Assembly: GCF_000524475.1 (NCBI RefSeq)
Contig: NZ_BAVQ01000025.1
Span: 1 to 64,000 of the forward strand
Direction of reading: 5' to 3'
DNA: 64,000 nucleotides
Source of the DNA: Tomitella biformata AHU 1821
Lineage (GTDB): Bacteria; Actinomycetota; Actinomycetes; Mycobacteriales; Mycobacteriaceae
Below, one piece after another: positions 1 through 64,000 of this stretch (within the stretch, counting starts at the first letter, position 1; the number at the start of each line of letters is the position of its first letter). The notes under the pieces were generated by a model. That model ran no database searches. It was given only the letters and a program-made list of their open reading frames with translations, and was not told the DNA's origin. Made by a program: the position numbers and the translations under genes.

Positions 1-987
1 CGTCACGCGCAGATCGTGCTGCACGTGATCTGCGACGCCGACACCCTCCACACCCCCGACACACCCGATGGCCCGGATAGTCCCGAGGGTCCTGACACAC
101 CGGATGATCCTGATGGCCCCGACGGCCCTGGGGGTCCGGTGCCGCCGCAGGACCCCCGACCACCGACAACACCAGCACCAGCAGAAGCCACGGCACCAGC
201 ACCGGCGGAGACGCCAGACGCCTCCGAGTCCAATGCGTCGTCGCCGGCGTCGTCTGAGACTCCCGAAGCCTGCGCACCCGGCACGTCCGGTGAGTCCGAA
301 AAGTCTGCTGAGTCTGATGAGCGCCCTGGTTTCCTCGACGGCTACGGATTGATCAGTCCCGATCACGTCCGCGAGATCGCGGCCCGCCCCGACACCATCA
401 TCCGGCCCCTTAACCCGAACCCCGGCCAGACACTGCCCACGCATTTGCCGAGCGACCCGTACCGGTTCTCCGCAGCATTAGACACCTTCATCCGCGCTAG
501 AGATGGCTACTGCGTGATCCCTGGCTGCGATAAACCGGCCTGGTCCGGCGATCTCGACCACGTCACCGAATACGACCACGCCTGTCCCGAACAGGGCGGG
601 AAGACCAACAAGGTCAACGGCAACGCCAAATGCCGGCTCCACCACCTCTTCAAAACATTCGGGAACTGGCTCGATGACCAATACATCGGCGAGGACGGGC
701 ACACGCACGTCGAGATTGTGACCCCGTCCGGCAATCACCTGCACAGTCACGGCCACACCAACGAGGCGTTGTTCCCCGCGCTGCAGAAAATCCGTTTTCA
801 CGACCCACCCGGCACACCCGACCCGCCACCCACGGGCGAGGGTCATCCCCGCGCGGGACCGCAACGCCGCAGGACCCGGCACGCCGACAAGTTGGCCCGC
901 CGACGCCGCGAACGCGAACACAACCGACTACGCCGCGAACACCGTGCGGCGCAGCACCCGGATGACCCGCCATCCCCGCTGCTCTAG
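1..987 (+). CDS. DUF222/HNH endonuclease domain protein (13E12 type), 5' end missing
   Basis: The reading frame is open from base 1, so the N-terminal DUF222 region lies outside the window. What remains is a Pro/Asp-rich linker of imperfect DTPDGPD-like repeats (about bases 46-140), an Ala/Pro-rich stretch, and an HNH nuclease domain. The domain shows RDGYCVIPGC, DLDHVTEYDH and NGNAKCRLHH, which give two metal-site cysteines plus the DH and HH histidines. The protein ends in an Arg-rich basic tail. The C-terminal half is closely related to the complete protein at 56128-57810 in this window. Such proteins are abundant and repeated in Mycobacteriales (the 13E12 repeat family of M. tuberculosis). 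The HNH fold implies DNA cleavage or nicking, but the cellular role is unknown. The gene is followed by a strong hairpin. Confidence 0.9.
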   Translation, partial: RHAQIVLHVICDADTLHTPDTPDGPDSPEGPDTPDDPDGPDGPGGPVPPQDPRPPTTPAPAEATAPAPAETPDASESNASSPASSETPEACAPGTSGESEKSAESDERPGFLDGYGLISPDHVREIAARPDTIIRPLNPNPGQTLPTHLPSDPYRFSAALDTFIRARDGYCVIPGCDKPAWSGDLDHVTEYDHACPEQGGKTNKVNGNAKCRLHHLFKTFGNWLDDQYIGEDGHTHVEIVTPSGNHLHSHGHTNEALFPALQKIRFHDPPGTPDPPPTGEGHPRAGPQRRRTRHADKLARRRREREHNRLRREHRAAQHPDDPPSPLL

Positions 988-1006
988 CGCACAACCATGG
1001 AAGAAC

Positions 1007-1043
1007 ACTGTGCTCACCTCGGAAAACCCGAGGTGAGCACAGT
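1007..1043. terminator. Hairpin between convergent genes
   Basis: A perfect 16-bp inverted repeat (1007-1022 with 1028-1043) encloses a 5-nt loop, between the convergent DUF222-HNH gene and the SRPBCC gene. No long U tract follows on either strand, so it is probably a bidirectional terminator of the hairpin-only type common in actinobacteria. Confidence 0.7.
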
Positions 1044-1098
1044 AAAATCTGCGGGGGCCGGCGCACGAGGCCATGGCGCGGCAACGCCGGGCTCCAAA

Positions 1099-1533
1099 TT
1101 AGGCGAGCTCGCGAGCCAGGTTCTCGAGCACCCCGGCCTGGATCTTCTTCAGGCCTAGCGGCGCGAAGGTGCGCTCGAAGAAACCGCCGATCCCGCTCGC
1201 GCCGGTCCACTTCGTGGTGGTGGTGACCGTGGCGCCGTCACCGCTGGGCGAGACGGTCCAGGTGGTGACCATCGAGGAGTTCGCGTCGCTCTCGCTGATG
1301 GTGCTACCGGCGACAGTGACGGTGGCCTTCACGTCGCGCGAGCGCTTCTCAGTGGCCTTAAGGGTCCACTGCGCGATGGTGCCCGCGCCCTTGCCGCCCT
1401 CGAGGACCCGGTAGTCCAGGTACTGCTCGGTGAGGATCTTCGGCCGGATGACGTCGTAGTCCGCGAGCGCCTCGAGCGCCTTCGCCGGCGTTGCATTGAC
1501 CTGTATTGAGCTGCTGGCGCTGACCTGACCCAC
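1099..1533 (-). CDS. SRPBCC-superfamily (polyketide cyclase-like) protein
   Basis: This 144-residue protein has the pattern of a single START/SRPBCC domain. It has an N-terminal strand (SSSIQVNATPAKALEALADY), central strands rich in Thr/Val (ATVTTTTKWTG), and a long C-terminal helix (GLKKIQAGVLENLARELA). Such domains bind small hydrophobic ligands, and neither ligand nor catalytic activity can be inferred. I chose the GTG at 1533 because AAGGAG lies 7 nt upstream; longer in-frame starts lack a ribosome site. The gene stands alone and converges on the DUF222-HNH gene across the hairpin at 1007-1043. Confidence 0.8.
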   Translation of the reverse strand: MGQVSASSSIQVNATPAKALEALADYDVIRPKILTEQYLDYRVLEGGKGAGTIAQWTLKATEKRSRDVKATVTVAGSTISESDANSSMVTTWTVSPSGDGATVTTTTKWTGASGIGGFFERTFAPLGLKKIQAGVLENLARELA

Positions 1534-1853
1534 GGTGAATCTCCTTAACGTCCTGCCGACGCGGGGGCGCGGCGGCCACCCCATCGTGCCCGCATCGGAC
1601 GTGGCCAGCCAGTACGCAGAGCGCCATTGCGGCGCACATCACAGGCCGGACACACGAAGGCGGGGCCATGCTCGCCCGAAGACGTGCCCGGCCCCGCTCA
1701 ACAGCCCCCTGTACTCCGAGCCTGAGGCCCGAATTGCTCACCGCACGAGTCGGTGAGGCCACACTCGCAAGCCGCTAGCTGACGGCCTGCGAAACATCGG
1801 ACCACATCGTCCGAGTAGGCATATTACCCAACTGTTGCCTCAAGGCCAAGGCA
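1534..1853. other. Intergenic region without a recognised gene
   Basis: This 320-nt stretch lies between the helicase stop and the SRPBCC start. I see no coding potential on either strand and no tRNA cloverleaf. The only structure is a GC-rich 8-bp stem (1660-1667 with 1690-1697, 22-nt loop). It may end helicase transcription or be chance in GC-rich DNA. It must also carry the promoter for the SRPBCC gene, which I cannot place. Confidence 0.6.
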
Positions 1854-4235
1854 TCAGCGGGAAATCCTACTAGCGATCCGGAGCGCCTCGAGTTGTCTCG
1901 GGTCATCCTCATCGGCCCAGGCGAAGAACTCCTCCGCCGAGAACACCGGCTTGCCGTAGCGCGCCGCCTGCCGGGCCTTGCTCGACTGGCTGCCGTGCTC
2001 CGCGGTCACGAGCGCGTCGCACTTGGATTTGGTGACCGAGCCCACCGGCACCAGCCCGCGGGTCGTCGCCAGCTCGTTGATCTGGTCCCGGTGCACCGGC
2101 TCGCCCGCTGCGGTGGTGGCGTTGCCCGTGAAGCAGATCCGCGCCCCCACGACCATCACCACGGCGATGTCCGGGCCCTCGGGGTCCTGCGTCAGCCCCT
2201 GGGTGAGGTCCAGACCGAACAGCGACTCCGCCTCGTGTAGTCGCGCCAGCAGCCCGCCCGGCAGGGTGGTCCCCGCCGCTGCCCTGCGCAGCTGCGCGGC
2301 GACCCGGTTCCAGGTGTCAGAAGGGTCGAGCGTCGGCACCCGCCCGTCCGACTGCTCCACCCCCAATACCGCCCCGCCCAGCTCCCGACCCGCCGCCAGT
2401 ACCTCCGTAAGTGGCAGCCCGCAGGCCGGCGCGGATGCGTCGGGGTCCCGGCTGAGCAGGTATCCCGCGCCCTCTACGAAGTCGACTGGCGGGAAAGCGC
2501 TGGCGCTATCGCTGTCGGGAAGCAACCGGCCATGCTCGCGCAGCACCGTGCGTGCGCGCTCCAGCGCGCTGCCCTGCCCGGCCGCGTCCACCGCGACCCC
2601 GAGCGGGAGCGCGGCGACGATCCCCAACCGCTTGAGCTCGGTATCGACAAGCCCGAGCGTGCCGTCCACATCGGCGCCCACGGGGGTATGGCCCGCAAGA
2701 ATGGGCGCGAGCACCGCCCAAGCCTGCGCCAGTGTGGGCGCGAGCAACAGGTCCGCTGCGGAGATGCTGTGGAGACGGCGAGCCTCCCCCGCGTCGCGCT
2801 GCGGGTTGACCAGGGTGCTCACCGATGTGCCGTCCTCGAAGACCACTGCCAACTCCACCGGCCGCGGCCGCGCCAGCCGGCTCTCCTCCCCCACAGTCAA
2901 GATACCGATCGCGCAGTACCGCCGGGGCTGCGCATCGGGCACCACCGCCTGCAGGAACCGCACGATCCGACGGTCGATCTTGAGGTCCTTCGGCCGGACC
3001 GGGCGGGTCAGGACCAGGCCCTCGATGGCCGTGCAGCGGCTCAGGGCAACGTACAGCTGCCCCGACGCGAATGTGCCGCCGGTCAGGTCCACCACCATGC
3101 GGTCGAGCGTCTGCCCCTGTGCCTTGTGGATGGTGATCGCCCAGGCCAGCCGGAACGGCAGTTGGGTATAGGAGCCGATCGCCTCGTGGCGCAACCGGCC
3201 GCCGTCGATGACGGGCCGGGTGGCCTCCCATTTGAAGGCGGTCACATCCGCGCGCTCTCCGTTGATGAAGTCGACGGTCACCACCGCCCCGTCGTCGGTC
3301 CAGCGAAAGCGGGTGATCCGGCCGAGCGTGCCGTTGACCCAGCGCTCCGCGGAGTCGTTGGTGAGCATCATGACCTGCGCGCCCACCTTGAACCGCAGCG
3401 CGTCGTCGGTGGGCGCCTCGAACAGCTCCAGCTCTCCGACCCGCTCCGCGAAGTGCGTGAACTCCTCGCCCTCGAGGAGGTCGAGGCGTTGGGCGTTGCG
3501 GGCGTTGACGATGGAGTTGGTCGCGGCCAGGGTCAGCCAGAACTCGTCCGCGGGCGGCAGGAAGTGCGGATCGGCCCGTGCGTTGAGCTCGAGGGTGGCG
3601 GGGCCGTCGAGAATCCCGTCGCGGATGCCGTTCAGGATCGCGGCGAGGCGCTCGTCGCCCGCTTGGCGGAAGACCCTGGTCAGGTCCACCGTCGGGAAGT
3701 CCGCCCGGCGGAAGCGGTCCGCGGAGAAGAAGTACGGCGAGGCATAGCGAGTGCGGAAATACTCCGCCTCGAGCTGGGTGACGACGGGCGGCAGCTGGTG
3801 CAGGTCTCCCACCAATACGACTTGCACGCCGCCGAAGGGTTGCCCGGGCTCGGGCCCGAAGCGCTCGAGGGCGATGACCAGCATGTCGAACAGGTCCGCG
3901 CGGACCATGGAGGCCTCGTCGATGATCAAGGTGTCCAGCCCAGCGAGGGTCTTGGCGAAACGTTGCGGGCTGTAGCCACCGCCGTCGACGTCATCGAGGG
4001 TGGTGCGCGCGTCGAAGCTGAACAGCCGGTGGATGGTGTAGCCGCCCACTCCGAGCGCCGCGATGCCGGTGGGCGCGGCGACCACGACCCTGCGTCGGGT
4101 TTGGGCCAGGAAGTGCCGAATGAGCGTCGACTTGCCGGTGCCGGCGCGCCCGGTCAGGAAGAGGTTCTCGCCCGAGGCCAGCAATGCCAGTGCGTGGTGG
4201 AACTCCTCGGTCAGGACAAGCCTGCGGCCATCCAA
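1854..4235 (-). CDS. PIF1-like helicase fused to a degenerate DnaQ-like domain and a C-terminal BRCT domain
   Basis: A 793-residue protein. Residues 1 to about 430 form a superfamily 1 PIF1/RecD-like helicase: Walker A GRAGTGKS at 29-36, Walker B DEAS at 106-109, a GDLHQLPPV motif III and a C-terminal VALSR motif (GQLYVALSRC). Residues of about 440-610 resemble a DEDD exonuclease fold (RPVELAVVFEDG, LVNP, then HSISAADLLLAPTLAQAW). The position of the catalytic DxE reads AIGILTVG, so exonuclease activity is probably lost. Residues of about 700-785 look like a BRCT domain (ICFTGN, then VTKSKCDALVT). The likely role is DNA unwinding in repair, with BRCT-mediated partner binding. Translation starts at a TTG preceded by AGGGAG. 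The helicase call is firm; the middle domain is my inference. Confidence 0.88.
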   Translation of the reverse strand: MDGRRLVLTEEFHHALALLASGENLFLTGRAGTGKSTLIRHFLAQTRRRVVVAAPTGIAALGVGGYTIHRLFSFDARTTLDDVDGGGYSPQRFAKTLAGLDTLIIDEASMVRADLFDMLVIALERFGPEPGQPFGGVQVVLVGDLHQLPPVVTQLEAEYFRTRYASPYFFSADRFRRADFPTVDLTRVFRQAGDERLAAILNGIRDGILDGPATLELNARADPHFLPPADEFWLTLAATNSIVNARNAQRLDLLEGEEFTHFAERVGELELFEAPTDDALRFKVGAQVMMLTNDSAERWVNGTLGRITRFRWTDDGAVVTVDFINGERADVTAFKWEATRPVIDGGRLRHEAIGSYTQLPFRLAWAITIHKAQGQTLDRMVVDLTGGTFASGQLYVALSRCTAIEGLVLTRPVRPKDLKIDRRIVRFLQAVVPDAQPRRYCAIGILTVGEESRLARPRPVELAVVFEDGTSVSTLVNPQRDAGEARRLHSISAADLLLAPTLAQAWAVLAPILAGHTPVGADVDGTLGLVDTELKRLGIVAALPLGVAVDAAGQGSALERARTVLREHGRLLPDSDSASAFPPVDFVEGAGYLLSRDPDASAPACGLPLTEVLAAGRELGGAVLGVEQSDGRVPTLDPSDTWNRVAAQLRRAAAGTTLPGGLLARLHEAESLFGLDLTQGLTQDPEGPDIAVVMVVGARICFTGNATTAAGEPVHRDQINELATTRGLVPVGSVTKSKCDALVTAEHGSQSSKARQAARYGKPVFSAEEFFAWADEDDPRQLEALRIASRISR

Positions 4236-4307
4236 TCCCTATCGCTCCCTCACCCGAAGTTCGCCAGATGCCGTCCACCCAGCTGATCCAGCCTACGGGC
4301 GGCGGGC

Positions 4308-4598
4308 TCAGGAGCGCAGCTGCACGCAGGTCCGGGCGGTCAGGTTCGGCACCAGGATCTCCTTGATGATCCGCTGGTGCTCCGGGTGGTCGCGGTAGAC
4401 CTCGTAGCTCGCCTCGTCGTCGAAGACCGCCACGATGCCGAAGTCCGCATTTCCCGCGGACACCCCGGCATCGGGCCCGCACCGGAACTCCTTCACCTCG
4501 GCCACTGTCGGGGCCAGTGCGTTGAGCGCCTCCGCGGCGCGCGCGGCGGCGTCTGAGCCCTCGTTGAAGCTGAACGCGACGATGTGGGTGAACGACAT
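4308..4598 (-). CDS. Dabb-family (stress-responsive A/B barrel) protein
   Basis: The 96-residue product has the dimeric alpha/beta barrel signature: N-terminal MSFTHIVAFSFNEG, FRCGPD in the middle, FGIVAVFDDEASYEVYRDHPEHQ near the strand-helix turn, and a hydrophobic C-terminus. Members range from stress proteins to small enzymes, so no reaction is proposed. The ATG at 4598 has GAGGAG upstream; an in-frame start further out has no ribosome site. It lies 19 nt downstream of the 4618-5196 gene on the same strand and is probably cotranscribed with it. Confidence 0.85.
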   Translation of the reverse strand: MSFTHIVAFSFNEGSDAAARAAEALNALAPTVAEVKEFRCGPDAGVSAGNADFGIVAVFDDEASYEVYRDHPEHQRIIKEILVPNLTARTCVQLRS

Positions 4599-4617
4599 AA
4601 GCTGGCTCCTCAGTGGA

Positions 4618-5196
4618 TCAGCGCGACCAATTCGGATCACGCCCGATGAACGCGATCAGTTTATCCACCGTAGGCGCATCATCGGCGACGGGCTGGCGGA
4701 CGCCGAATTGCCCTGAGCCCCTGATCATCTCCTCCATCGACTCCATGCCGGTGAGCATCTCGGCGGCGTAGGCCTCGTCGAGGTCTAGGGGCAGGCCGCC
4801 AGCCCGTGCGAGGTCCCAGGAATGCATGTAGATATCGGCGGTCCAGAAGCGGTCTAGCAGGTCGACCATCGGCATCTCGCCCAGCATCGGGCTGCGGTAC
4901 GTGGCCCCCGCCTTCGCCGGGTCATCCAGAACCTCCTGGACGATGGCGGCACGCGACTTCCACGCGGCCAATGGATCAGTGCGCCAAGCGGACTCGACGT
5001 CCGCGACAGTCAGCTCCACTCCACCGCCCTCGAGCATCCCCGGCAGCCAGTCGATCAAGTGCCCGACGACGTCAATCGCGGCCCACTCCTTGACCGGCGT
5101 CGACGCCTGCCAATCGGAGGTGCCTGCGATCAGCCCCGTGAAGGTCTCGGCGGCGGCGCGGTGGCGGTCAGCGGGTGCGAGCGTGGCGAAGTCCAT
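4618..5196 (-). CDS. DinB-like/TIGR03086-type maleylpyruvate isomerase-family protein
   Basis: The 192-residue protein resembles actinobacterial proteins of the mycothiol-dependent maleylpyruvate isomerase/DinB superfamily: a four-helix bundle with VVGHLIDWLPGML after the second helix and DRFWTADIYMHSWDLARAGG near the C-terminus. H of VVGHLI and H of MHSWDLA are the expected metal ligands. Family members use mycothiol as thiol cofactor or have unknown roles. The start is the ATG at 5196. It is divergent from the molybdoenzyme operon and upstream of the Dabb gene, so both may form a two-gene operon. Confidence 0.75.
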   Translation of the reverse strand: MDFATLAPADRHRAAAETFTGLIAGTSDWQASTPVKEWAAIDVVGHLIDWLPGMLEGGGVELTVADVESAWRTDPLAAWKSRAAIVQEVLDDPAKAGATYRSPMLGEMPMVDLLDRFWTADIYMHSWDLARAGGLPLDLDEAYAAEMLTGMESMEEMIRGSGQFGVRQPVADDAPTVDKLIAFIGRDPNWSR

Positions 5197-5299
5197 CACA
5201 CGAGAATTCCACACGGATCGAGGCTCGACAACCCCCCGTAGACTCACTGCCAGACACGCTGGGCCCAGCCGGCCCACTCGGCTGAGATGGGGTTCTGCG

Positions 5300-5905
5300 A
5301 TGACGTTCCGGCATGGCGTGCGCACCGCCGCGATCCTGCTCGCCGCAGGCCGCGGCAGCCGGTTCGGCCAGCCCAAGGCCCTGGTGCGCATCGACGGTGA
5401 GCCTCTCATCGCACGCGCTGCCCGGGCGCTGCGCGGAGGCGGGTGCGATCCTGTGCTCGCGGTCATCGGCGCGCAGGCCGAGGACGCGGCCACGCTCACC
5501 CCGTCCGACGCGACATTCGTGGTGGCCGAGCGCTGGGCGGAGGGCATCGGCGAGTCGCTGCGGGCCGGCCTCACGGCTGCCGCCACGCTCGACCCGCTGC
5601 CCGAGGCCGCCCTAATCCACCTGGTCGATCTCCCCGACGTCGGCCCCGAGGCCATCGCCCGGCTCCTCGCGCAGACCGGCCCGGACGTATTGGCCCGCGC
5701 GGCCTACCACGGCATCCCCGGCCACCCAGTCCTGCTCGGCCGGACACATTGGCCGGCACTGCTCGAGTCCGTGCACGGGGACCGCGGGGCGGGGCCCTGG
5801 CTGCGGGCACAGCCCACGGTTCACCTCGTCGAATGCGGGGATCTGGCCACGGGCGCAGATGTCGACACCGCCGATGCCCTGCGCGCCATGGGCTTCACGT
5901 CCTAG
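5300..5905 (+). CDS. Nucleotidyltransferase of the MobA/MocA type (molybdenum cofactor)
   Basis: A 201-residue protein with the NTP-transferase signature AAILLAAGRGSRFGQPKALV at residues 10-29, followed by HLVDLPDVGPEAI and GIPGHPVLL. These are features of molybdopterin cytidylyl- or guanylyltransferases. It is the first gene of the molybdenum hydroxylase operon, so it most likely attaches CMP to molybdopterin to make the MCD cofactor that CoxL-type subunits use. The cytidyl versus guanyl choice is inferred from context. The start is ATG at 5300; the next gene begins 9 nt after its stop. Confidence 0.82.
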   Translation: MTFRHGVRTAAILLAAGRGSRFGQPKALVRIDGEPLIARAARALRGGGCDPVLAVIGAQAEDAATLTPSDATFVVAERWAEGIGESLRAGLTAAATLDPLPEAALIHLVDLPDVGPEAIARLLAQTGPDVLARAAYHGIPGHPVLLGRTHWPALLESVHGDRGAGPWLRAQPTVHLVECGDLATGADVDTADALRAMGFTS

Positions 5906-5914
5906 GCTCGCACC

Positions 5915-6805
5915 GTGGAGAACCCAGCATCTGGCCGCCCAGAATCCCCCGCGGAGCTCGCCCAGACACTGGCGTCCACCGGCTATCTCGCCGATGAGGG
6001 CGCGTCGGTGGCCGCCTACCTCGCCCTGCGCATGGGCCGTCCGCTATTCCTAGAGGGCGAGCCCGGCACCGGCAAGACCAGCCTGGCCACGGCGCTCGCC
6101 GAGGGTCTGGGTCTGCCGATGATCCGGCTCCAGTGCTACGAGGGCATCGACGCCTCCCAGGCGCTCTACGAGTGGGACTTCCCCCGCCAACTGCTGCACC
6201 TGCGCACCCTCGAGGCGGCGGGCGACTTCGAGGCCGAGCAGGCGGAGCGCTCCCTCTACACCGAGCGGTTCCTGCTGGCCCGGCCACTATTGCGGGCGCT
6301 GATCGAGGCACCGTGCGTGCTGCTCATCGACGAGGTCGACCGCGCGGACGACGAGTTCGAGGCCTTCCTGTTGCAATTGCTCGATGAGAACGCGGTGACC
6401 ATCCCCGAGTACGGCGAGGTCCGCGCGGCCACGCCGCCACTGGTGGTCCTCACCTCCAACCGCACCCGGGACGTGCACGACGCGCTCAAGCGCCGGTGCC
6501 TGTACCACTGGCTCGACCACCCACCCCTGGCCCGGGAGATCGCGATCTTGCGGCAGCGACTGCCCGGCATCGGCGAGTCGCTCGCCACGCAGGTCGCCAG
6601 CGCCGTCCACGAGTTGCGGCGCATGGAGCTGCTCAAGCCCCCGGGCGTGGCCGAGACCCTCGACTGGGCGCGGGCGCTGGAGACGCTTGGCCGCGATGAG
6701 CTCGACGCGGCCACGGCCGCCAGCACACTGGGCGCGGTGCTCAAATACCGCGAGGACCTCGAGCGCGTGGCCCGCGAGGGCCTCGACCGCCTGCTCGCCC
6801 GGTAG
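5915..6805 (+). CDS. coxD: MoxR/CoxD-family AAA+ ATPase
   Basis: The 296-residue AAA+ ATPase has Walker A GEPGTGKT at residues 48-55, Walker B VLLIDEVDRAD, a sensor 1 region (VVLTSNRTRD) and an arginine-rich helix (ALKRRCLYHWLDHP). MoxR-type ATPases act with VWA-domain partners as metal-centre chaperones. CoxD is known to help insert sulfur and copper into the [CuSMo] site of true CO dehydrogenase. Here the neighbouring VWA gene and the form II CoxL suggest maturation of a related Mo enzyme. The start is a GTG at 5915. Confidence 0.88.
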   Translation: MENPASGRPESPAELAQTLASTGYLADEGASVAAYLALRMGRPLFLEGEPGTGKTSLATALAEGLGLPMIRLQCYEGIDASQALYEWDFPRQLLHLRTLEAAGDFEAEQAERSLYTERFLLARPLLRALIEAPCVLLIDEVDRADDEFEAFLLQLLDENAVTIPEYGEVRAATPPLVVLTSNRTRDVHDALKRRCLYHWLDHPPLAREIAILRQRLPGIGESLATQVASAVHELRRMELLKPPGVAETLDWARALETLGRDELDAATAASTLGAVLKYREDLERVAREGLDRLLAR

Positions 6806-6861
6806 TCATACTCACCCCCATTCTCACCCCCGTTTGCCCGGGCTCGGGTGAGAATGGACCC

Positions 6862-7983
6862 ATGAGCCCAGTTGCCATGGTTGCCGACCCGCTGGTGGGG
6901 GCGGCCGGATTCGCCGCTGCCCTGCGCGCGGCCGGGGTGGTCGACGGCGTCGACGCCACCGCCGGCTACCTGCGCGCGCTGCGGGAGATCGACCTCGCCG
7001 ACCGCGAGCAGGTCTACTGGGCGGGCCGGGTCACCCTGTGCCGGGACCCCGAGCATCTGCCCCGCTATGACCTGGCGTTCGAGAGCTGGTTCGGCGGCCC
7101 GCCCGTCACGGCCACCACCCCCCGCGGTGTCCGGCCCCGTGTCGCCCGCATCGCCGGACTGCTCCCCGCCGCCGGACCGCCGGGGGCCGACGGCGCGGAC
7201 GGCGATCCCCTCGCCGTCGCGGCCAGCGAGACCGATGTCCTGCGCCACCGTGATATCGCGGAGCTGACCGCCGCCGAACGCGCCCAGATCGCCGCGCTGC
7301 TCACGGGCCTGCGGGTGCATCTCCCCACCAGGCGAGCGCTGCGCTGGCGCCGCGCCCGCAGCGGCCCCATCGACCCCCGAGCCACCCTGCGCCGCATGGT
7401 CGCGGCGGGCGGCGAGCCCGTCGCGCCGAGGCGGCGCCGCCGCGGTGTGCGGCCTCGTCGTGTGGTGTTGCTGATCGACGTGTCCGGCTCGATGCGCCCC
7501 TACGCCGACACGCTGCTGCGCTTTGCGCACCTGCTCACCCACAGCCGGGGCGCAAACGTCGAGGTGTTCTCCCTCGGCACCCACATGACCAGGTTGACCC
7601 GGGCGATGCGCTCGCGCGACCCCGACACCGCGCTTTCCGCAGCCGGGGCCACCGTCCCGGACTGGGCGGGAGGGACCAGGCTGGGCGAGACGCTCGGCGC
7701 ATTCCTCACCAGGCACGGTCGCCGCGGCATGGCCCGCGGCGCCACCGTCGTCGTGTTCTCCGACGGCTGGGAGTGCGGGGACCCGGCACTGCTCGGCACG
7801 CAGTTGGCGCAGCTGCGCCGCCTCGCCCACGCCGTCATCTGGGTCAATCCCCACGCGGGGTCGAAGGAATATCAGCCCGTGCAATCCGGGATCGCCGCGG
7901 CGCTGCCACACCTGGACCGGCTGCTGGCCGGGCACAGCGTGGCCACGCTGCAAGAGTTGTTGCTGGTGATGCGAGATGCGTGA
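6862..7983 (+). CDS. coxE: VWA-domain protein, CoxE-like
   Basis: A 373-residue protein. The N-terminal half is helical and Arg-rich. The C-terminal half is a von Willebrand A domain with the MIDAS motif LLIDVSGSM (DxSxS), a conserved Thr in WAGGTRLGETL and the Asp of VVFSDGWECGD. CoxE-like proteins pair with MoxR ATPases during assembly of CO dehydrogenase-like enzymes. Its 3' end overlaps the XdhC-family gene by 8 nt, supporting cotranscription. Confidence 0.87.
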   Translation: MSPVAMVADPLVGAAGFAAALRAAGVVDGVDATAGYLRALREIDLADREQVYWAGRVTLCRDPEHLPRYDLAFESWFGGPPVTATTPRGVRPRVARIAGLLPAAGPPGADGADGDPLAVAASETDVLRHRDIAELTAAERAQIAALLTGLRVHLPTRRALRWRRARSGPIDPRATLRRMVAAGGEPVAPRRRRRGVRPRRVVLLIDVSGSMRPYADTLLRFAHLLTHSRGANVEVFSLGTHMTRLTRAMRSRDPDTALSAAGATVPDWAGGTRLGETLGAFLTRHGRRGMARGATVVVFSDGWECGDPALLGTQLAQLRRLAHAVIWVNPHAGSKEYQPVQSGIAAALPHLDRLLAGHSVATLQELLLVMRDA

Positions 7984-9106
7984 CGTTCTGGACGAGTTGG
8001 ATCGCCGCTACCGGGCCGGGCAGTCCGTCGGATTGGGGACGGTGGTGGGCACCTTCAGCTCCGCACCCCGCGACCCCGGGGCCGCCATGCTGGTCGGCGA
8101 GGATGGCGCCGTCGCGGGCAGCGTCTCCGGCGGCTGCATCGAGGGCGCGGTCTACGAGTTGGCCGAGCAGGCCATCGCGGACGGCGGACCCGTGCTGCAG
8201 CGCTACGGCGTGTCCGACGAGAGCGCCTTCGCTGTGGGCCTGACCTGCGGCGGGATCATCGACATCTTCGTCGAGCGCGTCGACCAGAACGGCTTCCCCG
8301 AGCTGCGCGCCGCGATCGACGCCGTGCGCGCCGAGGTCCCCGTGTCCATCGCCACCGTCACCGAGCACCCCGACGCGGCCGTGGTCGGCCGGCACCTGCT
8401 CGTCTTCGACGACAGCACCGTCGGCTCCCTCGGCTCGAAGCGCGTCGACGACGCGGTCACCGACGACGCGCGCGGCCAGCTCGACAGCGGTCGCTCCGGG
8501 ACCCTGCACTACGGGCCCGGCGGGGAACGCCGCGGCGAGGGCATGTCCGTGTTCGTCAACGTCTTCGCCCCGCCGCCGCGGCTGTTGGTCTTCGGCGCGA
8601 TCGACTTCGCCGCTGCGATGGCCCGCATCGGCTCGTTCCTCGGCTACCGGGTGACGGTCTGCGACGCCCGCCCGGTCTTCGCCACCCACACCCGCTTCCC
8701 CGAGGCCGACGAGGTCGTCGTCGACTGGCCGCACCGCTACCTGGCCGCCGAGGCCGCGGCCGGGCGTGTGGACAAGCGCACCGTCGTCACCGTCCTCACC
8801 CACGACCCGAAGTTCGACGTGCCCCTGCTGGAGGTGGCGCTGCGCCTGGACGTCGGCTACATCGGCGCGATGGGCTCGCGGCGCACCCACGACGACCGCT
8901 TGGAACGGCTGCGCGAGGCCGGGATGACGACCAAGGAGATCGCCAAGATGAGCTCCCCCATCGGGCTCGACCTGGGCGCCCGGACCCCGGAGGAGACGGC
9001 CGTCTCGATCGCCGCGGAGATCATCGCGCTGCACTGGGGCGCCGGTGGCGCGCGCCTGACCCACCGCGACGGACCCATCCACGTGGACTTATCCAGCACC
9101 CCTTGA
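7976..9106 (+). CDS. XdhC/CoxF-family molybdenum cofactor maturation protein
   Basis: A 376-residue protein with the XdhC N-terminal signature GTFSSAPRDPGAAMLV followed by GSVSGGCIEGAVYE (conserved Cys). It also has a C-terminal Rossmann-like region containing LLVFGAIDFAAAMARIG and the motif YIGAMGSRRTHDDR. XdhC proteins bind and sulfurate the molybdenum cofactor before insertion into xanthine dehydrogenase-family enzymes. It is translationally close to the VWA gene upstream and followed after 92 nt by the structural genes. Confidence 0.88.
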   Translation: MRDVLDELDRRYRAGQSVGLGTVVGTFSSAPRDPGAAMLVGEDGAVAGSVSGGCIEGAVYELAEQAIADGGPVLQRYGVSDESAFAVGLTCGGIIDIFVERVDQNGFPELRAAIDAVRAEVPVSIATVTEHPDAAVVGRHLLVFDDSTVGSLGSKRVDDAVTDDARGQLDSGRSGTLHYGPGGERRGEGMSVFVNVFAPPPRLLVFGAIDFAAAMARIGSFLGYRVTVCDARPVFATHTRFPEADEVVVDWPHRYLAAEAAAGRVDKRTVVTVLTHDPKFDVPLLEVALRLDVGYIGAMGSRRTHDDRLERLREAGMTTKEIAKMSSPIGLDLGARTPEETAVSIAAEIIALHWGAGGARLTHRDGPIHVDLSSTP

Positions 9107-9198
9107 CCAGCGGATTTCACCGATCCGGTTGTCCGACCCTGCAAAAGAGGGCACAGTCGCATGTGAGCTGATTCACAGTCACCTGAGTGGGAGCCCCG

Positions 9199-9683
<485 letters not shown>

Positions 9684-9687
<4 letters not shown>

Positions 9688-12092
9688 CCAGCGTCGCCGA
9701 CCCCGCATCCGCGCCCGCCGACTCCCCCACCCCGGAGATCGGCCGATCCCGCACCCGCAAGGAGGACGCGCGCCTGATCACCGGCCGCACCCGCTGGACC
9801 GGCAACCTCACCTTGCCCGGGATGCTGCACATGGCGGTGCTGCGCAGCCCCTACGCCCACGCGAAGATCACCGCGATCGATGTCACCGAGGCCAAGGCGA
9901 TGCCGGGCGTGATCGCCGTCTACACGGGCGCCGACCTCGCCGCGGAGCAGGGCAGCCTGCCGTGCGCGTGGCCCATCACCCCCGACATGCTTGCCCCGCC
10001 CGCCCCCTCTCTGGCCGTGGACACCGTCAACTTCGCCGGGGACGCGGTCGCGATCGTGCTCGCCCGCACCGACTACGAGGCCCATGACGCGCTCGAGGGG
10101 ATCGACGTCGACTACGAGGACCTGCCGGTGGTGCTCGACCTCGAGGAGGCCGCCCAGGACAAGGTCCTGGTGCACCCCGATCTCGGCACCAACATCTGCG
10201 CCACCTGGAAGCTGGACTCCGCGGAGGCTGGCAGCGGATCCGACGTCGACCAGGCCATTGCCGAGGCACGAGACTCGGCGGACGGCATCGTGGTCGAGCG
10301 CACCTTCTACCAACAGCGGCTCGCACCCGCCTACATGGAGCCGCGCGCGGTCGTGGTGGACCCCACCAGCGAGCAGATCACCATGTGGTCGTCCACCCAG
10401 ATCCCCCACATCCTCAAGCTCATGTTGGCGCTGACGCTCGGCATTCCCGAGCACAAGCTCCGGGTGATCGCCCCCGATGTGGGCGGCGGCTTCGGCGGCA
10501 AGCTCCAGGTCTGCCCCGAGGAGGTGCTCGCGCTGCTGGCCGCGCGCCGTCTCGGCAAGCCGGTCAAGTACGTCGAGAGCCGCGGCGAGTCCATGGCCGC
10601 GTCCCACCACGGCCGCGCGCAGGTGCAGAAGCTCACCCTCGCCGCCCGCCGCGACGGCACAGTCACGGGGCTCAAGGTCCACCTGCTGGCCGACATGGGC
10701 GGCTACCTGCGGATCCTCTCGCCGGGCGTGCCGGTGCTCGGCGCGTTCATGTTCAACGGCATCTACAAATTCCCCGCTTATCGCTTCACCTGCCAACCGG
10801 TGTTCACCAACAAGGTGCCCACCGACGCCTATCGCGGGGCCGGCCGACCCGAGGCGACCTTCGGAGTCGAGCGCATCATGGACGAGCTTGCCGCCGAGCT
10901 CGCCATGGATCCCCTGGAGCTGCGGGAGAAGAACTGGATCACCCACGAGGAGTTCCCGTTCGCCACGGTCTCCGGGCTCACCTACGACACCGGCAACTAC
11001 GAGGCGGCCACCGCGAAGGCCGTCGAGATGTTCGACTACGACGCGCTGCGCCGCGAGCAGGCCGAGCGGCGCGAGCGGAACGACCCCGTCCAGCTCGGCA
11101 TCGGGGTCTCCACCTTCACGGAGATGTGCGGGCTGGCCCCCTCAAGGGTGCTCGGCTCGCTCGACTACGGCGCCGGCGGCTGGGAGCACGCCTCGGTGCG
11201 GATGCTGCCCACCGGCAAGGTGGAAGTCGTCACCGGTATCTCACCGCACGGCCAGGGCCACGTGACCGGCTTCAGCCAGATCGTCGCCGACCGTCTGGGC
11301 GTGCCCTTCGAGGATGTGGAGATCCTGCACGGCGACACCCAGTTCTCCCCCAAGGGCCTGGACACCTATGGCTCGCGGTCGCTGACCGTGGGCGGCGTGG
11401 CGGTGGCCCACGCGGTGGACAAGGTGATCGCCAAGGCCCGCCCGATCGCCGCGCACATGATGGAGTGCTCGGTGGACGACCTCGACTTCACCGGCGGCCA
11501 GTTCCAGGTCCGCGGCACCGCGAAATCGGTCGGCATCACCGACGTGGCGCTGGCCGTGTTCGCCGCGCATGACCTGCCTGACGGCGTGGAGCCGAACATC
11601 GACTCGGAGATGACCTACGACCCCGAGAACTTCTCCTACCCGCACGGCACCCACCTGTGCGCGATGGAGGTCGACACCGAGACGGGGCGGCTGAAGATCC
11701 GCTCCTATGTGGCCGTGGACGATGTCGGCACCGTGATCAACCCGATGCTGGTCGACGGGCAGATCCACGGCGGCCTCGCCCAAGGCATCGCGCAGGCCCT
11801 GTACGAGGAGGCCGTCTACGACGATTCCGGCACGCTGATCAGCGGCTCCTTCGCCGAATACCTGATCCCGTCGGCCGTGGACCTGCCCTGGTTCACCACC
11901 GACCGCACCGAGACCCCGGCCACCAGCAACGTGCTCGGTGTCAAGGGGGTCGGCGAGGCCGGCACCATCGCCTCCACCCCGGCGGTAGTCAACGCCGCAC
12001 TCGACGCGGTCCGCCACCTTGGGGTCCAAGACATCCGAATGCCCATGACGCCCATGCGGGTGTGGAAGGCGATCCAGGAGGGTTCCCGATGA
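9684..12092 (+). CDS. coxL: Form II CoxL: molybdenum hydroxylase large subunit
   Basis: The 802-residue catalytic subunit belongs to the xanthine dehydrogenase/CO dehydrogenase family, with VGGGFGGK for cofactor binding and the C-terminal catalytic-glutamate region GVKGVGEAG. The active-site loop reads AYRGAGR (residues 382-388). This is the form II signature; true aerobic CO dehydrogenases (form I) have AYxCSFR with a copper-ligating Cys, which is absent here. CO oxidation is therefore doubtful and the substrate is unknown (an aromatic or aldehyde-like compound is possible). Its ATG overlaps the coxS stop and its own stop overlaps the coxM start. Confidence 0.92.
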
Positions 12093-12943
12093 TTCCGCCC
12101 ACTTTCGACTACACCGCGCCCGAGACCATCGAGGACGCCCTGCGTGCCCTCGCCGAAGCCGGCGAGGACGCCAAGATCATCGCGGGCGGGCAATCCCTCA
12201 TGCCGGTGCTCCGGCTGCGGATGAACGACCCCAACGTGGTGATCGACCTCGGCCGCATCCCCGAGTTGCGCGGGATCCGTGAGGAAGGCGACAACCTCGT
12301 GATCGGCGCGATGACCACGCACTACGACGTGATCCACGATCCCCTGGTTCGCGCGCACGCCGCGCTGCTCGTCGAGGCCGCCACCACGGTGGCCGATCCG
12401 CAGATCCGGCACCGCGGCACCCTGGGCGGGGCGGTGGCGCACGCCGACCCGGCGGGGGACCTCTCCGCCCCGGTGCTCGCGCTGGGCGCGACGATGACCA
12501 TCGCCGGCCCGAACGGGCGCCGCGAGGTGGCCGCACAGGACTTCTTCCAGGACCTGTTCACCACCGCAATCGAGCCCGACGAGATCCTCGCCGCGATCAC
12601 CATTCCCAAGCACACCGGGTGGTCGGCGCACTACGAGAAATTCAACCTCACCGCCCAAGCCTGGTCGGTCGTGGCGGTCGCCGCGGCGCTGAAGGTCTCC
12701 GGCGGCAAGATCGAGCAGGCGCGTGTCGCGCTGACCAACATGGCCAATGTGCCGCTGCGCGCCGCAGGGGTGGAGGAGTCGCTGATCGGCCGCAACGCCG
12801 ACGCCGAGACCATCCGCGCGGCCGCCGCACGTGCCGCCGAGGGCACCGACCCGAACAGCGACGGTGATGCCGACGCCGGCTACCGCACCCACCTGGCGCA
12901 GGTGCTCACCGGCCGCGCGGTGGCGGCCGCGGCAGGCCTGTGA
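12089..12943 (+). CDS. coxM: CoxM-type FAD-binding medium subunit
   Basis: The 284-residue flavoprotein subunit has both FAD motifs of the family: AGGQSLMPVLRLRM near residue 30 and TVADPQIRHRGTLGGAVAHADPAGD near residues 100-125, plus the C-terminal CO dehydrogenase flavoprotein domain. It takes electrons from CoxS to FAD and then to a quinone or other acceptor. It starts with an ATGA overlap on the coxL stop and completes an S-L-M gene order. Confidence 0.92.
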   Translation: MIPPTFDYTAPETIEDALRALAEAGEDAKIIAGGQSLMPVLRLRMNDPNVVIDLGRIPELRGIREEGDNLVIGAMTTHYDVIHDPLVRAHAALLVEAATTVADPQIRHRGTLGGAVAHADPAGDLSAPVLALGATMTIAGPNGRREVAAQDFFQDLFTTAIEPDEILAAITIPKHTGWSAHYEKFNLTAQAWSVVAVAAALKVSGGKIEQARVALTNMANVPLRAAGVEESLIGRNADAETIRAAAARAAEGTDPNSDGDADAGYRTHLAQVLTGRAVAAAAGL

Positions 12944-12967
12944 CCCGACTGTCAAAGGAGATACCCC

Positions 12968-13636
12968 GTGCAACTTGAACACACATTCACCGTGCCCGCC
13001 GCCGTCGAGGACGTCTGGGCAGCGCTGCTCGAACCCGAGCGGGTGGCCCCGTGCATGCCCGGTGCGGTGCTCACCGAAGTCGACGGCAACACCTTCGGCG
13101 GCAAGGTGAAGGTCAAGCTCGGGCCGGTGTCCCTGCAGTACAAGGGCACGGGCGAGTACATCGAGACCGACGAGGCAACGCACACCGTGGTGATCAAGGC
13201 CTCTGGCAAGGACGCCCGCGGCAACGGCACCGCGGCGGCCACCGTGACGCTGCGGCTCACCGGAGACGGCAACCGCACCGAGGGCACTGCGACCACCGAC
13301 CTCACGATCACCGGCAAGCCGGCCCAGTTCGGCCGCGGGATGATCACCGATGTGGGCGGCAAAATCCTCGAGCAGTTCGCCAGCTGCCTGTCGGACAAGT
13401 TGGCCGCCCCCGACAGCCCTGCGGAGGTCGCCCCGCTACCGCCTGCCACCACGGCCGCCCCGGAAGCCAAGCCTGGGCGCGTCTTACCCACAGAGGAGGC
13501 CGAGCCCCTAGACCTGACCCAGTACGCCAGCGGCGCCGTCGCCAAACGGGCGGTCCCGGCGGCCGCTGCGGTCATCGTCGCAGTGCTCGTCTTCCTACTG
13601 GTCCGGCGCCGTCGAGGTTGCCCCGGCGGGGACTAA
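12968..13636 (+). CDS. coxG: CoxG-like SRPBCC protein with C-terminal membrane anchor
   Basis: The 222-residue protein has a CoxG/SRPBCC domain over the first 150 residues (VEDVWAALLEPERVAPCMPG, then FGGKVKVKLGPVSLQYKG). An Ala/Pro/Glu-rich linker and one C-terminal membrane helix follow, ending in Arg residues (AVIVAVLVFLLVRRRR). CoxG recruits CO dehydrogenase to the cytoplasmic membrane in Oligotropha, and the anchor fits a similar role here. The GTG at 12968 has AAAGGAG at ideal spacing. It is the last gene of the operon and converges on a PAP2 gene. Confidence 0.88.
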   Translation: MQLEHTFTVPAAVEDVWAALLEPERVAPCMPGAVLTEVDGNTFGGKVKVKLGPVSLQYKGTGEYIETDEATHTVVIKASGKDARGNGTAAATVTLRLTGDGNRTEGTATTDLTITGKPAQFGRGMITDVGGKILEQFASCLSDKLAAPDSPAEVAPLPPATTAAPEAKPGRVLPTEEAEPLDLTQYASGAVAKRAVPAAAAVIVAVLVFLLVRRRRGCPGGD

Positions 13637-13645
13637 TCGGTCAGC

Positions 13646-14548
13646 TCAGCGCACCTCCAAGTCCCGCCACGTCCACCAATACAACAGTCCAAACAGCATG
13701 GAGCCCGCCGCGGCGAGGGAGTTCGAGGCCAGGAATAGGTTGTACTCGACGGTCTCGTCCAGCACCTGCTGGGCGGAGACCACGAGCAACACCAGCCCCA
13801 GAACCAGCGTGATCAGACCAAAGACCCCGAAGAGCACCGCATACATACTGCGCAGCAACCACACCCCTTTGTCCGCCCGGCACACCATGCCGCGGCGGAG
13901 CAACACCAGCGCGGCAAGGGACCCGAGGGTGATCGCAATCGCGTCCGCGCCCAGAGTGTCCGAGGCCCGATGCCACTTCGCGGTGACGGTGTACGCGCCG
14001 ATGCCCACCGCCCAGCTCATCACCACGAACATCGCCAGTCCTCGGAGACGGAACGGCACCACAAGGATGACGGCCACCAGCACGGTCATCGCGATGGTGG
14101 TGTGCCCGCTGGGGAAACTGTTGTGCGCGTATCCGGCCGCGGCATCGACAAGGTCCGGGCGCGGCAGCACGAAACGCTTGAGCCCCTGAGTGACGACCTG
14201 CCCGAGGACTATCACGGAGACCGCGATCACCGTCAATTTGAACTTGCGCCGGAGCAGCCCGATCACGCCGATCACGACGATCGCCCCGGCCAGGCTGTAG
14301 AGCGTGATGTGGTCCAGCGCGGTGTCGGCGGTGGACACTTCTCCGGGCGAGGCCTGGTCCGCGCCGCGCAGCGCCGCATTCTCCAACCGTTGCCCGGTGG
14401 TGGTCCGCACGGCCAAGATATAGATCCCCACCAAGAACGGGGTGGACAAGAACGCCACCGCAATCCAGCGCCAGCGCGCCCGGACCAGGGCCGCACTGTC
14501 CCTATTCAGGACGGCCTCGTCCGCGGCCCTCGCGACGGCGGCTTCCAT
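13646..14548 (-). CDS. PAP2-family membrane phosphatase
   Basis: The 300-residue integral membrane protein has about eight hydrophobic segments and the three lipid-phosphatase motifs: KRFVLPRPD, FPSGHTT, and HRASD in the third position. It probably dephosphorylates a lipid pyrophosphate or phosphatidate at the outer face of the membrane, with the exact substrate unknown. The ATG at 14548 has AAGGAG upstream. It lies 75 nt downstream of the DUF1275 gene on the same strand. Confidence 0.88.
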   Translation of the reverse strand: MEAAVARAADEAVLNRDSAALVRARWRWIAVAFLSTPFLVGIYILAVRTTTGQRLENAALRGADQASPGEVSTADTALDHITLYSLAGAIVVIGVIGLLRRKFKLTVIAVSVIVLGQVVTQGLKRFVLPRPDLVDAAAGYAHNSFPSGHTTIAMTVLVAVILVVPFRLRGLAMFVVMSWAVGIGAYTVTAKWHRASDTLGADAIAITLGSLAALVLLRRGMVCRADKGVWLLRSMYAVLFGVFGLITLVLGLVLLVVSAQQVLDETVEYNLFLASNSLAAAGSMLFGLLYWWTWRDLEVR

Positions 14549-14623
14549 GAGCACTCCTTCACCGCGTGGCCGACCCAGACCACGCTCAGCCACAGCACGC
14601 TACCGCAACGAGAAACTAATCTG

Positions 14624-15271
14624 CTAAACCGTCGCCGAACGCTCCCGAAGCCGCATCAGCAGCGCTGCGGCCACGGCGAAACAGACCGCAATCCAGAGGG
14701 CCCACAGCCCCAGGAACGTGAACGCCGTCCCACCCATAATCGAGCCGATCGACAGCCCCGCCCACAGCAGGAAGTACCCGCGCCATTCCGTCGCGGGCTC
14801 CCCCGACAGCGCCCGCGCCACGGCCTGCCCCAGTTTGACCAGCGTCCCCGTCATATACGTCAGCCCGATGGTGACCTCCCCATCGCGCTCGAACACCGCG
14901 TTCTCGGCGCCCATCGCCGCTGCCAGCAGCGGCGGGGCGAGCAACGCGGCGCGCGGGTCCAGATAGGCCAGCGCGGCGGTGGCCAACAGCGCCGCGACCG
15001 CCAACATCACTGCCGACTGGCGTCGCCGCACTAACCGCCCCAGGATCGAGCCCCCCACCACACCGGCCACGAACGCGGCGATGAGTCCGCCCGCCTGGGC
15101 GAAATCCCAGAAGCGGCCCTCCGCGAGGGACACCCCGGCGAGGGTCGTGTTCCCGCTCATGAACGCAACGAAGAACCCGCCGATCTTGATGAAGCCGATA
15201 GCGTCGACAAACCCCGCAAGTGCCGCCAGGCCGCCAGCTAACGCTAGGTCCCGTTGGCCATGCTCTTGCAT
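14624..15271 (-). CDS. DUF1275/YoaK-family membrane protein
   Basis: The 215-residue protein has six or more predicted membrane helices and the family hallmarks GFVDAIGFIKIGGFFVAFMS followed by GNTT, GAENAVF and TYMTGTLVKLG. Transport is often assumed for YoaK/DUF1275 proteins but is unproven. I chose the ATG at 15271, preceded by a GGTGGGGA ribosome site. No functional link to its neighbours is apparent. Confidence 0.83.
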   Translation of the reverse strand: MQEHGQRDLALAGGLAALAGFVDAIGFIKIGGFFVAFMSGNTTLAGVSLAEGRFWDFAQAGGLIAAFVAGVVGGSILGRLVRRRQSAVMLAVAALLATAALAYLDPRAALLAPPLLAAAMGAENAVFERDGEVTIGLTYMTGTLVKLGQAVARALSGEPATEWRGYFLLWAGLSIGSIMGGTAFTFLGLWALWIAVCFAVAAALLMRLRERSATV

Positions 15272-15353
15272 TCCCCACCCTCTCCCCTGCGCATCCGAAC
15301 ACCGCCTCGCCAGCACCGAGCGTAGACCCCCTAATCCTGACTAGGAGACGGCA

Positions 15354-15387
15354 AAGGGCCCGGCACGCGCTCGCGTGCCGGGCCCTT
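15354..15387. terminator. Strong hairpin downstream of fadB
   Basis: A perfect 16-bp GC-rich stem (15354-15369 with 15372-15387) has a minimal loop. It lies about 40 nt beyond the fadB stop on the minus strand, where it is followed by only a short T run. It probably terminates the fadA-fadB transcript. Confidence 0.75.
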
Positions 15388-15425
15388 CGCCGAAACTAGC
15401 TCAGGCTAGATCAGCCCAGGCTGAG

Positions 15426-17561
15426 TCAGCCCTGCAGGCTGGCCGGGGGCTCGAAGCGCTCGCCGTACTTGGCGGCGAGCTCCTTCGCGCGTGCCACGAA
15501 GCCGGCCTTGCCGCCCTCGTAGCCCACGATGTACTGCGACACGCCGCCGGTCCAGGCGGGGAAGCCGATGCCCATGATCGAGCCGATGTTCGCGTCGGCC
15601 GTCGTCATGAGGACGCCCTCGTCGAAGCACTTCTGCGTCTCGAGGGCCTCGGCGAACAGCATGCGCTCGATGAGGTCCTGCATCGGGACGTCGTGGTTGA
15701 CGGCGTTGAACTTCTCCACCAGACCCGACCACAGGCCGGTGCGCTTGCCATCGGTGTAGTCGTAGAAGCCTGCGCCGCCGAGACGGCCGGTACGGCCCTC
15801 GTCGACGAGCGCATTGATGACATCGCCGGCGGGATCCGCGGGAAGCGCGGTGCCCGCGCGCTCGGCGGCTTCCTTGTTCTCCTTGCGGATCTTCTGCATG
15901 AGCGTCAGGTTCAGCTCGTCCGAGAGCTGCAGCGGCGCTGCCGGGTAGCCGGCCTGCATGCCCGCCTGCTCGATGGTGGCGGGCGCGATGCCCTCCGCCA
16001 GCATGGCGATGGCCTCGTTGATGAACGTGCCGATCACGCGAGAGGTGAAGAAGCCGCGCGAGTCGTTGACCACGATCGGCGTCTTGCGGATGGCCTGCAC
16101 GTAGTCGAACACGCGGGCCAGGGCCTCGTCAGAGGTCTTCTCGCCGCGAATGATCTCGACGAGGGGCATCTTGTCGACGGGCGAGAAGAAGTGGATTCCG
16201 ATGAAGTCCTCATCGCGCTTGACGCCCTTGGCCAGCCCCGTGATGGGCAGCGTGGAGGTGTTCGAGCCCAGCAGCGCAGTCGGCTCGACAATGTCCTCGA
16301 TCTCCTGGAAGACCTTGTGCTTCAGCTCTTCGCTCTCGAACACGGCCTCCACGACGAAGTCGACGCCCGCGAGGTCCGCCGGGTCAGCCGTCGGCGTGAT
16401 GCGGGCCAGCAGCTCGGCGGACTTGGCCTCGGTGGTCTTGCCACGCGAGAGGGCCTTGGCCTCGATCTTCTCCGAGTAGTTCTTACCGCGCTCGGCGGCC
16501 GCCTGCTCGACGTCCTTGAGGACGACCTCGAAGCCGGCCTTGGCGGAGACATACGCGATGCCCGCGCCCATCATGCCCGCGCCGAGGACGCCGATCTTGG
16601 TGATCGGGGTCTTCTCGACGCCCTTCGGACGCGAGGCGCCGGAGTTGATGGACTGGAGGTCGAAGAAGAACGCCTGGATCATGTTCTTCGCGACCTGACC
16701 GGTCACCAGCTCGGTGAAGTAGCGGGCCTCGATCAGCTGCGCGGTGTCGAAATCGACCTGCGAGCCCTCGACGGCCGCGGCCATGATGGCGCGCGGAGCC
16801 GGCATGGGGGCGCCCTTGAGCTGCTTGCGCAGGTTCGCGGGGAACGCCGGCAGGTTCGCGGCGAAGGCGGGGGTCGCGGGGGTGCCGCCGGGGATCCGGT
16901 AGCCCTTGACGTCCCACGGCTGCACGCCGGCCTCGGGGTTGGCCTTGATCCACGCCTTGGCGGCGGGCACCAACTCCTCGATGGAGGACACGACCTCGTC
17001 GACCAGGCCGGCCTCCTTGGCCGCGACCGCGCCACGCTGCTGGCCCTGGAGCAGCGCGCCCATGAGCGCGTTCTGCAGGCCGAGCATGCGCACGGTGCGG
17101 ACGACGCCGCCGCCGCCCGGGAGCAGGCCGAGGGTGACCTCGGGCAGGCCGATCTTCACGGCGCGCACGTCCGCCGCGATGCGGTGGTGGGTGGCGAGCG
17201 CGATCTCCAGGCCGCCGCCGAGCGCCGCGCCGTTGATGGCGGTGACGACGGGCTTGCCGAGGGTCTCGAGGCGACGCAGGTCTGCCTTCAGTGTCAGCGT
17301 GTGGTTGTAGATCTGCTCAGCGTCCTCGGCGCGTACGGCCAGGAGGTTGTTCAGATCGCCGCCGGCGAAGAAGGTCTTCTTGCCCGAGGTCAGGACGACA
17401 CCGGTGATGGTGTCCTTCTCCTCGTAGAGGCGGTCGACGGTGGCCTTCATCGAGGAGATGTAGGCGTCGTTCATGGTGTTCGCGCCCTGGTTGGGGTCGT
17501 CGATGGTCAGCAGGACGATGCCGTCGGCGTCCTGCTCCCAGTTAATGATGTTGTTGCTCAT
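15426..17561 (-). CDS. fadB: Trifunctional-type 3-hydroxyacyl-CoA dehydrogenase/enoyl-CoA hydratase
   Basis: A 711-residue fusion. The N-terminal crotonase domain (to about 200) has the oxyanion-hole sequences FAGGDLNNL and GAALGGGLEIAL. A Rossmann NAD domain begins near residue 325 (KIGVLGAGMMGAGIAYVSAK), followed by a HAD C-terminal domain (HFFSPVDKMPLVEII, GFFTSRVIG). It hydrates enoyl-CoA and oxidises the 3-hydroxyacyl-CoA. It follows fadA with a 37-nt gap. The gene set fadB-fadA next to dapC matches the M. tuberculosis Rv0860-Rv0858c neighbourhood. Confidence 0.94.
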   Translation of the reverse strand: MSNNIINWEQDADGIVLLTIDDPNQGANTMNDAYISSMKATVDRLYEEKDTITGVVLTSGKKTFFAGGDLNNLLAVRAEDAEQIYNHTLTLKADLRRLETLGKPVVTAINGAALGGGLEIALATHHRIAADVRAVKIGLPEVTLGLLPGGGGVVRTVRMLGLQNALMGALLQGQQRGAVAAKEAGLVDEVVSSIEELVPAAKAWIKANPEAGVQPWDVKGYRIPGGTPATPAFAANLPAFPANLRKQLKGAPMPAPRAIMAAAVEGSQVDFDTAQLIEARYFTELVTGQVAKNMIQAFFFDLQSINSGASRPKGVEKTPITKIGVLGAGMMGAGIAYVSAKAGFEVVLKDVEQAAAERGKNYSEKIEAKALSRGKTTEAKSAELLARITPTADPADLAGVDFVVEAVFESEELKHKVFQEIEDIVEPTALLGSNTSTLPITGLAKGVKRDEDFIGIHFFSPVDKMPLVEIIRGEKTSDEALARVFDYVQAIRKTPIVVNDSRGFFTSRVIGTFINEAIAMLAEGIAPATIEQAGMQAGYPAAPLQLSDELNLTLMQKIRKENKEAAERAGTALPADPAGDVINALVDEGRTGRLGGAGFYDYTDGKRTGLWSGLVEKFNAVNHDVPMQDLIERMLFAEALETQKCFDEGVLMTTADANIGSIMGIGFPAWTGGVSQYIVGYEGGKAGFVARAKELAAKYGERFEPPASLQG

Positions 17562-17598
17562 GAGCTTTCGAAGCCTTTCTGGAAGAGCCGCTCGGGGG

Positions 17599-18813
17599 TC
17601 AGACGCGCTCGATGATGGTGGCCACGCCCATGCCGCCGCCGATGCAGAGCGTGATCAGGGCACGCTTCGCGCCGCGACGCTCAAGCTCGTCGACCATGGT
17701 TCCGGTGATCATCGCGCCGGTGGCGCCGAGGGGGTGCCCCATGGCGATCGCGCCGCCGTTGACGTTGAGCTTCTCGTCCGGGATGTTCAGGTCCTTCTGG
17801 AACTTGAGCACCACGGAGGCGAAGGCCTCGTTGATCTCGAACAGGTCGATGTCATCGGTGGTCAGGCCGGCCGCGGCGAGCACCTTGTGTGCGGCGGGCG
17901 TCGGGCCGGTGAGCATGATGGTCGAGTCCGCGCCGGAGGTGGCGGTCGCGACGATGCGGGCACGGGGGGTCATGCCCATAGCCTTCCCTGCGTTTTCTGA
18001 ACCCACCACCAGCAGCGCCGCGCCGTCGACAATGCCGGAGCTGTTGCCACCGTGGTGGACATGGTTGATCTTCTCGACCCAGTGGTACTTCTGGAGCGCG
18101 ACGGCGTCGAAGCCGCCCATCTCGCCGACACCGGCGAACGCCGAGCCCAGCTTGCCAAGGCCCTCAACGGTGCTGCCGGGGCGCATGTGCTCGTCATTGT
18201 CCAGCACGACGATGCCGTTCTGGTCCCGGACCGGCACGATGGACTTGGCGAAGTAGCCGTTGTCCCAGGCCGCCTTGGACAGGTCCTGCGAGCGCACGGC
18301 GTACGCGTCGACGATCTCGCGGGTGAAGCCCTCGATGGTCGCGATCAGGTCCGCGCCCACGCCCTGCGGGACGAAATAGTTGTCGTAGTTGGTGGCCGGG
18401 TCGAGTGCCCAGGCGCCGCCATCGGAGCCCATCGGCACGCGCGACATCGACTCGACGCCGCCCGCGAGAACGAGCTCGTCCCAGCCGGAGCGCACCTTCG
18501 CCGCGGCGATGTTGACGGCCTCGAGGCCCGACGCGCAGAAGCGGTTGAGCTGCACGCCGCCGACGGTGTCGGGCAGCTTCGCGTCGTTGACCGCGATGCG
18601 GGCGATGTCCATGCCCTGGTCGCCCACCGGCGTCACGACGCCGAGGATCAGGTCGGAGATACGGTCCTCATCAAGGCCGGGGAAACGGTTGCGCACCTCG
18701 TCGATCAGGCCCGTCACCAGGGAGATCGGCTTGACGGAGTGCAGGGACCCCGTCTTCTTGCCACGGCCGCGAGGGGTTCGCAACGCCTCGTAGATGTATG
18801 CCTCAGTAGTCAT
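17599..18813 (-). CDS. fadA: Acetyl-CoA acyltransferase (thiolase)
   Basis: The 404-residue thiolase has the nucleophile region [19 protein letters not shown], the histidine motif [18 protein letters not shown] and the second cysteine in [12 protein letters not shown]. It performs the final thiolytic step after FadB. ATG at 18813 has AAAGGA upstream. A KstR-type palindrome lies 29-42 nt upstream of this start, between fadA and the divergent dapC gene, so sterol- or lipid-responsive repression is plausible. Confidence 0.94.
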
Positions 18814-18841
18814 CGGCAGGTGTTCCTTTCTGCAGTGTTTC

Positions 18842-18855
18842 TGTAACATGTTCTA
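18842..18855. promoter_or_regulatory. Putative KstR-type operator
   Basis: TGTAACATGTTCTA matches the published KstR consensus TnnAACnnGTTnnA at every fixed position. It lies in the 123-nt gap between divergent fadA and dapC. KstR represses cholesterol and lipid catabolism genes in mycobacteria and rhodococci. No kstR gene is in the window, so binding is inferred. Confidence 0.65.
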
Positions 18856-18936
18856 CCACTGTTCACGGATCTACCCAGCGACACCGCGCCAGATATCTCC
18901 AACCACGAAACGGGATGCTCCCGTTAGGCTTCCGCC

Positions 18937-20127
18937 ATGGCTGCCATGGTTCGTCGACTCCGCCCCTTCCGGGACACCATCTTCGCCGAGATGAGTGCCC
19001 TCGCCGTGAAGTATGACGCAGTAAACCTCGGCCAGGGGTTCCCGGACACGGACGGACCCCAGGCCATGCTCGACGCCGCCCGCGACGCCATCGCGGCCGG
19101 CCGGAATCAGTACGCGCCCGGCGCCGGCGTGCCCGAGCTGCGCGAGGCGATCGCGCAGGACCGGCTCACCCGCTTCGGCATCGCGACGAACCCGGACACG
19201 GAGGTGCTGGTCACCGTCGGCGCCACGGAGGGCATCGCCGGCGCGGTGCTGGGCCTGGTCGAGCCCGGCGACGAGGTGGTGCTGATCGAGCCGTATTACG
19301 ACTCCTACGCCGCCGCCATCGCGCTCGCCGGCGGGGTGCGCAAAACCGTCGCGCTGGTCCCCCAAAAGCCCAGCCCCGACGGACAGCACGGTTTTCAGCT
19401 CGACCACGACGGCCTGCGCGCCGCGGTCTCCGACCGCACCCGCCTGCTCATCGTGAACTCGCCGCACAACCCCACCGGCACGGTCTTCTCCGCCGCGGAC
19501 CTGGCCGTGGTGGCGGAGGTCGCGATCCGCCACGACGTGCTGGTGCTCTCCGACGAGGTCTACGAGCACCTCACCTTCGACGGGATCGAGCACATCGCGC
19601 TGGCCACCCTGCCCGGTATGGCCGAGCGGACCCTGACCGTCTCCTCTGCGGCGAAGACGTTCAACGTCACCGGCTGGAAGACGGGCTGGGTGAGCGGGCC
19701 CGCCGAGCTGGTCGCGGCGACGCGCGCCGCGAAGCAGTTCCTCAGCTACGTCGGCGCCACACCGTTCCAGCCTGCGGTGGCCTTGGCGCTGCGCACCGAG
19801 CAGGGGTGGATCGCCGAGAACCGGGCTGCGCTTCAGTCCAAGCGCGATCTGCTCTCCACAGCGTTGCGGGAGACGGGATTCCACGTCCACCACTGCCCCG
19901 GCACCTATTTCCTGCTGGCCGACGTCCGCCCGCTCGGCTTTACCGACGGCGACGAGTTCTGCCGGCAGCTGCCCCAGCGCATCGGCGTCGCCGCCGTGCC
20001 CATGAGCCCGTTCGTCGATGACAAACAGCCCTGGCAGCACCTCGTCCGGTTTGCGTTCTGCAAACGGGACGAGGTGCTGGCCGAGGGAGTCCGACGGCTT
20101 GCCCAGCTCGGTACGGCCGCGCTGTGA
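18937..20127 (+). CDS. dapC: PLP-dependent aminotransferase, DapC-like
   Basis: The 396-residue class I/II aminotransferase has NQYAPGAGVPELREAIA near the N-terminus, the NSPHNPTGT motif, the PLP lysine in SSAAKTFNVTGWKTGW and a C-terminal RFAFCKRDE arginine. The closest recognised equivalent by context is M. tuberculosis DapC (Rv0858c). That enzyme makes N-succinyl-LL-diaminopimelate for lysine and peptidoglycan synthesis and sits beside fadA and fadB in the same arrangement. Another keto-acid substrate cannot be excluded. It converges on the racemase gene, leaving only 10 nt between stops. Confidence 0.85.
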   Translation: MAAMVRRLRPFRDTIFAEMSALAVKYDAVNLGQGFPDTDGPQAMLDAARDAIAAGRNQYAPGAGVPELREAIAQDRLTRFGIATNPDTEVLVTVGATEGIAGAVLGLVEPGDEVVLIEPYYDSYAAAIALAGGVRKTVALVPQKPSPDGQHGFQLDHDGLRAAVSDRTRLLIVNSPHNPTGTVFSAADLAVVAEVAIRHDVLVLSDEVYEHLTFDGIEHIALATLPGMAERTLTVSSAAKTFNVTGWKTGWVSGPAELVAATRAAKQFLSYVGATPFQPAVALALRTEQGWIAENRAALQSKRDLLSTALRETGFHVHHCPGTYFLLADVRPLGFTDGDEFCRQLPQRIGVAAVPMSPFVDDKQPWQHLVRFAFCKRDEVLAEGVRRLAQLGTAAL

Positions 20128-20137
20128 GCGAGTCAAG

Positions 20138-21223
20138 CTAGCTGGACCAACCGATCGCACTCAGCGGCGTGGACTCCGATGACGGAGCCTGCGGCGCCGC
20201 GTTCGGGGTCCGCGAGAACCTCGGCGCCGGGGCCGGCTGGGGCGCGCCGTCGGGCCCAGTGCGGGCAAGGGTGCCGCGGGCGAGAAGATGCGCGTTGTCC
20301 GGGGCCTCCTCCATGCTCAGCACAGGCGTGACGCACGCGTCGACGTTCTCGAAGATCGCGGTCCACTGGTCGCGGGTCTTGCTGGCGAAGGCGTCCTCGA
20401 ACACCTTCTGCAGCTCGGCCCAACGCGATTTGTCGATCTGGTGCGGCAGCGACTCGGGATCCAGTTCCAGCCCCTGCAGCAGCAGCGCGTAGAACTGCGG
20501 CTCGATGGCGCCGACGGCCATGTGCCCGCCGTCCGAGCAGGTGTAGACGCGGTAGAAGGGCGCGCCGCCGTCGAGCATGTTGGACTCGCGCTCGTCCTCC
20601 CACAGCCCCGAGGCGCGGAATGACCACGGCATCATCGACAGGGCGCTGACGCCGTCGACCATCGCGGCGTCGACCACCTGGCCGCGGCCGGAGCTCTGGC
20701 GCTCGAACAGCGCCGAGAGCACGCCCATGACCAGGAACATCGAGCCGCCGCCGAAGTCCGCCGCCAGGTTCAGCGGGGGCACGGGCGGCTCACCCTTGCG
20801 GCCGATTGTGGACAGCATGCCCGTCATCGACAGGTAGTTCAGGTCGTGGCCCGCGCGCTGCGCCATCGGCCCGTCCTGGCCCCAGCCGGTCATGCGTCCG
20901 AAGACCAGGCGCGGGTTCCGGGCGTGGCAGTCTACCGGGCCGATGCCGAGCCGCTCGCACACCCCGGGCCGGAAGCCCTCGAGCAGCACGTCGGCCTGCT
21001 CGACAAGCTCGAGCAGCTCCTCGCGCTGGGTCTTGAGGTCCAGGTCCAGGAGCCGACGGCCGCGCAGCAGCATGTCGCGCTCCTCGGGCGGCAGCACGAG
21101 CCCGCCGGGGCGGCGCACCCGCACCACGTCCGCGCCCATATCGCCCAGCAGCATCGCCGCGTGCGGGCCGGGGCCGATGCCGCCGAGCTCGAGGACCTTG
21201 AGTCCAGCGAGCGGGCCCGTCAC
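20138..21223 (-). CDS. mcr: Alpha-methylacyl-CoA racemase (CoA transferase family III)
   Basis: The 361-residue protein belongs to the CaiB/BaiF family. Counted from the GTG at 21223, His126 (AGHDLNY), Asp156 (NLAADFGG) and Glu241 (GAIEPQF) fall exactly where the catalytic residues of M. tuberculosis MCR lie. It should epimerise 2-methylacyl-CoA esters such as those from sterol side chains or isoprenoids, making them accessible to stereospecific dehydrogenases. The start overlaps the stop of the upstream acyl-CoA dehydrogenase (GTGA), so both are translationally coupled. Confidence 0.9.
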   Translation of the reverse strand: MTGPLAGLKVLELGGIGPGPHAAMLLGDMGADVVRVRRPGGLVLPPEERDMLLRGRRLLDLDLKTQREELLELVEQADVLLEGFRPGVCERLGIGPVDCHARNPRLVFGRMTGWGQDGPMAQRAGHDLNYLSMTGMLSTIGRKGEPPVPPLNLAADFGGGSMFLVMGVLSALFERQSSGRGQVVDAAMVDGVSALSMMPWSFRASGLWEDERESNMLDGGAPFYRVYTCSDGGHMAVGAIEPQFYALLLQGLELDPESLPHQIDKSRWAELQKVFEDAFASKTRDQWTAIFENVDACVTPVLSMEEAPDNAHLLARGTLARTGPDGAPQPAPAPRFSRTPNAAPQAPSSESTPLSAIGWSS

Positions 21224-22362
21224 ATCCCCAACCCGCGGCCGATGATTTCCTTCATGATCTCGGTGGTGCCGCCGTAGATCGTCTGCACCCGGGAATCCAG
21301 GTAGGCCTTGGCCACCGGGTACTCGCGCATGTACCCATAACCGCCGTGCATCTGCAGGCAGCGGTCGATCAGCTGCACCTGCTTCTCGGTGGTCCACCAC
21401 TTGGCCATGGCGGCCTCCTCGATGGTGAGGTCCTCGCGATTGAGGGCCTCGATGCACTGGTCGACGAAGATGCGGGCGATTTTGGTCTCGGTCGCCAGCT
21501 CCGCCATCACGAAGCGGGTGTTCTGGAAGGTGCCGATGCTGCGGCCAAACGCCTTGCGGTCCCGGCAGTACTCGATGGTCTGCTGCAGCACCTGCTCCAT
21601 CGCGGCGGCGGCGACCACGGCGATCGACAGCCGCTCCTGCGGCAGATTCTGCATCAGGTAGACGAAGCCCATGCCCTCCTCGCCGATGAGGTTGGCCCCG
21701 GGCACCCGGACGTTGTTGAAGCTGAGCTCCGCAGTGTCCTGTGCCTTGAGCCCGATCTTGTCGAGGTTGCGGCCGCGCTCGAAGCCCTCCATACCGCGCT
21801 CCACGCCGAAGAGGCTGAAGCCCTGCGCACCCTTGGTCGGATCGGTCTGCGCCACCACGAGGACGAGGTCCGCGTTGATGCCGTTGGTGATGAACGTCTT
21901 CGAGCCGTTGAGGATCCAGTCATCGCCGTCCCGCTTGGCGTTGGTCTTGATGCCCTGCAGGTCAGAGCCGGTGCCGGGCTCGGTCATCGCGATGGCCGTG
22001 ATGATCTCGCCGGAGCAGAATCCGGGCAGCCAGCGTTCCTTCTGCTCCTCGTTGCACAGGTTCATCAGATAGGGCTGGATGACGTCGTTGTGCAGCATGA
22101 AGCCCAGACCGCTGTAGCCGCCGCGCACGGACTCCTCCGTGATGATCGTGTTGTAGCGGAAGTCCTTGACCCCGCCACCGCCGTACTTCTCATCGACCGC
22201 CATGCCGAGGAAGCCCAGCTTGCCGGCCTCTACCCAGACGCCGCGATCGACGATGTTCTCGTCCTCCCACTGATCGTGGAAGGGGGCAACGTGTTCGGCG
22301 AGAAACCCGCGGTAGGACTCGCGGAAAAGCTTCTGGTCGTCATCAAAGAGCGTGCGTTCCAT
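21220..22362 (-). CDS. Acyl-CoA dehydrogenase, long-chain (LCAD-like) type
   Basis: The 380-residue flavoenzyme has AMTEPGTGSDLQGIKTNAKR (FAD/substrate motif), GSKTFITNG, the flavin-contact helix RKAFGRSIGTFQNTRF, and the C-terminal IYGGTTEIMKEIIGRGLG. The Gly instead of Glu in IYGGT is typical of LCAD/isovaleryl types, in which the catalytic Glu sits on an internal helix. It is coupled to the racemase gene, suggesting a pair acting on 2-methyl-branched acyl-CoAs. Confidence 0.9.
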   Translation of the reverse strand: MERTLFDDDQKLFRESYRGFLAEHVAPFHDQWEDENIVDRGVWVEAGKLGFLGMAVDEKYGGGGVKDFRYNTIITEESVRGGYSGLGFMLHNDVIQPYLMNLCNEEQKERWLPGFCSGEIITAIAMTEPGTGSDLQGIKTNAKRDGDDWILNGSKTFITNGINADLVLVVAQTDPTKGAQGFSLFGVERGMEGFERGRNLDKIGLKAQDTAELSFNNVRVPGANLIGEEGMGFVYLMQNLPQERLSIAVVAAAAMEQVLQQTIEYCRDRKAFGRSIGTFQNTRFVMAELATETKIARIFVDQCIEALNREDLTIEEAAMAKWWTTEKQVQLIDRCLQMHGGYGYMREYPVAKAYLDSRVQTIYGGTTEIMKEIIGRGLGM

Positions 22363-22511
22363 GAATTAGTGCCTCCACAACACGTAAAAGTCCACCTCCA
22401 CGCCGCTCTTGAGAAGTCAGGGCGCGAGGTTGTCCGGTCACCAACGTATCCTCGGCGGAGATGGACGGTAAGGACCCAAACGATCGTCATCTATGACCAA
22501 GGGAGCCAGGC

Positions 22512-23513
22512 TTGTCAGTGCGGATGATTCCGGCCAGCTTCATCAACCGCACGCTGCACGCGACGGAACGACGCGGCCTCGACCTGAGCCCGGCGCTGCG
22601 AGTCGGCGGGATCACCCGGCATGAGCTTGCGGACCCCCACACGCGCCTGACCATCGAGCAGGTTGCCGACTTCATGGTCGCCAGCTGGGACCTCACCGAC
22701 GACGAACTGCTGGGCATGGGCCTCGCGCCCGCACCGCGCGGGACGTTCCAGCTGATCTGCTTCGCGGTGATCCACTGCCCTGACCTGGAGTCGGTGCTGC
22801 GGCGGCTGGCCGGGTTCCTGCCCGTGCTGCCGTCCTCCGCGCCGGTCACCATCGATTTCCTTGAGGACCGGGTGCGGATCTGGTTCGACACGTCCGAGCT
22901 GCCGAACTTCGACGAGGACGCGTCGCTGATCTCCGATTTCGGGCTGCTGATCTTCCACCGCTTCGCCGCGTGGCTGACGGGCCGACGCCTCGAGCCGCTC
23001 GCCGTGGAGCTGCCACACCGCTCCCCCAACCCCATCGACATCGTGGCCTACCACCACATGTTCGGCATCCCTGTCTCATTCAACAAACCGGTGCCGGCCC
23101 TGGAGATCGCCCTGGCGGACCTGTCAAGCCCCATCCTGCAGACGGAGGCATCGCTGCAGGATTTCCTGCGCCAATCGCCCCGCAATCTGCTGTCGGTGCG
23201 CGATTACGACAGCGGGGTCGAGGCCCGCGTGCGGCGCATCGTCGAGCTCACCGCGGGTGGCCGCCAGGCCAGTGCCGCAGACCTCTCTTCAGCCCTCGCC
23301 GTGAGCGAGCCGCAATTGCGGCGGCTGCTCCGGCAGGAGGGCACCAGCGTGAACAAGGTCCGCGACGGCGTCCTCCGCGATGCCGCCATCGCCGCGCTCG
23401 ACGCCGGTGAGTCGGTGGACTCGATCTCCATGCGCCTCGGTTTCTCGGAGCCCAGCGCATTCCGGCGGGCATTCAAGCGCTGGACGGGGCAGACACCGGG
23501 GTCGTTCCGCTAA
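22512..23513 (+). CDS. AraC-family regulator with arabinose-binding-type N-terminal domain
   Basis: The 333-residue protein has the N-terminal ligand domain seen in OruR/ArgR-like AraC regulators (DEDASLISDFGLLIFHRFAAWL, then VAYHHMFGIPVSFNK). Two helix-turn-helix motifs follow from about residue 240 (SSALAVSEPQLRRLLRQEG, and SISMRLGFSEPSAFRRAFKR). A TTG at 22512 has GGGAG at good spacing; GTG 22518 and ATG 22524 are alternatives. It is divergent from the dehydrogenase-racemase pair and upstream of the binding lipoprotein gene, so it may control either. Confidence 0.85.
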   Translation: MSVRMIPASFINRTLHATERRGLDLSPALRVGGITRHELADPHTRLTIEQVADFMVASWDLTDDELLGMGLAPAPRGTFQLICFAVIHCPDLESVLRRLAGFLPVLPSSAPVTIDFLEDRVRIWFDTSELPNFDEDASLISDFGLLIFHRFAAWLTGRRLEPLAVELPHRSPNPIDIVAYHHMFGIPVSFNKPVPALEIALADLSSPILQTEASLQDFLRQSPRNLLSVRDYDSGVEARVRRIVELTAGGRQASAADLSSALAVSEPQLRRLLRQEGTSVNKVRDGVLRDAAIAALDAGESVDSISMRLGFSEPSAFRRAFKRWTGQTPGSFR

Positions 23514-23746
23514 ACCCGCAAGAGTCTCTGCCCTCCAGGTTGGCGCTCTCATCCTCGAGGGCACGGTCAGCCCCGCCGCGTGGCTCTACGGCGAGACTCA
23601 CTGACCACCCCCAGTCTCACCTAACGGGACACGTCGAGCTGAAAGTATGACGCCGATCACAAACTGTGCCTTGTCCGCGGGTGTCTAGTGATCCCCGCAC
23701 CTGGCGAAGTACCCGTGACTCGACTCGAAAACCTGGAGGAAACTCG

Positions 23747-25360
23747 ATGTCTTTTCCGAGGCAACACCGGCCCGCCGCGATGGCGGTCGCCGCGATGGCC
23801 AGCGTTCTGCTGCTAGCCAGCTGCGGCAGCAGTGGCAGTGGCAACGCTGGCGGAGCAGGCCCTGAAACCGAGGCCGGAGCCGTCGGCATCATCGGCGATC
23901 AACCCGACGGCGGCACTCCCGTCGACGGCGGCACCCTCAGCTTCGCTGGCTACTCTCCCGTCGCCAGCCTGGACCCGACCAAGACCCAGCCCGCCGGCTC
24001 CACCGGCGGCACCGAGATGGCGGCGATCTACGACCTGCTGGTCCGCTACGACGCCGAATCTCAGACCTACGAGCCCCAGCTGGCGAAATCGCTCACCCCG
24101 AACGACGACTACACAACCTGGACCATCACGCTGCGCGACGGCGTCACCTTCAGCGACGGCACCCCGCTCGACGCCGAGGCCGTCGTCGCCAGCACCAACC
24201 GCTTCAACGAGCGTCACGGTGGCAACAGCCAGGCCTTCATGACCGGCGTCAAGTCCGTCGAGGCCACCGACGCATCCACCGTCGTTTACACCATGAACCA
24301 GCCGTGGACCGAGTTCCCGGCCCTGCTGGTCTTCGGTCATGGCATGATCGTCGCCCCCAGCGCGGATCAGCCAGACGGGACGTTCAAGCCAATCGGCGCT
24401 GGCGCGTACACCATGGAGAGTCTGACTCCCGGCGCCGACCTCGTGCTGAAAGCCCGCGAGGACTACTGGAACGGCAAGCCGCACCTAGACACCCTGAAGT
24501 TCGTCACCATCGCGGGCGACCAACCCAAGCTCGACGCCCTCAACACCGGCGACATCCAGATGGCCTTCCTGCTCAATGACGCCGCCATCGACACCGCCAA
24601 GGCCACCCTGCCCGGCTACTACGAGACTGTCAGCCTCGGCAGCTCCGTTGTGCAGATCAACCAGCGGGAGGGCCGCCCCGGAGCCGACCTGCGGATCCGC
24701 AAGGCGATGCAGATGACGGTCGACCCCGAGGTCGTCGATATCCGGTCTAAGGACGGCAAGGGTGCGCCCGGCACCGAGATGTTCCAGTCCTGGTCCAAGT
24801 GGCACAACGACGTCCCGCCTGTGGCGCTCAACACCGACGAGGCGACCAAGCTCGTCAACGAGGCCAAAGCCGACGGATTCGACGGCGACATCACCTACTT
24901 CACAGTGCAGACTCCGTCCTCACAGGCCACGGCCCTGGCCATCCAGGCGATGCTCGCGCCCATCGGCATCAACGTCAACATCGAGTACGCGGCATCGGTC
25001 ACCGACGTCGTCAAGCGCCTATACGTCGACAAGGACTTCGACATCTCCACGGGCTCCTACAGCATCGCCGATCCGGCCCCATTCGCACGCTTGTACAGCG
25101 CCATGAACAGCGAGTCCAGCAATAACATCATCGGCATCAACGACCCGGAGGTGGACCAACTCCTGACGGACATCCAGACCGCGACGGACGACGATGCGAA
25201 GCGCGCGGCGATTGCCAACCTGCAGACCAAGGTCAATGAGCTCGCGCCGTTCTTGCCGCTCGCGGCGGGCGTCACCTTCGTGCCGTGGACCGATAACGTG
25301 CACGGCACGGTCCCGTCCTTGGACGGCATCATGCTGCTCGACCAGGCTTGGATCAAGTAG
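23747..25360 (+). CDS. Peptide/nickel-type ABC transporter substrate-binding lipoprotein (orphan)
   Basis: The 537-residue SBP_bac_5 family protein has a lipoprotein signal peptide ending in LLLASC (Cys26) and the family motif YDLLVRYDAESQTYEPQLAK followed by WTITLRDGVTFSDGTPLD. It should be exported, lipidated and bind an oligopeptide or other solute. No permease or ATPase gene is adjacent. It is clearly paralogous to the protein at 43107-44708; both flank the catabolic gene block. GGAGG precedes the ATG, and a canonical terminator follows. Confidence 0.9.
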   Translation: MSFPRQHRPAAMAVAAMASVLLLASCGSSGSGNAGGAGPETEAGAVGIIGDQPDGGTPVDGGTLSFAGYSPVASLDPTKTQPAGSTGGTEMAAIYDLLVRYDAESQTYEPQLAKSLTPNDDYTTWTITLRDGVTFSDGTPLDAEAVVASTNRFNERHGGNSQAFMTGVKSVEATDASTVVYTMNQPWTEFPALLVFGHGMIVAPSADQPDGTFKPIGAGAYTMESLTPGADLVLKAREDYWNGKPHLDTLKFVTIAGDQPKLDALNTGDIQMAFLLNDAAIDTAKATLPGYYETVSLGSSVVQINQREGRPGADLRIRKAMQMTVDPEVVDIRSKDGKGAPGTEMFQSWSKWHNDVPPVALNTDEATKLVNEAKADGFDGDITYFTVQTPSSQATALAIQAMLAPIGINVNIEYAASVTDVVKRLYVDKDFDISTGSYSIADPAPFARLYSAMNSESSNNIIGINDPEVDQLLTDIQTATDDDAKRAAIANLQTKVNELAPFLPLAAGVTFVPWTDNVHGTVPSLDGIMLLDQAWIK

Positions 25361-25380
25361 GCCTAATCCAAGTAGACGCG

Positions 25381-25424
25381 AAGCGGGAACCGTTCCAGTT
25401 GTGACGACAACGGTTCCCGCTTTT
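25381..25424 (+). terminator. Rho-independent terminator
   Basis: A perfect 14-bp stem (25381-25394 with 25409-25422) and 14-nt loop runs into TTTT at 25421-25424. It sits 20 nt after the lipoprotein stop, indicating a monocistronic unit. Confidence 0.88.
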
Positions 25425-25586
25425 CTCGTCGACTCACCAGTCGTCGACCAACCATGGAACCGATCTTCGCCACGCCCACGAGGGCCTCCGCGGCCAGGTC
25501 CGTCACCGGAACCCGGCCGGGAGACCGTCCCGTGCCGGAGAGCACGACCACCTAGCCGGCGAGCCCGCTCGCCAGCGCACCGCTGG

Positions 25587-26777
<1,191 letters not shown>

Positions 26778-26829
26778 TTAACCAGGAACAAGACAGTGAC
26801 CCACGACTCCATCCCGCCATTCGGGACGA

Positions 26830-27420
26830 CTAGACGGTGGGCGACTCGCAGAAACCCCGGAAGAAGAGCACCGTCATCAGCTCGGAGAACTCCTCCAGGG
26901 AGTACTGCTTGCGGTCCGGCCAATGCGTGGTGGACCACAGCGTGTCGCGGACTGTGCGGTAGAAGATCTCCGGGGCGATGTCGCTACGGAAGACCCCGCT
27001 CTCGACGCCCCGCCTGATGGCCGAGAGCCAGTGCTCCCGGATACCGCGGGAAGCGCTGTCAACCGGATCGAGGAGGCCGTGATCGCGCAGGTAGTTGCGG
27101 TCGTTCTGGTAGATCGCCGTGGGATGCGGATGCAGCTCGATCACCGTGAGCGTCTCTCGGATCAGTCCGCGGACGGTCTCGTCCGGGGTAGAGGAGGTCG
27201 CCTCGATCAGGTCGAACCGCGTCTCAATATCTCTCATGAAGACGCCGAGTAGTTCCGCCACGATCGCATTCTTAGACTTGAAATAGTGGTACAGGCTGCC
27301 GGAGAAGACGCCTGCCGCGTCCCCGATCTCCCTGACAGTGGTCACGGAGATGCCCTTCGTGGCGAATAGCTCCGCGGAGCACTCCAGGATTTTCGCCTTG
27401 CGGTCAGGGCTCTGTGTCAC
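26830..27420 (-). CDS. TetR-family regulator, KstR2-like
   Basis: The 196-residue TetR protein has its helix-turn-helix near residues 25-50 (VTTVREIGDAAGVFSGSLYH followed by YFKSKN). This resembles the KstR2 recognition region (GSLYHHFxSK), and the C-terminal ligand domain is of comparable length. KstR2 represses genes for late steroid (HIP) catabolism and binds CoA-thioester effectors. A perfect KstR2-type operator sits upstream of the divergent operon, which makes this the likely local repressor. The start is a GTG at 27420. Confidence 0.85.
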   Translation of the reverse strand: MTQSPDRKAKILECSAELFATKGISVTTVREIGDAAGVFSGSLYHYFKSKNAIVAELLGVFMRDIETRFDLIEATSSTPDETVRGLIRETLTVIELHPHPTAIYQNDRNYLRDHGLLDPVDSASRGIREHWLSAIRRGVESGVFRSDIAPEIFYRTVRDTLWSTTHWPDRKQYSLEEFSELMTVLFFRGFCESPTV

Positions 27421-27736
27421 GGCATCTCTTCTATCTGTAGTCGCGTGTCGGCCATCGTCACCCCAGTATCGCGCGTGCGGATTTCCTGCTACTGGTCGGG
27501 CGTTCCACCCGACGGCGGTAGCCGCCCGAACCGTGCACCGGCAGGAATCGCAAAAGAGCAACGTCCGACGACCGCACATTCCCTCGCAGCGGTTGAAGTT
27601 GCGATCGTAAACCGACGCGGCGTCGGTCCCCGCAGCGCAGTTCCCATCCGCGAGACCACACTTTCCCTTTCCGCAACCTCCTGATAGCTTGAGCTAAATC
27701 AAGCGCTTGCTCAAGAGTTGCGTCACGGAGGCAACA
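27421..27736. other. Divergent intergenic region
   Basis: This 316-nt region separates the TetR gene from the catabolic operon. No credible gene is visible. It holds the KstR2-type palindrome at 27698-27711 and must contain the promoters of both units; I cannot place clear -35/-10 boxes. Confidence 0.7.
27698..27711. promoter_or_regulatory. Putative KstR2-type operator
   Basis: ATCAAGCGCTTGCT matches the published KstR2 consensus AnCAAGnnCTTGnT at all fixed positions. It lies 26 nt upstream of the first operon gene, where a bound repressor would block initiation. The KstR2-like TetR protein encoded divergently is the obvious candidate to bind it. Confidence 0.75.
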
Positions 27737-28291
27737 GTGGAGAAACTAGAGGAACATTTCGCGCATTTCATCGGGGTCGAGGCCGAGCCTCCCCGTGTTG
27801 CGCGCTACGACGTCAATACCGCCATGATCCGGAACTGGGTCGAGGCGCATGACGACCACAACCCGGTCTACATTGACCTGGAGGCCGCCCGCGCCACCGG
27901 CCGCCGGGATGTGATCTGCCCACCCGCGATGATCTCCACCTGGGTTATGTCCGGCTACCGCCGCTACCGCGAAGTCCAGCAACTCCGCGCGGACGGGGTC
28001 ACCGAGGACTTCGCCTACTCGAGACTCCTCGCGATGCTCGACGACGCCGGTTTCACCTCGGTGGTGGCCACCAACGTCGAGCAGGAGTACTTCGCCGAGC
28101 TGTACCCGGGCGACCACGTCACAGCGCACTTCACCGTCGAGTCCATCTCGCCGTTCAAGCAGACCGGCCTCGGCCACGGCTGTTTCATCACGCTCCACAA
28201 GAACTATGCCAACCAGGCGGGCGAGACCCTGGTCGAGGAGCGCTTCCGCATCCTCCGGTTCAACCCCAACAGTCAGGAGACCCCAGCATGA
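27737..28291 (+). CDS. MaoC-like (FAS1-type) dehydratase domain protein, ChsH2 N-terminal equivalent
   Basis: The 184-residue hotdog protein resembles the N-terminal half of M. tuberculosis ChsH2: RNWVEAHDDHNPVYIDLEAA, CPPAMISTWVM, and EYFAELYPGDHVTAHFTVES. The usual hydratase motif NPxH reads NPVY, so the catalytic His is missing. That fits ChsH2, where the active residues come from the partner ChsH1. In mycobacteria ChsH2 is one chain with a DUF35 domain; here DUF35 is a separate gene overlapping by ATGA. The GTG at 27737 has CGGAGG upstream. Likely role: structural partner in a MaoC-type enoyl-CoA hydratase complex. Confidence 0.85.
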   Translation: MEKLEEHFAHFIGVEAEPPRVARYDVNTAMIRNWVEAHDDHNPVYIDLEAARATGRRDVICPPAMISTWVMSGYRRYREVQQLRADGVTEDFAYSRLLAMLDDAGFTSVVATNVEQEYFAELYPGDHVTAHFTVESISPFKQTGLGHGCFITLHKNYANQAGETLVEERFRILRFNPNSQETPA

Positions 28292-28725
28292 GCGAGACAA
28301 CGGAACCGGTCCGGCACACCTCTGTCCCCCGCCTGACGGTCACGCAGGACAACGACTTCTTCTTCAACGCCGCGAAGAAGGGCCGGCTCGAGATCCAGCG
28401 CTGCGCAGACTGCCAGACGCTGCGCCACCCGCCAACCCCATCCTGCCCGTCCTGCCGCTCGTTCGAGTGGGACACGGTGGAGTCGAGCCGCAAGTGCACG
28501 CTGCACAGCTTCACCGTGCTGCACCACCCGAAGGACCCCGCATTCGAGTACCCCCTCGCCGTCGGGCTGGTGGACCTCGAGGAGGGCACCCGCCTGGTTG
28601 CCGACATCGCCGGCATCGACCACGACGACCTGGAGTTCGGCATGGAGCTCGAGGTCGGCTTCTCTGAGCACGCGCACGGCGAGATCCTGCCGCAGCTGCG
28701 CCGCCGCGGGGAGGGCTCGTCATGA
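28288..28725 (+). CDS. DUF35 OB-fold/zinc-ribbon protein, ChsH2 C-terminal equivalent
   Basis: The 145-residue protein has an N-terminal rubredoxin-like zinc ribbon (CADCQ and CPSC, residues of about 38-56) and an OB fold (SFTVLHHPKDPAFEYPLAVG, LVADIAGID). DUF35 proteins pair with thiolase-like lipid-transfer proteins; in the cholesterol pathway the DUF35 part of ChsH2 holds Ltp2. Its ATG overlaps the stop of the MaoC gene and its stop overlaps the next start, so the three chains are probably made stoichiometrically. Confidence 0.88.
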   Translation: MSETTEPVRHTSVPRLTVTQDNDFFFNAAKKGRLEIQRCADCQTLRHPPTPSCPSCRSFEWDTVESSRKCTLHSFTVLHHPKDPAFEYPLAVGLVDLEEGTRLVADIAGIDHDDLEFGMELEVGFSEHAHGEILPQLRRRGEGSS

Positions 28726-29132
28726 GCCTTCCGCAGTGCGAGGTCGGCTACACCCTCCCCAGTCTCGACCTGCCCCTGGACCGGACGCTGATCGTCGCCG
28801 CCGCGATGGCCTCGCAGGACTACGAGGATGTGCACCACGATCCCGCCAAGGCCCAAGATCGCGGCACCCCGGACATCTTCATGAGCATCAACTCCACCAA
28901 CGGGTTCATCGACCGCTATGTGACCGACTGGTCCGGGCCGGCGTCGCGGATCCGGAAGATCTCGCTGCGCCTCGGCGTCCCCAACTTCCCCGGGGACACC
29001 ATGACCTTCACCGGTGAGATCACCGCCGTCGACGGCGCCGCCGTCACCATCAAGGTCGTCGGCCGCAACCAGCGCGGCGCCCACGTCACCGCCGACGTCA
29101 CCGTCGAGCCCACCCAAGGAGCGAGCACATGA
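28722..29132 (+). CDS. MaoC-like enoyl-CoA hydratase, ChsH1-like
   Basis: The 136-residue hotdog protein carries Asp33 and His38 in the motif QDYEDVHHDP. The spacing is the same as the catalytic Asp29/His34 of ChsH1. It should supply the active site for hydration of an enoyl-CoA with the ChsH2-like chain. FMSINSTNGFIDRYVTDW matches the family core. It is coupled to both neighbours through ATGA overlaps. Confidence 0.87.
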   Translation: MSLPQCEVGYTLPSLDLPLDRTLIVAAAMASQDYEDVHHDPAKAQDRGTPDIFMSINSTNGFIDRYVTDWSGPASRIRKISLRLGVPNFPGDTMTFTGEITAVDGAAVTIKVVGRNQRGAHVTADVTVEPTQGAST

Positions 29133-30310
29133 CCCGCGGATTCTCTGGCGCCGCCGCAATCGCCGGCATCGGCGCAACCGAGTTCTCCAAGAATTCCGGA
29201 CGCAGCGAGTGGCAGCTGGCCTGCGAGTCCGTCCTTGCCGCCCTCGACGACGCGCAGATCGGCGTCGAGGAGGTCGACGGCTTCTCGTTGTTCACCATGG
29301 AGAACAACCCGGAGATCGCCGTCGCCCGCGCGCTCGGCATCCCGGAGCTCAAGTTCTTCAGCCGCATCCCGCACGGCGGCGGCGGCGCGTGCGCGCCCGT
29401 CCAGCAGGCCGCGCTCGCGGTCGCGACCGGTGTCGCCGAAGTCGTCGTCGTCTACCGCGCGATGAATGAGCGTTCCGGCCACCGCTTCGGCCAGGGCCCG
29501 CCCGCCTTCGCATACAACCAGAACACCGACCAGGAGTACCGCAACTGGATCAACCCGTACGGGTTGCTCACCCCGGCCCAGCAGGAAGCCTTCCTGGCCA
29601 AGAAGTACATGCACAAGTACGGGGCCACCAGCGCGGACTTCGGAGCGATCTCGGTGCTCTCGCGCAAGCACGCGGCTAACAATCCAAAGGCCTGGTTCCA
29701 CGAGCGCCCCATCACCATCGAGGACCACCAGAACTCGCGGATGATCGCCGACCCGATCCGGCTGCTGGACTGCTGCCAGGAGTCCGACGGCGGCGTCGCG
29801 CTGGTCATCGTCAGCGCCGAGCGCGCACGCGACCTGCCGCACAAGCCCGCCATTATCACTGGCGCGGCGCAGGGCGTGGGCCCGCAGCAGATCTCCATGA
29901 GCAGCTACTACCGCGACGACATCGACTCCATGCCGGAGGTCGACCTCGTCGCCCGGCAGCTGTGGAGCCAGTCCGGGCTCAGCCCCGCCGAGATAGACGC
30001 CGCGATCCTCTACGACGCCTTCACCCCGATGGTGCTGCTTCAGCTCGAGGAGTACGGCTTCTGCGGCAAGGGCGAGGCGAAGGACTTCATCGCCGACGGC
30101 AACCTCGAGGTGGGTGGCCGCCTGCCCATCAACACCAACGGCGGCCAACTCGGCGAGGGCTACATCCACGGCGTCAACGGCATCGCCGAGGGCGTGCGGC
30201 TCATCCGCGGCACCTCCGTGAACCAGCCCGCGAAGACGCTGGACAACGTCCTCGTCACCGGCGGCTCCCCCGTGCCGCACAGCGCGCTCGTGCTCTCCGC
30301 CGACCGCTAG
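29129..30310 (+). CDS. Thiolase-like lipid-transfer protein (Ltp2-like aldol lyase)
   Basis: The 393-residue protein of the SCP-x thiolase family has AAIAGIGATEFSKNSGRSEW at the N-terminus, PHGGGGACAPVQQAALAVA around Cys88 and a C-terminal PINTNGGQLGEGYIHGVNG. It follows MaoC and DUF35 genes exactly as ltp2 follows chsH1/chsH2 in the igr operon. Ltp2 there performs retro-aldol removal of propionyl-CoA from the steroid. The same carbon-carbon cleavage on a 3-hydroxyacyl-CoA is the best guess. Thiolysis cannot be excluded. Confidence 0.85.
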   Translation: MTRGFSGAAAIAGIGATEFSKNSGRSEWQLACESVLAALDDAQIGVEEVDGFSLFTMENNPEIAVARALGIPELKFFSRIPHGGGGACAPVQQAALAVATGVAEVVVVYRAMNERSGHRFGQGPPAFAYNQNTDQEYRNWINPYGLLTPAQQEAFLAKKYMHKYGATSADFGAISVLSRKHAANNPKAWFHERPITIEDHQNSRMIADPIRLLDCCQESDGGVALVIVSAERARDLPHKPAIITGAAQGVGPQQISMSSYYRDDIDSMPEVDLVARQLWSQSGLSPAEIDAAILYDAFTPMVLLQLEEYGFCGKGEAKDFIADGNLEVGGRLPINTNGGQLGEGYIHGVNGIAEGVRLIRGTSVNQPAKTLDNVLVTGGSPVPHSALVLSADR

Positions 30311-30356
30311 CACTCCCCCTCAAGAATTTCACGATTAGCCCTTTAGGAGTTTTCCC

Positions 30357-31571
30357 ATGACCGACCGCATCACCTATGCCCGCGCGACCCACGGCGAGGA
30401 AGAGATCCAGGCCGTCGTCGACGTGCTTCGCAGCGGCCACCAGGGCCTGCGCATCGGCAAGAACGTCGCCGAGATGGAGCGCCGCATCGCGGACCTCAGC
30501 GGCAAGAAGTTCGGCGTGATGGTGAACTCCGGCTCCTCGGGCCTGTACATTGCCGTCGAGCTGCTGAACCTGCCCAAGGGCAGCGAGGTCATCACCTCGC
30601 CACTGACATTCTCCACCGACATCGCACCCATCGTGCGCGCCGGCCTCGTGCCGGTGTTCGTTGACGTCGAACCCAACACGGTCAACATCGACGTCAGCAA
30701 GATCGAGGCGATGATCAGCGAGAAGACCGGCGCGATCCTGCTGCCGAACCTCGCCGGCAACTGCCCCGACTGGGATGCCATCCGCGAGATCGCCGACCGC
30801 CACGGCCTCAAGATCATCGAGGACTGCTGCGACGCGATCGGCCCCACCCTGCACGGCACGCCCACCGGCGCCCGCGCCGACATCAGCGTCACCAGTTTCT
30901 CGATGGCCCACATCATCACCTGCGCCGGCACCGGCGGCATGGTGTTGGTCGACGACCAGGCGAGCCGCGACAAGGCGCTGCTGCTGCGCCGCTGGGGCCG
31001 CCGCAGCGAGCCGAACCTGTTCGGCAGTACCAAGGATGTCGGCCGGGTATTCCGCGAGCAGCTCGACGGCGTCGACTACGACAACGACTTCATCTTCGAC
31101 GACGTCATGCCCTGGAACTTCGAGCCCTCCGAGCTGGGCGCCGCCTACGGCGTCGTGCAGCTGGACAAGCTCGCGGACAACTACAAGACGCGCAAGGCGA
31201 CCTGGGCCGCCTACACCGCGGCCTATGGCGAGTTCCCCGAGTTCTTCACCACGCCCGTCGAGCTCCCGGGCCTGGACACCGCGTGGCTGTGCTACCCGGT
31301 GATGATCAACGCCGACGCCCCCTTCACCCGCAGCCAGCTGCAGGAGGCCATCGAGGGCGATGGCATCGACACCCGCACCGTCTGGAGCGGCAACATCACC
31401 CGGCACCCGATGATGAACAACATCGAGTTCCGCCAGCCCGCCGACGGCCTGCCGGTGGCCGACGAGGTCTTCGCCCGCGGCATGACCCTGGGCATGAGCC
31501 ACGGGCTCACCGACGAGGAGGTCGCCCGCATCGGCGCGAGCATCCACCGCTTCGCCTCGAAGTTCAAGTAG
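30357..31571 (+). CDS. PLP-dependent RfbH/ColD-like sugar 3-dehydrase homologue with His in place of the Schiff-base Lys
   Basis: The 404-residue protein has the DegT/DnrJ/EryC1 fold. The residue that would be the PLP lysine is His185 (TSFSMAHIIT), as in the dehydrases RfbH/E1 and ColD. The core EDCCDAIG...TGARADIS also follows RfbH. However, the four cysteines that bind [2Fe-2S] in E1 are absent, because that segment reads RRWGRRSEPNLFGSTKDVGR. So it should bind PMP and dehydrate rather than transaminate, perhaps ColD-like. No sugar-nucleotide genes accompany it: it sits 46 nt after the Ltp2-like gene and 2 nt before an SDR in a CoA operon. Substrate unknown. Confidence 0.85.
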   Translation: MTDRITYARATHGEEEIQAVVDVLRSGHQGLRIGKNVAEMERRIADLSGKKFGVMVNSGSSGLYIAVELLNLPKGSEVITSPLTFSTDIAPIVRAGLVPVFVDVEPNTVNIDVSKIEAMISEKTGAILLPNLAGNCPDWDAIREIADRHGLKIIEDCCDAIGPTLHGTPTGARADISVTSFSMAHIITCAGTGGMVLVDDQASRDKALLLRRWGRRSEPNLFGSTKDVGRVFREQLDGVDYDNDFIFDDVMPWNFEPSELGAAYGVVQLDKLADNYKTRKATWAAYTAAYGEFPEFFTTPVELPGLDTAWLCYPVMINADAPFTRSQLQEAIEGDGIDTRTVWSGNITRHPMMNNIEFRQPADGLPVADEVFARGMTLGMSHGLTDEEVARIGASIHRFASKFK

Positions 31572-31573
31572 GC

Positions 31574-32413
31574 ATGGGCAAGCGATTCGAGGGACGGCGC
31601 GCCGTCGTCACCGGCTCTAGCCGGGGCATCGGCGCGGCCGTCGCGGAGCGGCTTGCCGCTGAGGGCGCCGACGTGGTCATCACCGCGCGCACCCTCGGCC
31701 CCGGCGGGCGCCTGCCCGGCAGCCTGGAGGAGACTGCCGAGCGGCTGCGCGGTTACGGCGGGAAGGTCGAGATGGTCGTCGCCGACCTGACCGACCCAGA
31801 GAGCCGCTCCCCGGTGGTGCTGAAGGCGGCCGAGCTGCTCGGCGGGCCGATCGACATCCTGGTCAACAACGCGGCCGCGGCGATCTACCAGCCGCTGGCG
31901 GACTACCCGCTGCGACGTCGGCAGCTCACGTTCGAGGCCAACGTGCACGCCCCGCTGGACCTGATGCAGGCCGCCATCCCCCCGATGGTCGAGGCCGGCG
32001 CGGGCTGGATCGTCAACGTCTCCAGCGCGACCGCCCGGCACCACGCGGGTCCGCCGTTCGATCTGGTGCCCCCCGGCACGTCAATGGCGGTCTACGGCGC
32101 GTCCAAGGCCGCGCTGAACCGCATCACGCACGGCATGGGTGCGGAGCTCTACGGCACGGGCGTGCGGGTCAACACCGTTCAGCCGCGCGCCGCGGTGCTC
32201 ACCGAGGGTGCCAAGTCCCTGGTCGGCGCCACCGTCCGTCCGGACCAGATCGAAGCACTCGAGGAGATGGTCGAGGGCGTGCTCGCGCTCTGCGACTGCC
32301 CCGCCGACGTGACGGGCCAGGTGTGCGTGAGCCTGGACCTGATCGACAAGTGGAACCTGACCACCCGGGGCCTGGACGGCCAGGCCTGGACCAAGACTGA
32401 GGAGATGTCATGA
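31574..32413 (+). CDS. Short-chain dehydrogenase/reductase
   Basis: The 279-residue SDR has the cofactor motif TGSSRGIG at 13-20, VNNAA, the catalytic Ser region IVNVSSAT and YGASK. A long C-terminal tail (WNLTTRGLDGQAWTKTEEMS) is shared in style with the SDR at 38294-39223. It likely oxidises a 3-hydroxyacyl-CoA or a related alcohol. It starts 2 nt after the PLP-enzyme gene and overlaps the next thiolase by ATGA, tying the PLP enzyme to the beta-oxidation genes. Confidence 0.88.
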   Translation: MGKRFEGRRAVVTGSSRGIGAAVAERLAAEGADVVITARTLGPGGRLPGSLEETAERLRGYGGKVEMVVADLTDPESRSPVVLKAAELLGGPIDILVNNAAAAIYQPLADYPLRRRQLTFEANVHAPLDLMQAAIPPMVEAGAGWIVNVSSATARHHAGPPFDLVPPGTSMAVYGASKAALNRITHGMGAELYGTGVRVNTVQPRAAVLTEGAKSLVGATVRPDQIEALEEMVEGVLALCDCPADVTGQVCVSLDLIDKWNLTTRGLDGQAWTKTEEMS

Positions 32414-33555
32414 CACCGGTCATCGTCGACCTGGCCCGGACCCCGTTCGGCAGGCGCAACGGCTGGCTGTCCACGATCCACTCTGCCGAGCTGCTGGGCC
32501 TGGCCCAGCGCGGTGTGCTCGAGCGCAACGGGATCGACCCGCAGCTCGTCGAGGAGGTCATCGGCGGCTGCGTCACGCCGCTGGGCGAGCAGTACGGCCA
32601 CATCGTCCGCACCGCATGGCTGCATGCCGGCCTGCCCCCACACACCGGCGCGACCACCATCGACGCCCAGTGCAGCACCGCGCAGCGGTCCGTGCAGCTG
32701 CTGGCCGGGCAGATCGCGGCCGGTGCGACGGATGTGGGCGTCGCCTGCGGCGTCGAGCTGATGACCCGCGCCCCGCTGACCGCCAAGGTCGGCAAGGGCC
32801 TGGGCACCCCACGGCCCGAGTCCTGGTCGGTCGAGTACCCCGACCAGTACACCGGCGCAGACCGCATCGCCCGCAACCGCGGCTTCGCCCGCGCGGACCT
32901 CGACACGTTCGGCCTGCGCTCGCAGCAGCTGGCGAAGGCGGCATGGGACGAGGGCCGGTTCGACTCGCAGATCATCCCCGTCACCGCGCCATCGACCGAG
33001 CCCGGCGGCGAGCCGGTCCTGGTCACCCGTGACCAGGGCTTGCGCGACTCCACCCTGGAGGGCCTCGCCCGCCTCAAGCCCGTCCTCGAGGGCGGACTGC
33101 ACACCGCCGGCACCTCCTCGCAGATCTCCGACGGGGCCAGCGCCGCGGTGCTGATGTCCGAGGAGCGCGCGCGCGAGCTGGGCGTGTGTCCGCGGGCGCG
33201 GATCTTGGCGCAGTGCATCATCGGTGGCGACCTGGAATACCTGCTGGACGGCCCGATCGACGCCGGCCGCAAGGTGCTCGGGCGCACCGGCATGAGCGCG
33301 GCGGATATCGACCTGTTCGAGATCAACGAGGCCTTCGCGTCGGTCCCGATGTCCTTCGCCAAGGTCCACGGCGTGGCCGAGGACCGCCTGAACGTCAACG
33401 GCGGCGCGATCGCCGTGGGCCACCCGGCGGGCGCGACCGGCATCCGACTGCTCGCGACGGCACTCGACGAGCTCGAGCGCCGCGACGCGTCCACCGCGCT
33501 AGTGGCCATCTGCGCCTCCGCGTCGACCACCGCGCTCATCCTCGAGCGGATCTAA
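32410..33555 (+). CDS. Thiolase with altered C-terminal cysteine motif
   Basis: The 381-residue thiolase has the nucleophilic Cys in TIDAQCSTAQRSVQLLAGQI and the histidine motif [18 protein letters not shown]. The second, proton-relay cysteine is retained in AICASASTTALI, but the usual glycines of CxGxG are replaced. It is paralogous to the thiolase at 25587-26729. Expected role: thiolysis of the ketoacyl-CoA formed by the adjacent SDR. It overlaps the SDR gene and is followed after 10 nt by the fused acyl-CoA dehydrogenase. Confidence 0.88.
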   Translation: MTPVIVDLARTPFGRRNGWLSTIHSAELLGLAQRGVLERNGIDPQLVEEVIGGCVTPLGEQYGHIVRTAWLHAGLPPHTGATTIDAQCSTAQRSVQLLAGQIAAGATDVGVACGVELMTRAPLTAKVGKGLGTPRPESWSVEYPDQYTGADRIARNRGFARADLDTFGLRSQQLAKAAWDEGRFDSQIIPVTAPSTEPGGEPVLVTRDQGLRDSTLEGLARLKPVLEGGLHTAGTSSQISDGASAAVLMSEERARELGVCPRARILAQCIIGGDLEYLLDGPIDAGRKVLGRTGMSAADIDLFEINEAFASVPMSFAKVHGVAEDRLNVNGGAIAVGHPAGATGIRLLATALDELERRDASTALVAICASASTTALILERI

Positions 33556-33565
33556 GGGGCACATC

Positions 33566-35779
33566 GTGGCGTTAGCACTCGAAGAAGAACACCGGCACCT
33601 CGCCGAATCGGTCGAGTCGTTCGGCGCGCGCGCCGACGGCATCGCGCACGGCCGGGCGCACTCCGCCCGGCTGGCGGCCGGCGAGCTGCCGGACACCTGG
33701 GATCAGCTGGTGCAGCAGCGCCTGCACGCGATCCACCTGCCCGAGCAGCACGGCGGCGACGGGGCCGGCATCGCCGAGCTCGCGGTCGTCGTCGAGCAAC
33801 TGGGCAAGGCCCTGTACCCGGGTCCGTTCCTGCCGACCGTCATCGCCAGCGCGATCCTCGCGCGGGCGGGGGCCTCGGCCGTCGCGGCCGGGCTGCTCGC
33901 CGAGTTCGCGGGCGGCGCGACCGGTGCCGCCAGCTTCCGCTCCGGCCTGACCGCCGAGCGCACGGCCACCGGCTGGCGCGTCGACGGCGTCTCCGAGCCA
34001 GTGCTGGGACTGCCCGGCGCGGACATCGTGCTGGCGCGCGCGCTCGACGGCGCGGGCTCGCCAGTGTGGTTCCGCCTCGCCGGTGGCGCGAGCGCCACGA
34101 TCACCGCCCAGGACGGCGTCGACCTGACCCGCTCTATTGGCGTGCTGGAGCTGCGCGGGCACGAGGTCCCCGAGGCCGACGTGCTCGCCGGCGTGACCGA
34201 TGCCGACGCCGAGTGGCTGCGCAACACCCTCTTCGCCGCCGAGGCCACCGGCATCGCGGCCTGGACGCTCTCGACGGCCGTCGAGTACATCAAGACGCGC
34301 GAGCAGTTCGGCCGGGCGGTCGGCAGCTTCCAGGCCGTGCAGCACAAGGCCGCGATGATGCTGGTGCGCGCGGAGATCGGGTGCGCCGCGGCCTGGGACG
34401 CCGCCCGCGCGCAGGAGCACGACGCGGACCAGCGCGCGCTCGTCACCGCGCAGGCGGCGGTCGCGGCGTTATCCGCGGGCGTCGACAACTCCCTCGAGTG
34501 CGTGACACTGCTCGGCGGGGTCGGATTCACCTGGGAGCACGACGTGCACCTGTACTGGCGCCGGGCGATCAGCCTGGCGGCGCTCGCCGGGTCCGAGGAG
34601 CTGTGGGCACAACGCCTCGGCGAACTCGCGATTACCACGACGCGGGACTTCTCCTTCGTCGCGGATGACACGCTGCCCGCGCTGCGGGCCGAGGTCGCCG
34701 CGGTGCTCGAGCAGCTCGAGGCCCTGCCCGACGACGCCGTGCGCAGCGAGGGCTGGGCCCCGGAGCGGGGCGGCAGCCGACGCGCTCTGCTCGCCGGCGC
34801 GGGCCTGGTCGCCCCGCACTACCCGAAGCCCTATGGCCTCGGCGCGGGCCCGGAGCAGCAGGCCGTCATCGCGCAGGAGTTCGCGGCGCGCGGGCTCACG
34901 CAGCCGACCACCGTGATCGGCGAGTGGGTGCTGCCCACGATCCTCGAGCACGGCAGCCCGCAGCAGCAGGGGCGGTTCATCGACCCAACCCTGCGCGGGG
35001 AGATCGTCTGGTGCCAGCTGTTCTCCGAACCCGGCGCGGGCTCGGACCTGGCGGGGCTTTCGACTGCGGCCCGCAAGGTCGACGGCGGGTGGCTCCTCTC
35101 CGGCCAGAAGGTGTGGAACTCGATGGCCCACGAGGCCGACTGGGGCGTGTGCCTGGCGCGCACGGACCCGGACGCGCCCAAGCACAAGGGCATCTCGTAC
35201 TTCCTCGTGGACATGAAGACCCCCGGGGTGGACGTGCGCCCGCTGCGGCAGGCCACCGGCTTCTCCGAGTTCAACGAGGTCTTCCTCGACGAGGTCTTCG
35301 TGCCCGACGAGTGCCTGGTCTCCGAGCCCAACCAGGGCTGGCGCCTCGCCGTCACGACGCTCTCCAACGAGCGCCTGAGCATGGGCGGGGCCCTGGGCCA
35401 CGGCTCGAGCGACCGCTACCGCGACGTCCTCGCGCAGGGCGCGCACAGCTGCTCACGCGCGGACGCGGTGCGCGCGCTCGGCCACAGCACCAGCCGCGAG
35501 TTTGCGCTGTCCGCGCTCAACCTGCGCGGCGTCCTGGCCCGGCTCGCGAGCGTGGAGCCGGGCGCGGAGATCAGTGTCGCGAAGGTCTACAACGCGCTCG
35601 CCCAGCGCGAGGGCTCGCGGGACCTGCTGCGCCTGCTCGGCCCGCAGGCCGCGGTCCTGCACCCGGAGGCCGACCACGTGATCGACCACATCGGCCTGCC
35701 CGCCATCCTCTTCGGCGGCGGCACCGTGGAGATCCAGCTCAACGTGATCTCCCGACGCGTCCTGGGGCTGCCCCGCTGA
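33566..35779 (+). CDS. Two-domain (tandem) acyl-CoA dehydrogenase, FadE34-like
   Basis: The 737-residue chain contains two acyl-CoA dehydrogenase modules. Module 1 (to about 355) has EQFGRAVGSFQAVQHKAAMM and LLGGVGFTWEHDVHLYWRRA. Module 2 (from about 380) has QLFSEPGAGSDLAGLSTAAR, SGQKVWNSMAHEADWG and a C-terminal ILFGGGTVEIQLNVISRRVL. M. tuberculosis FadE34 (ChsE3) has the same architecture and acts on steroid side-chain CoA esters. One module probably binds FAD and catalyses while the other is structural. The GTG start at 33566 is 10 nt after the thiolase stop. Confidence 0.9.
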   Translation: MALALEEEHRHLAESVESFGARADGIAHGRAHSARLAAGELPDTWDQLVQQRLHAIHLPEQHGGDGAGIAELAVVVEQLGKALYPGPFLPTVIASAILARAGASAVAAGLLAEFAGGATGAASFRSGLTAERTATGWRVDGVSEPVLGLPGADIVLARALDGAGSPVWFRLAGGASATITAQDGVDLTRSIGVLELRGHEVPEADVLAGVTDADAEWLRNTLFAAEATGIAAWTLSTAVEYIKTREQFGRAVGSFQAVQHKAAMMLVRAEIGCAAAWDAARAQEHDADQRALVTAQAAVAALSAGVDNSLECVTLLGGVGFTWEHDVHLYWRRAISLAALAGSEELWAQRLGELAITTTRDFSFVADDTLPALRAEVAAVLEQLEALPDDAVRSEGWAPERGGSRRALLAGAGLVAPHYPKPYGLGAGPEQQAVIAQEFAARGLTQPTTVIGEWVLPTILEHGSPQQQGRFIDPTLRGEIVWCQLFSEPGAGSDLAGLSTAARKVDGGWLLSGQKVWNSMAHEADWGVCLARTDPDAPKHKGISYFLVDMKTPGVDVRPLRQATGFSEFNEVFLDEVFVPDECLVSEPNQGWRLAVTTLSNERLSMGGALGHGSSDRYRDVLAQGAHSCSRADAVRALGHSTSREFALSALNLRGVLARLASVEPGAEISVAKVYNALAQREGSRDLLRLLGPQAAVLHPEADHVIDHIGLPAILFGGGTVEIQLNVISRRVLGLPR

Positions 35780-35843
35780 CCGCCCCGACTCGCACACCCT
35801 GACGTCGACTCCGTAGATATTCCTGAACAGGAGACACCTACAC

Positions 35844-37061
35844 ATGTACCTAGACCTGTCCGACAACTCGAAGGCGCTGCGCGCAGAGCTGCGCGCGTAC
35901 TTCGCCGACATCATCAACGACCAAGACCGCGCGGACCTGGTCGACCAGACCGAGGGCGGCCCCACCTTCGACCGCATTCTGCGCAAGATGGGCGCCGACG
36001 GCTGGCTCGGCCTGGGCTGGCCGGAGGAGTTCGGCGGCCGCGGCGAGGACCCCGAGGCTCTCTACGTCTTCTACGACGAGGTCATCCGCGCGAATGCCCC
36101 GCTCTCGCTGGTCACGCTCAACACCGTCGGCCCGGCGCTGATCAAGCACGGCACCCAGGCGCAGAAGGACTACTTCCTGCGCCCGATCCTCGCGGGCGAG
36201 CTGATCTTCGCGATCGGCTACACCGAACCGAACGCGGGCACCGACCTCGCCGCGCTGGAGACCCGCGCCCGGGTCGAGGGCGACGAGCTGGTCATCAACG
36301 GCAACAAGATCTTCACCAGCGCCGGCGTCTTCGCCGACTGGGTCTGGCTGGCCGTGCGCACCGACCCGGACGCGCCCCGCCACCAGGGCATCTCCGTGGT
36401 GCTCGTGCCCACCAACTCCCCCGGCTTCTCGGTCACCGAGATCCACACCGTCGGCGGCATCAGCACCTCCGCCACCTACTACGAGGACGTGCGGGTCCCG
36501 CTGTCCAACGTCGTCGGCGAGCTCAACCAGGGCTGGAAGCTGATCACCGACCAACTCAACCACGAGCGCGTCGCCCTGGCCGCGCGCGGCGGCATCGCCA
36601 ACGAGCTCTTCACCGAGGTCCTGGCCTGGGCCAAGGCCGAGCCCTGCGACGACGACAGCAACGTCTACGACGTGCCGTGGGTCCGCGAGAAGATGGCGGA
36701 GATCTACGCGCTGCTCAGCGCCGCCGACCTGATGAACCTGCGTCTGGTCGCCGACGTAGCGGCCAACACCCTCGGCGGCGGCGACTCCGCGGCCGCCAAG
36801 ATCTTCGGCACCGAGGCCGTCGTCAGCGCCTACGGGATGCTGCAGGAGGTGCTCGGAGCCAAGGGGCTGCTGCGCCCCGGCACCCCCGGCGCGGCTATCG
36901 AGGGCCGCGTGGAGGCCCTGGGGCGCCGCGCGCAGAACAACACCTTTGGCGGCGGCACCAACGAGGTCATGCGCGAGATCGTCGCGGGCAAGACCCTCGG
37001 CATGACCATGTCCGCGCGTCGCCGCACCGATGCGCCCAAGACCACAGCTGGAGGGAAGTAA
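35844..37061 (+). CDS. Acyl-CoA dehydrogenase, FadE26/FadE28-like subunit
   Basis: The 405-residue protein has YTEPNAGTDLAALETRAR, NGNKIFTSAG and the C-terminal NNTFGGGTNEVMREIVAGKT typical of the large partner of heteromeric steroid acyl-CoA dehydrogenases. The smaller partner follows 2 nt downstream, the arrangement known for ChsE1-ChsE2 and ChsE4-ChsE5 alpha2beta2 enzymes. A 64-nt gap precedes it, with an AGGAG ribosome site. It likely introduces the alpha-beta double bond hydrated by the MaoC pair. Confidence 0.9.
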   Translation: MYLDLSDNSKALRAELRAYFADIINDQDRADLVDQTEGGPTFDRILRKMGADGWLGLGWPEEFGGRGEDPEALYVFYDEVIRANAPLSLVTLNTVGPALIKHGTQAQKDYFLRPILAGELIFAIGYTEPNAGTDLAALETRARVEGDELVINGNKIFTSAGVFADWVWLAVRTDPDAPRHQGISVVLVPTNSPGFSVTEIHTVGGISTSATYYEDVRVPLSNVVGELNQGWKLITDQLNHERVALAARGGIANELFTEVLAWAKAEPCDDDSNVYDVPWVREKMAEIYALLSAADLMNLRLVADVAANTLGGGDSAAAKIFGTEAVVSAYGMLQEVLGAKGLLRPGTPGAAIEGRVEALGRRAQNNTFGGGTNEVMREIVAGKTLGMTMSARRRTDAPKTTAGGK

Positions 37062-37063
37062 CC

Positions 37064-38191
37064 ATGGAGTTCGAGTTCAACGAAGACCTCTCCGCAGTCC
37101 GTGGCCTGGCCGAGCAGATCTTCTCTGCCCGCTCAGACGTCAAACAGCTGCGCAAGATCGAGCAGTCCGGCGGCTTCGACGCCAACCTGTGGAAGACCCT
37201 CGCGGATTCCGACCTGATCAGCATCGCCGTGCCGGAGTCGGCCGGCGGCGCGGGCCTGGGCATGCTCGGGCTCGTCGCCGTGCTCGAGCAGCAGGGCCGC
37301 CGCGTCGCGCAGGTGCCGCTGTGGTCGGTCGTGGCCACCGGCGCGCTGCCGCTGGCCGAGTTCGCCAGCCCGGAGCAGGCCCAGGCATGGCTGCCCGGAC
37401 TGCTGGACGGCTCGCGCATTGTGACCACCGCCCTCGAGACCGGCAACGGCCGCCGCCTGCCCGTGCGCGCCGAGGCCGACGGTGCCGACTGGCGCTTGTT
37501 CGGCGAGGTCGCCTCGGTGCCCGCCGCCGAGGTCGCGGACGCGCTGCTGGTCCCGGCCCGCCTGCCCGACGGCTCCGTCGCCGTCGTGCTGGTCCGCACG
37601 GACGCCGCTGGACTGACCCGCACCCCGCTGTCCGCGACCAACTACGAGAGCACCGCCGCGGTCGGCTTCGACGGGGTCGCTGTCGCGGCCGCCGACGTGC
37701 TGCCGGGCGACGGCGCGCAGATCCTGGCGTGGACGCTGCGCCGCGCGCGGGTGGCGCTGGCCGCGCTGGCCATCGGCGTGTGCTCGGAGGCGCTGGCGAT
37801 GACCGCCGCGTACACCTCCGAGCGCGTGCAATTCGGCCGCCCGCTCTCGACCAACCAGGCCGTCGCGGTACGCGCCGCCGACACCCACCTGGACACGGAG
37901 TCCATCCGCCTGACGACGCAGCGCGCCGCCTGGCTGATGGACATCGGCAAGGAGGACGAGACGGAGGCCGCGGCCCTGGTCGCGAAGTTCTGGGCCTCCC
38001 GCGGCGGCCTGCGCGCCGTCCACGCCACCCAACACCTGCACGGCGGCATGGGCGCGGACGTGGACTACCCGATCCACCGCTACTTCCTGTGGGGCCGCCA
38101 GATCGCGTTCACCCTGGGCAGCGCCGGCGCCATCGGCGCCGAGCTGGGCGATGAGCTCGAGAAGGGCGCGTCGATCGGATCGCCTGCGTGA
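37064..38191 (+). CDS. Acyl-CoA dehydrogenase, FadE27/FadE29-like partner subunit
   Basis: The 375-residue protein has the C-terminal dehydrogenase domain (AYTSERVQFGRPLSTNQAVA, ATQHLHGGMGADVDYPIHRY) but a degenerate N-terminal half. The SEPGAGSD-like flavin motif is replaced by ALETGNGRRLPVR. This is expected of the beta subunit of ChsE-type heterotetramers, where only two of four FAD sites form. It starts 2 nt after its partner, with GAGGG upstream of the ATG. Confidence 0.88.
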   Translation: MEFEFNEDLSAVRGLAEQIFSARSDVKQLRKIEQSGGFDANLWKTLADSDLISIAVPESAGGAGLGMLGLVAVLEQQGRRVAQVPLWSVVATGALPLAEFASPEQAQAWLPGLLDGSRIVTTALETGNGRRLPVRAEADGADWRLFGEVASVPAAEVADALLVPARLPDGSVAVVLVRTDAAGLTRTPLSATNYESTAAVGFDGVAVAAADVLPGDGAQILAWTLRRARVALAALAIGVCSEALAMTAAYTSERVQFGRPLSTNQAVAVRAADTHLDTESIRLTTQRAAWLMDIGKEDETEAAALVAKFWASRGGLRAVHATQHLHGGMGADVDYPIHRYFLWGRQIAFTLGSAGAIGAELGDELEKGASIGSPA

Positions 38192-38293
38192 CCGAAGCTG
38201 AGAGCCGCGGCGAGCCCCCCGACGCGCTGCGCCCGCGACACAGCTTCTAGAGATATCGGTTCGCCAACCCCCAAAGCGATAGGTGTGCAGATC

Positions 38294-39223
38294 GTGACAA
38301 CTCAGGAACACAAGCCCGGCCTCGCGCTGGTCAGCGGTGCCAGCCGCGGGATCGGCCGGGCCATCGCGCGGCGCTTCGCGGCCGAGGGCATCGCCGTGGC
38401 CGCCGTCTCCCGCACCATGCGGGCGGGCGACGGCGCGCTGCAGGGCTCCCTCGAGGAGACAGTCGAGCTGATCACCGCCGACGGCGGCGGCAACGCCGAG
38501 GCCTTCGCCGTCGACCTGGGCAGCCCCGACCTGGACCGCGCCGCCCTGATCGCGGAGATCGAGGAGAAGTTCGGCCGCCGGGTGGACGCCCTGGTCAACA
38601 ACGTCGCCGCGGCCCGCCGCTACGACACGCTGTTCGCCGACATGCCCCGCGAGTGGTTCCAGGACTCCGTCGAGACCAACCTGTGGAACACCTGGGACCT
38701 GATGAAGGCCGTCATCCCCGGCATGCGCAAGAGCGGCGCCGGCTGGATCGTCAACATCTCCTCGCGCCAGGCCGGCCCCCGCGTCGGGCCGCCGTTCGCC
38801 TTCCACCCGCTGGCCGGCTCCGTGCTCTACGGCGGTACCAAGGCCATGCTGGACCGCATCAGCACCGGCTCTGCCATGGAGCTCTACGAGGACAACATCG
38901 CGGTGAGCTCGCTCGCCCCCAACCGCGGCGTCGCCACCGAGCACGCGGCCGGCGCGGTGCCCGGCTGGCCGTCGGAGCCCGAGGACACGATGGCCGAGGC
39001 CGCGCTGCTGCTCGCCAGCTCCAAGCTGGACGCGGTCACCGGCCGCGTCGCCTACAGCCTCCCGCTGCTCAAGGAGTTCAACCGTCCGGTCCGGGCGCTC
39101 GACGGCTCCGGCCTGCTCGCGGGCTGGCAGCCGGCGGACCTCGACGACGAATCCTTCCTGCTGCCCTACCTGAACTTCAACCCCCCGGGCGCGGTCCCGG
39201 AAGGCCTGCTGAAGAAGGCCTAG
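38294..39223 (+). CDS. Short-chain dehydrogenase/reductase
   Basis: The 309-residue SDR has SGASRGIG at 14-21 (Ser for the usual Thr), VNNVA, IVNISSRQ and the catalytic YGGTK. The tail (LDGSGLLAGWQPADLDDESF) is long, like that of the SDR at 31574-32413, to which it is related. The GTG at 38294 is preceded by AGGTG; another GTG three codons earlier is possible. A 102-nt gap separates it from the dehydrogenase pair, so a secondary promoter is possible. Confidence 0.85.
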   Translation: MTTQEHKPGLALVSGASRGIGRAIARRFAAEGIAVAAVSRTMRAGDGALQGSLEETVELITADGGGNAEAFAVDLGSPDLDRAALIAEIEEKFGRRVDALVNNVAAARRYDTLFADMPREWFQDSVETNLWNTWDLMKAVIPGMRKSGAGWIVNISSRQAGPRVGPPFAFHPLAGSVLYGGTKAMLDRISTGSAMELYEDNIAVSSLAPNRGVATEHAAGAVPGWPSEPEDTMAEAALLLASSKLDAVTGRVAYSLPLLKEFNRPVRALDGSGLLAGWQPADLDDESFLLPYLNFNPPGAVPEGLLKKA

Positions 39224-39306
39224 TCGGCGAGAACCTGTCCTATCCCGGCGCCCGCCCCGGCCTTGGTGGCCGCGGCGGGCGCCACAACTATCGTGGAGAG
39301 TGCAAG

Positions 39307-40986
39307 TTGGAAACATTCACCGAGATCGTCCGGCTGCGGGCCGAGGACGACAAGGTCGGGCTCCGGTTCGAGGACCAGTCCTGGACATGGCGCGAGGTCG
39401 TCCAGGAGGGCGCCGACCGCGCCTCGCTGCTGGCCGCGTTGGTGGACCCGGCCCCCGCAGACCGCCAAGTGCACATCGGCGTGCTGCTCGAGAACGTGCC
39501 GGACTTCGTGTTCTGGCTGGCGGCCGGGCCCCTCGCAGGCGCCGTCGTCGTCGGCATCAACGCCAGCCGCAGCGGCCCCGAGCTGGCGCGGGACATCGCG
39601 CACGCCGACGTGGACGTGATCATCACCGAGGACAAGCTGGCGCACCTGGTCACGGGCACCGGGCACAGCATCCCCGACGAGCGCATCCTGAACGTGGACC
39701 AGCCGTCCTACCTCGCCGCGCTCGCGCCCCACCGCGGTGCCGCGTTGCCGGATGTCACCCCCACCGCGGACCAACTGGCGCTGCTGTTGTTCAGCTCCGG
39801 CTCGACGGGCGCGCCCAAGGCCGTCATCGTCGGCCAAGGCCGCCTGGGCCGGCTCGTGGAAGCCCTCGTGGACCGCGTCTCGATGCGCCGCGACTCCGTG
39901 ACGTATCTGTGCATGCCGCTCTTCCACGGCAACGCAGTGATGATGAACCTCGCAGTCGCCATGCGCACGGGCGCGACGGTCGGTATGACCCGCAAGTTCT
40001 CCGCCAGCGGCTTCGCGAAGGACGTTCACCGCTTCGGCGCGACCTACGTCAACTACGTAGGCCGCGCCTTGTCCTACGTGCTCAGCCAGCCGGAGGACCC
40101 GCGCGATGGCACCAGCACGCTGGAGCTGGCGTTCGGCACCGAGGCCTCCGAGGCGGATGTGCAGCGCTTCACCGAGCGCTTCGGCTGCGAGGTCATGGAG
40201 GGCTACGGCCTCAGCGAGGGAGTCTTCCGCCTCGGACGCACCGCCGACACCCCGAAGTACTCGCTCGGCCTGCCGCAGAACGGCCTGGACATCCGGGTCT
40301 ACGACGAAGCCACCGGCGCGGAGTGCCCCCGCGCGGAGTTCGACGAGAGCGGCCGGCTCAAGGACATCGCGGCAGTCGGCCAGATGGTGGCCGTCGGCCT
40401 GGCCCGCGCCTTCGAGGGCTACTACAAGAACCCCGAGGCGATGGCCGACCGGATCCGCGGCGCGGACTTCTGGTCCGGCGACCTCGGCTACCGCGACGCG
40501 ACGGGCTACTTCTACTTCGCCGGCCGGTCCTCGGACTGGCTGCGGGTAGACAGCGAGAACTTCTCCGCGGCCCCCGTCGAGCGGGTGCTCGCGCGCGTGC
40601 CCGGCGTCGCCTCGGCGCCGGTCTTCGCCGTCCCGGATCCCCGGACCGGCGACCAGGTGATGACCACTCTCGAGATGTCGGACGGCGCCGACTTCGACGT
40701 CGATGCCTTCGGCCCCTTCATCGAGGGCCAGTCCGAGATGGGCGCCAAGTGGTGGCCCACCTACCTCCGCGTGACCGACCGCATTCCGCTGACCGGCAGT
40801 GGAAAGATCAACAAGGCGCCGCTGCGCGAGGCAGCTTGGAACACCACCGACCCCGTCTACATCCGAGTGGGCAAGACCAGCGCCTACGTCCCGATCGACG
40901 ACGCCCAGCGCGCGGCGATCGAGGCGGAATTCCGCAGCCACGGCCGGGCGGCGCTGCTGCCCCCGCCGGTAGCCGCGACTGTCTAG
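39307..40986 (+). CDS. Acyl-CoA ligase/AMP-dependent synthetase (FadD type)
   Basis: The 559-residue ANL-family enzyme has the phosphate loop LLFSSGSTGAPKAVIV, the YGLSEGVFRLGR adenine motif, the SGDLGYRDATGYFYFAGR hinge region and the C-terminal catalytic Lys in LTGSGKINKAPLR. It would activate the free acid entering this pathway by adenylation and CoA transfer. The best start is a TTG at 39307 with GGAGAG 7 nt upstream; no ATG or GTG lies suitably in frame. It is the last intact gene of the operon. Confidence 0.88.
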   Translation: METFTEIVRLRAEDDKVGLRFEDQSWTWREVVQEGADRASLLAALVDPAPADRQVHIGVLLENVPDFVFWLAAGPLAGAVVVGINASRSGPELARDIAHADVDVIITEDKLAHLVTGTGHSIPDERILNVDQPSYLAALAPHRGAALPDVTPTADQLALLLFSSGSTGAPKAVIVGQGRLGRLVEALVDRVSMRRDSVTYLCMPLFHGNAVMMNLAVAMRTGATVGMTRKFSASGFAKDVHRFGATYVNYVGRALSYVLSQPEDPRDGTSTLELAFGTEASEADVQRFTERFGCEVMEGYGLSEGVFRLGRTADTPKYSLGLPQNGLDIRVYDEATGAECPRAEFDESGRLKDIAAVGQMVAVGLARAFEGYYKNPEAMADRIRGADFWSGDLGYRDATGYFYFAGRSSDWLRVDSENFSAAPVERVLARVPGVASAPVFAVPDPRTGDQVMTTLEMSDGADFDVDAFGPFIEGQSEMGAKWWPTYLRVTDRIPLTGSGKINKAPLREAAWNTTDPVYIRVGKTSAYVPIDDAQRAAIEAEFRSHGRAALLPPPVAATV

Positions 40987-40999
40987 CGACACCCCCGAA

Positions 41000-41603
41000 A
41001 TGAACAGTGGCCCCATGGCCGCCGCGGCACTGCGAATGTGGGCGCTCGGGCCCCCGACCTATATGCCCCCGCACGGGCCTCGAGGCCCGTGCGGGGCCCC
41101 GGTGGACCGGGTCCCGTTCCCGGCCTTCCTGATCGAGCGGGACCTGGTCCTGTTCGATACCGGCGTGGCCCCGAAGGCGGCGGGCGACCCGGCCGCGGTC
41201 TACGGCGACTCGGCGCGGGTGCTGGACTTCGACTTCCGCGCGGAGCACCAGATCGAGTGCCAGCTGGCGCAGTGGGGCCACACGTTCAGCGACGTCGGGA
41301 ACGTCATCGCCTCGTACCTGCACTTCGACCACTGCGGGGGGGCTGAAGCTGCTCCCGCACGCGGTCACGTACATCGGGGCCGGCGAGCGCGAGTACGCGG
41401 ACAACCCGGAGAAGTTCTGCCGCACCTGGGCGCGCCCACAGGGGACGCCGTGCATACCCGGGCCGAGTACGAGGGCGAGATCGCCTATAAGGGCGACCCT
41501 GCGGAAGATGAAATTCCTCGAGCAGACGCTCCCTGCGGACGTCTGGATCAACCACGACCCGTCGAACTGGGAGCGCTTCGGCGGCGCCGGCGAGATCCGC
41601 TGA
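41000..41603 (+). pseudogene. Decayed metallo-beta-lactamase-fold hydrolase (AHL-lactonase type)
   Basis: The N-terminus reads like an MBL hydrolase (LIERDLVLFDTGVAPKAAGD, then VIASYLHFDHCGG). A 7-G run at 41335-41342 shifts the frame. The next piece (LKLLPHAVTYIGAGEREYAD) continues in another frame, a third piece (RAEYEGEIAYKGDP) is in the first frame again, and the true C-terminus (FLEQTLPADVWINHDPSNWE) is in the shifted frame. The central region with the HTPGH and metal-bridging Asp motifs is gone. Total length is about 200 codons against 250-290 expected. Sequencing error could explain one lesion, not the deletion. Confidence 0.8.
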
Positions 41604-41621
41604 CGCCGTTCCCCCCACAGC

Positions 41622-41674
41622 ACTGTGGCGGGCGCCGGGCGAGGATATTATCCCGGCTCGGCACCCGCCACAGT
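41622..41674 (-). terminator. Hairpin downstream of the SDR gene
   Basis: A long imperfect stem of about 19 bp (ACTGTGGCGGG pairs with CCCGCCACAGT at the base) lies 13 nt past the SDR stop on the minus strand. It has a loop of about 15 nt and no U tract. It probably separates the SDR from the pseudogene end. Confidence 0.6.
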
Positions 41675-41687
41675 TGTTCTCAGGGTT

Positions 41688-42608
41688 CTAGCCGGCCGCG
41701 GAGCCCGTGGTGTCCAGCGCGACGATGCTGGTGGCCGCGTAGCTCTGACCGGCGGGCAGCTCGTCCGCGATGTAGGGCGTGATCTGCTCCGCCAGCTCGG
41801 CCACCGAGAAGACACCGTCGGCCGCGGTGAACTTGCGCTGCACCGTCGGCGGCGCCATCAGCGCGACCATGTCACCGTAGACGATGAACACCTGGCCGCT
41901 GACCTGCTCGGCGGTCGGGGTCGACAGGTACGAGACGAGGCTCGCGATGCGCTCGGGCGCCATGATGTCGAGCCCGGCGTCCGCCGCGCCCTCGCCGAAG
42001 ACGCCGGCGGTCATCTCGGTGCGCGCGCGGGGGCAGATCGCGTTTGCGGTCACGCCGTAGCGGGCCATGCCACGGGAGGTCGAGAGCGTCAGCGCGACTA
42101 TGCCGGCCTTGGCCGCCGCGTAGTTGGCTTGCCCAGCGCCGCCGAGCAGGAACGCCTCGGAGGCCGTGTTGACGACGCGGCCGTAGACCATGGCACCGGT
42201 GGCCTTGGACTGCGCGCGCCAGTGGATCGACGCGGCCCGGGTGAGCGCGGCGTGGCCCTTGAGGTGGATCGCGATGACGTCGTCCCACTGCTTCTCGGAC
42301 ATGTTGAACAGCATCGTGTCCCGGGTGATGCCGGCGTTGTTCACGACGATGTCGAGGCTGCCGAAGTTCTCCACCGCGGCCTCGACGAGCCGCTCGCCGA
42401 GCGACCAGTCGCTGACGTCGCCGAGCACGGCGATGGCCCGCCCGCCAGCAGCCTCGATCTCCCGCGCGACCGCCTCGCCGGCGGGTCCGATGTCGTTCAC
42501 CACGACGCTGGCGCCCAGCGCCGCGAGGCCCAGCGCCTCTGCGCGGCCCAGGCCGGCGCCGGCGCCGGTCACGATGGCCGTGCGGCCCGACAGATCGGTG
42601 TCCTGCAT
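41688..42608 (-). CDS. Short-chain dehydrogenase, FabG/Hsd4A-like
   Basis: The 306-residue SDR has TGAGAGLG at 14-21, VVNNAGITRDTMLFNMSEKQ, VVNTASEAF and the catalytic ANYAAAKAG. The C-terminal extension of about 50 residues (VAELAEQITPYIADELPAGQ) is common in actinobacterial SDRs acting on steroid or long-chain hydroxyacyl-CoA. GAGGAGG precedes the ATG. It is transcribed against the main operon and may still belong to the same pathway. Confidence 0.87.
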   Translation of the reverse strand: MQDTDLSGRTAIVTGAGAGLGRAEALGLAALGASVVVNDIGPAGEAVAREIEAAGGRAIAVLGDVSDWSLGERLVEAAVENFGSLDIVVNNAGITRDTMLFNMSEKQWDDVIAIHLKGHAALTRAASIHWRAQSKATGAMVYGRVVNTASEAFLLGGAGQANYAAAKAGIVALTLSTSRGMARYGVTANAICPRARTEMTAGVFGEGAADAGLDIMAPERIASLVSYLSTPTAEQVSGQVFIVYGDMVALMAPPTVQRKFTAADGVFSVAELAEQITPYIADELPAGQSYAATSIVALDTTGSAAG

Positions 42609-42664
42609 GTCTTGTCCTCCTCAGTGTTGGGTGGAACAGCTTGCCGATATTGTGTGTGCGCTCA

Positions 42665-42959
42665 TCAGCGCTGAGCCTCACTAGGCAGCCCCAGAATCAG
42701 CTCGGCGATCTGGTTGCACAGGACCTCTGAGGTCCCCTGCGAGGATGAGGTAGCACGGCCTGCTCGTAGATTCGGCGGGTCAACGCGGCCGGTGCGAGGG
42801 CCTCCGCGGCGGGCAGAGCGGACACGACTGCGGCCGCAGCGGGCCCGACCACGTCCTCCGGGAGGTGGATACCGAGCAACCCGAGCTCTCATCCCCGGCT
42901 GTAGTCGTTACTACAGTTCAGGCCAGCGACTGATGGCCCTCGGCGAGCTCAATAGCCAT
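42665..42959 (-). pseudogene. Remnant of an acyl-CoA dehydrogenase gene
   Basis: An ATG at 42959 begins MAIELAEGHQSLA, then a stop. This resembles the start of the tandem dehydrogenase at 33566. After a frame change comes LLGIHLPEDVVG, an acyl-CoA dehydrogenase N-terminal motif. After another shift near 42745 the true C-terminus GTSEVLCNQIAELILGLP appears. The catalytic middle of the gene, about 300 codons, is missing, so this is a deletion relic of a family member. Confidence 0.72.
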
Positions 42960-42984
42960 ATTGCGGAATTTACCGCACGGCCGG

Positions 42985-43078
42985 GGCCATGCGCGGCACC
43001 AGCGGGAGCCTGCCTGAATCCGTTCCCGCGACCAGGCACCACGTTGAGGATCAGCTGGATCCGGTGCCAAGATTCGAA
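42985..43078 (-). pseudogene. Fragment of a DUF779 gene
   Basis: Translated on the minus strand from 43078, the sequence gives FESWHRIQLILNVVPGRGNG. It aligns with FDAWRHTQLILDVVPGRGGG in the C-terminal DUF779 domain of the EutC fusion at 44844-46139. An in-frame stop lies just upstream, and similarity fades after about 30 residues. No complete gene is possible. It is probably a relic of a stand-alone DUF779 gene left by rearrangement. Confidence 0.6.
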
Positions 43079-43106
43079 TCGCTAGCCGCTATCTGGCCCA
43101 CCTGCC

Positions 43107-44708
43107 CTAGTTCGTCTTCCACGCCTGGCCGAAGAGCACCAGGGAGTTCGAGGACCCCAGGATGCCGTGCATGTTCGCGTTCCAGATGATGAAGTCGGAG
43201 AAGTCCCCGTACACCAGGTACGGCGCGTCCTTGTTCACCTGCTGCTGGATCTTGTCGAGGATCTGCAGCTTCGCGTCCGCGTCCGGCTCCGTCTGCACCT
43301 GCTCGATCAGCGCGTCCATCTCGGGGCTGGTGTACATGCCGTACACCTGCTTGCCTGCGCTGTGCATCGTCGCGAACATCTTGGGGTACGGGTCCGCCTC
43401 GCGGAAGCTCAGCCCCCAGGCGGCGATGTCGTAGTCCCGCTCCGCCGCGATGGTGCGGATCTGGTCGCCGATCGTCGGCAGGTTGTTGACCTGCACGTCG
43501 AAGCCCACAGCCTCGAGTTGCGCCTCCACCGCAAGGGACGTCTGCAGAGACGCGGGGTCCGACGCGTCGATGACCTCGAGCTGGCCGTCGTATCCGTCCG
43601 CCTTCGCGGCGTCGACCAGTCGCGTGGCCTCCTCGACGTCCACCTGCGGGCCGGGGGTCTCGGTGTGCCAGCGCGAGCCCTCCGAGAAGATCATGTTGGT
43701 GCTCTTGTTCGTGTTGCCGAAGGCCCGCTCGTTGATGATGTCCGTATCGATGGCCAACTGCATCGCCTTGCGCAGGCGCGGATCGGCGCCCGGCCGGCCC
43801 TCAGCTGCGTTGATGACCGCCGCGTTGGCGGCAGCCGTCAGGTTCATGTACCCGCTCACGCCGCGGTCCAGCGCCTGCTGGATCTCATTCGGCTCACGGA
43901 CGAACGTGGCGTCGATGCCGCCGTTGAAGAAGGTCTCCTGCCCCACCGTGGTGCTGGGCAGGTACACGAAGGTCAGCGTGTCCAGGTTCGGCTCGCCGGC
44001 CCAGTAGCTCGGATTGGCGTTGAGCAGCATGGACTCGGCCTGCGACCACTTGTCCAGGGTAAAGGGCCCGGCGCCGATCGGGGTGAACTTGCCGTCGGCC
44101 CCGTCCGAGTCGGTGGACACGATCATGCCGGGCCCGGTGGTGAGCAGCCCGGGGAACTCGGCCCAGGTCTTGTTCAGCTCGTAGACCACGGTCTTGTCGT
44201 CGGGCGTGGTGATGCCGACGACGCTGTCCTTCCACAGCGCGGCCTCGGGTGCCGGCTTGGCGGCGTAGCGCTCCTGGCTGGCCTTGACGGCCGCCGCGTC
44301 GACGGGCTTGCCATTGGAGAAGGCCACCCCGTCCCGGAGGGTCAGCGTCCAAGTCCGAAAGTCCGCGTCGTGCTCGAGGCCCGCCGCCATCTGGGGGACA
44401 AACTCCTGGGCGTCGCTGTCGAGCCGCATGAGGGAGTCGTAGATGTTGACCATCTCCGCGCCGCCGGTGGTGACCGAGGTGATGGTGACCGCGGGGTCGA
44501 GGGATGCAGGCTCCGAGTACGAGCCGAAGGAGGCGCCACCGCCCCGGACGGGCTCGCCGCCATCGACCACGTTCACCATGCCGTCGCTGAGCACTGCGGA
44601 CGCTTCTGCGCCTCCCGACTCCCCAGCGCTGGCGCAGCCGGTCACGAACAACGCGACTGCGGCCGGCACGGCCGCCATCCGCCACATACTTAATCTTCCT
44701 CGAACCAC
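43107..44708 (-). CDS. Peptide-type ABC transporter substrate-binding lipoprotein (orphan)
   Basis: The 533-residue SBP_bac_5 protein has a lipoprotein signal ending ALFVTGC (Cys25), IYDSLMRLDSDAQEFVPQMA and WTLTLRDGVAFSNGKPVD. It is paralogous to the lipoprotein at 23747-25360. No permease or ATPase gene adjoins it. The GTG at 44708 has AAGGAG 6 nt upstream; an ATG seven codons later is an alternative that keeps the signal peptide. It lies downstream of eutC on the same strand with a 135-nt gap, so it may be expressed with ethanolamine genes, but a peptide-like or CoA-pathway-derived ligand is equally possible. Confidence 0.88.
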   Translation of the reverse strand: MVRGRLSMWRMAAVPAAVALFVTGCASAGESGGAEASAVLSDGMVNVVDGGEPVRGGGASFGSYSEPASLDPAVTITSVTTGGAEMVNIYDSLMRLDSDAQEFVPQMAAGLEHDADFRTWTLTLRDGVAFSNGKPVDAAAVKASQERYAAKPAPEAALWKDSVVGITTPDDKTVVYELNKTWAEFPGLLTTGPGMIVSTDSDGADGKFTPIGAGPFTLDKWSQAESMLLNANPSYWAGEPNLDTLTFVYLPSTTVGQETFFNGGIDATFVREPNEIQQALDRGVSGYMNLTAAANAAVINAAEGRPGADPRLRKAMQLAIDTDIINERAFGNTNKSTNMIFSEGSRWHTETPGPQVDVEEATRLVDAAKADGYDGQLEVIDASDPASLQTSLAVEAQLEAVGFDVQVNNLPTIGDQIRTIAAERDYDIAAWGLSFREADPYPKMFATMHSAGKQVYGMYTSPEMDALIEQVQTEPDADAKLQILDKIQQQVNKDAPYLVYGDFSDFIIWNANMHGILGSSNSLVLFGQAWKTN

Positions 44709-44843
44709 CTGGGACTCCTTTACCGAGATTCACCGCACATTCCGACGGCGCACGCCGCACGGGCACTTGCGGCCAACCCTTCCATTCGGTATAGGCCGGA
44801 GATCAGCGAGTTCCCAACCATCGGGACGGGAGGGAAGAGACAC

Positions 44844-46139
44844 TCAGGGCAGGGCGCACGCGGCGCCGGCGGCCTCGCCATCGGCCACGACGACGGGGAA
44901 GGCTGGCACGGGCGGGCGGGCCCCGGCCTCAACCTCGGCGCCGACGAGCGGTGGCGCGGCGTCGAACTCGGCCAACTCCGCGGGGCCGAACACGCGCGAG
45001 CGGGTGAGGAACCGGTAACCCTCGGGGGCCTCGAGGCTGAAGCCGCCGCCGCGGCCTGGCACCACGTCGAGGATCAGCTGGGTGTGGCGCCAGGCGTCGA
45101 ACTGCGGGCCTGAGATCCAGACCGGAACAGCGTCGGCGCCCTCGGGCAACGCCACCGGGGTCTCGCCGGGCTCGGCGGCGAGGTCGAGGATCCCGAGGAG
45201 CACGTCGCGGTCGCCCACGATGAACTCGCCGTCGAGGTAACACATGGGCGAGGAGCCATCGCAGCAGCCGCCGGACTGGTGGAGCATGAGTCCCCCGTTG
45301 CGGTCGCGGAGGGTCCGCAACAGGTCGCACGCAGCGACGGTGGCGACTACGCGCGGTTGCGGCTTGCGCGCGGCCAGGCTGTCCGTGCGCGAGGTGTCCT
45401 TCAGGTCGACACCGGAACGGCCCAGTTGGCGCGCCCCGGCCACTAGTCCGGCGATCACCCGCGCCGCGTCGGTGTAGGCCAGGCCCTCCGGCGGGTGCAC
45501 GTTGGACACGCAGTTGCGGTCCGCGTCGGGCCGTCCTGGACGCGGCAGGTGTGTCAGGTACATCCCGACGCTCGCCGCGACGGAGAGTCCGGGGCGCTCC
45601 CCGATGAGCACAATCACGGTCTGCACTCCCATGGCGGCGCCGATGTGATCGCCGAGTGCTACCCGCGCCTCGGTGGCGATCACAGGCGGTGCGATCGTGT
45701 ATCGCTTTCCCAGCACTGCGGCCAACGCCGCAAGCAGTCCTGCGCCGTGCTGCGTCAGGGCGGTCGGCGAGAGCCCGTCGCACAGCACGAAGCCCAACTC
45801 GGCCCCCGACGCCGAGATCGCGGACAGATCGGCTGGCAGCCGGCCCAGGTCCGGGCGCCGCAGGTACTCGCTGCGCGAGGACGCCTGGCTGGTCACCACC
45901 GCCGGGGCGCCGAGTCCCAGGGCCGCCACCTGACTGGTCAGCCCGGCCAGGTCCAGCGGCTGGTGCACCGCGTCGCGGGCCAATGCGTGCGCTGCCCGGA
46001 ACTCGAGCACGCTCTGGGTTCGCTGGGCGTCCCCGGATCGGCCCAGGCCGATCCGGGCCTGGGTGCTGCCGCGCAGGCTCTGCCACAGGTCCTGTGCACC
46101 GATTTCGTCGGGCACGGGCCCGCGGCCATCGCCAGTCAC
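44844..46139 (-). CDS. eutC: Ethanolamine ammonia-lyase small subunit fused to a DUF779 domain
   Basis: The 431-residue protein begins at a GTG overlapping the eutB stop (GTGA). Residues 15-250 are EutC: QARIGLGRSGDAQRTQSVLE, VVTSQASSRSEYLRRPDLG, VLIGERPGLS and the terminal SGVDLKDTS. Residues of about 262-385 are a DUF779 domain: LMLHQSGGCCDGSSPMC at 284-300, the QFDAWRHTQLILDVVPGRGG block and GYRFLTRSRVF. DUF779 proteins are usually separate small proteins encoded next to ExaC-type aldehyde dehydrogenases. No start codon or ribosome site is visible at the junction (codons 250-270), so this is a genuine in-frame fusion. EutC binds adenosylcobalamin with EutB; the DUF779 role is unknown. Confidence 0.92.
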   Translation of the reverse strand: MTGDGRGPVPDEIGAQDLWQSLRGSTQARIGLGRSGDAQRTQSVLEFRAAHALARDAVHQPLDLAGLTSQVAALGLGAPAVVTSQASSRSEYLRRPDLGRLPADLSAISASGAELGFVLCDGLSPTALTQHGAGLLAALAAVLGKRYTIAPPVIATEARVALGDHIGAAMGVQTVIVLIGERPGLSVAASVGMYLTHLPRPGRPDADRNCVSNVHPPEGLAYTDAARVIAGLVAGARQLGRSGVDLKDTSRTDSLAARKPQPRVVATVAACDLLRTLRDRNGGLMLHQSGGCCDGSSPMCYLDGEFIVGDRDVLLGILDLAAEPGETPVALPEGADAVPVWISGPQFDAWRHTQLILDVVPGRGGGFSLEAPEGYRFLTRSRVFGPAELAEFDAAPPLVGAEVEAGARPPVPAFPVVVADGEAAGAACALP

Positions 46140-47551
46140 AGTGCACCTGGCAGGGCGCGCAGCGGCGAATGCGCGGCCGAGACGGGCAACACTCTCCCCG
46201 TCGTCTCGTCGAACATCCCAAGCCCCCGCAGCCACTCCTCGAACTCCGGGGCCGGGCGCAATCCGAGCACCTGCCTGACATACAGCGCGTCGTGGAAGGA
46301 GGTGCTCTGGTAACCCAGCATCACGTCGTCGGCACCGGGCACCGCGATGTGAAAGGTCAGCCCCGCCACGGCGAGCAGCGTCAGCAGGTCATCCATATCG
46401 TCCTGGTCGGCCTCGGCGTGGTTGGTGTAGCACACGTCCACGCCCATCGGCAGGCCCAGCAGCTTCCCACAGAAGTGGTCCTCGAGCCCGGCGCGCACTA
46501 TCTGCTTGCCGTCGTAGAGGTACTCCGGGCCGATGAACCCGACCACCGTGTTCACCAGCAGCGGCTCCAGGATCTGCGCCACCGCGTAGGCCCGCGCCTC
46601 CAGGGTCTGCTGGTCCACCGGGCGGTTCCCGGTGCCCAGGTGCGCGCCGGCGCTCAGCGCGGACCCCTGACCGGTCTCCAGGTACATCACGTTCTGCCCG
46701 ACGGTGCCGCGCCGCAGCGAGCGGCCAGCCTCGTTACCCTGCCGCAGCAGCTCCAAGTTCACCCCGAATCCCGAGTTCGCGCCCTCAGTGCCGGCGATCG
46801 ACTGGAATACCAGGTCCACCGGCGCCCCGGCCTCGATCAGGTCGATGGTGGTGGTCACGTGCGAGAGCACGCAGGACTGGGTGGGGATCTCATAGCGCAG
46901 CCGGATCTCGTCGAGCAGGTGCAGCAGGTCGCTGGTGGCTTGCGGTGAGTCGGTCGCCGGGTTGATCCCGATGGTCGCGTCCCCGCAGCCGAGCAGCAGC
47001 CCGTCCAGGGTGGCCGCTGCGATCCCGCGCGGGTCGTCGGTCGGATGGTTCGGCTGCAGCCGGGTGGAAATCCGGCCCGGCAGGCCCAGCGTGGTTCGGA
47101 ACGCGCTGGTCACCCGGATCACCCGGGCCACGGCGATCAAATCCTGATTGCGCATCAGCTTGCTCACCGCCGCCACCATCTCGGGCGTGAGTCCGGACGA
47201 GACCCGGGCCAGGGTCACCGCCGCATCCGGCGTGGACGCAACCTGCAGCAGCCAGTCCCGCAGGCCGCCGACGGTCAGGTGCGAGACCTCGCCGTAGGCC
47301 ACGCGATCGTGCTTGTCGATGATCAGCCGGGTGATCTCGTCGTCCTCGTAGGGCACCACCAATTCGACCAGGAACGTGTCCAGCGGAACCTCTGCCAGCG
47401 CCCATTGTGCGGCGGCCCGCTCGCCGTCGCTCGCCGCCGCACAGCCGGCGAGCTCGTCGCCTGAACGCCGCGGGGTGGCCTTGGCCAGCAGGTCGATCAG
47501 CCCGTCGAAGGTGTGGTTGGTACCGCCGATGCTCTGGCTATACATCGTCAT
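46136..47551 (-). CDS. eutB: Ethanolamine ammonia-lyase large subunit
   Basis: The 471-residue subunit forms the TIM-barrel active site that converts ethanolamine to acetaldehyde and ammonia using adenosylcobalamin. Recognisable blocks are LSHVTTTIDLIEAGAPVDLV, QSIAGTEGANSGFGVNLELL, YLETGQGSALSAGAHLG and GLPMGVDVCYTNHAEADQDD. The length is that of the family. Its ATG overlaps the permease stop and its stop overlaps eutC. No microcompartment shell genes are present, indicating a cytosolic pathway. Confidence 0.95.
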   Translation of the reverse strand: MTMYSQSIGGTNHTFDGLIDLLAKATPRRSGDELAGCAAASDGERAAAQWALAEVPLDTFLVELVVPYEDDEITRLIIDKHDRVAYGEVSHLTVGGLRDWLLQVASTPDAAVTLARVSSGLTPEMVAAVSKLMRNQDLIAVARVIRVTSAFRTTLGLPGRISTRLQPNHPTDDPRGIAAATLDGLLLGCGDATIGINPATDSPQATSDLLHLLDEIRLRYEIPTQSCVLSHVTTTIDLIEAGAPVDLVFQSIAGTEGANSGFGVNLELLRQGNEAGRSLRRGTVGQNVMYLETGQGSALSAGAHLGTGNRPVDQQTLEARAYAVAQILEPLLVNTVVGFIGPEYLYDGKQIVRAGLEDHFCGKLLGLPMGVDVCYTNHAEADQDDMDDLLTLLAVAGLTFHIAVPGADDVMLGYQSTSFHDALYVRQVLGLRPAPEFEEWLRGLGMFDETTGRVLPVSAAHSPLRALPGAL

Positions 47552-48984
47552 CGAAGCTGCGCCTCCGCCTCCGCCAGTGCGGCGAACTCCTCCTCGGGCG
47601 CGCCGGCAACCAGTCTCTTCCGAGAGTAGAGGCCGAAGTACGCGAGCAACAGGGCGTAGATGCCCAGGGCGATCCCCGCCGCCAGCACATCGGCGAGGAA
47701 CGTCGCGACGATGGCCACGCAGGCCAGCGTCAGCGCAATCCCCGAGGTGACCGCCCCGCCAGGGGTGCGGTAGGGCCGCTCCATGTCGGGGGCCTTCCGG
47801 CGCAGCACGATGTGCGAAAGCATCATCAGCGCGTAGGAGACGACGGCGCCGAACACGGCCGCGTTCAGCAGCCTGTCGCCGGCCTCGGTCATCGACAGCC
47901 CGAAGCCGATCACGCCAGGCACGATCAGCGCCAGTGCGGGCACCTTGCGACCGCTGGTCAGCGACAGCGTCTTCGGGAGATAGCCGGCGCGAGAGAGCGC
48001 GAACGTCTGCCGGGAGTAGGCGTAGACGATGGAGAAGAACGAGGCGATCAGCCCGAACAGCCCGGCGTAGTTGACGAACGTCCCCATCATGCCTGAGCCG
48101 GTGGCCTGGTCCAGCGCCTGCACCAGCGGGTTCGACGAGTCCTTGAGCAGGTTCGAGCCGGCGCCGCCGGGGCCCAGGAACAGCACCAGCATCGCGAAGG
48201 TGAACAAGATGCCGAGCGCGGTCAGGATTCCCCTGGGCACGCTGCGGGCGGGATCTTTGGCCTCCTCTGCGGCCAGCGGGACGCCCTCGAGTGCCAGGAA
48301 GAACCAGATGCCGAACGGGATGGCCGCCCAGATGCCCATCGCGCCGTGGGGCAGGAAGGCGGAGCCGCCCGGGTCGGCGGGGATGTCGGTGAGGTTGGCA
48401 AAGGAGAAGTGCGGGATCATCCCGACGAAGAACACGATCAGCGCGACCACTGCGACGGCGGTGACCACGAACATCACCTTGAGCGCCTCGCCCGCGCCGA
48501 AGAGGTGGATACCCACGAAGATGGCATAGCAGGCCAGGTACACCGGCCAGCCCGCGGTTATCCCGAACAAGTTCAGCGACTGCACGTACCCGCCGATGAA
48601 GGTGGCGATCGCGGCTGGCGCGATGGTGTATTCGATCAGCACCGCAGCCCCGGTGGCGAAGCCGCCCCAGGGCCCGAGGGCGCGCCGGGCGAAGGTGTAG
48701 CCCCCGCCCGCCGTGGGCAGCGCGGAGGAGAGTTCAGCCAGCGACAGACACATGCACAGGTACATGAACGCGACGACGATGACCGCAATCAGCAGCCCGC
48801 CCCAGCCCCCCTTGACCAAGCCGAACTGCCAGCCGGCGTAGTCACCGGAGATCACAAAGGAGACCCCCAGCCCGGCTAGCAGCACCCATCCGGCCGAGCC
48901 CGATTTGAGCGTGCGTTTAGCCAGATAGCTGGCATCATCGGAGGCCGGCGGCGCGGCCCCGGCGGATACGTTTGAAACGGCCAT
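47548..48984 (-). CDS. eat: Ethanolamine permease (APC family)
   Basis: The 478-residue transporter has about twelve membrane segments, the N-terminal GWVLLAGLGVSFVISGDYAG and a VPLAAEEAKDPARSVPRGIL motif of amino acid-polyamine-organocation carriers. The block with eutB and eutC identifies ethanolamine as the substrate. The ATG at 48984 is chosen because the protein then starts just before the first conserved region; earlier in-frame codons give an unlikely Pro-rich leader. The stop overlaps the eutB start (ATGA). Confidence 0.92.
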   Translation of the reverse strand: MAVSNVSAGAAPPASDDASYLAKRTLKSGSAGWVLLAGLGVSFVISGDYAGWQFGLVKGGWGGLLIAVIVVAFMYLCMCLSLAELSSALPTAGGGYTFARRALGPWGGFATGAAVLIEYTIAPAAIATFIGGYVQSLNLFGITAGWPVYLACYAIFVGIHLFGAGEALKVMFVVTAVAVVALIVFFVGMIPHFSFANLTDIPADPGGSAFLPHGAMGIWAAIPFGIWFFLALEGVPLAAEEAKDPARSVPRGILTALGILFTFAMLVLFLGPGGAGSNLLKDSSNPLVQALDQATGSGMMGTFVNYAGLFGLIASFFSIVYAYSRQTFALSRAGYLPKTLSLTSGRKVPALALIVPGVIGFGLSMTEAGDRLLNAAVFGAVVSYALMMLSHIVLRRKAPDMERPYRTPGGAVTSGIALTLACVAIVATFLADVLAAGIALGIYALLLAYFGLYSRKRLVAGAPEEEFAALAEAEAQLR

Positions 48985-49083
48985 GCGGTGTCCTCTATCT
49001 CGGTCGGCAGGCGGAGGAGAGCTCGCCACCCTCCCCCCACGATTCAGAGATGGCGGAATGGCAGCGGGGGTTATGGAAACGGC

Positions 49084-49114
49084 GCGGGGGACGGCGGGGG
49101 GCAGCGTCCCCCGC
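49084..49114 (-). terminator. Hairpin between the aldehyde dehydrogenase and permease genes
   Basis: A 10-bp GC-rich stem (49084-49093 with 49105-49114) with an 11-nt loop follows the aldehyde dehydrogenase stop by 14 nt on the minus strand. No U tract follows, so it may only partially terminate transcription into the permease gene. Confidence 0.5.
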
Positions 49115-49128
49115 ACCGAGTTTGGGGG

Positions 49129-50652
49129 TCAGAAGAAGCCCTGGGCGCCTTCCGCGTAGGAGACCAAGAGGTTCTTGGTCTGCTGGTAGTGGTCCAGCAT
49201 CATGCGGTGGTTCTCGCGGCCGAATCCGGACTGCTTATAGCCGCCGAACGCGGCGTGCGCCGGGTACTGGTGGTACGTGTTGGTCCACACGCGGCCGGCC
49301 TGGATGTCGCGGCCGGCGCGGTAGGCCGTCGTGCCGTTGCGGGACCAGACGCCGGCGCCCAGCCCGTAGAGGGTGTCGTTGGCGATGCGGATCGCGTCGT
49401 CGTAGTCGGTGAAGGACGTGACGGCGACGACGGGGCCGAAGATCTCCTCCTGGAACACGCGCATGTCGTTGTTGCCGGCGAAAATGGTCGGCTGAACGTA
49501 GTAGCCGCCCGAGAGGTCGCCGCCCAGATCCGCGCGCTCACCGCCGGTGATGACCTTCGCGCCCTCGGCCTTGCCGATCTCGATGTACGAGAGGATCTTC
49601 TCGAACTGGTCATTGCTGGCCTGCGCGCCGATCATGGTCTCCGTGTCGAGGGGGTTGCCCTGTCGGACGGCCTTGGTGCGGATCGCGGCGAGCGAGAGGA
49701 AGTCGTCGTAGATCGAGCTCTGGATCAGCGCGCGCGACGGGCAGGTGCACACCTCGCCCTGGTTGAGCGCGAACATCGTGAAGCCCTCGAGCGCTTTGTC
49801 CTGGTAGGCGTCGTCGGCCTGCATCACGTCGTCGAAGAACACGTTGGGGCTCTTGCCGCCGAGCTCGAGGGTGACTGGGATCAGGTTCTGGCTGGCGTAC
49901 TGCATGATCAGCCGACCGGTGGTGGTCTCACCGGTGAAGGAGACCTTCGCGATGCGGTTGCTCGACGCGAGCGGCTTGCCGCACTCGACGCCGAAGCCGT
50001 TGACGATGTTGATGACGCCGGCGGGCAGCAGGTCCCCGATCAGGCTCATCAGGTAGAGGAGCGACGCCGGCGTCTGCTCTGCGGGCTTCATCACGATGGC
50101 GTTGCCGGCGGCCAGCGCGGGGGCCAGCTTCCAGGTGGCCATGAGAATCGGGAAGTTCCACGGGATGATCTGCGCGACGACGCCGAGGGGCTCGTGGAAG
50201 TGGTACGCGACCGTGTCCTCGTTGAGCTGCGAGAGCGAGCCCTCCTGGGCGCGGATGGCGCCGGCGAAGTAGCGGAAGTGGTCGATCGCGAGGGGAATGT
50301 CGGCGGCGAGGGTCTCGCGGACCGGCTTGCCGTTGTCCCAGGACTCGGCGACGGCGATCTTCTCGAGATTCTGCTCCATGCGGTCGGCGATCTTGTTCAA
50401 GATCAGCGCGCGCTCGGCGGGCGAGCTCTTGCCCCAGGCGGGGGCGGCGGCGTGGGCTGCGTCGAGGGCGAGCTCGACATCCTCGGCGGTGGACCGCGCC
50501 ACATCGCAGAACGCCTGGCCGTTCACCGGCGTGGTGTTCTCGAAGTACTGGCCCTTGACGGGGGCGACCCACTGGCCGCCGATCCAGTTGTCGTAGCGGG
50601 ACTCGAAGGACATCACTGAGCCGGGGGCACCCGGGCGTTCGTAAACAGTCAT
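49129..50652 (-). CDS. exaC: Aldehyde dehydrogenase, ExaC/acetaldehyde type
   Basis: The 507-residue NAD(P)-dependent enzyme has [33 protein letters not shown], the catalytic [14 protein letters not shown] Glu region and the nucleophile in [14 protein letters not shown]. It resembles acetaldehyde dehydrogenases that yield acetate and are usually partnered with DUF779 proteins. Here it should oxidise acetaldehyde from EutBC or from ethanol. AGGAG precedes the ATG. The GAF regulator gene ends 59 nt upstream on the same strand. Confidence 0.93.
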
Positions 50653-50711
50653 TCCGCACTCCTAGCGTCTGTGTCACTCGCCGGATCCTCGCCAGCTTGT
50701 GATTCAGAACA

Positions 50712-52043
50712 CTAGGAGCGGCTACGTTGCAACGAGGTTGCAGAGATGCCAAATCGCCGGTTCAACAGATCCAAATGGGCCCTGGCCTGCACATGCGCAG
50801 GTGATCCGGTGGGCATCAGCGCGGCGAGCGCCTGCCAGATGATGGGGTCGTCGCGGCCTGAGACCGTACCGGCCCACGCCTGTAGGAGCCGCGCGTCCCG
50901 GCTGCGCAGCACCGCGCCCCGCATCTCCGCGTCGAGCCGCTCGCGGATCTCCACCACGCCCGGCGCGAGCGAGTCCGCCAGCACCGGCCCCGGGTGGCCC
51001 TGCAGCGCCCCGACCACGTCTCCCCTTGCCAACGACTCCCGTACAACGTCGAGGTCCGTGCGCAGCGGCGCCTGCAACCGGTACGGCCGCGAGCCCACCG
51101 AGCCCGGCCCCAGCACCCGGCGCAGCCGCGACAACTCCGCACGCACAGTGACCGAGTCCAGGAAGCGCTCGTCGAGCAGCACCGCCAGTTGCTCCGCGCC
51201 CATCCCCTCCGAATGCTCCGCCAGCAGCAGCAGGATCTCCGCGTGCCGCGGAGATAGTTGAATTTCCGCGCCATTGCGGGTCAGCGTGGGCCGGGCGCGG
51301 CCCAGCACCGACAACAACGGCACCTGAGCCGGGGACTCCAACCCGCCGTCCTGCATCCTCCAGCGCAGCTCCAATTCCGCCGCCGCGACCGTCGCGCGCA
51401 CCAGCGTCAGCACCTCCGGGGCTGCGACGCGGGAGCCGCCGGTGATATCGATCGAGCCCAGGATCGCGCCGGTGACCGGATGGTGGACCGGCGCGGCGGC
51501 GCAGCTCCACCGGTGGACCTGCCGGCTGAAGTGCTCGGCGCCAAAGATCTGCACGCAGTGGTCCACCGCCAGCGCGGTGCCGGGCGCATTGGTCCCCACC
51601 GCCGCCTCGCTCCAGTCCGCGCCCTCCACGAACGCGATCGTGCCCGCGTGGTCGCGCATTTGAGTATCGCCCTCCACCCACAGCAGCCGACCGCTCGCAT
51701 CGCTGATGGCCACCAGCAGGCTCGAGTCCTCCGCGTCTTCGACCAGCAGCTTCCGCACCACCGGGAGCACCGTCGACATCGGGTGCGCGACGCGATACTC
51801 GGCCAGATCGGAGTTGTCCGACGCGAGCCGCCCGCCCGACTCCGGGTTGACCCCGCTGAGCTGGCTGCGCTCCCACGATTGGCGGATCACCGGGCGGACG
51901 TCGTCGCTGTAGTCGACCCCGTGACCGCCCGCCACAAACTGTCGGTGCGCGCGGCCCATCTGTGCCGCGAGCTCAACCTCGTCCTGCCCTGGCCGCAGCG
52001 CCATCCAAGGGCCGGACCGCCCTGCAGGCTCCCGCACTGACAT
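50712..52043 (-). CDS. GAF-domain transcriptional regulator (AcoR-like N-terminus, winged-helix C-terminus)
   Basis: The 443-residue protein has an N-terminal region with VRPVIRQSWERSQLSGVNPE and a GAF domain (WSEAAVGTNAPGTALAVDHC, WSCAAAPVHHPVTGAILGSI) as in acetoin regulator AcoR. It lacks the AAA+ sigma-54 domain. The C-terminal part has IQLSPRHAEILLLLAEHSEG and VTVRAELSRLRRVLGPG, like a winged helix. It likely senses acetaldehyde or ethanolamine-derived signals and controls the adjacent dehydrogenase. ATG at 52043 has AAGGGA upstream; a GTG seven codons earlier lacks one. Confidence 0.82.
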   Translation of the reverse strand: MSVREPAGRSGPWMALRPGQDEVELAAQMGRAHRQFVAGGHGVDYSDDVRPVIRQSWERSQLSGVNPESGGRLASDNSDLAEYRVAHPMSTVLPVVRKLLVEDAEDSSLLVAISDASGRLLWVEGDTQMRDHAGTIAFVEGADWSEAAVGTNAPGTALAVDHCVQIFGAEHFSRQVHRWSCAAAPVHHPVTGAILGSIDITGGSRVAAPEVLTLVRATVAAAELELRWRMQDGGLESPAQVPLLSVLGRARPTLTRNGAEIQLSPRHAEILLLLAEHSEGMGAEQLAVLLDERFLDSVTVRAELSRLRRVLGPGSVGSRPYRLQAPLRTDLDVVRESLARGDVVGALQGHPGPVLADSLAPGVVEIRERLDAEMRGAVLRSRDARLLQAWAGTVSGRDDPIIWQALAALMPTGSPAHVQARAHLDLLNRRFGISATSLQRSRS

Positions 52044-52099
52044 CCACGATCCCTTCCGCTCCACTCAACTGTAACTGAGGTCACAAAGGTCGCACAGCA

Positions 52100-53449
52100 C
52101 TAACCCACCCTCGGCAGCAGTGCCTGGAGGCTACGCGCACGCATTGCCCCCCACCACAGCCCTGCCCCGTAACCGACATCGTCGAGCCGCTTGAACAGCA
52201 CATAACGCATGGGGTCGAGGTTGCCCGGACCGTCATGCGTCGCCCAATCCGCAAGCCCCTCCGAGAGGGCGACTAGCGCGATCACCCGCCGGGCCCTCCT
52301 AGAACACAGCCCCACGAGGACCGCGAGGGGCCAATAGTGCCGACAGATGCCCGACGCCAACTGCCACAGCGCCCCGCCCAATCCCATGGCGAGCAACCGT
52401 GCGGCGGCCCGGCCCGGATGCGCGAGTCCGCCCAGGGTCCGGCGGAGCTTGAACCCCGCGAATCCCGTCGCCGCCACCGCCGACACCGCGCCGGTCTTGG
52501 TCCCGCTGAGCAGCGCCACTCCCGCCGCCGCCGACCACGGCGCGAGCACCAGCGGCGCGACATCGCCAGCGTGCCGTGCGGCGAGCGGGGCTGCGCCCAC
52601 ACCGTAGAACGCCTTGCGCCCGAGCCATGTCCGGAGCGTGGTCCGATGCTCGTGGGCCACCTGCGCAGCGGGCTCATAGCGCAACCGCCAGCCCGCCTCA
52701 TGCAGACGCCAGCACAGGTCCACGTCCTCCGCCACGTGCATCGACTCGTCGAAGCCATCCTCGAGGGCTGCCCGACGCACCATCATCGCAGCACTCGGCA
52801 CATATGCCACCGGCGAACGCGGCACCACCGGCCCGGGCTTCGCGCCGAGGTCCAGGGAGGAGCGAATCTGCTCATATCGGCCGAGCGCGCCGGCTGGATC
52901 GCCGAGGCTGATGATCCGCGGCGCCACCAGGGCCAGCGTCGGGTCCGCGAAGTGCGCGGAGAGGATCGCCAGCCAGCCCGCGACCGGCACCGCGTCGGAA
53001 TCGATGAACACCACGAACTCGGTGGTGGCCGCGGCCAATCCAGTATTGCGTGCGGCGGCAGGTCCCCTGCACTGCGCGTGCCGGATCACGTGCGGGGCCT
53101 GGATCGGGATCGCTGAGCCGTCGTCGACCACAATCACGTGCTGTGCCAGCGACTTGAGCAGCCTGTCGATGCCGGGCTGGTTGTCCTTGACCGGCACGAT
53201 CACCGTCACCTCCGCCACCGGGCGTGGACCGAGGTCCGGGTGCGCGATGCCGAGGTCGAGGAACCTGCGGGCCAGCGCGGCCGTGGCGGGGCTGGTGACC
53301 GTCAACTCGCCGTCCGCGATCAGTTCCGCCGCTTGGGGTTTGAGCCGCAGCAGCGTGGTCGGCGAGCCGCCGAGCAGCGCCGCGCCGCCGTCGAGCCGGC
53401 GTACCGCGGGGTCGATCCGCACCCGGAACCCCGCGGGGAGCTCGGTCAT
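52100..53449 (-). CDS. mftF: Mycofactocin glycosyltransferase
   Basis: The 449-residue GT2 enzyme has VIVPVKDNQPGIDRLLKSLA, VIVVDDGSA, the DxD-type FIDSDAVPV and MHVAEDVDLCWRLHEAGW. Two or more hydrophobic segments lie in the C-terminal 150 residues, suggesting membrane association. MftF adds a beta-1,4-glucan chain to the (pre)mycofactocin core. The first 60 residues resemble a PqqD/MftB-like segment. Its ATG overlaps the mftE stop (ATGA). Confidence 0.92.
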   Translation of the reverse strand: MTELPAGFRVRIDPAVRRLDGGAALLGGSPTTLLRLKPQAAELIADGELTVTSPATAALARRFLDLGIAHPDLGPRPVAEVTVIVPVKDNQPGIDRLLKSLAQHVIVVDDGSAIPIQAPHVIRHAQCRGPAAARNTGLAAATTEFVVFIDSDAVPVAGWLAILSAHFADPTLALVAPRIISLGDPAGALGRYEQIRSSLDLGAKPGPVVPRSPVAYVPSAAMMVRRAALEDGFDESMHVAEDVDLCWRLHEAGWRLRYEPAAQVAHEHRTTLRTWLGRKAFYGVGAAPLAARHAGDVAPLVLAPWSAAAGVALLSGTKTGAVSAVAATGFAGFKLRRTLGGLAHPGRAAARLLAMGLGGALWQLASGICRHYWPLAVLVGLCSRRARRVIALVALSEGLADWATHDGPGNLDPMRYVLFKRLDDVGYGAGLWWGAMRARSLQALLPRVG

Positions 53450-54120
53450 GCCAATCTCCCATGCTTGTCCGGGGTCCACGCTGCGACCGCGTCGGACACC
53501 GACAGGCGCAGCCGCGCTAGGAGCTCCGCGCCCTCCGCCGCGCTGGCGCCCGCCGGATCGCCCAGCACACCGTTGGGGCTCACCGCCGCGACCCCGCCCG
53601 CGCGCATCCGCTCCCACAACTGCGGCAGCGGCTCGGTGTTGCCGGCCGCCGCCCGCTCGAGCCGGACCACGTGCGGGGCCAGGTGCAACAGCAGCGAGGT
53701 CTCGGTGCGCCCAGCGTGCGCGTCCCCGCCCGGGATGATCGGCGTCCACCAGGCCGCGTCGCGCCCCTCATAGCGCAGCCGTTGGACCGCTTTCGCGAGA
53801 GTGGGCACGTTGCCGCCGTGCCCGTTCACGAAGAGCAGTCGCGGCGCCCACTCGCAGGCCGAGCGGCCGAACTCTAGGAGCACCGAGTACAGGGTCTCGG
53901 CGCCGATGGACACCGTCCCCGCGAATCCCTGGTGCTCGCCGCTCGCCCCATATGACAGCGCCGGGGCGAGCAACACGTTGGGCAGGGCCTCCGCGATCGC
54001 GGTGGCGATGCGCGTATCTGTGTCCAGCGGCAGGTGCGGGCCATGCTGCTCGACGGCGCCGACAGGCACCACCAGCAACGCGTCGACCACCTCATTCGAG
54101 GTCGAATCTTCTAGTCTCAC
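53446..54120 (-). CDS. mftE: Mycofactocin precursor peptide peptidase (creatininase family)
   Basis: The 224-residue metallopeptidase has the metal ligands Glu24, His26 and the Asp of PLDTD (GAVEQHGPHLPLDTDTR), the FVNGHGGNVP motif and HAGRTETS. MftE hydrolyses the MftC-modified MftA peptide to release the Val-Tyr-derived core AHDP. The length is typical. The GTG at 54120 overlaps the stop of the upstream flavoprotein gene (GTGA), and long open frames upstream are not part of this gene. Confidence 0.93.
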   Translation of the reverse strand: MRLEDSTSNEVVDALLVVPVGAVEQHGPHLPLDTDTRIATAIAEALPNVLLAPALSYGASGEHQGFAGTVSIGAETLYSVLLEFGRSACEWAPRLLFVNGHGGNVPTLAKAVQRLRYEGRDAAWWTPIIPGGDAHAGRTETSLLLHLAPHVVRLERAAAGNTEPLPQLWERMRAGGVAAVSPNGVLGDPAGASAAEGAELLARLRLSVSDAVAAWTPDKHGRLA

Positions 54121-56039
54121 AGCGCTTCCCCCACCCTCTGCCCCTCGATGATCGCAGCGTGGGCCCGCCGCGGCGCGAGGGCATCGCCGATGCGGTGGAG
54201 CTCCCGGCCTGAGCCTTTGAGCTCCCGCCACAGCGCGTCCTCCGGCGCCTGCTGCCCAGCGCCGACAATCCAATCCCAGTGCTCCACGGCCACCTCGCCA
54301 ATCGAATGGTGCAGCATCGCCACGCCCTCGTCGTCGGAGCCAATCACGACACGGTCCGTGAGTTGCGTGATCCCGAGCCCGTGCGCGCGCATGAGCCATC
54401 CTTCCCGGTCGAGGGTGACGCCAAGATCCTGGCCCACCACCATGCCATCGGTGCAGATGGTGACGTCGCAGCCGCGTTCCGCGAGCAGTTCTGCCACCGA
54501 GGTGCCCGGGTGGAAACCGAGGCCGTCGATCACCAGCACCTTGCCCGTGGGGCGCACTCGGTCCCCCAGCACATCCCGGACGTCGCAGTACCCCTGCCCC
54601 GCCCAGGCTGGCCTGATCGGTCTCGCGCCGGTGGCAATCACGACGACATCCGCCGCCAGGTCCGCCGCCGTCGCAGTGGCCTCTAGCTGGAGCTGGACGC
54701 TGGCCGCCCTGCATCGAGCTGCCAAATCCCTTGTGAGCAATGTCAAATCCGTACGGTACGGGGCCCTGGCCGCCTCGGCGATCTGCCCGCCCAGCGCACC
54801 CGAGCGCTCCATCAGCGTGACGCGGTGCCCACGCTCCGCCGCGACTGCCGCCGCCTGCATCCCGGCCGGCCCGCCGCCGACGACGATCACGGACTTCCCT
54901 CTCAGGGCTGGCGTCGGCAGCGCCGTCGCCTCGTGTCCCGTCCGGGGATTGACCACACAGCCGATCGCGCGGTTGAAGCCCACCCGGCCGATGCACTCTT
55001 GGTTGCAGGCCAGGCAGGTCTGCCTGATCTTGTTGCCGTCCATGGCCTTTTGCGCGAAGTCCGGGTCCGCGATCTGGCCGCGCACCACTCCCACCAGGTC
55101 GCATTGGCCGGTGGCGAGGGCCTTTTCCGCCGCAGCCGGATCGGTGAACCGCCCCACGCCGATGACCGGCACCTGCAGCACCTCTTTGAAAGCGGTCGGA
55201 ATATGCATGGCGTAGCCACGGGGTGTCGCCATCGAGGCCTCGATCAGATGCAGTGTGCTCGTCGCCAATCCGATAGAGGTGTTGACGTAGTCGACGTGGC
55301 GCTCCACCATTTGTGCGACCTCTAGGGCCTCCCCCATCTCGATGCCTCCGGCGACCCGCTCTTCCCCAGCCAGCCGCACGCCCAGTATCAGGTCTGGCCC
55401 CAGCGCCGCGCGGATCGCGGCCAACGTCTCGATGAGGAATCGCGCACGGTTCTCGAGCAAGCCGCCGTACTCGTCCGTGCGCAGATTCGTGCCGGGCGCG
55501 AGGAAGCCGCGGATCAGCGAGGCCTGCGAAGCCTGCAGTTCGACGCCGTCGAATCCGCCCTGGCGGCAATGCTCGGCGACCTTGGCGTAGCCAGCGATGA
55601 GCTGGTCGATCTCGGCCTGTGTCAGCGCCTTCGGGACCTCGCGGAACATCGGGTCCGGCACCGCGCTCGGCGCCCACAGGGGACGGCCGGTGTGCATCGA
55701 GCTGCCCTGCGCGCCATTGTGGTTGAGCTGCGCGAGGATGACCGCGCCGTGCTTGTGCGCCGCGGCGGTGATGGTTCTATATCCGTCGACAACCTCTGGC
55801 CGATAGCCCTCGATGAGCTTCTCGTAAGGGCGGTCCGAGGGATGCACCGTGTGCTCCTCGGTGATGATCAGCCCCGCCCCGCCCCTGGCCCGCGCCTCGT
55901 AATAGGCCGCGTGCTGCGCCGTGGGCAATCCGTTGACGGCGAAATTCGTCAGGTGCGCGGAGAACACCACTCTATTGCGAATCGTTCTGCTGCCCAATTC
56001 AACCGTTGAGAGCAAGCGTGAATAGCCACGTTCAATCAT
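54117..56039 (-). CDS. Mycofactocin-system FadH/OYE-family oxidoreductase 1
   Basis: The 640-residue flavoenzyme combines an old-yellow-enzyme TIM barrel (residues 1 to about 350: RNRVVFSAHLTNFA, GGFDGVELQASQASLIRGFL), a four-Cys [4Fe-4S] motif (CLACNQECIG) and an NAD/FAD domain (SVIVVGGGPAGMQAAAVAAE). This is the 2,4-dienoyl-CoA reductase-like architecture. Two such genes commonly travel with mycofactocin genes but their reaction is unknown. It is coupled to mftE by a GTGA overlap. Upstream it is cut off from the rest of the mft operon by the HNH gene, so it needs its own promoter in the 88-nt gap. Confidence 0.9.
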   Translation of the reverse strand: MIERGYSRLLSTVELGSRTIRNRVVFSAHLTNFAVNGLPTAQHAAYYEARARGGAGLIITEEHTVHPSDRPYEKLIEGYRPEVVDGYRTITAAAHKHGAVILAQLNHNGAQGSSMHTGRPLWAPSAVPDPMFREVPKALTQAEIDQLIAGYAKVAEHCRQGGFDGVELQASQASLIRGFLAPGTNLRTDEYGGLLENRARFLIETLAAIRAALGPDLILGVRLAGEERVAGGIEMGEALEVAQMVERHVDYVNTSIGLATSTLHLIEASMATPRGYAMHIPTAFKEVLQVPVIGVGRFTDPAAAEKALATGQCDLVGVVRGQIADPDFAQKAMDGNKIRQTCLACNQECIGRVGFNRAIGCVVNPRTGHEATALPTPALRGKSVIVVGGGPAGMQAAAVAAERGHRVTLMERSGALGGQIAEAARAPYRTDLTLLTRDLAARCRAASVQLQLEATATAADLAADVVVIATGARPIRPAWAGQGYCDVRDVLGDRVRPTGKVLVIDGLGFHPGTSVAELLAERGCDVTICTDGMVVGQDLGVTLDREGWLMRAHGLGITQLTDRVVIGSDDEGVAMLHHSIGEVAVEHWDWIVGAGQQAPEDALWRELKGSGRELHRIGDALAPRRAHAAIIEGQRVGEAL

Positions 56040-56084
56040 TTCTCACAACTCTCATATTTTGCCAAAAAGAATTGCTGAGATACC

Positions 56085-56113
56085 TTGACTGTATTCGCAT
56101 ATTCCGATAAAAT
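56085..56113 (+). promoter_or_regulatory. Consensus sigma-70-type promoter for the DUF222-HNH gene
   Basis: TTGACT (56085-56090) and TAAAAT (56108-56113) are separated by exactly 17 bp in an unusually AT-rich stretch of this high-GC window. The predicted start of transcription falls just before the ATG at 56128, giving little or no leader. Confidence 0.8.
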
Positions 56114-56127
56114 AGACTGTACATTCG

Positions 56128-57810
56128 ATGGGATCGGGGGTGACGATGAGGCCAAAGAAGCGTGCCCTCCAAGCCTTTGAACTGACTTCTATATCCGATA
56201 GCTCCCGGCTTCAGCTGCCCGAAGTCCCGTCCGGCGCAGCCGCCGCCGACATTCTTTCCGCCATTGCTGAATGCGACCGTAATGAATCGTTCATCGCATA
56301 CACAAGATATGCCCATGTGGCCCTGCTCCATGCTGATGTGAGCACCGTTCCACCGGATGCGGATAAGCGGCTTCTGGATGATTTCGCGATGACGACCGTG
56401 GAGCTCTCCGCGGTGCGACGCGCCACCAAGTCCGCGGCCACCGCGACTTTGGCAGAGGCCCTCGCGATGGAGTCCCGCATCCCGCTGATCGGGGAATGCC
56501 TGCGCGATGGCCACATCAGCCCCCGCCAGTTCCAGCGCCTCGTCACGTTCACCGATCTCATCGACCGCGAGGACTACGCGAGTCAGGTCGACGCCGCTAT
56601 CGCGGCGGAGTTGCGCCTCGACGGCACCTGGTCCGATCCCCGGCTGCGCGACCTCGTCTACCGGGTCATCTCCCGGCATGATCCCGATGCGGTCCGCCGG
56701 CGCCACGAGGCCGCGAAGAGGGACCGCGGCTGCCATGCGTACCCGCTGGCGGACGGCATGGCCGAGCTCCGCATCACCGCCACTCCGGAGGACGTCGACT
56801 TGGCGATGGCCGCCGTCCGGGCCCTCGCCTTGACGGTTTGCGAGCATGATGGCCGCAGCGCCTGGGCTCGGCAATCTGATGCCGCGGTCAGCCGCCTGCA
56901 GGGTGTCCCCTTCGCATGCCAATGCGACCGGCCCGACTGCACCTCCGCTGCCAACGGTCTCGAACTCAGCGAGCAGCACGCGCGCATTGTGGTCCACGTG
57001 GTCTGCGGGTGCGAGACATTGGACGATGAGGGGCATCAGCGGGAGTCCGGACCTCAGCCCGGGCCCAGCGAACCCACGCCCGAAGACCCAGCGCCCGAAG
57101 ATCCAGCGCCGACGGATGAGCCCAGTGGCGCGGACACTCCCGGCTTTTTGAATGGCCACGGCCTGATCTCCGCCGGGCATGTGCGCGATATCGCCGCCCG
57201 GCCTGATGCCGTCGTCCGATTCCTCAACAAGCCTGGCGAAGCGCTCGCGACCCACCTTCCTAGCGATCCGTACCGATTCTCCCGCGCGTTGGACACCTTC
57301 ATCCGGGCCAGGGACGGCTACTGCGTCTTTCCCGGCTGCAATTGCCCCGCATGGGCAGGAGATCTCGACCATGTCGGCGAGTTCGACCATCGAAATCCCG
57401 CCCGGGGTGGCCAAACCAGCTCCCACAATGGCAACGCCAAATGTCGCTTCCACCACCTCGTGAAGACCTTTACCGACTGGCTGGACGACCAATACCTCGG
57501 CCCAGACGGTCGCACCCGTATCGAGTTCCGATCGCCGCGGGGACTGATCGTCGAGGGGCGTGGCCACACCAACGAGGTCCTGTTCCCAGGATTGCGGGAC
57601 ATCGAATTCCACTCCCCGGCCCCGCCACAGACCGCGAGGCCCAGCCCCGAGGACCGTGCCCCGCCGCGGCGCCGGCGCACGCGCATCGCCGACAAGCTCG
57701 CCCGGCGGCGCCACGAACGAAAATTGAACAGGCTGGACCGACTGTCCGGCGCGCACAAGCGCGCCCACCCGGCCACGGGCATCAGTCTCCCGACGGACCC
57801 GGACTTCTGA
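56128..57810 (+). CDS. DUF222/HNH endonuclease domain protein (13E12 type)
   Basis: The 560-residue protein has an N-terminal DUF222 domain (ATATLAEALAMESRIPLIGE, ISPRQFQRLVTFTDLIDRED), a Pro/Glu-rich linker (about 310-335), and an HNH domain (RDGYCVFPGCNCP, DLDHVGEFDHR, NGNAKCRFHHL). A basic tail follows. It is a paralogue of the partial gene at 1-987. It sits on the strand opposite to the mft operon, between the two FadH/OYE genes. Its 5' quarter is richer in A+T than neighbouring genes. The exact start is uncertain (ATG 56128, GTG 56140 or ATG 56146). Nuclease activity is inferred; biological role unknown. Confidence 0.92.
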   Translation: MGSGVTMRPKKRALQAFELTSISDSSRLQLPEVPSGAAAADILSAIAECDRNESFIAYTRYAHVALLHADVSTVPPDADKRLLDDFAMTTVELSAVRRATKSAATATLAEALAMESRIPLIGECLRDGHISPRQFQRLVTFTDLIDREDYASQVDAAIAAELRLDGTWSDPRLRDLVYRVISRHDPDAVRRRHEAAKRDRGCHAYPLADGMAELRITATPEDVDLAMAAVRALALTVCEHDGRSAWARQSDAAVSRLQGVPFACQCDRPDCTSAANGLELSEQHARIVVHVVCGCETLDDEGHQRESGPQPGPSEPTPEDPAPEDPAPTDEPSGADTPGFLNGHGLISAGHVRDIAARPDAVVRFLNKPGEALATHLPSDPYRFSRALDTFIRARDGYCVFPGCNCPAWAGDLDHVGEFDHRNPARGGQTSSHNGNAKCRFHHLVKTFTDWLDDQYLGPDGRTRIEFRSPRGLIVEGRGHTNEVLFPGLRDIEFHSPAPPQTARPSPEDRAPPRRRRTRIADKLARRRHERKLNRLDRLSGAHKRAHPATGISLPTDPDF

Positions 57811-57833
57811 TCCGACGCTGCCCCGTCGCCGAG

Positions 57834-59666
57834 TCATCCCAGCACCGCAGCCGCGGCCTGCCGGCCCTCTCGCACGGCCTCCAATGCGGTTCGCGGCGCC
57901 ACACAGTCTCCCACCCGGTTCTGGCCAGCAGAGACCTCGAGGGGCAAGCCCGGCGTGCAGTCCACGACCACCGCGCAGCTCACCGTGGTCACCGCCTTGG
58001 TATGCCGATCCTCGATCACCGCAAACCCGCCCGTCACCGACCGCAGTTCCGCGTAGACGTGCCTGGTGATGCCGGCCCGCTGCAGTCGCACGTTGGCCCC
58101 CACCAGATCCCCCGCTCGCGCAAGGCCTACGCCGACAACGGGATCCGGAGTGACGATGGCGACTTCGCGGTCCTGGGCTTTGAGCCACTCGGCGACTGCC
58201 ACGCCCTCTGGGCCACCGATGGGATCATTCACCAGCACGGGCCCCGAGGGCAACGGCGCACCGGCCAGCACCTCGGCCGCGGTCAGCACGCTGTCGCAGG
58301 GGAAGCCCACCGGCCGCGCGGTGCTTCCGGTCGCCCAGATCACGGGGCCGTCGAAGTTCTTGGCACGCTGGGCCGAGTCGAGAACTCCGAGTTCGATTCG
58401 CACGCCGAGGTCTCGGCACCGTGCCAGCAGCCAGTCCGGTAGCAGGGCCAGGCGCGGGCGGGAGGCCGCGGCGGTCAGCAGCATTCCACCGACTCGGTCC
58501 TGCCGCTCCAGAACCGTCACCTGAACCCCGCCCGCAGCCAGGACGCGCGCGGCTTCGAGGCCGGCGACACCGGCGCCGATCACGAGAACCTCCTGGGCCG
58601 CCGTGCCGACCACCGCCCGCACTCGGGGGTTGACGACACAGTCGACCAGCGGATTGCGCACGTCCCGCACCAGGCACGCCTGGTTGCACAGCAGGCACGG
58701 CCTGGGCGCCCGAGATCCGCTGCGCAGGACGGCGACAAGATCCGGCTCCGCGATCTGGGCCCGCGTCATCTCCACGAGGTCCGCGGTGCCGGCGGCCAGC
58801 GCGGCCGCCGCCATCGCGGGGTCGACAATGCTGCCCTGCAACACCACGGGGACGCCGTCCGCCGCGATCCGCAGCTGCCGGCAGAGGTCACGGTTGAATC
58901 CGGGCTCGGCGGCCATCCCGGGACGGTAGTCGTCCACGCTCATCAGGCCACCTCGCACGACGGTCAGCAGGTCGACCAGCGGCGCAACTAGACGGATGGT
59001 CTCGGCCGCCGAGGAGGGGGTGATCCCGCCCCAGGAGGCCATTTCGTCGCAGGTCAGGCGCAGCGCCAGGATCCCGCCGCCGAGCACGGCCCGCACCGCC
59101 CGCAGGACCGCCAGCAACGGGCCCGGGTCGGCGGGCGTGTTGGTCAGGTCCGAGAGGAATTGCCGCAGCAGTGATCTCGGGCCCACGTCGATCTCAACGC
59201 CGGCCATGCCGGAGTCGGCGGCCAGACGGGCGGCCGCCGCGAAACCACCTACCAGCGCCTCAACCTCGGCGGGCCCCATCACCATCGGCAACTCGCGGGT
59301 GGCGGGGTCGGGCACACTCGCCGGGCCCCACAGCACCGACTGGCTGTAGGCACTGGAGCCTTGGAGGCCGGTGTGGCCGAGGCCGGCCAACAGGATTGCG
59401 CCGTGCGGGCGGCAGGCCGCGACAATAGCCTGCCAACCCAGAAAACAGTCTGCGGCGAGCGGTGCGCGCTCATAGGGCCAGTCGCTGGGGTGGACCGACG
59501 CGACCTCGGTGACGATGACGCCCGCGCCGCCGCGTGCCCGAGCGGCGTAGTAGTCGACGTGGGCGGGTGAAAGGGCTCGGCCCACACAGAGATTGGTCTC
59601 GTGTGGGCCGAACATCACTCTTGATGGCGCCGTGTGACCGGCAATCGTGAAACTACCGGTCAGCAC
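57834..59666 (-). CDS. Mycofactocin-system FadH/OYE-family oxidoreductase 2
   Basis: The 610-residue protein has the OYE barrel (SRVMFGPHETNLCVG, YYAARARGGAGVIVTEVASV), the iron-sulfur cysteines CLLCNQACLV and the nucleotide-binding VLVIGAGVAGLEAARVLAAG. It is homologous to the 54117-56039 protein but more divergent in the barrel. The GTG at 59666 is 5 nt after the mftD stop; a much longer open frame upstream is read-through of the mftD region. It is convergent with the HNH gene, with 23 nt between stops. Confidence 0.9.
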   Translation of the reverse strand: MLTGSFTIAGHTAPSRVMFGPHETNLCVGRALSPAHVDYYAARARGGAGVIVTEVASVHPSDWPYERAPLAADCFLGWQAIVAACRPHGAILLAGLGHTGLQGSSAYSQSVLWGPASVPDPATRELPMVMGPAEVEALVGGFAAAARLAADSGMAGVEIDVGPRSLLRQFLSDLTNTPADPGPLLAVLRAVRAVLGGGILALRLTCDEMASWGGITPSSAAETIRLVAPLVDLLTVVRGGLMSVDDYRPGMAAEPGFNRDLCRQLRIAADGVPVVLQGSIVDPAMAAAALAAGTADLVEMTRAQIAEPDLVAVLRSGSRAPRPCLLCNQACLVRDVRNPLVDCVVNPRVRAVVGTAAQEVLVIGAGVAGLEAARVLAAGGVQVTVLERQDRVGGMLLTAAASRPRLALLPDWLLARCRDLGVRIELGVLDSAQRAKNFDGPVIWATGSTARPVGFPCDSVLTAAEVLAGAPLPSGPVLVNDPIGGPEGVAVAEWLKAQDREVAIVTPDPVVGVGLARAGDLVGANVRLQRAGITRHVYAELRSVTGGFAVIEDRHTKAVTTVSCAVVVDCTPGLPLEVSAGQNRVGDCVAPRTALEAVREGRQAAAAVLG

Positions 59667-59671
59667 TGTTC

Positions 59672-60847
59672 TCAGGCGCCGAGGACGCGCTCGAAGCCGT
59701 CGGGGATAACCAGGTCGGCCGGGCTCAGGTCCGCGATCGTCGAGTGGCCCAGGCCCAGCACGGCGGAGTCGATGCCGCTGCGCAGGATGTCCAGCACGTT
59801 CTCGACGCCAGCCTGCCCGTTGGCCGCGAGGCCCCACAGGTAGCCGCGGCCGATCATGACGGCCTTCGCGCCGAGGGCCACGGCCTTGACGACGTCGGAG
59901 CCACGGCGGATGCCGCCGTCGAGGAGGACCTCGACGTCGTCGCCGACGGCCTTGGCGATCGAGGGCAGCGCGCGGATCGGCGCGGGGGTGCCGTCGAGGT
60001 TGTTGCCGCCGTGGTTGGACACGGAGATGGCGGAGCAACCGGCGTCGACGGCGCGCTTGGCGTCGTCGACGCGCATGACGCCCTTGAGCATGAACGGCCC
60101 GCCCCACTGCTCGCGCAGCCAGGCGACGTCCTCCCACGTGGGCAGCGGGGTGCCCATCCACTCGCCGTACGCGCCGAAGAACGTGGGCGCGGGCTGGCCG
60201 GGCTTGATCAGGTTCGGCGTGGTGAGGTCCGGGATTTTGCCGGCCTTGGCGAAGTCCAGAAGCCAGCCCGGCTTGGTGATCGCGCTCGGCGCGTTGTCCC
60301 ACATCGCCTTGAGGCTCATCTTCTCGGGGATGGCGGGGCTGCCCCAGTCGCGGCCCATCGAGAAGGACCAGTCCAGGGTCATGATCAGGCCGGTGGCGCC
60401 GGCCGCGCGGGCCCGCTCCATGCGCTGGACGAGGGTGTCGCGGTCGCCCACCCAGTACATCTGGAAGAAGGTCTGCGGGTTCGCCGCGGCAACCTCCTCG
60501 ATGGACTTCGACGCGAAGGAGCTCAGCCCCATCGCGACGCCGCGGGCGGCGGCGGCGCGGGCGACGGCCACCTCGCCGTCGGGGTGCACGGCCTGCACGC
60601 CGGTGGGCGAGATCAGGACCGGCATCGAGATGGGCTGGCCCATGACCTCGGTCGCGAGCTCGCGGTTGTCCTTCAGCCCCGCGACGTGCGGGGCGAACCC
60701 GAGCTCGCTGAAGGCCGCGACATTGTCATCGACCGTAAGGCCCTTTTCGGAACCGGCGACCAGCGCCATGTAGACCGGCTTGGGCAGGCGCTTCTTCGCA
60801 CGCCGCTGTGCTTCGGCAACGGTTTCAAACCAGGCGTTCTTCGCCAT
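59672..60847 (-). CDS. mftD: Premycofactocin synthase (FMN-dependent)
   Basis: The 391-residue protein belongs to the FMN-dependent alpha-hydroxy-acid dehydrogenase family, with LISPTGVQAVHPDGEVAVAR, FFQMYWVGDRDTLVQRMERA, the active-site His in AISVSNHGGNNLDG and LLDGGIRRGSDVVKAVALGA. MftD oxidatively deaminates AHDP to give premycofactocin, the redox-active core. It lies 51 nt downstream of mftC and 5 nt upstream of the second OYE gene. Confidence 0.95.
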   Translation of the reverse strand: MAKNAWFETVAEAQRRAKKRLPKPVYMALVAGSEKGLTVDDNVAAFSELGFAPHVAGLKDNRELATEVMGQPISMPVLISPTGVQAVHPDGEVAVARAAAARGVAMGLSSFASKSIEEVAAANPQTFFQMYWVGDRDTLVQRMERARAAGATGLIMTLDWSFSMGRDWGSPAIPEKMSLKAMWDNAPSAITKPGWLLDFAKAGKIPDLTTPNLIKPGQPAPTFFGAYGEWMGTPLPTWEDVAWLREQWGGPFMLKGVMRVDDAKRAVDAGCSAISVSNHGGNNLDGTPAPIRALPSIAKAVGDDVEVLLDGGIRRGSDVVKAVALGAKAVMIGRGYLWGLAANGQAGVENVLDILRSGIDSAVLGLGHSTIADLSPADLVIPDGFERVLGA

Positions 60848-60898
60848 CAGTGTCTTCTCAATCTCTGAACGGGTAGGGGCTATTCCGGGGTGAGGGTG

Positions 60899-62131
60899 TT
60901 ACCGCATGCCCGCGAGGGGGTTCTCGTCGCACGCGCGTGACGGCGGCTGGGTGACCAGCACCGTCAACGGGATCGACGGGAGCGCCTTGCGGCGGTTGCC
61001 GGTGCGCGATTGATCGACGCTGGACTTGGGCAGCACGCCGTTGTCGCGGTCCGCCAGGAGCTGCTCGCCGTAGCCCTGCACGCACTCGGGGTCCGGGCCG
61101 TCCATGGGCAGGCCGGTGAAGAACTTAGCCGCCATGCAGCCGCCGCGGCAGGAGTCGAAGAAGTCGCACGACGCGCACGCGCCAGCGGACTGTGGCTCGC
61201 GCAGCTCCAGGAACAGATCCGAGGTCTGCCAGACCTGCTTGAAGCCGCCGTCGCGCAGCACGTTGCCAGCCAGGAACTCCTCGTGGATGGCGAACGGGCA
61301 GGCGTAGACGTCGCCGAGCGGGTCGATCAGGCATACGACGCGGCCCGCGCCACAGAGGTTGAGGCCGGGTAGCGCGCCGCCGCCGCTGGCCTCGCCGAAC
61401 GCGCTCAAGTGGAAGAACGAGTCGCCGGTGAGGATGCCCTCGCCGTTCGCGACGAGCCAGTCGTAGAGCTCGCGCTGCTGCTCCTGCGTCGGGTGCAGGT
61501 CGTCCCACACGTCCGCGCCACGGCCAGAGGGACGCAGGCGGGTGATGCGCAGCGTGGCACCGTACTTGTCCGCGAGCGCCTTGAACTCGTCGAGCTGGCT
61601 CACGTTGTGGCGGGTGACGACGACGGAGATCTTCGCGTCCTTGAAGCCGGCGTCCTTGAGGTGCTGCAGTGCGCGGGTGGCCATGTCGAACGAGCCCTTG
61701 CCGCGCACCTCGTCGTTGACCTCGGCGGTGGCGCCGTCAATGGAGATCTGCACATCGACGTAATCCGACGCGGCGAGCCGCTCGGCGACCTTCTGGTCGA
61801 TCTTGACGCCGTTGGTGGAGAACTTCACGCCCACCTGGTGATCGGTGGCGTAGTCGACGAGCTCCCAGAAGTCGGAGCGAACGGTCGGCTCGCCGCCGCC
61901 GATGTTGACGTAGAACACCTGCATGCGCTGCAGCTCGTCGATGACGGCCTTGCACTGCTCGGTGCTGAGCTCATCGGGGTTGCGCCGGCCCGAGGACGAG
62001 AGGCAGTGCACACAGGACAGGTTGCAGGCGTAGGTCAGCTCCCAGGTCAGACAGATGGGCGCGTCGAGGCCCTTCTCGAACTGGTCGACAAGACGACCGA
62101 CGGGGGCCGGGCGCGAGAGTGTTGAGGTCAT
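60899..62131 (-). CDS. mftC: Mycofactocin radical SAM maturase
   Basis: The 410-residue radical SAM enzyme has the CX3CX2C cluster motif at Cys36, 40 and 43 (ACNLSCVHC), the GGEP motif (NIGGGEPTV) and a C-terminal SPASM region with multiple cysteines (GACASCDFFDSCRGGC, then PECVQGYG). MftC decarboxylates the C-terminal Tyr of MftA and forms the Val-Tyr carbon-carbon bond. The start ATG is 33 nt downstream of the mftB stop. Confidence 0.96.
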   Translation of the reverse strand: MTSTLSRPAPVGRLVDQFEKGLDAPICLTWELTYACNLSCVHCLSSSGRRNPDELSTEQCKAVIDELQRMQVFYVNIGGGEPTVRSDFWELVDYATDHQVGVKFSTNGVKIDQKVAERLAASDYVDVQISIDGATAEVNDEVRGKGSFDMATRALQHLKDAGFKDAKISVVVTRHNVSQLDEFKALADKYGATLRITRLRPSGRGADVWDDLHPTQEQQRELYDWLVANGEGILTGDSFFHLSAFGEASGGGALPGLNLCGAGRVVCLIDPLGDVYACPFAIHEEFLAGNVLRDGGFKQVWQTSDLFLELREPQSAGACASCDFFDSCRGGCMAAKFFTGLPMDGPDPECVQGYGEQLLADRDNGVLPKSSVDQSRTGNRRKALPSIPLTVLVTQPPSRACDENPLAGMR

Positions 62132-62163
62132 GGGGATTCTCCGAGGCTGCTAGGCGGGAACTG

Positions 62164-62460
62164 CTACGCGGCGGACTGGCCGGAACGCACGAGCATGTTG
62201 GACTGCACGAGGGTTTCCAGTGCGCGCAGATACATAGGCTCCGACGCTTCGTCGATGCCTGCCGCGTCGATCGCGGCTCGAATATTCGGATGGTCGGGCA
62301 GCGACTGCACGATCCCCACGATGGTCCGGTTCTTCAGGAACGAGAGCTTCCTGGTGCCAAAGTGGTAGAGCAGAGCGCCGAACGGCTCGGGGCGCAGCTC
62401 CACCTTGGGGTGCAGCCGCCACCCGGGCTCGAGCTCGAACCCGGGGGCGACGTCACTCAT
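62164..62460 (-). CDS. mftB: Mycofactocin precursor-binding chaperone
   Basis: The 98-residue PqqD-like RiPP recognition element has ELEPGWRLHPKVELRPEPFG, LLYHFGTRKLSFLKNRTIVG and a helical C-terminus. MftB binds the MftA leader and presents it to MftC. It begins 1 nt after the mftA stop, so expression is coupled. Confidence 0.95.
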   Translation of the reverse strand: MSDVAPGFELEPGWRLHPKVELRPEPFGALLYHFGTRKLSFLKNRTIVGIVQSLPDHPNIRAAIDAAGIDEASEPMYLRALETLVQSNMLVRSGQSAA

Positions 62461-62461
62461 C

Positions 62462-62566
62462 TCAGTAAACCCCGCACATGCCGTCGATCGAGACCTCTTC
62501 GATCAGCGATTCTTCGACAATGCCGGTGTCCACGGCTACGGCCGGGGCTGCGGAACGATCAGACAT
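62462..62566 (-). CDS. mftA: Mycofactocin precursor peptide
   Basis: A 34-residue ORF runs from the ATG at 62566 to TGA at 62462-62464. It ends in the invariant core SIDGMCGVY, whose terminal Val-Tyr becomes the cofactor; the acidic VEESLIEEV segment before it is the leader. A GGAGG ribosome site precedes the ATG. The gene is easily missed because of its size, but its position directly before mftB and the C-terminus make it certain. Confidence 0.97.
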   Translation of the reverse strand: MSDRSAAPAVAVDTGIVEESLIEEVSIDGMCGVY

Positions 62567-62613
62567 CGGTACCTCCGTTTCGGGATATTCAGTGCCACAT
62601 CCTCGGTGCGGTT

Positions 62614-62630
62614 GTGACATGAGTCATCAC
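62614..62630. promoter_or_regulatory. Imperfect palindrome in the mftA-mftR divergent promoter region
   Basis: GTGACATGAGTCATCAC contains the perfect ATGA-G-TCAT palindrome and outer GTGA/TCAC ends. It is centred in the 110-nt gap between divergent mftA and mftR, where a TetR operator is expected. The assignment to MftR is inference. Confidence 0.4.
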
Positions 62631-62676
62631 TGTAATGGCATTGAGTGCATAATCAAACAGGAAGGAGGCAAATCGG

Positions 62677-63285
62677 ATGCCACGTGTCAAAAAGCCCGCC
62701 GTTCGGGTAGGTCGCCGCCCGTCCACCAGCGCCGCCGAGATCAGCGCGGTGGGCATCGACCTGTTCGCGGCGAAGGGGTTCGATCAGACGAGCGTCGACG
62801 AGATCGCCGAGGCGGCAAACATCGCGCGTCGCACCTTCTTCCGGTACTTCCCATCCAAGAACGCGGTGCCATGGGGCGACTTCGACGTGCACCTGGCGCA
62901 GATGCGCGCCGGCCTGGAGGCACTGCCGGCGGAGTTGACCATCGCCGAGGGCCTTCGGCGAGTCCTGTTGGAGTTCAACACCTTCCCCGACGAGGAGTCC
63001 GACACCCATCGGCAGCGGATGTCCCTGATCCTCGGCGCACCGTCACTGCAGGCGTACTCGATGCTCATGTACACCGGCTGGCGGCACGCGGTCGCCGTGT
63101 ATGTCGCGTCGAAGCTGAAGTGCGGCCCGGCAGACCATCTGCCGCAGACGGTGGCGTGGATGCTACTGGGTGTCGCCCTCTCGGCCTATGAGCATTGGTT
63201 GTCCGACGACAGCCTCGACCTGCAAAGACTCCTCGCCGAGGGTGCGGATTCCCTGCAGTCGGGGCTCGGCGGGCTCGGGAGGTAG
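62677..63285 (+). CDS. mftR: Mycofactocin-system TetR-family regulator
   Basis: The 202-residue TetR protein has an N-terminal helix-turn-helix (FDQTSVDEIAEAANIARRTF then FRYFPSKNAVPWGDF) and the C-terminal ligand domain of the MftR family. It is divergent from mftA, the standard arrangement. MftR is known to repress mft genes and respond to long-chain acyl-CoA. AAGGAGG precedes the ATG. Confidence 0.92.
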   Translation: MPRVKKPAVRVGRRPSTSAAEISAVGIDLFAAKGFDQTSVDEIAEAANIARRTFFRYFPSKNAVPWGDFDVHLAQMRAGLEALPAELTIAEGLRRVLLEFNTFPDEESDTHRQRMSLILGAPSLQAYSMLMYTGWRHAVAVYVASKLKCGPADHLPQTVAWMLLGVALSAYEHWLSDDSLDLQRLLAEGADSLQSGLGGLGR

Positions 63286-63364
63286 CTGCCTGTTCGGGCA
63301 GGTCCAGGACTCACCATTCGCCTGCCGATCTCGCCCCGACGGCGGGACCGGAAATGTGATCTGC

Positions 63365-63405
63365 GTCCTAGTGTTTGACGGGAGAAATCCCGCCGCACTA
63401 AGGAC
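63365..63405 (+). promoter_or_regulatory. Leader hairpin enclosing the ribosome site of the mftM-like gene
   Basis: GTCCTAGTG (63365-63373) pairs with CACTAAGGAC (63396-63405, one bulged A). An inner CGGGA/TCCCG stem is capped by GAAA. The outer stem buries AAGGAC, the only plausible ribosome site for the ATG at 63411. It could alternatively act as an attenuator after mftR. Confidence 0.45.
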
Positions 63406-63410
63406 CTGCC

Positions 63411-64000
63411 ATGACCGCGACGCTCGACCGGACCGCCACCACCATCCACAGCCACACCACCCATTGGCACCGCAACGGCATCCATGTCTGCCATGCGGCC
63501 TCGACCGGCGCGCGACGGTTTCGCGAGGACTGGGCCCGGGCACTGGAGCGGGTGGAGACCGCGCGGTTCCAGGCGTGCCGCACCCGCCATGGGCTATCGG
63601 TGCTGCACCGATTCGATGAGGACGAGCTGTCCAATGAGCTGGGCGAGCTGGTGGCGGCGGAGCTCGACGTGGCAGGCCTGATCCGCGGCCCCCGCGAGTT
63701 CGAGGCCGTCCTGCTGGGCCTCATCCACTCGATCCCGACCGCCGCGGCGCGGCCGTGGATACCGTTCTATCGCAACACTATTGCCGCACTCGAGTCCGGG
63801 CGGGCGTCGTTTGCCCCCGTGCACCAGCGCGCGGCCCGGCTCGTCAGCGGCGACGAGCTCCTAGACCTCGGCTCCTGCTTCGGCTTTTTCCCACTGCGCA
63901 TGGCGGCTACCGGCCTGTCAGTCACCGCCGCGGACATCACCAGCGGGACCGTGGAGCTGCTCGGCGCGATGGCCACGCAGCTGGAGCGTCCGCTGCACAC
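63411..64000 (+). CDS. mftM: SAM-dependent methyltransferase, MftM-like; 3' end outside the window
   Basis: The frame is open from the ATG at 63411 to the window end (196 codons). An N-terminal region of about 130 residues (FDEDELSNELGELVAAELDV, WIPFYRNTIAALESGRASFA) leads into a Rossmann methyltransferase domain with motif I LLDLGSCFGFFPLRMA. The layout and the site beside mftR fit MftM, which methylates a glucose of the mycofactocin oligosaccharide. The identification rests on recall of the family and needs a profile search. A generic methyltransferase is the fallback. Confidence 0.65.
   Translation, partial: MTATLDRTATTIHSHTTHWHRNGIHVCHAASTGARRFREDWARALERVETARFQACRTRHGLSVLHRFDEDELSNELGELVAAELDVAGLIRGPREFEAVLLGLIHSIPTAAARPWIPFYRNTIAALESGRASFAPVHQRAARLVSGDELLDLGSCFGFFPLRMAATGLSVTAADITSGTVELLGAMATQLERPLH

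Follow-up and report, generated by a model that had tools for sequence, protein, structure and literature searches.

Why should a protein whose nearest solved relative is a dehydrase of nucleotide-sugar metabolism be encoded among genes of a steroid-like β-oxidation pathway? The question is raised by positions 30357-31571 of the window, as we call the whole stretch of 64,000 nucleotides from Tomitella biformata AHU 1821 analysed here. A first-pass annotation had suggested that a PMP-dependent dehydrase-type step was moved at this locus from sugar metabolism to steroid-like catabolism, and the grouping of the homologues into a clade and the context of their genes, as set out below, argue for such a move.

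The DegT-fold gene and its operon

The gene is an exact open reading frame on the forward strand, running from an ATG at 30357 to a TAG ending at 31571 and encoding 404 amino acids. It starts 46 nt after the end (30310) of a gene for an Ltp2-type aldolase and stops 2 nt before the ATG (31574) of a gene for a short-chain dehydrogenase/reductase (SDR), in exact agreement with the spacing given in the first-pass annotation. Comparison with close orthologues indicates purifying selection (dN/dS 0.07-0.11); scans for promoters and terminators gave no signal above chance. The product matches the Pfam family DegT_DnrJ_EryC1 with an E value of 8.7e-82, and its top NCBIfam model is RfbH (NF011936), to which it scores 256 bits, below the cut-off of 423; other, distant members of its clade also stay below this cut-off (268-284 bits). 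The top match in the PDB is E1 (3bcx), spanning residues 13-393, and sequence, profile and fold all point to RfbH/E1 as the closest solved relative. Many aminotransferases align best with the N-terminal half only, and ColD aligns over the full length in a profile search. Two stretches of the predicted structural model of the protein, residues 184-191 and 217-252, are weak.

Upstream of the DegT gene and on the same strand lie genes for a FAS1-like dehydratase or MaoC-type protein (27707-28291, start uncertain; PF13452), a DUF35/ChsH2 protein with a zinc ribbon and an OB fold (28288-28725; PF01796, PF12172), a MaoC/ChsH1-like hydratase subunit (28722-29132; recognised by eye, with no Pfam match at 1e-6) and the Ltp2-type aldolase itself (29129-30310; 658 bits to the lipid-transfer protein model PRK07855, cut-off 469). 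Downstream follow the conserved partner SDR (31574-32413), a FadA5-type thiolase (32410-33555; 585 bits to the steroid 3-ketoacyl-CoA thiolase model, cut-off 515), a fused two-domain acyl-CoA dehydrogenase (33566-35779), which also occurs near DegT in Prescottella, a Nocardia MAG and three further loci (L103, L104, L111), another acyl-CoA dehydrogenase (35844-37061), a second SDR (38285-39223; at related loci it shares about 40% identity with the first) and an AMP-binding CoA ligase (approximately 39220-40986, in the frame of the open reading frame 38653-40986). On the reverse strand, a TetR-type regulator conserved in related loci is divergent from the operon (26830-27579), and a second FadA5-type thiolase is encoded at 25587-26729 (600 bits, cut-off 515). 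The gene caller, based on codon-position GC, is crude and may miss genes, and some neighbours consequently start too early in these coordinates. The window thus holds gene types of sterol side-chain degradation, with FadA5-type thiolases and Ltp2 scoring above the curated NCBIfam cut-offs and with ChsH2 domains and MaoC-type genes beside them; a second Ltp2 (64% identity) is encoded on another contig of the same genome.

Further out, family-5 solute-binding proteins are encoded on each side of the operon (23666-25360 and 43107-44708), no ABC permease being recognised beside either; solute-binding proteins and/or oligopeptide-type ABC transporter genes are also found at the Nocardia DegT loci L026-L029 and L039. 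Ethanolamine ammonia-lyase-like genes (EutB/EutC type), an amino-acid permease and an aldehyde dehydrogenase stand in a row at 44844-50652, and mycofactocin-biosynthesis-like genes (MftF-like glycosyltransferase, MftD, the radical SAM protein MftC, MftB and a TetR regulator) at 52100-63285, both identified by eye. At several loci of Nocardia and Saccharopolyspora, DegT has a mycofactocin-coupled SDR as its neighbour.

Active-site residues and phylogenetic position

The window protein is a DegT-fold, RfbH/E1-like protein with a histidine, His185, at the catalytic position and without the Fe-S site. His185 aligns with His220 of E1 and occupies the position of the lysine in GDP-perosamine synthase; it is conserved without exception in 26/26 homologues and throughout a larger alignment of 113 sequences. 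The [2Fe-2S] loop of E1, DCYCAPGCDNTC, is represented in the window protein by RRSEPNLFGSTKD, which has none of the four cysteines. Throughout the actinobacterial clade (n=83) the histidine is present and loop cysteines are absent; the catalytic lysine with which DegT aminotransferases form the internal aldimine was found in 0/83 members, His occupying its place. All E1 sequences of a comparison set (n=21) have the histidine and three to four cysteines in the stretch matching the loop, and the ColD-like sequences compared (n=6) have the histidine and at most one cysteine. The alignments thus bear out the first-pass description of a protein with His185 at the PLP-lysine site, the RfbH core motifs and no E1 cysteines, and no close relative among the aligned sequences has regained the lysine or the cysteine set. 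The core motifs themselves (EDCCDAIG, ADIS, AHIIT and GGMV) are all present, but EDCCDAIG- and GGMV-like motifs are general in E1/DegT proteins, and it is the histidine combined with the missing cysteine loop that discriminates.

Residues that E1 shares with ColD-like proteins are retained (S58-G59-S60, D156, D159 or Glu, S180, R211, W213, N254, R340 and G345-N346), and the cofactor positions are invariant across the clade. Compared with E1, the clade has Ala or Ser182 at Tyr217, mostly Ile186 at His221, mostly Leu, His or Met311 at Phe345, and Trp343 at Phe377, and an RRWGRRSE block takes the place of the Fe-S loop. We take D194, Y217 and F345 of E1 to be positions with active-site roles. Replacement of the tyrosine near the catalytic histidine by Ala or Ser would suit a bulkier substrate, and as neither Tyr217 nor Phe345 is kept, the reaction could have shifted together with the substrate.

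In a tree of 95 proteins, with ColD-like sequences included and authentic ColD left out, the 69 Actinomycetota sequences form one group (support 100/99), from which both the E1s and the ColD-like proteins stand apart; the window protein and the ColD-like sequences accordingly belong to separate clades of this tree. One sequence (L036) has a long branch and is of unsure placement. The sister of the actinobacterial clade, with support of 100/100, is a gammaproteobacterial protein (L035), which likewise has the histidine and no loop cysteine. Its gene lies directly 3' of rfbF- and rfbG-like genes (named by eye) and is followed by other sugar-type genes. The products of rfbF and rfbG carry out CDP-glucose synthesis and 4,6-dehydration. 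The presence of the Fe-S-free L035 protein at the site expected for a CDP-4-keto-sugar 3-dehydrase supports 3-dehydrase chemistry in the ancestor. The L035 cluster (7966-17746 of that locus, from a MAG), comprising rfbF, rfbG, the Fe-S-less RfbH-like gene, an epimerase, a TPP enzyme and a dehydroquinate-synthase-like gene, is an unusual dideoxysugar cluster in its own right, its 3-dehydrase having no Fe-S site.

The distribution of the gene is patchy: it occurs in 21/151 genomes of the family, 6/396 of the phylum and 36/248 of one distant order. Six Acidimicrobiia-type genomes (G942, G1150, G1029, G1092, G1055 and G427) carry two or three copies each, often drawn from separate subclades, with identities to the window protein of about 57% and about 50%; at locus L122 two copies are separated by about 1.2 kb.

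Gene neighbourhoods of the homologues

The context of the gene was surveyed at 70 actinobacterial loci of 4-21 kb, with counts made by tblastn and hence independent of the gene caller. With rfbF, rfbG and the epimerase of L035 as the only sugar-gene queries, 0/70 loci gave a match at the thresholds used; rfbF and rfbG were present at L035 and at the E1 loci with flanks (L134, L160, L162 and L163). Many of the 70 loci contain Ltp2/DUF35/FadA5-like genes, KstD/KshA/HsaD-like genes or two genes of the family PF04909, and their neighbourhoods fall into four types. Type A, in Nakamurella and in Rhodococcus, has DUF35/Ltp2, joined in Rhodococcus, as in the window, by SDR, thiolase and acyl-CoA dehydrogenase genes. 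Type B (Prescottella and the Nocardia MAG) has the order DegT, PF04909, SDR, PF04909, fused acyl-CoA dehydrogenase, with Ltp2 near in L018. Type C (Nocardia, Saccharopolyspora) has KstD (1032 bits, cut-off 793), KshA and HsaD-like genes, together with a KstD-like/HsaB-like fusion, a mycofactocin-coupled SDR, an IclR regulator and an MHS transporter. Type D, of Acidimicrobiia-type genomes, has the matching SDR and/or two PF04909 proteins, some loci adding P450, luciferase-like, KstD-like or EthD-like genes; many have no recognised steroid gene, and the substrate class may therefore be wider than steroids. Loci with no CoA enzymes beside DegT also exist. The fusion noted for type C, a KstD-like FAD domain and an HsaB-like flavin reductase domain in a single protein, is encoded at 11362-13452 of L029 and 11366-13489 of L028.

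The His/no-Cys clade thus unites homologues beside MaoC/DUF35/Ltp2, KstD/KshA or SDR and PF04909 genes rather than sugar-nucleotide genes, and the sugar clusters that would have spoken against the first-pass annotation were seen at none of the 70 loci. A narrower idea, that DegT is tied only to side-chain β-oxidation, was dropped once ring-degradation contexts without Ltp2, and PF04909 contexts, had been found.

The SDR at 31574 has an orthologue near DegT at 30/70 loci, spread over nine separate lineages; it is invariably encoded on the strand of DegT and is mostly adjacent to it. Fourteen distant genomes bearing DegT each encode just one to four SDRs at such similarity among some 70-160 candidates, and in 12 of the 14 the orthologue lies within 600 bp of DegT. 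Twelve control genomes of the same order but without DegT gave no such SDR in nine cases and a distant one (≤43%) in the other three.

As for the PF04909 neighbours, the solved structures nearest to one of them, AmdA, are PtmU3 and DitZ, which belong to diterpenoid pathways. The family includes dinuclear monooxygenases such as PtmU3, and a reading of these neighbours as hydrolases was dropped in view of the proximity of AmdA to that enzyme (PMC10811679). At loci L105 and L116, AmdB lies upstream and AmdA downstream of DegT, each within about 30 nt. These two PF04909 proteins differ from one another; as a pair they recall the two-subunit arrangement of AibH1H2, and they may hydroxylate the substrate of DegT.

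Proposed reaction, alternatives and known systems

Since the branch sits among genes for the breakdown of steroid-like rings, it probably dehydroxylates a ring ketone. From the conserved residues and the gene context we infer, with slightly more confidence than doubt, that the window protein is a PMP-dependent, Fe-S-free, ColD-like α-hydroxyketone deoxygenase in the catabolism of steroid-like polycyclic isoprenoids. The broader proposition, that the whole actinobacterial branch of the E1/ColD enzymes has left nucleotide sugars and dehydroxylates beside ketones on steroid- or diterpenoid-like rings, without an Fe-S centre and with a dedicated SDR, stands in our view at about an even chance.

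E1 and SpnQ require an Fe-S centre and a reductase. With the histidine in place, the Fe-S loop gone and the shared core intact, the best model for the window protein is a ColD-like cycle. In ColD and the Campylobacter jejuni C3-dehydratases, PLP and glutamate give PMP, a ketimine is formed, the hydroxyl is lost and hydrolysis yields the deoxy-ketone, the base being a histidine (PMC8987622, PMC10440746). By this model, glutamate would convert the bound PLP to PMP, which would form a ketimine with the ring ketone; His185 would take the C4' proton of PMP as the hydroxyl of the neighbouring carbon departs; and PLP and an enamine would be released, the latter hydrolysing to the deoxygenated ketone and ammonia, with no Fe-S centre or reductase required. 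The partner SDR may either make the ketone before the DegT step or reduce it afterwards, and in the type C context the mycofactocin-coupled SDR could supply it. In clusters free of nucleotide sugars, the natural counterpart substrate would be an α-hydroxyketone on a polycyclic isoprenoid. The Ltp2 retro-aldol reaction of cholesterol catabolism leaves a 17-ketone. Because the window gene follows Ltp2, our first guess, a doubtful one, is a 16-hydroxy-17-ketosteroid left by this reaction on C16-oxygenated sterols, followed, again with low confidence, by a 2-hydroxy-3-ketosteroid.

The place of the window gene among CoA-thioester enzymes would also agree with a catabolic role in which another PMP/PLP reaction, an elimination or C-C cleavage, acts on a CoA ester or a ring-opened intermediate, as would the replacements at E1 Tyr217, His221 and Phe345; we nevertheless find this rather unlikely, for the shared dehydrase core is intact, the L035 sister is placed where a 3-dehydrase is expected, and some loci have no CoA enzymes next to DegT. 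Transamination of a ring ketone, or deamination of an aminosteroid, within steroid-like catabolism would be in keeping with the DegT fold and with the ability of SpnQ, also of the His type, to transaminate without its reductase when given PLP and glutamate. However, E1 and ColD fail to do so under the conditions used for SpnQ (PMC8987622), and with the catalytic lysine missing from all 83 clade members this reading seems unlikely.

The protein might still be a nucleotide-sugar 3-dehydrase, or act on the sugar of a steroid glycoside, and owe its place in the operon to that activity or to chance. The characterised relatives all use nucleotide sugars (PMC8987622) and L035 lies inside a CDP-sugar cluster, but the count of 0/70 for rfbF, rfbG and the related epimerase and the linkage to SDR and PF04909 genes, conserved across lineages, make this quite improbable. 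Least of all do we expect a non-catalytic, regulatory or structural PLP-fold protein: the lysine essential in aminotransferases is indeed lost, yet the residue in its place is exactly the histidine of active dehydrases, as invariant as the cofactor positions, and the dN/dS values are low (0.07-0.11).

The PMP-dependent deoxygenases characterised so far act on nucleotide-activated sugars (PMC8987622). Should the favoured deoxygenase reading be true, the window protein would be, as far as we could find, the first acting on any other substrate, and a branch dedicated to ring catabolism would broaden the range of reactions catalysed by the DegT fold. It could explain how soil bacteria remove hydroxyl groups from polyhydroxylated steroids or terpenoids ahead of the usual degradation of rings and side chain, and might provide a biocatalyst for selective α-ketol deoxygenation. 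A further suggestion is that genes of the branch in Rhodococcus, Nocardia and Acidimicrobiia-type genomes are misnamed where they are called sugar aminotransferases or RfbH. In the literature, subscription journals being mostly uncovered, we found no report connecting DegT with steroid or cholesterol catabolism, Ltp2 or terpenoid catabolism in Acidimicrobiia, and work on the degradation of ecdysteroids and diosgenin offered no lead at the level of genes; the branch appears to be a new one of a known enzyme kind, in a new biological role.

With sterol side-chain operons of the chsH1-chsH2-ltp2 and fadA5 type the window operon has its gene types in common, DegT being the addition; to our knowledge, none of the cholesterol or cholate clusters described so far includes a DegT gene. 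The sugar aminotransferases GDP-perosamine synthase, ArnB and PseC share the fold and the framework of the PLP site, with a lysine where the clade has histidine. The L035 protein is 48% identical to that of the window and, like it, has the histidine and no loop cysteine, but it differs in its CDP-sugar context, in keeping Tyr where the clade has Ala or Ser, and in having no RRWGRRSE block. RfbH/E1 (CDP-6-deoxy-L-threo-D-glycero-4-hexulose-3-dehydrase; PDB 3bcx, 3bb8; NF011936) is alike in fold over the full length (VIA Z 47.5, 363 residues), in the position of the catalytic histidine, in cofactor-site residues and in the C-terminal GN...R-P motif; the window protein departs from it in lacking the four [2Fe-2S] cysteines, in the RRWGRRSE block, in the Ala/Ser at Tyr217, in an identity of 27-30% with a score below the family cut-off, and in having no rfbF or rfbG nearby. 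ColD/C3-dehydratase (GDP-4-keto-6-deoxymannose 3-dehydratase; PDB 2gms, 3b8x) is less similar than E1, its relatives form a separate clade, and its HH pair and the aromatic residue preceding that pair are absent from the actinobacterial clade. Both proteins, however, have His for Lys and no Fe-S site, and they match over the full length in the profile comparison (212 bits); ColD is the most likely mechanistic model for the window protein (PMC8987622, PMC10440746).

Follow-up and report, generated by a model that had tools for sequence, protein, structure and literature searches.

How does an antisense gene come to lie inside a mycofactocin (mft) cluster whose own genes are all intact? The question is raised by a 64,000-nucleotide stretch of contig NZ_BAVQ01000025.1 (the window) from Tomitella biformata AHU 1821, in which a gene of the DUF222-HNH family separates two oxidoreductase genes, OYE_1 and OYE_2. 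The published draft of AHU 1821T comprises 4,709,534 bp in 113 contigs at 69.3% GC (PMC3924374); the assembly used here holds 4.71 Mb in 112 contigs.

Anatomy of the interrupted cluster

An NCBIfam profile search finds mftB-F, OYE_1 and OYE_2 on the minus strand; with mftA, recognised by its C-terminus, they make up an intact mycofactocin cluster (Table 1). As an earlier note on this DNA had it, the cluster is split by a plus-strand DUF222-HNH gene, which is the single gene between OYE_1 and OYE_2; the labels that the note gave to the two OYE genes were swapped, and the profiles place OYE_1 upstream and OYE_2 downstream of the break. Beyond mftF (44844-52064) lie genes that resemble a GAF-type regulator, an aldehyde dehydrogenase, a permease and an ethanolamine ammonia-lyase, named by eye, with a profile scan for the regulator only.

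Table 1. Features of the interrupted mycofactocin locus (positions in the window)
Feature	Position	Strand	Basis
mftA precursor	62465..62563	-	C-terminus IDGMCGVY at 62465; start predicted, approximate
mftB	62164..62460	-	TIGR03967
mftC	60899..62131	-	TIGR03962
mftD	59672..60847	-	TIGR03966
Mycofactocin OYE_1 (mycofact_OYE_1)	57834..59675	-	TIGR03996, 737 bits
ATGA at OYE_1 end, holds OYE_1 stop TGA	57834..57837	-	Same as the overlap in 15 adjacent loci
Proposed inserted unit: leader, promoter, DUF222-HNH gene, 3' tail	56040..57833	+	Interval from OYE_2 start to OYE_1 stop
AT-rich leader, GC 40.6%	56040..56145	+	Layout common to same-genome paralogues
Sigma-70-type promoter TTGACT-17-TAAAAT	56085..56113	+	10/12 matches, 0.3 expected in shuffles
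DUF222-HNH (13E12-type) gene, 554 aa	56146..57810	+	PF02720, PHROG 333, intact HNH residues
23-bp tail between HNH stop and OYE_1 stop	57811..57833	+	Sequence
ATGA at OYE_2 start, holds start ATG	56036..56039	-	Edge comparison
Mycofactocin OYE_2 (mycofact_OYE_2)	54117..56039	-	TIGR03997, 889 bits
mftE	53446..54132	-	TIGR03964
mftF	52100..53488	-	TIGR03965

The interrupting gene and its family

The DUF222 match of the plus-strand gene product scores 121.8 bits against a Pfam cut-off of 24.4. Its HNH residues (DH...N...HH plus cysteine pairs) are intact and align in register with those of paralogues, and it matches the HNH endonucleases of PHROG 333 (E 4.8e-5); Pfam HNH models give no match at E 0.001. 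The protein is a putative nuclease, predicted to cut DNA. A longer frame opens at 56128; ATG 56146 is the more likely start, since it is preceded by GGGGGTG, as in paralogues. Other searches gave little: (i) viral contigs, phages and plasmids hold no full-length relative; (ii) PADLOC reports no defence-system match; (iii) solved structures offer no meaningful match; and (iv) a structure predicted from the single sequence is unusable (mean pLDDT 38).

DUF222-HNH genes are abundant in Mycobacteriales. The source genome has 20 DUF222 matches dispersed through it, and at E<=1e-30 the subfamily of the window gene has 11 matches in this genome and none in four congeners. Within this dispersed family, known but poorly understood, the gene is unexceptional; our literature search found no account of how the family's members spread. 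Two papers ascribe mobile-element characteristics to the 13E12/REP13E12 genes of Mycobacterium tuberculosis (PMC5005354, citing Davis 2002; PMC10589994), with which the window gene shares the pairing of DUF222 and HNH, many dispersed copies per genome and repeat-like behaviour. The window gene nevertheless represents a distinct subfamily and has no convincing LexA/SOS box, a trait reported for some M. tuberculosis 13E12 members but not for the whole family: the best candidate in the window leader has 8/12 matches, a score reached by 26% of shuffles, and the best across the family leaders have 8-9/12, little or no better than shuffles.

A leader that belongs to the gene

Does the gene bring its own control region? 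The promoter claimed in the earlier note is there: TTGACT (56085-56090) and TAAAAT (56108-56113) are separated by a 17-bp spacer, and no second site of this kind occurs within 2.1 kb. Leaders of same-genome paralogues at other places have the layout of the window leader: first an AT-rich block, then TAAAnT as the -10 region, next a block resembling TACRTTCGA, and lastly GGGGGTG and the ATG. Moreover, a 14-nt block, GACTGTACATTCGA, is common to the window and the paralogue on contig C57 at an equal distance from the -10 box, a match length reached in no shuffle. The common layout and this block argue that the leader belongs to the DUF222-HNH unit. In the entire window no 106-bp stretch has a lower GC content than the one starting here, at 56021 (34.9%), in agreement with the AT-rich 5' end remarked upon earlier; since the leader is shared by the family, its composition is not a mark of foreign or recent DNA, and we rejected the idea that it is foreign debris. 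At the other end, the HNH gene and OYE_1 converge with their stop codons 23 bp apart, and no terminator-like site is seen in this tail (57811-57833).

The OYE_1/OYE_2 junction in other genomes

We surveyed 86 mft loci from the same taxonomic family and beyond (Rhodococcus globerulus is counted twice). An SDR gene lies between OYE_1 and OYE_2 in 57 of the 86, co-directional with them and with a stop that often overlaps the OYE_2 start (GTGA); the two OYE genes are adjacent in 21, other genes intervene in six and two loci lack a call. A DUF222-HNH gene occupies this junction in none of the ~85 other loci. In every adjacent locus (21/21) the stop codon of OYE_1 runs into the start codon of OYE_2; the overlap reads ATGA in 15 and GTGA in six.

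Against this background both edges of the interval can be read. OYE_1 ends in ...CTGGGATGA and OYE_2 begins with ATGATTGAACG, and thus 56040-57833 is flanked by ATGA twice, a 4-bp match that may be a target-site duplication; the two edges show no terminal inverted repeats. OYE_1 also ends in ATGA in 13 of 58 SDR-type loci (22%), and for this reason the pair supports a duplication without proving it; by our estimate, chance could account for it with a probability of roughly 5-10%.

Close relatives provide no exact empty allele at this junction. Three congeners, G002-G004, have the two OYE genes in view, and between these lie transglutaminase-like, RPF-like and SnoaL-like genes, partly antisense, with the first two kinds named by eye (loci L038, 7112-9320; L039, 7830-9938; L040, 11660-13725). 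OYE_1 of L039 has a longer C-terminus.

Sister copies and empty sites

If the family inserts at all, paralogues elsewhere in the genome might show it. At one paralogue, C44a, colinear anchors lie 2.06 kb apart in the window's genome and 276-277 bp apart in congeners G002 and G003; these clear empty sites indicate that the family does insert as ~1.8-kb units. Two convergent genes flank this copy, which lies between their ends; one of them encodes a mycosin-like protease (named by eye). A second site, C44b, measures 298 bp in G001 versus 1804 bp, and is the weaker case because G002-G004 carry other genes there. No common target is seen among the flanks of the paralogues. The close pair G002/G004 was also considered as a source of exact empty sites and rejected, since its DUF222 differences reflect decay or replacement rather than clean insertion; an example of decay is a G002 DUF222 gene (L173) cut by a ~0.5-kb internal deletion in G004 (C41:14999-18488).

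The window itself opens (1-987) inside another DUF222-HNH gene, behind which, at about 1007-1043, lies a long inverted repeat, ACTGTGCTCACCTCGG...CCGAGGTGAGCACAGT; a related inverted repeat follows the copy on contig C93 (L057). In this assembly several of the DUF222-HNH copies stand at the end of a contig, and near-identical stretches among them probably broke it there.

Recurrence at the neighbouring junction

The earlier note had held that a recent insertion should not be found as the same interrupted order in distant genera. The surveyed loci bear this out only in part: none has the gene at the same junction, but in two other genera a DUF222-HNH gene interrupts the cluster at the next one. 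Of 72 loci compared at OYE_2|mftE, 17 carry such a gene or what remains of one, 10 in genus g23 (which contains Rhodococcus globerulus) and seven in genus g10, where several copies are truncated. Eleven of the 17 copies run antisense, converging with the OYE gene upstream of them, and six are sense. Genus g23 has both orientations (sense in L211, L226, L227 and L229-L231; antisense in L209, L213, L221 and L070), and most intact pairs across orientations are 66-83% identical, which suggests that the gene was inverted in place or re-entered. Like the window gene, these genes interrupt an mft cluster; unlike it, they do so at a neighbouring junction, and their proteins show about 17-28% identity to that of the window, arguing that the window event was independent of theirs. 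Sequence comparison thus implies at least two independent DUF222-HNH entries into the mft cluster, and there may have been more. The family and its scattering were already known; what the relatives show is its repeated entry into the mft cluster.

How did the unit arrive?

We consider it probable, though well short of certain, that a DUF222-HNH unit of ~1.8 kb, with its own leader and promoter, was inserted antisense at an ATGA overlap of OYE_1 and OYE_2. Insertion as such is well supported by the interval's uniqueness among ~85 mft loci, its size (a single family unit accounts for nearly all of it), the ATGA at both edges and the empty sites of C44a. The unit would have entered where the OYE_1 stop and the OYE_2 start overlapped, and the 4-bp overlap was probably duplicated, allowing both reading frames to survive. 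Mechanistically, this was likely an ectopic insertion: the unit would have entered a break with staggered ends that were then filled in, the cut possibly having been made by the HNH protein. Homing into an uninterrupted copy of that site is the less likely course. The unit resembles insertion sequences in being a ~1.8-kb single-gene unit with dispersed copies and a possible 4-bp duplication, but it holds no other gene, no transposase and no terminal inverted repeats that we could find.

Could the HNH gene instead have taken the place of an SDR or other gene? This junction is variable, with an SDR gene in 57 of 84 resolvable loci and still other genes in the three congeners; however, 56040-57833 contains no SDR remnant and is about as long as one family unit, and the ATGA pair at its edges is in keeping with an ancestor whose OYE genes were adjacent, the SDR-type loci ending in ATGA notwithstanding. 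Replacement appears unlikely. A homing-like process, favoured in the earlier note, fares worse. An HNH nuclease would have cut an uninterrupted OYE_1/OYE_2 allele and been copied in from a same-site donor by recombination, and the intact HNH motif, which the window protein has in common with free-standing HNH homing endonucleases, as well as the AT-rich OYE_2 5' end, which could stem from co-conversion of the flank, would suit it. But no donor with such an order exists among ~85 loci, the DUF222-HNH proteins at OYE_2|mftE are distant (about 17-28% identity), and the family differs from homing endonucleases in occupying dispersed, unrelated sites, several within this one genome, with no sign that a cognate empty allele is targeted; moreover, homing leaves no target duplication, so the ATGA pair, if it is one, speaks for another process. 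We regard homing as quite improbable. Least credible of all is an assembly artefact, in which a contig built from short reads was wrongly joined across a repeated HNH gene: the published assembly was made with Velvet from 101-bp reads (PMC3924374) and DUF222-HNH copies do lie at contig ends, but this copy shares no exact stretch longer than 18 bp, well short of the 75-bp hash length, with the other DUF222 copies retrieved, and both flanks are in register with relatives.

Was insertion of the unit recent, as had been supposed? Against its nearest paralogues, full or C-terminal, the window copy shows 55-59% identity, and against others ~45%, and the adjoining 5' codons of OYE_2 are already unusual; recency is not supported. 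Codons 9-33 of OYE_2 have a GC content of 0.507, whereas the 76 relatives measured go no lower than 0.573 (mean 0.658, s.d. 0.039), which means that the AT-rich zone crosses the insertion edge, taking in the first ~80 bp of OYE_2. This AT-rich start (55960-56039) may be an adaptation of the gene's own translation start after coupling was lost, but the congeners with lost coupling have no such low GC at the OYE_2 start, and L039 is among the highest.

A broader proposal can be offered tentatively, and we think it rather doubtful: DUF222-HNH genes might be autonomous one-gene mobile units (leader, promoter, gene and short tail) which cut in a staggered manner, generate a ~4-bp duplication and favour short gene junctions; the mft cluster would then be one of their favoured targets, with independent entries at two neighbouring junctions.

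Consequences for the cluster

How are the downstream genes transcribed? With an antisense gene in between, OYE_2-mftE-mftF must have their own promoter, unless transcription crosses that gene; a separate promoter for mftE and mftF would thus be a logical consequence of the split, as the earlier note had reasoned, and OYE_2-mftE-mftF would now be transcribed separately. A scan of 55900-58000 gave no sigma-70-like promoter on the minus strand; actinobacterial promoters often match the sigma-70 consensus poorly. Antisense genes, transglutaminase-like and RPF-like, also part OYE_1 from OYE_2 in three congeners, and a split cluster therefore seems to be tolerated in the genus.

The locus suggests that a cofactor cluster tolerates splitting into two transcription units. 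Since the overlap is conserved, both edges of the insertion can be compared with it, and empty sites are available for a sister copy, making target choice and duplication testable; the locus is a good site for studying how DUF222-HNH genes move.
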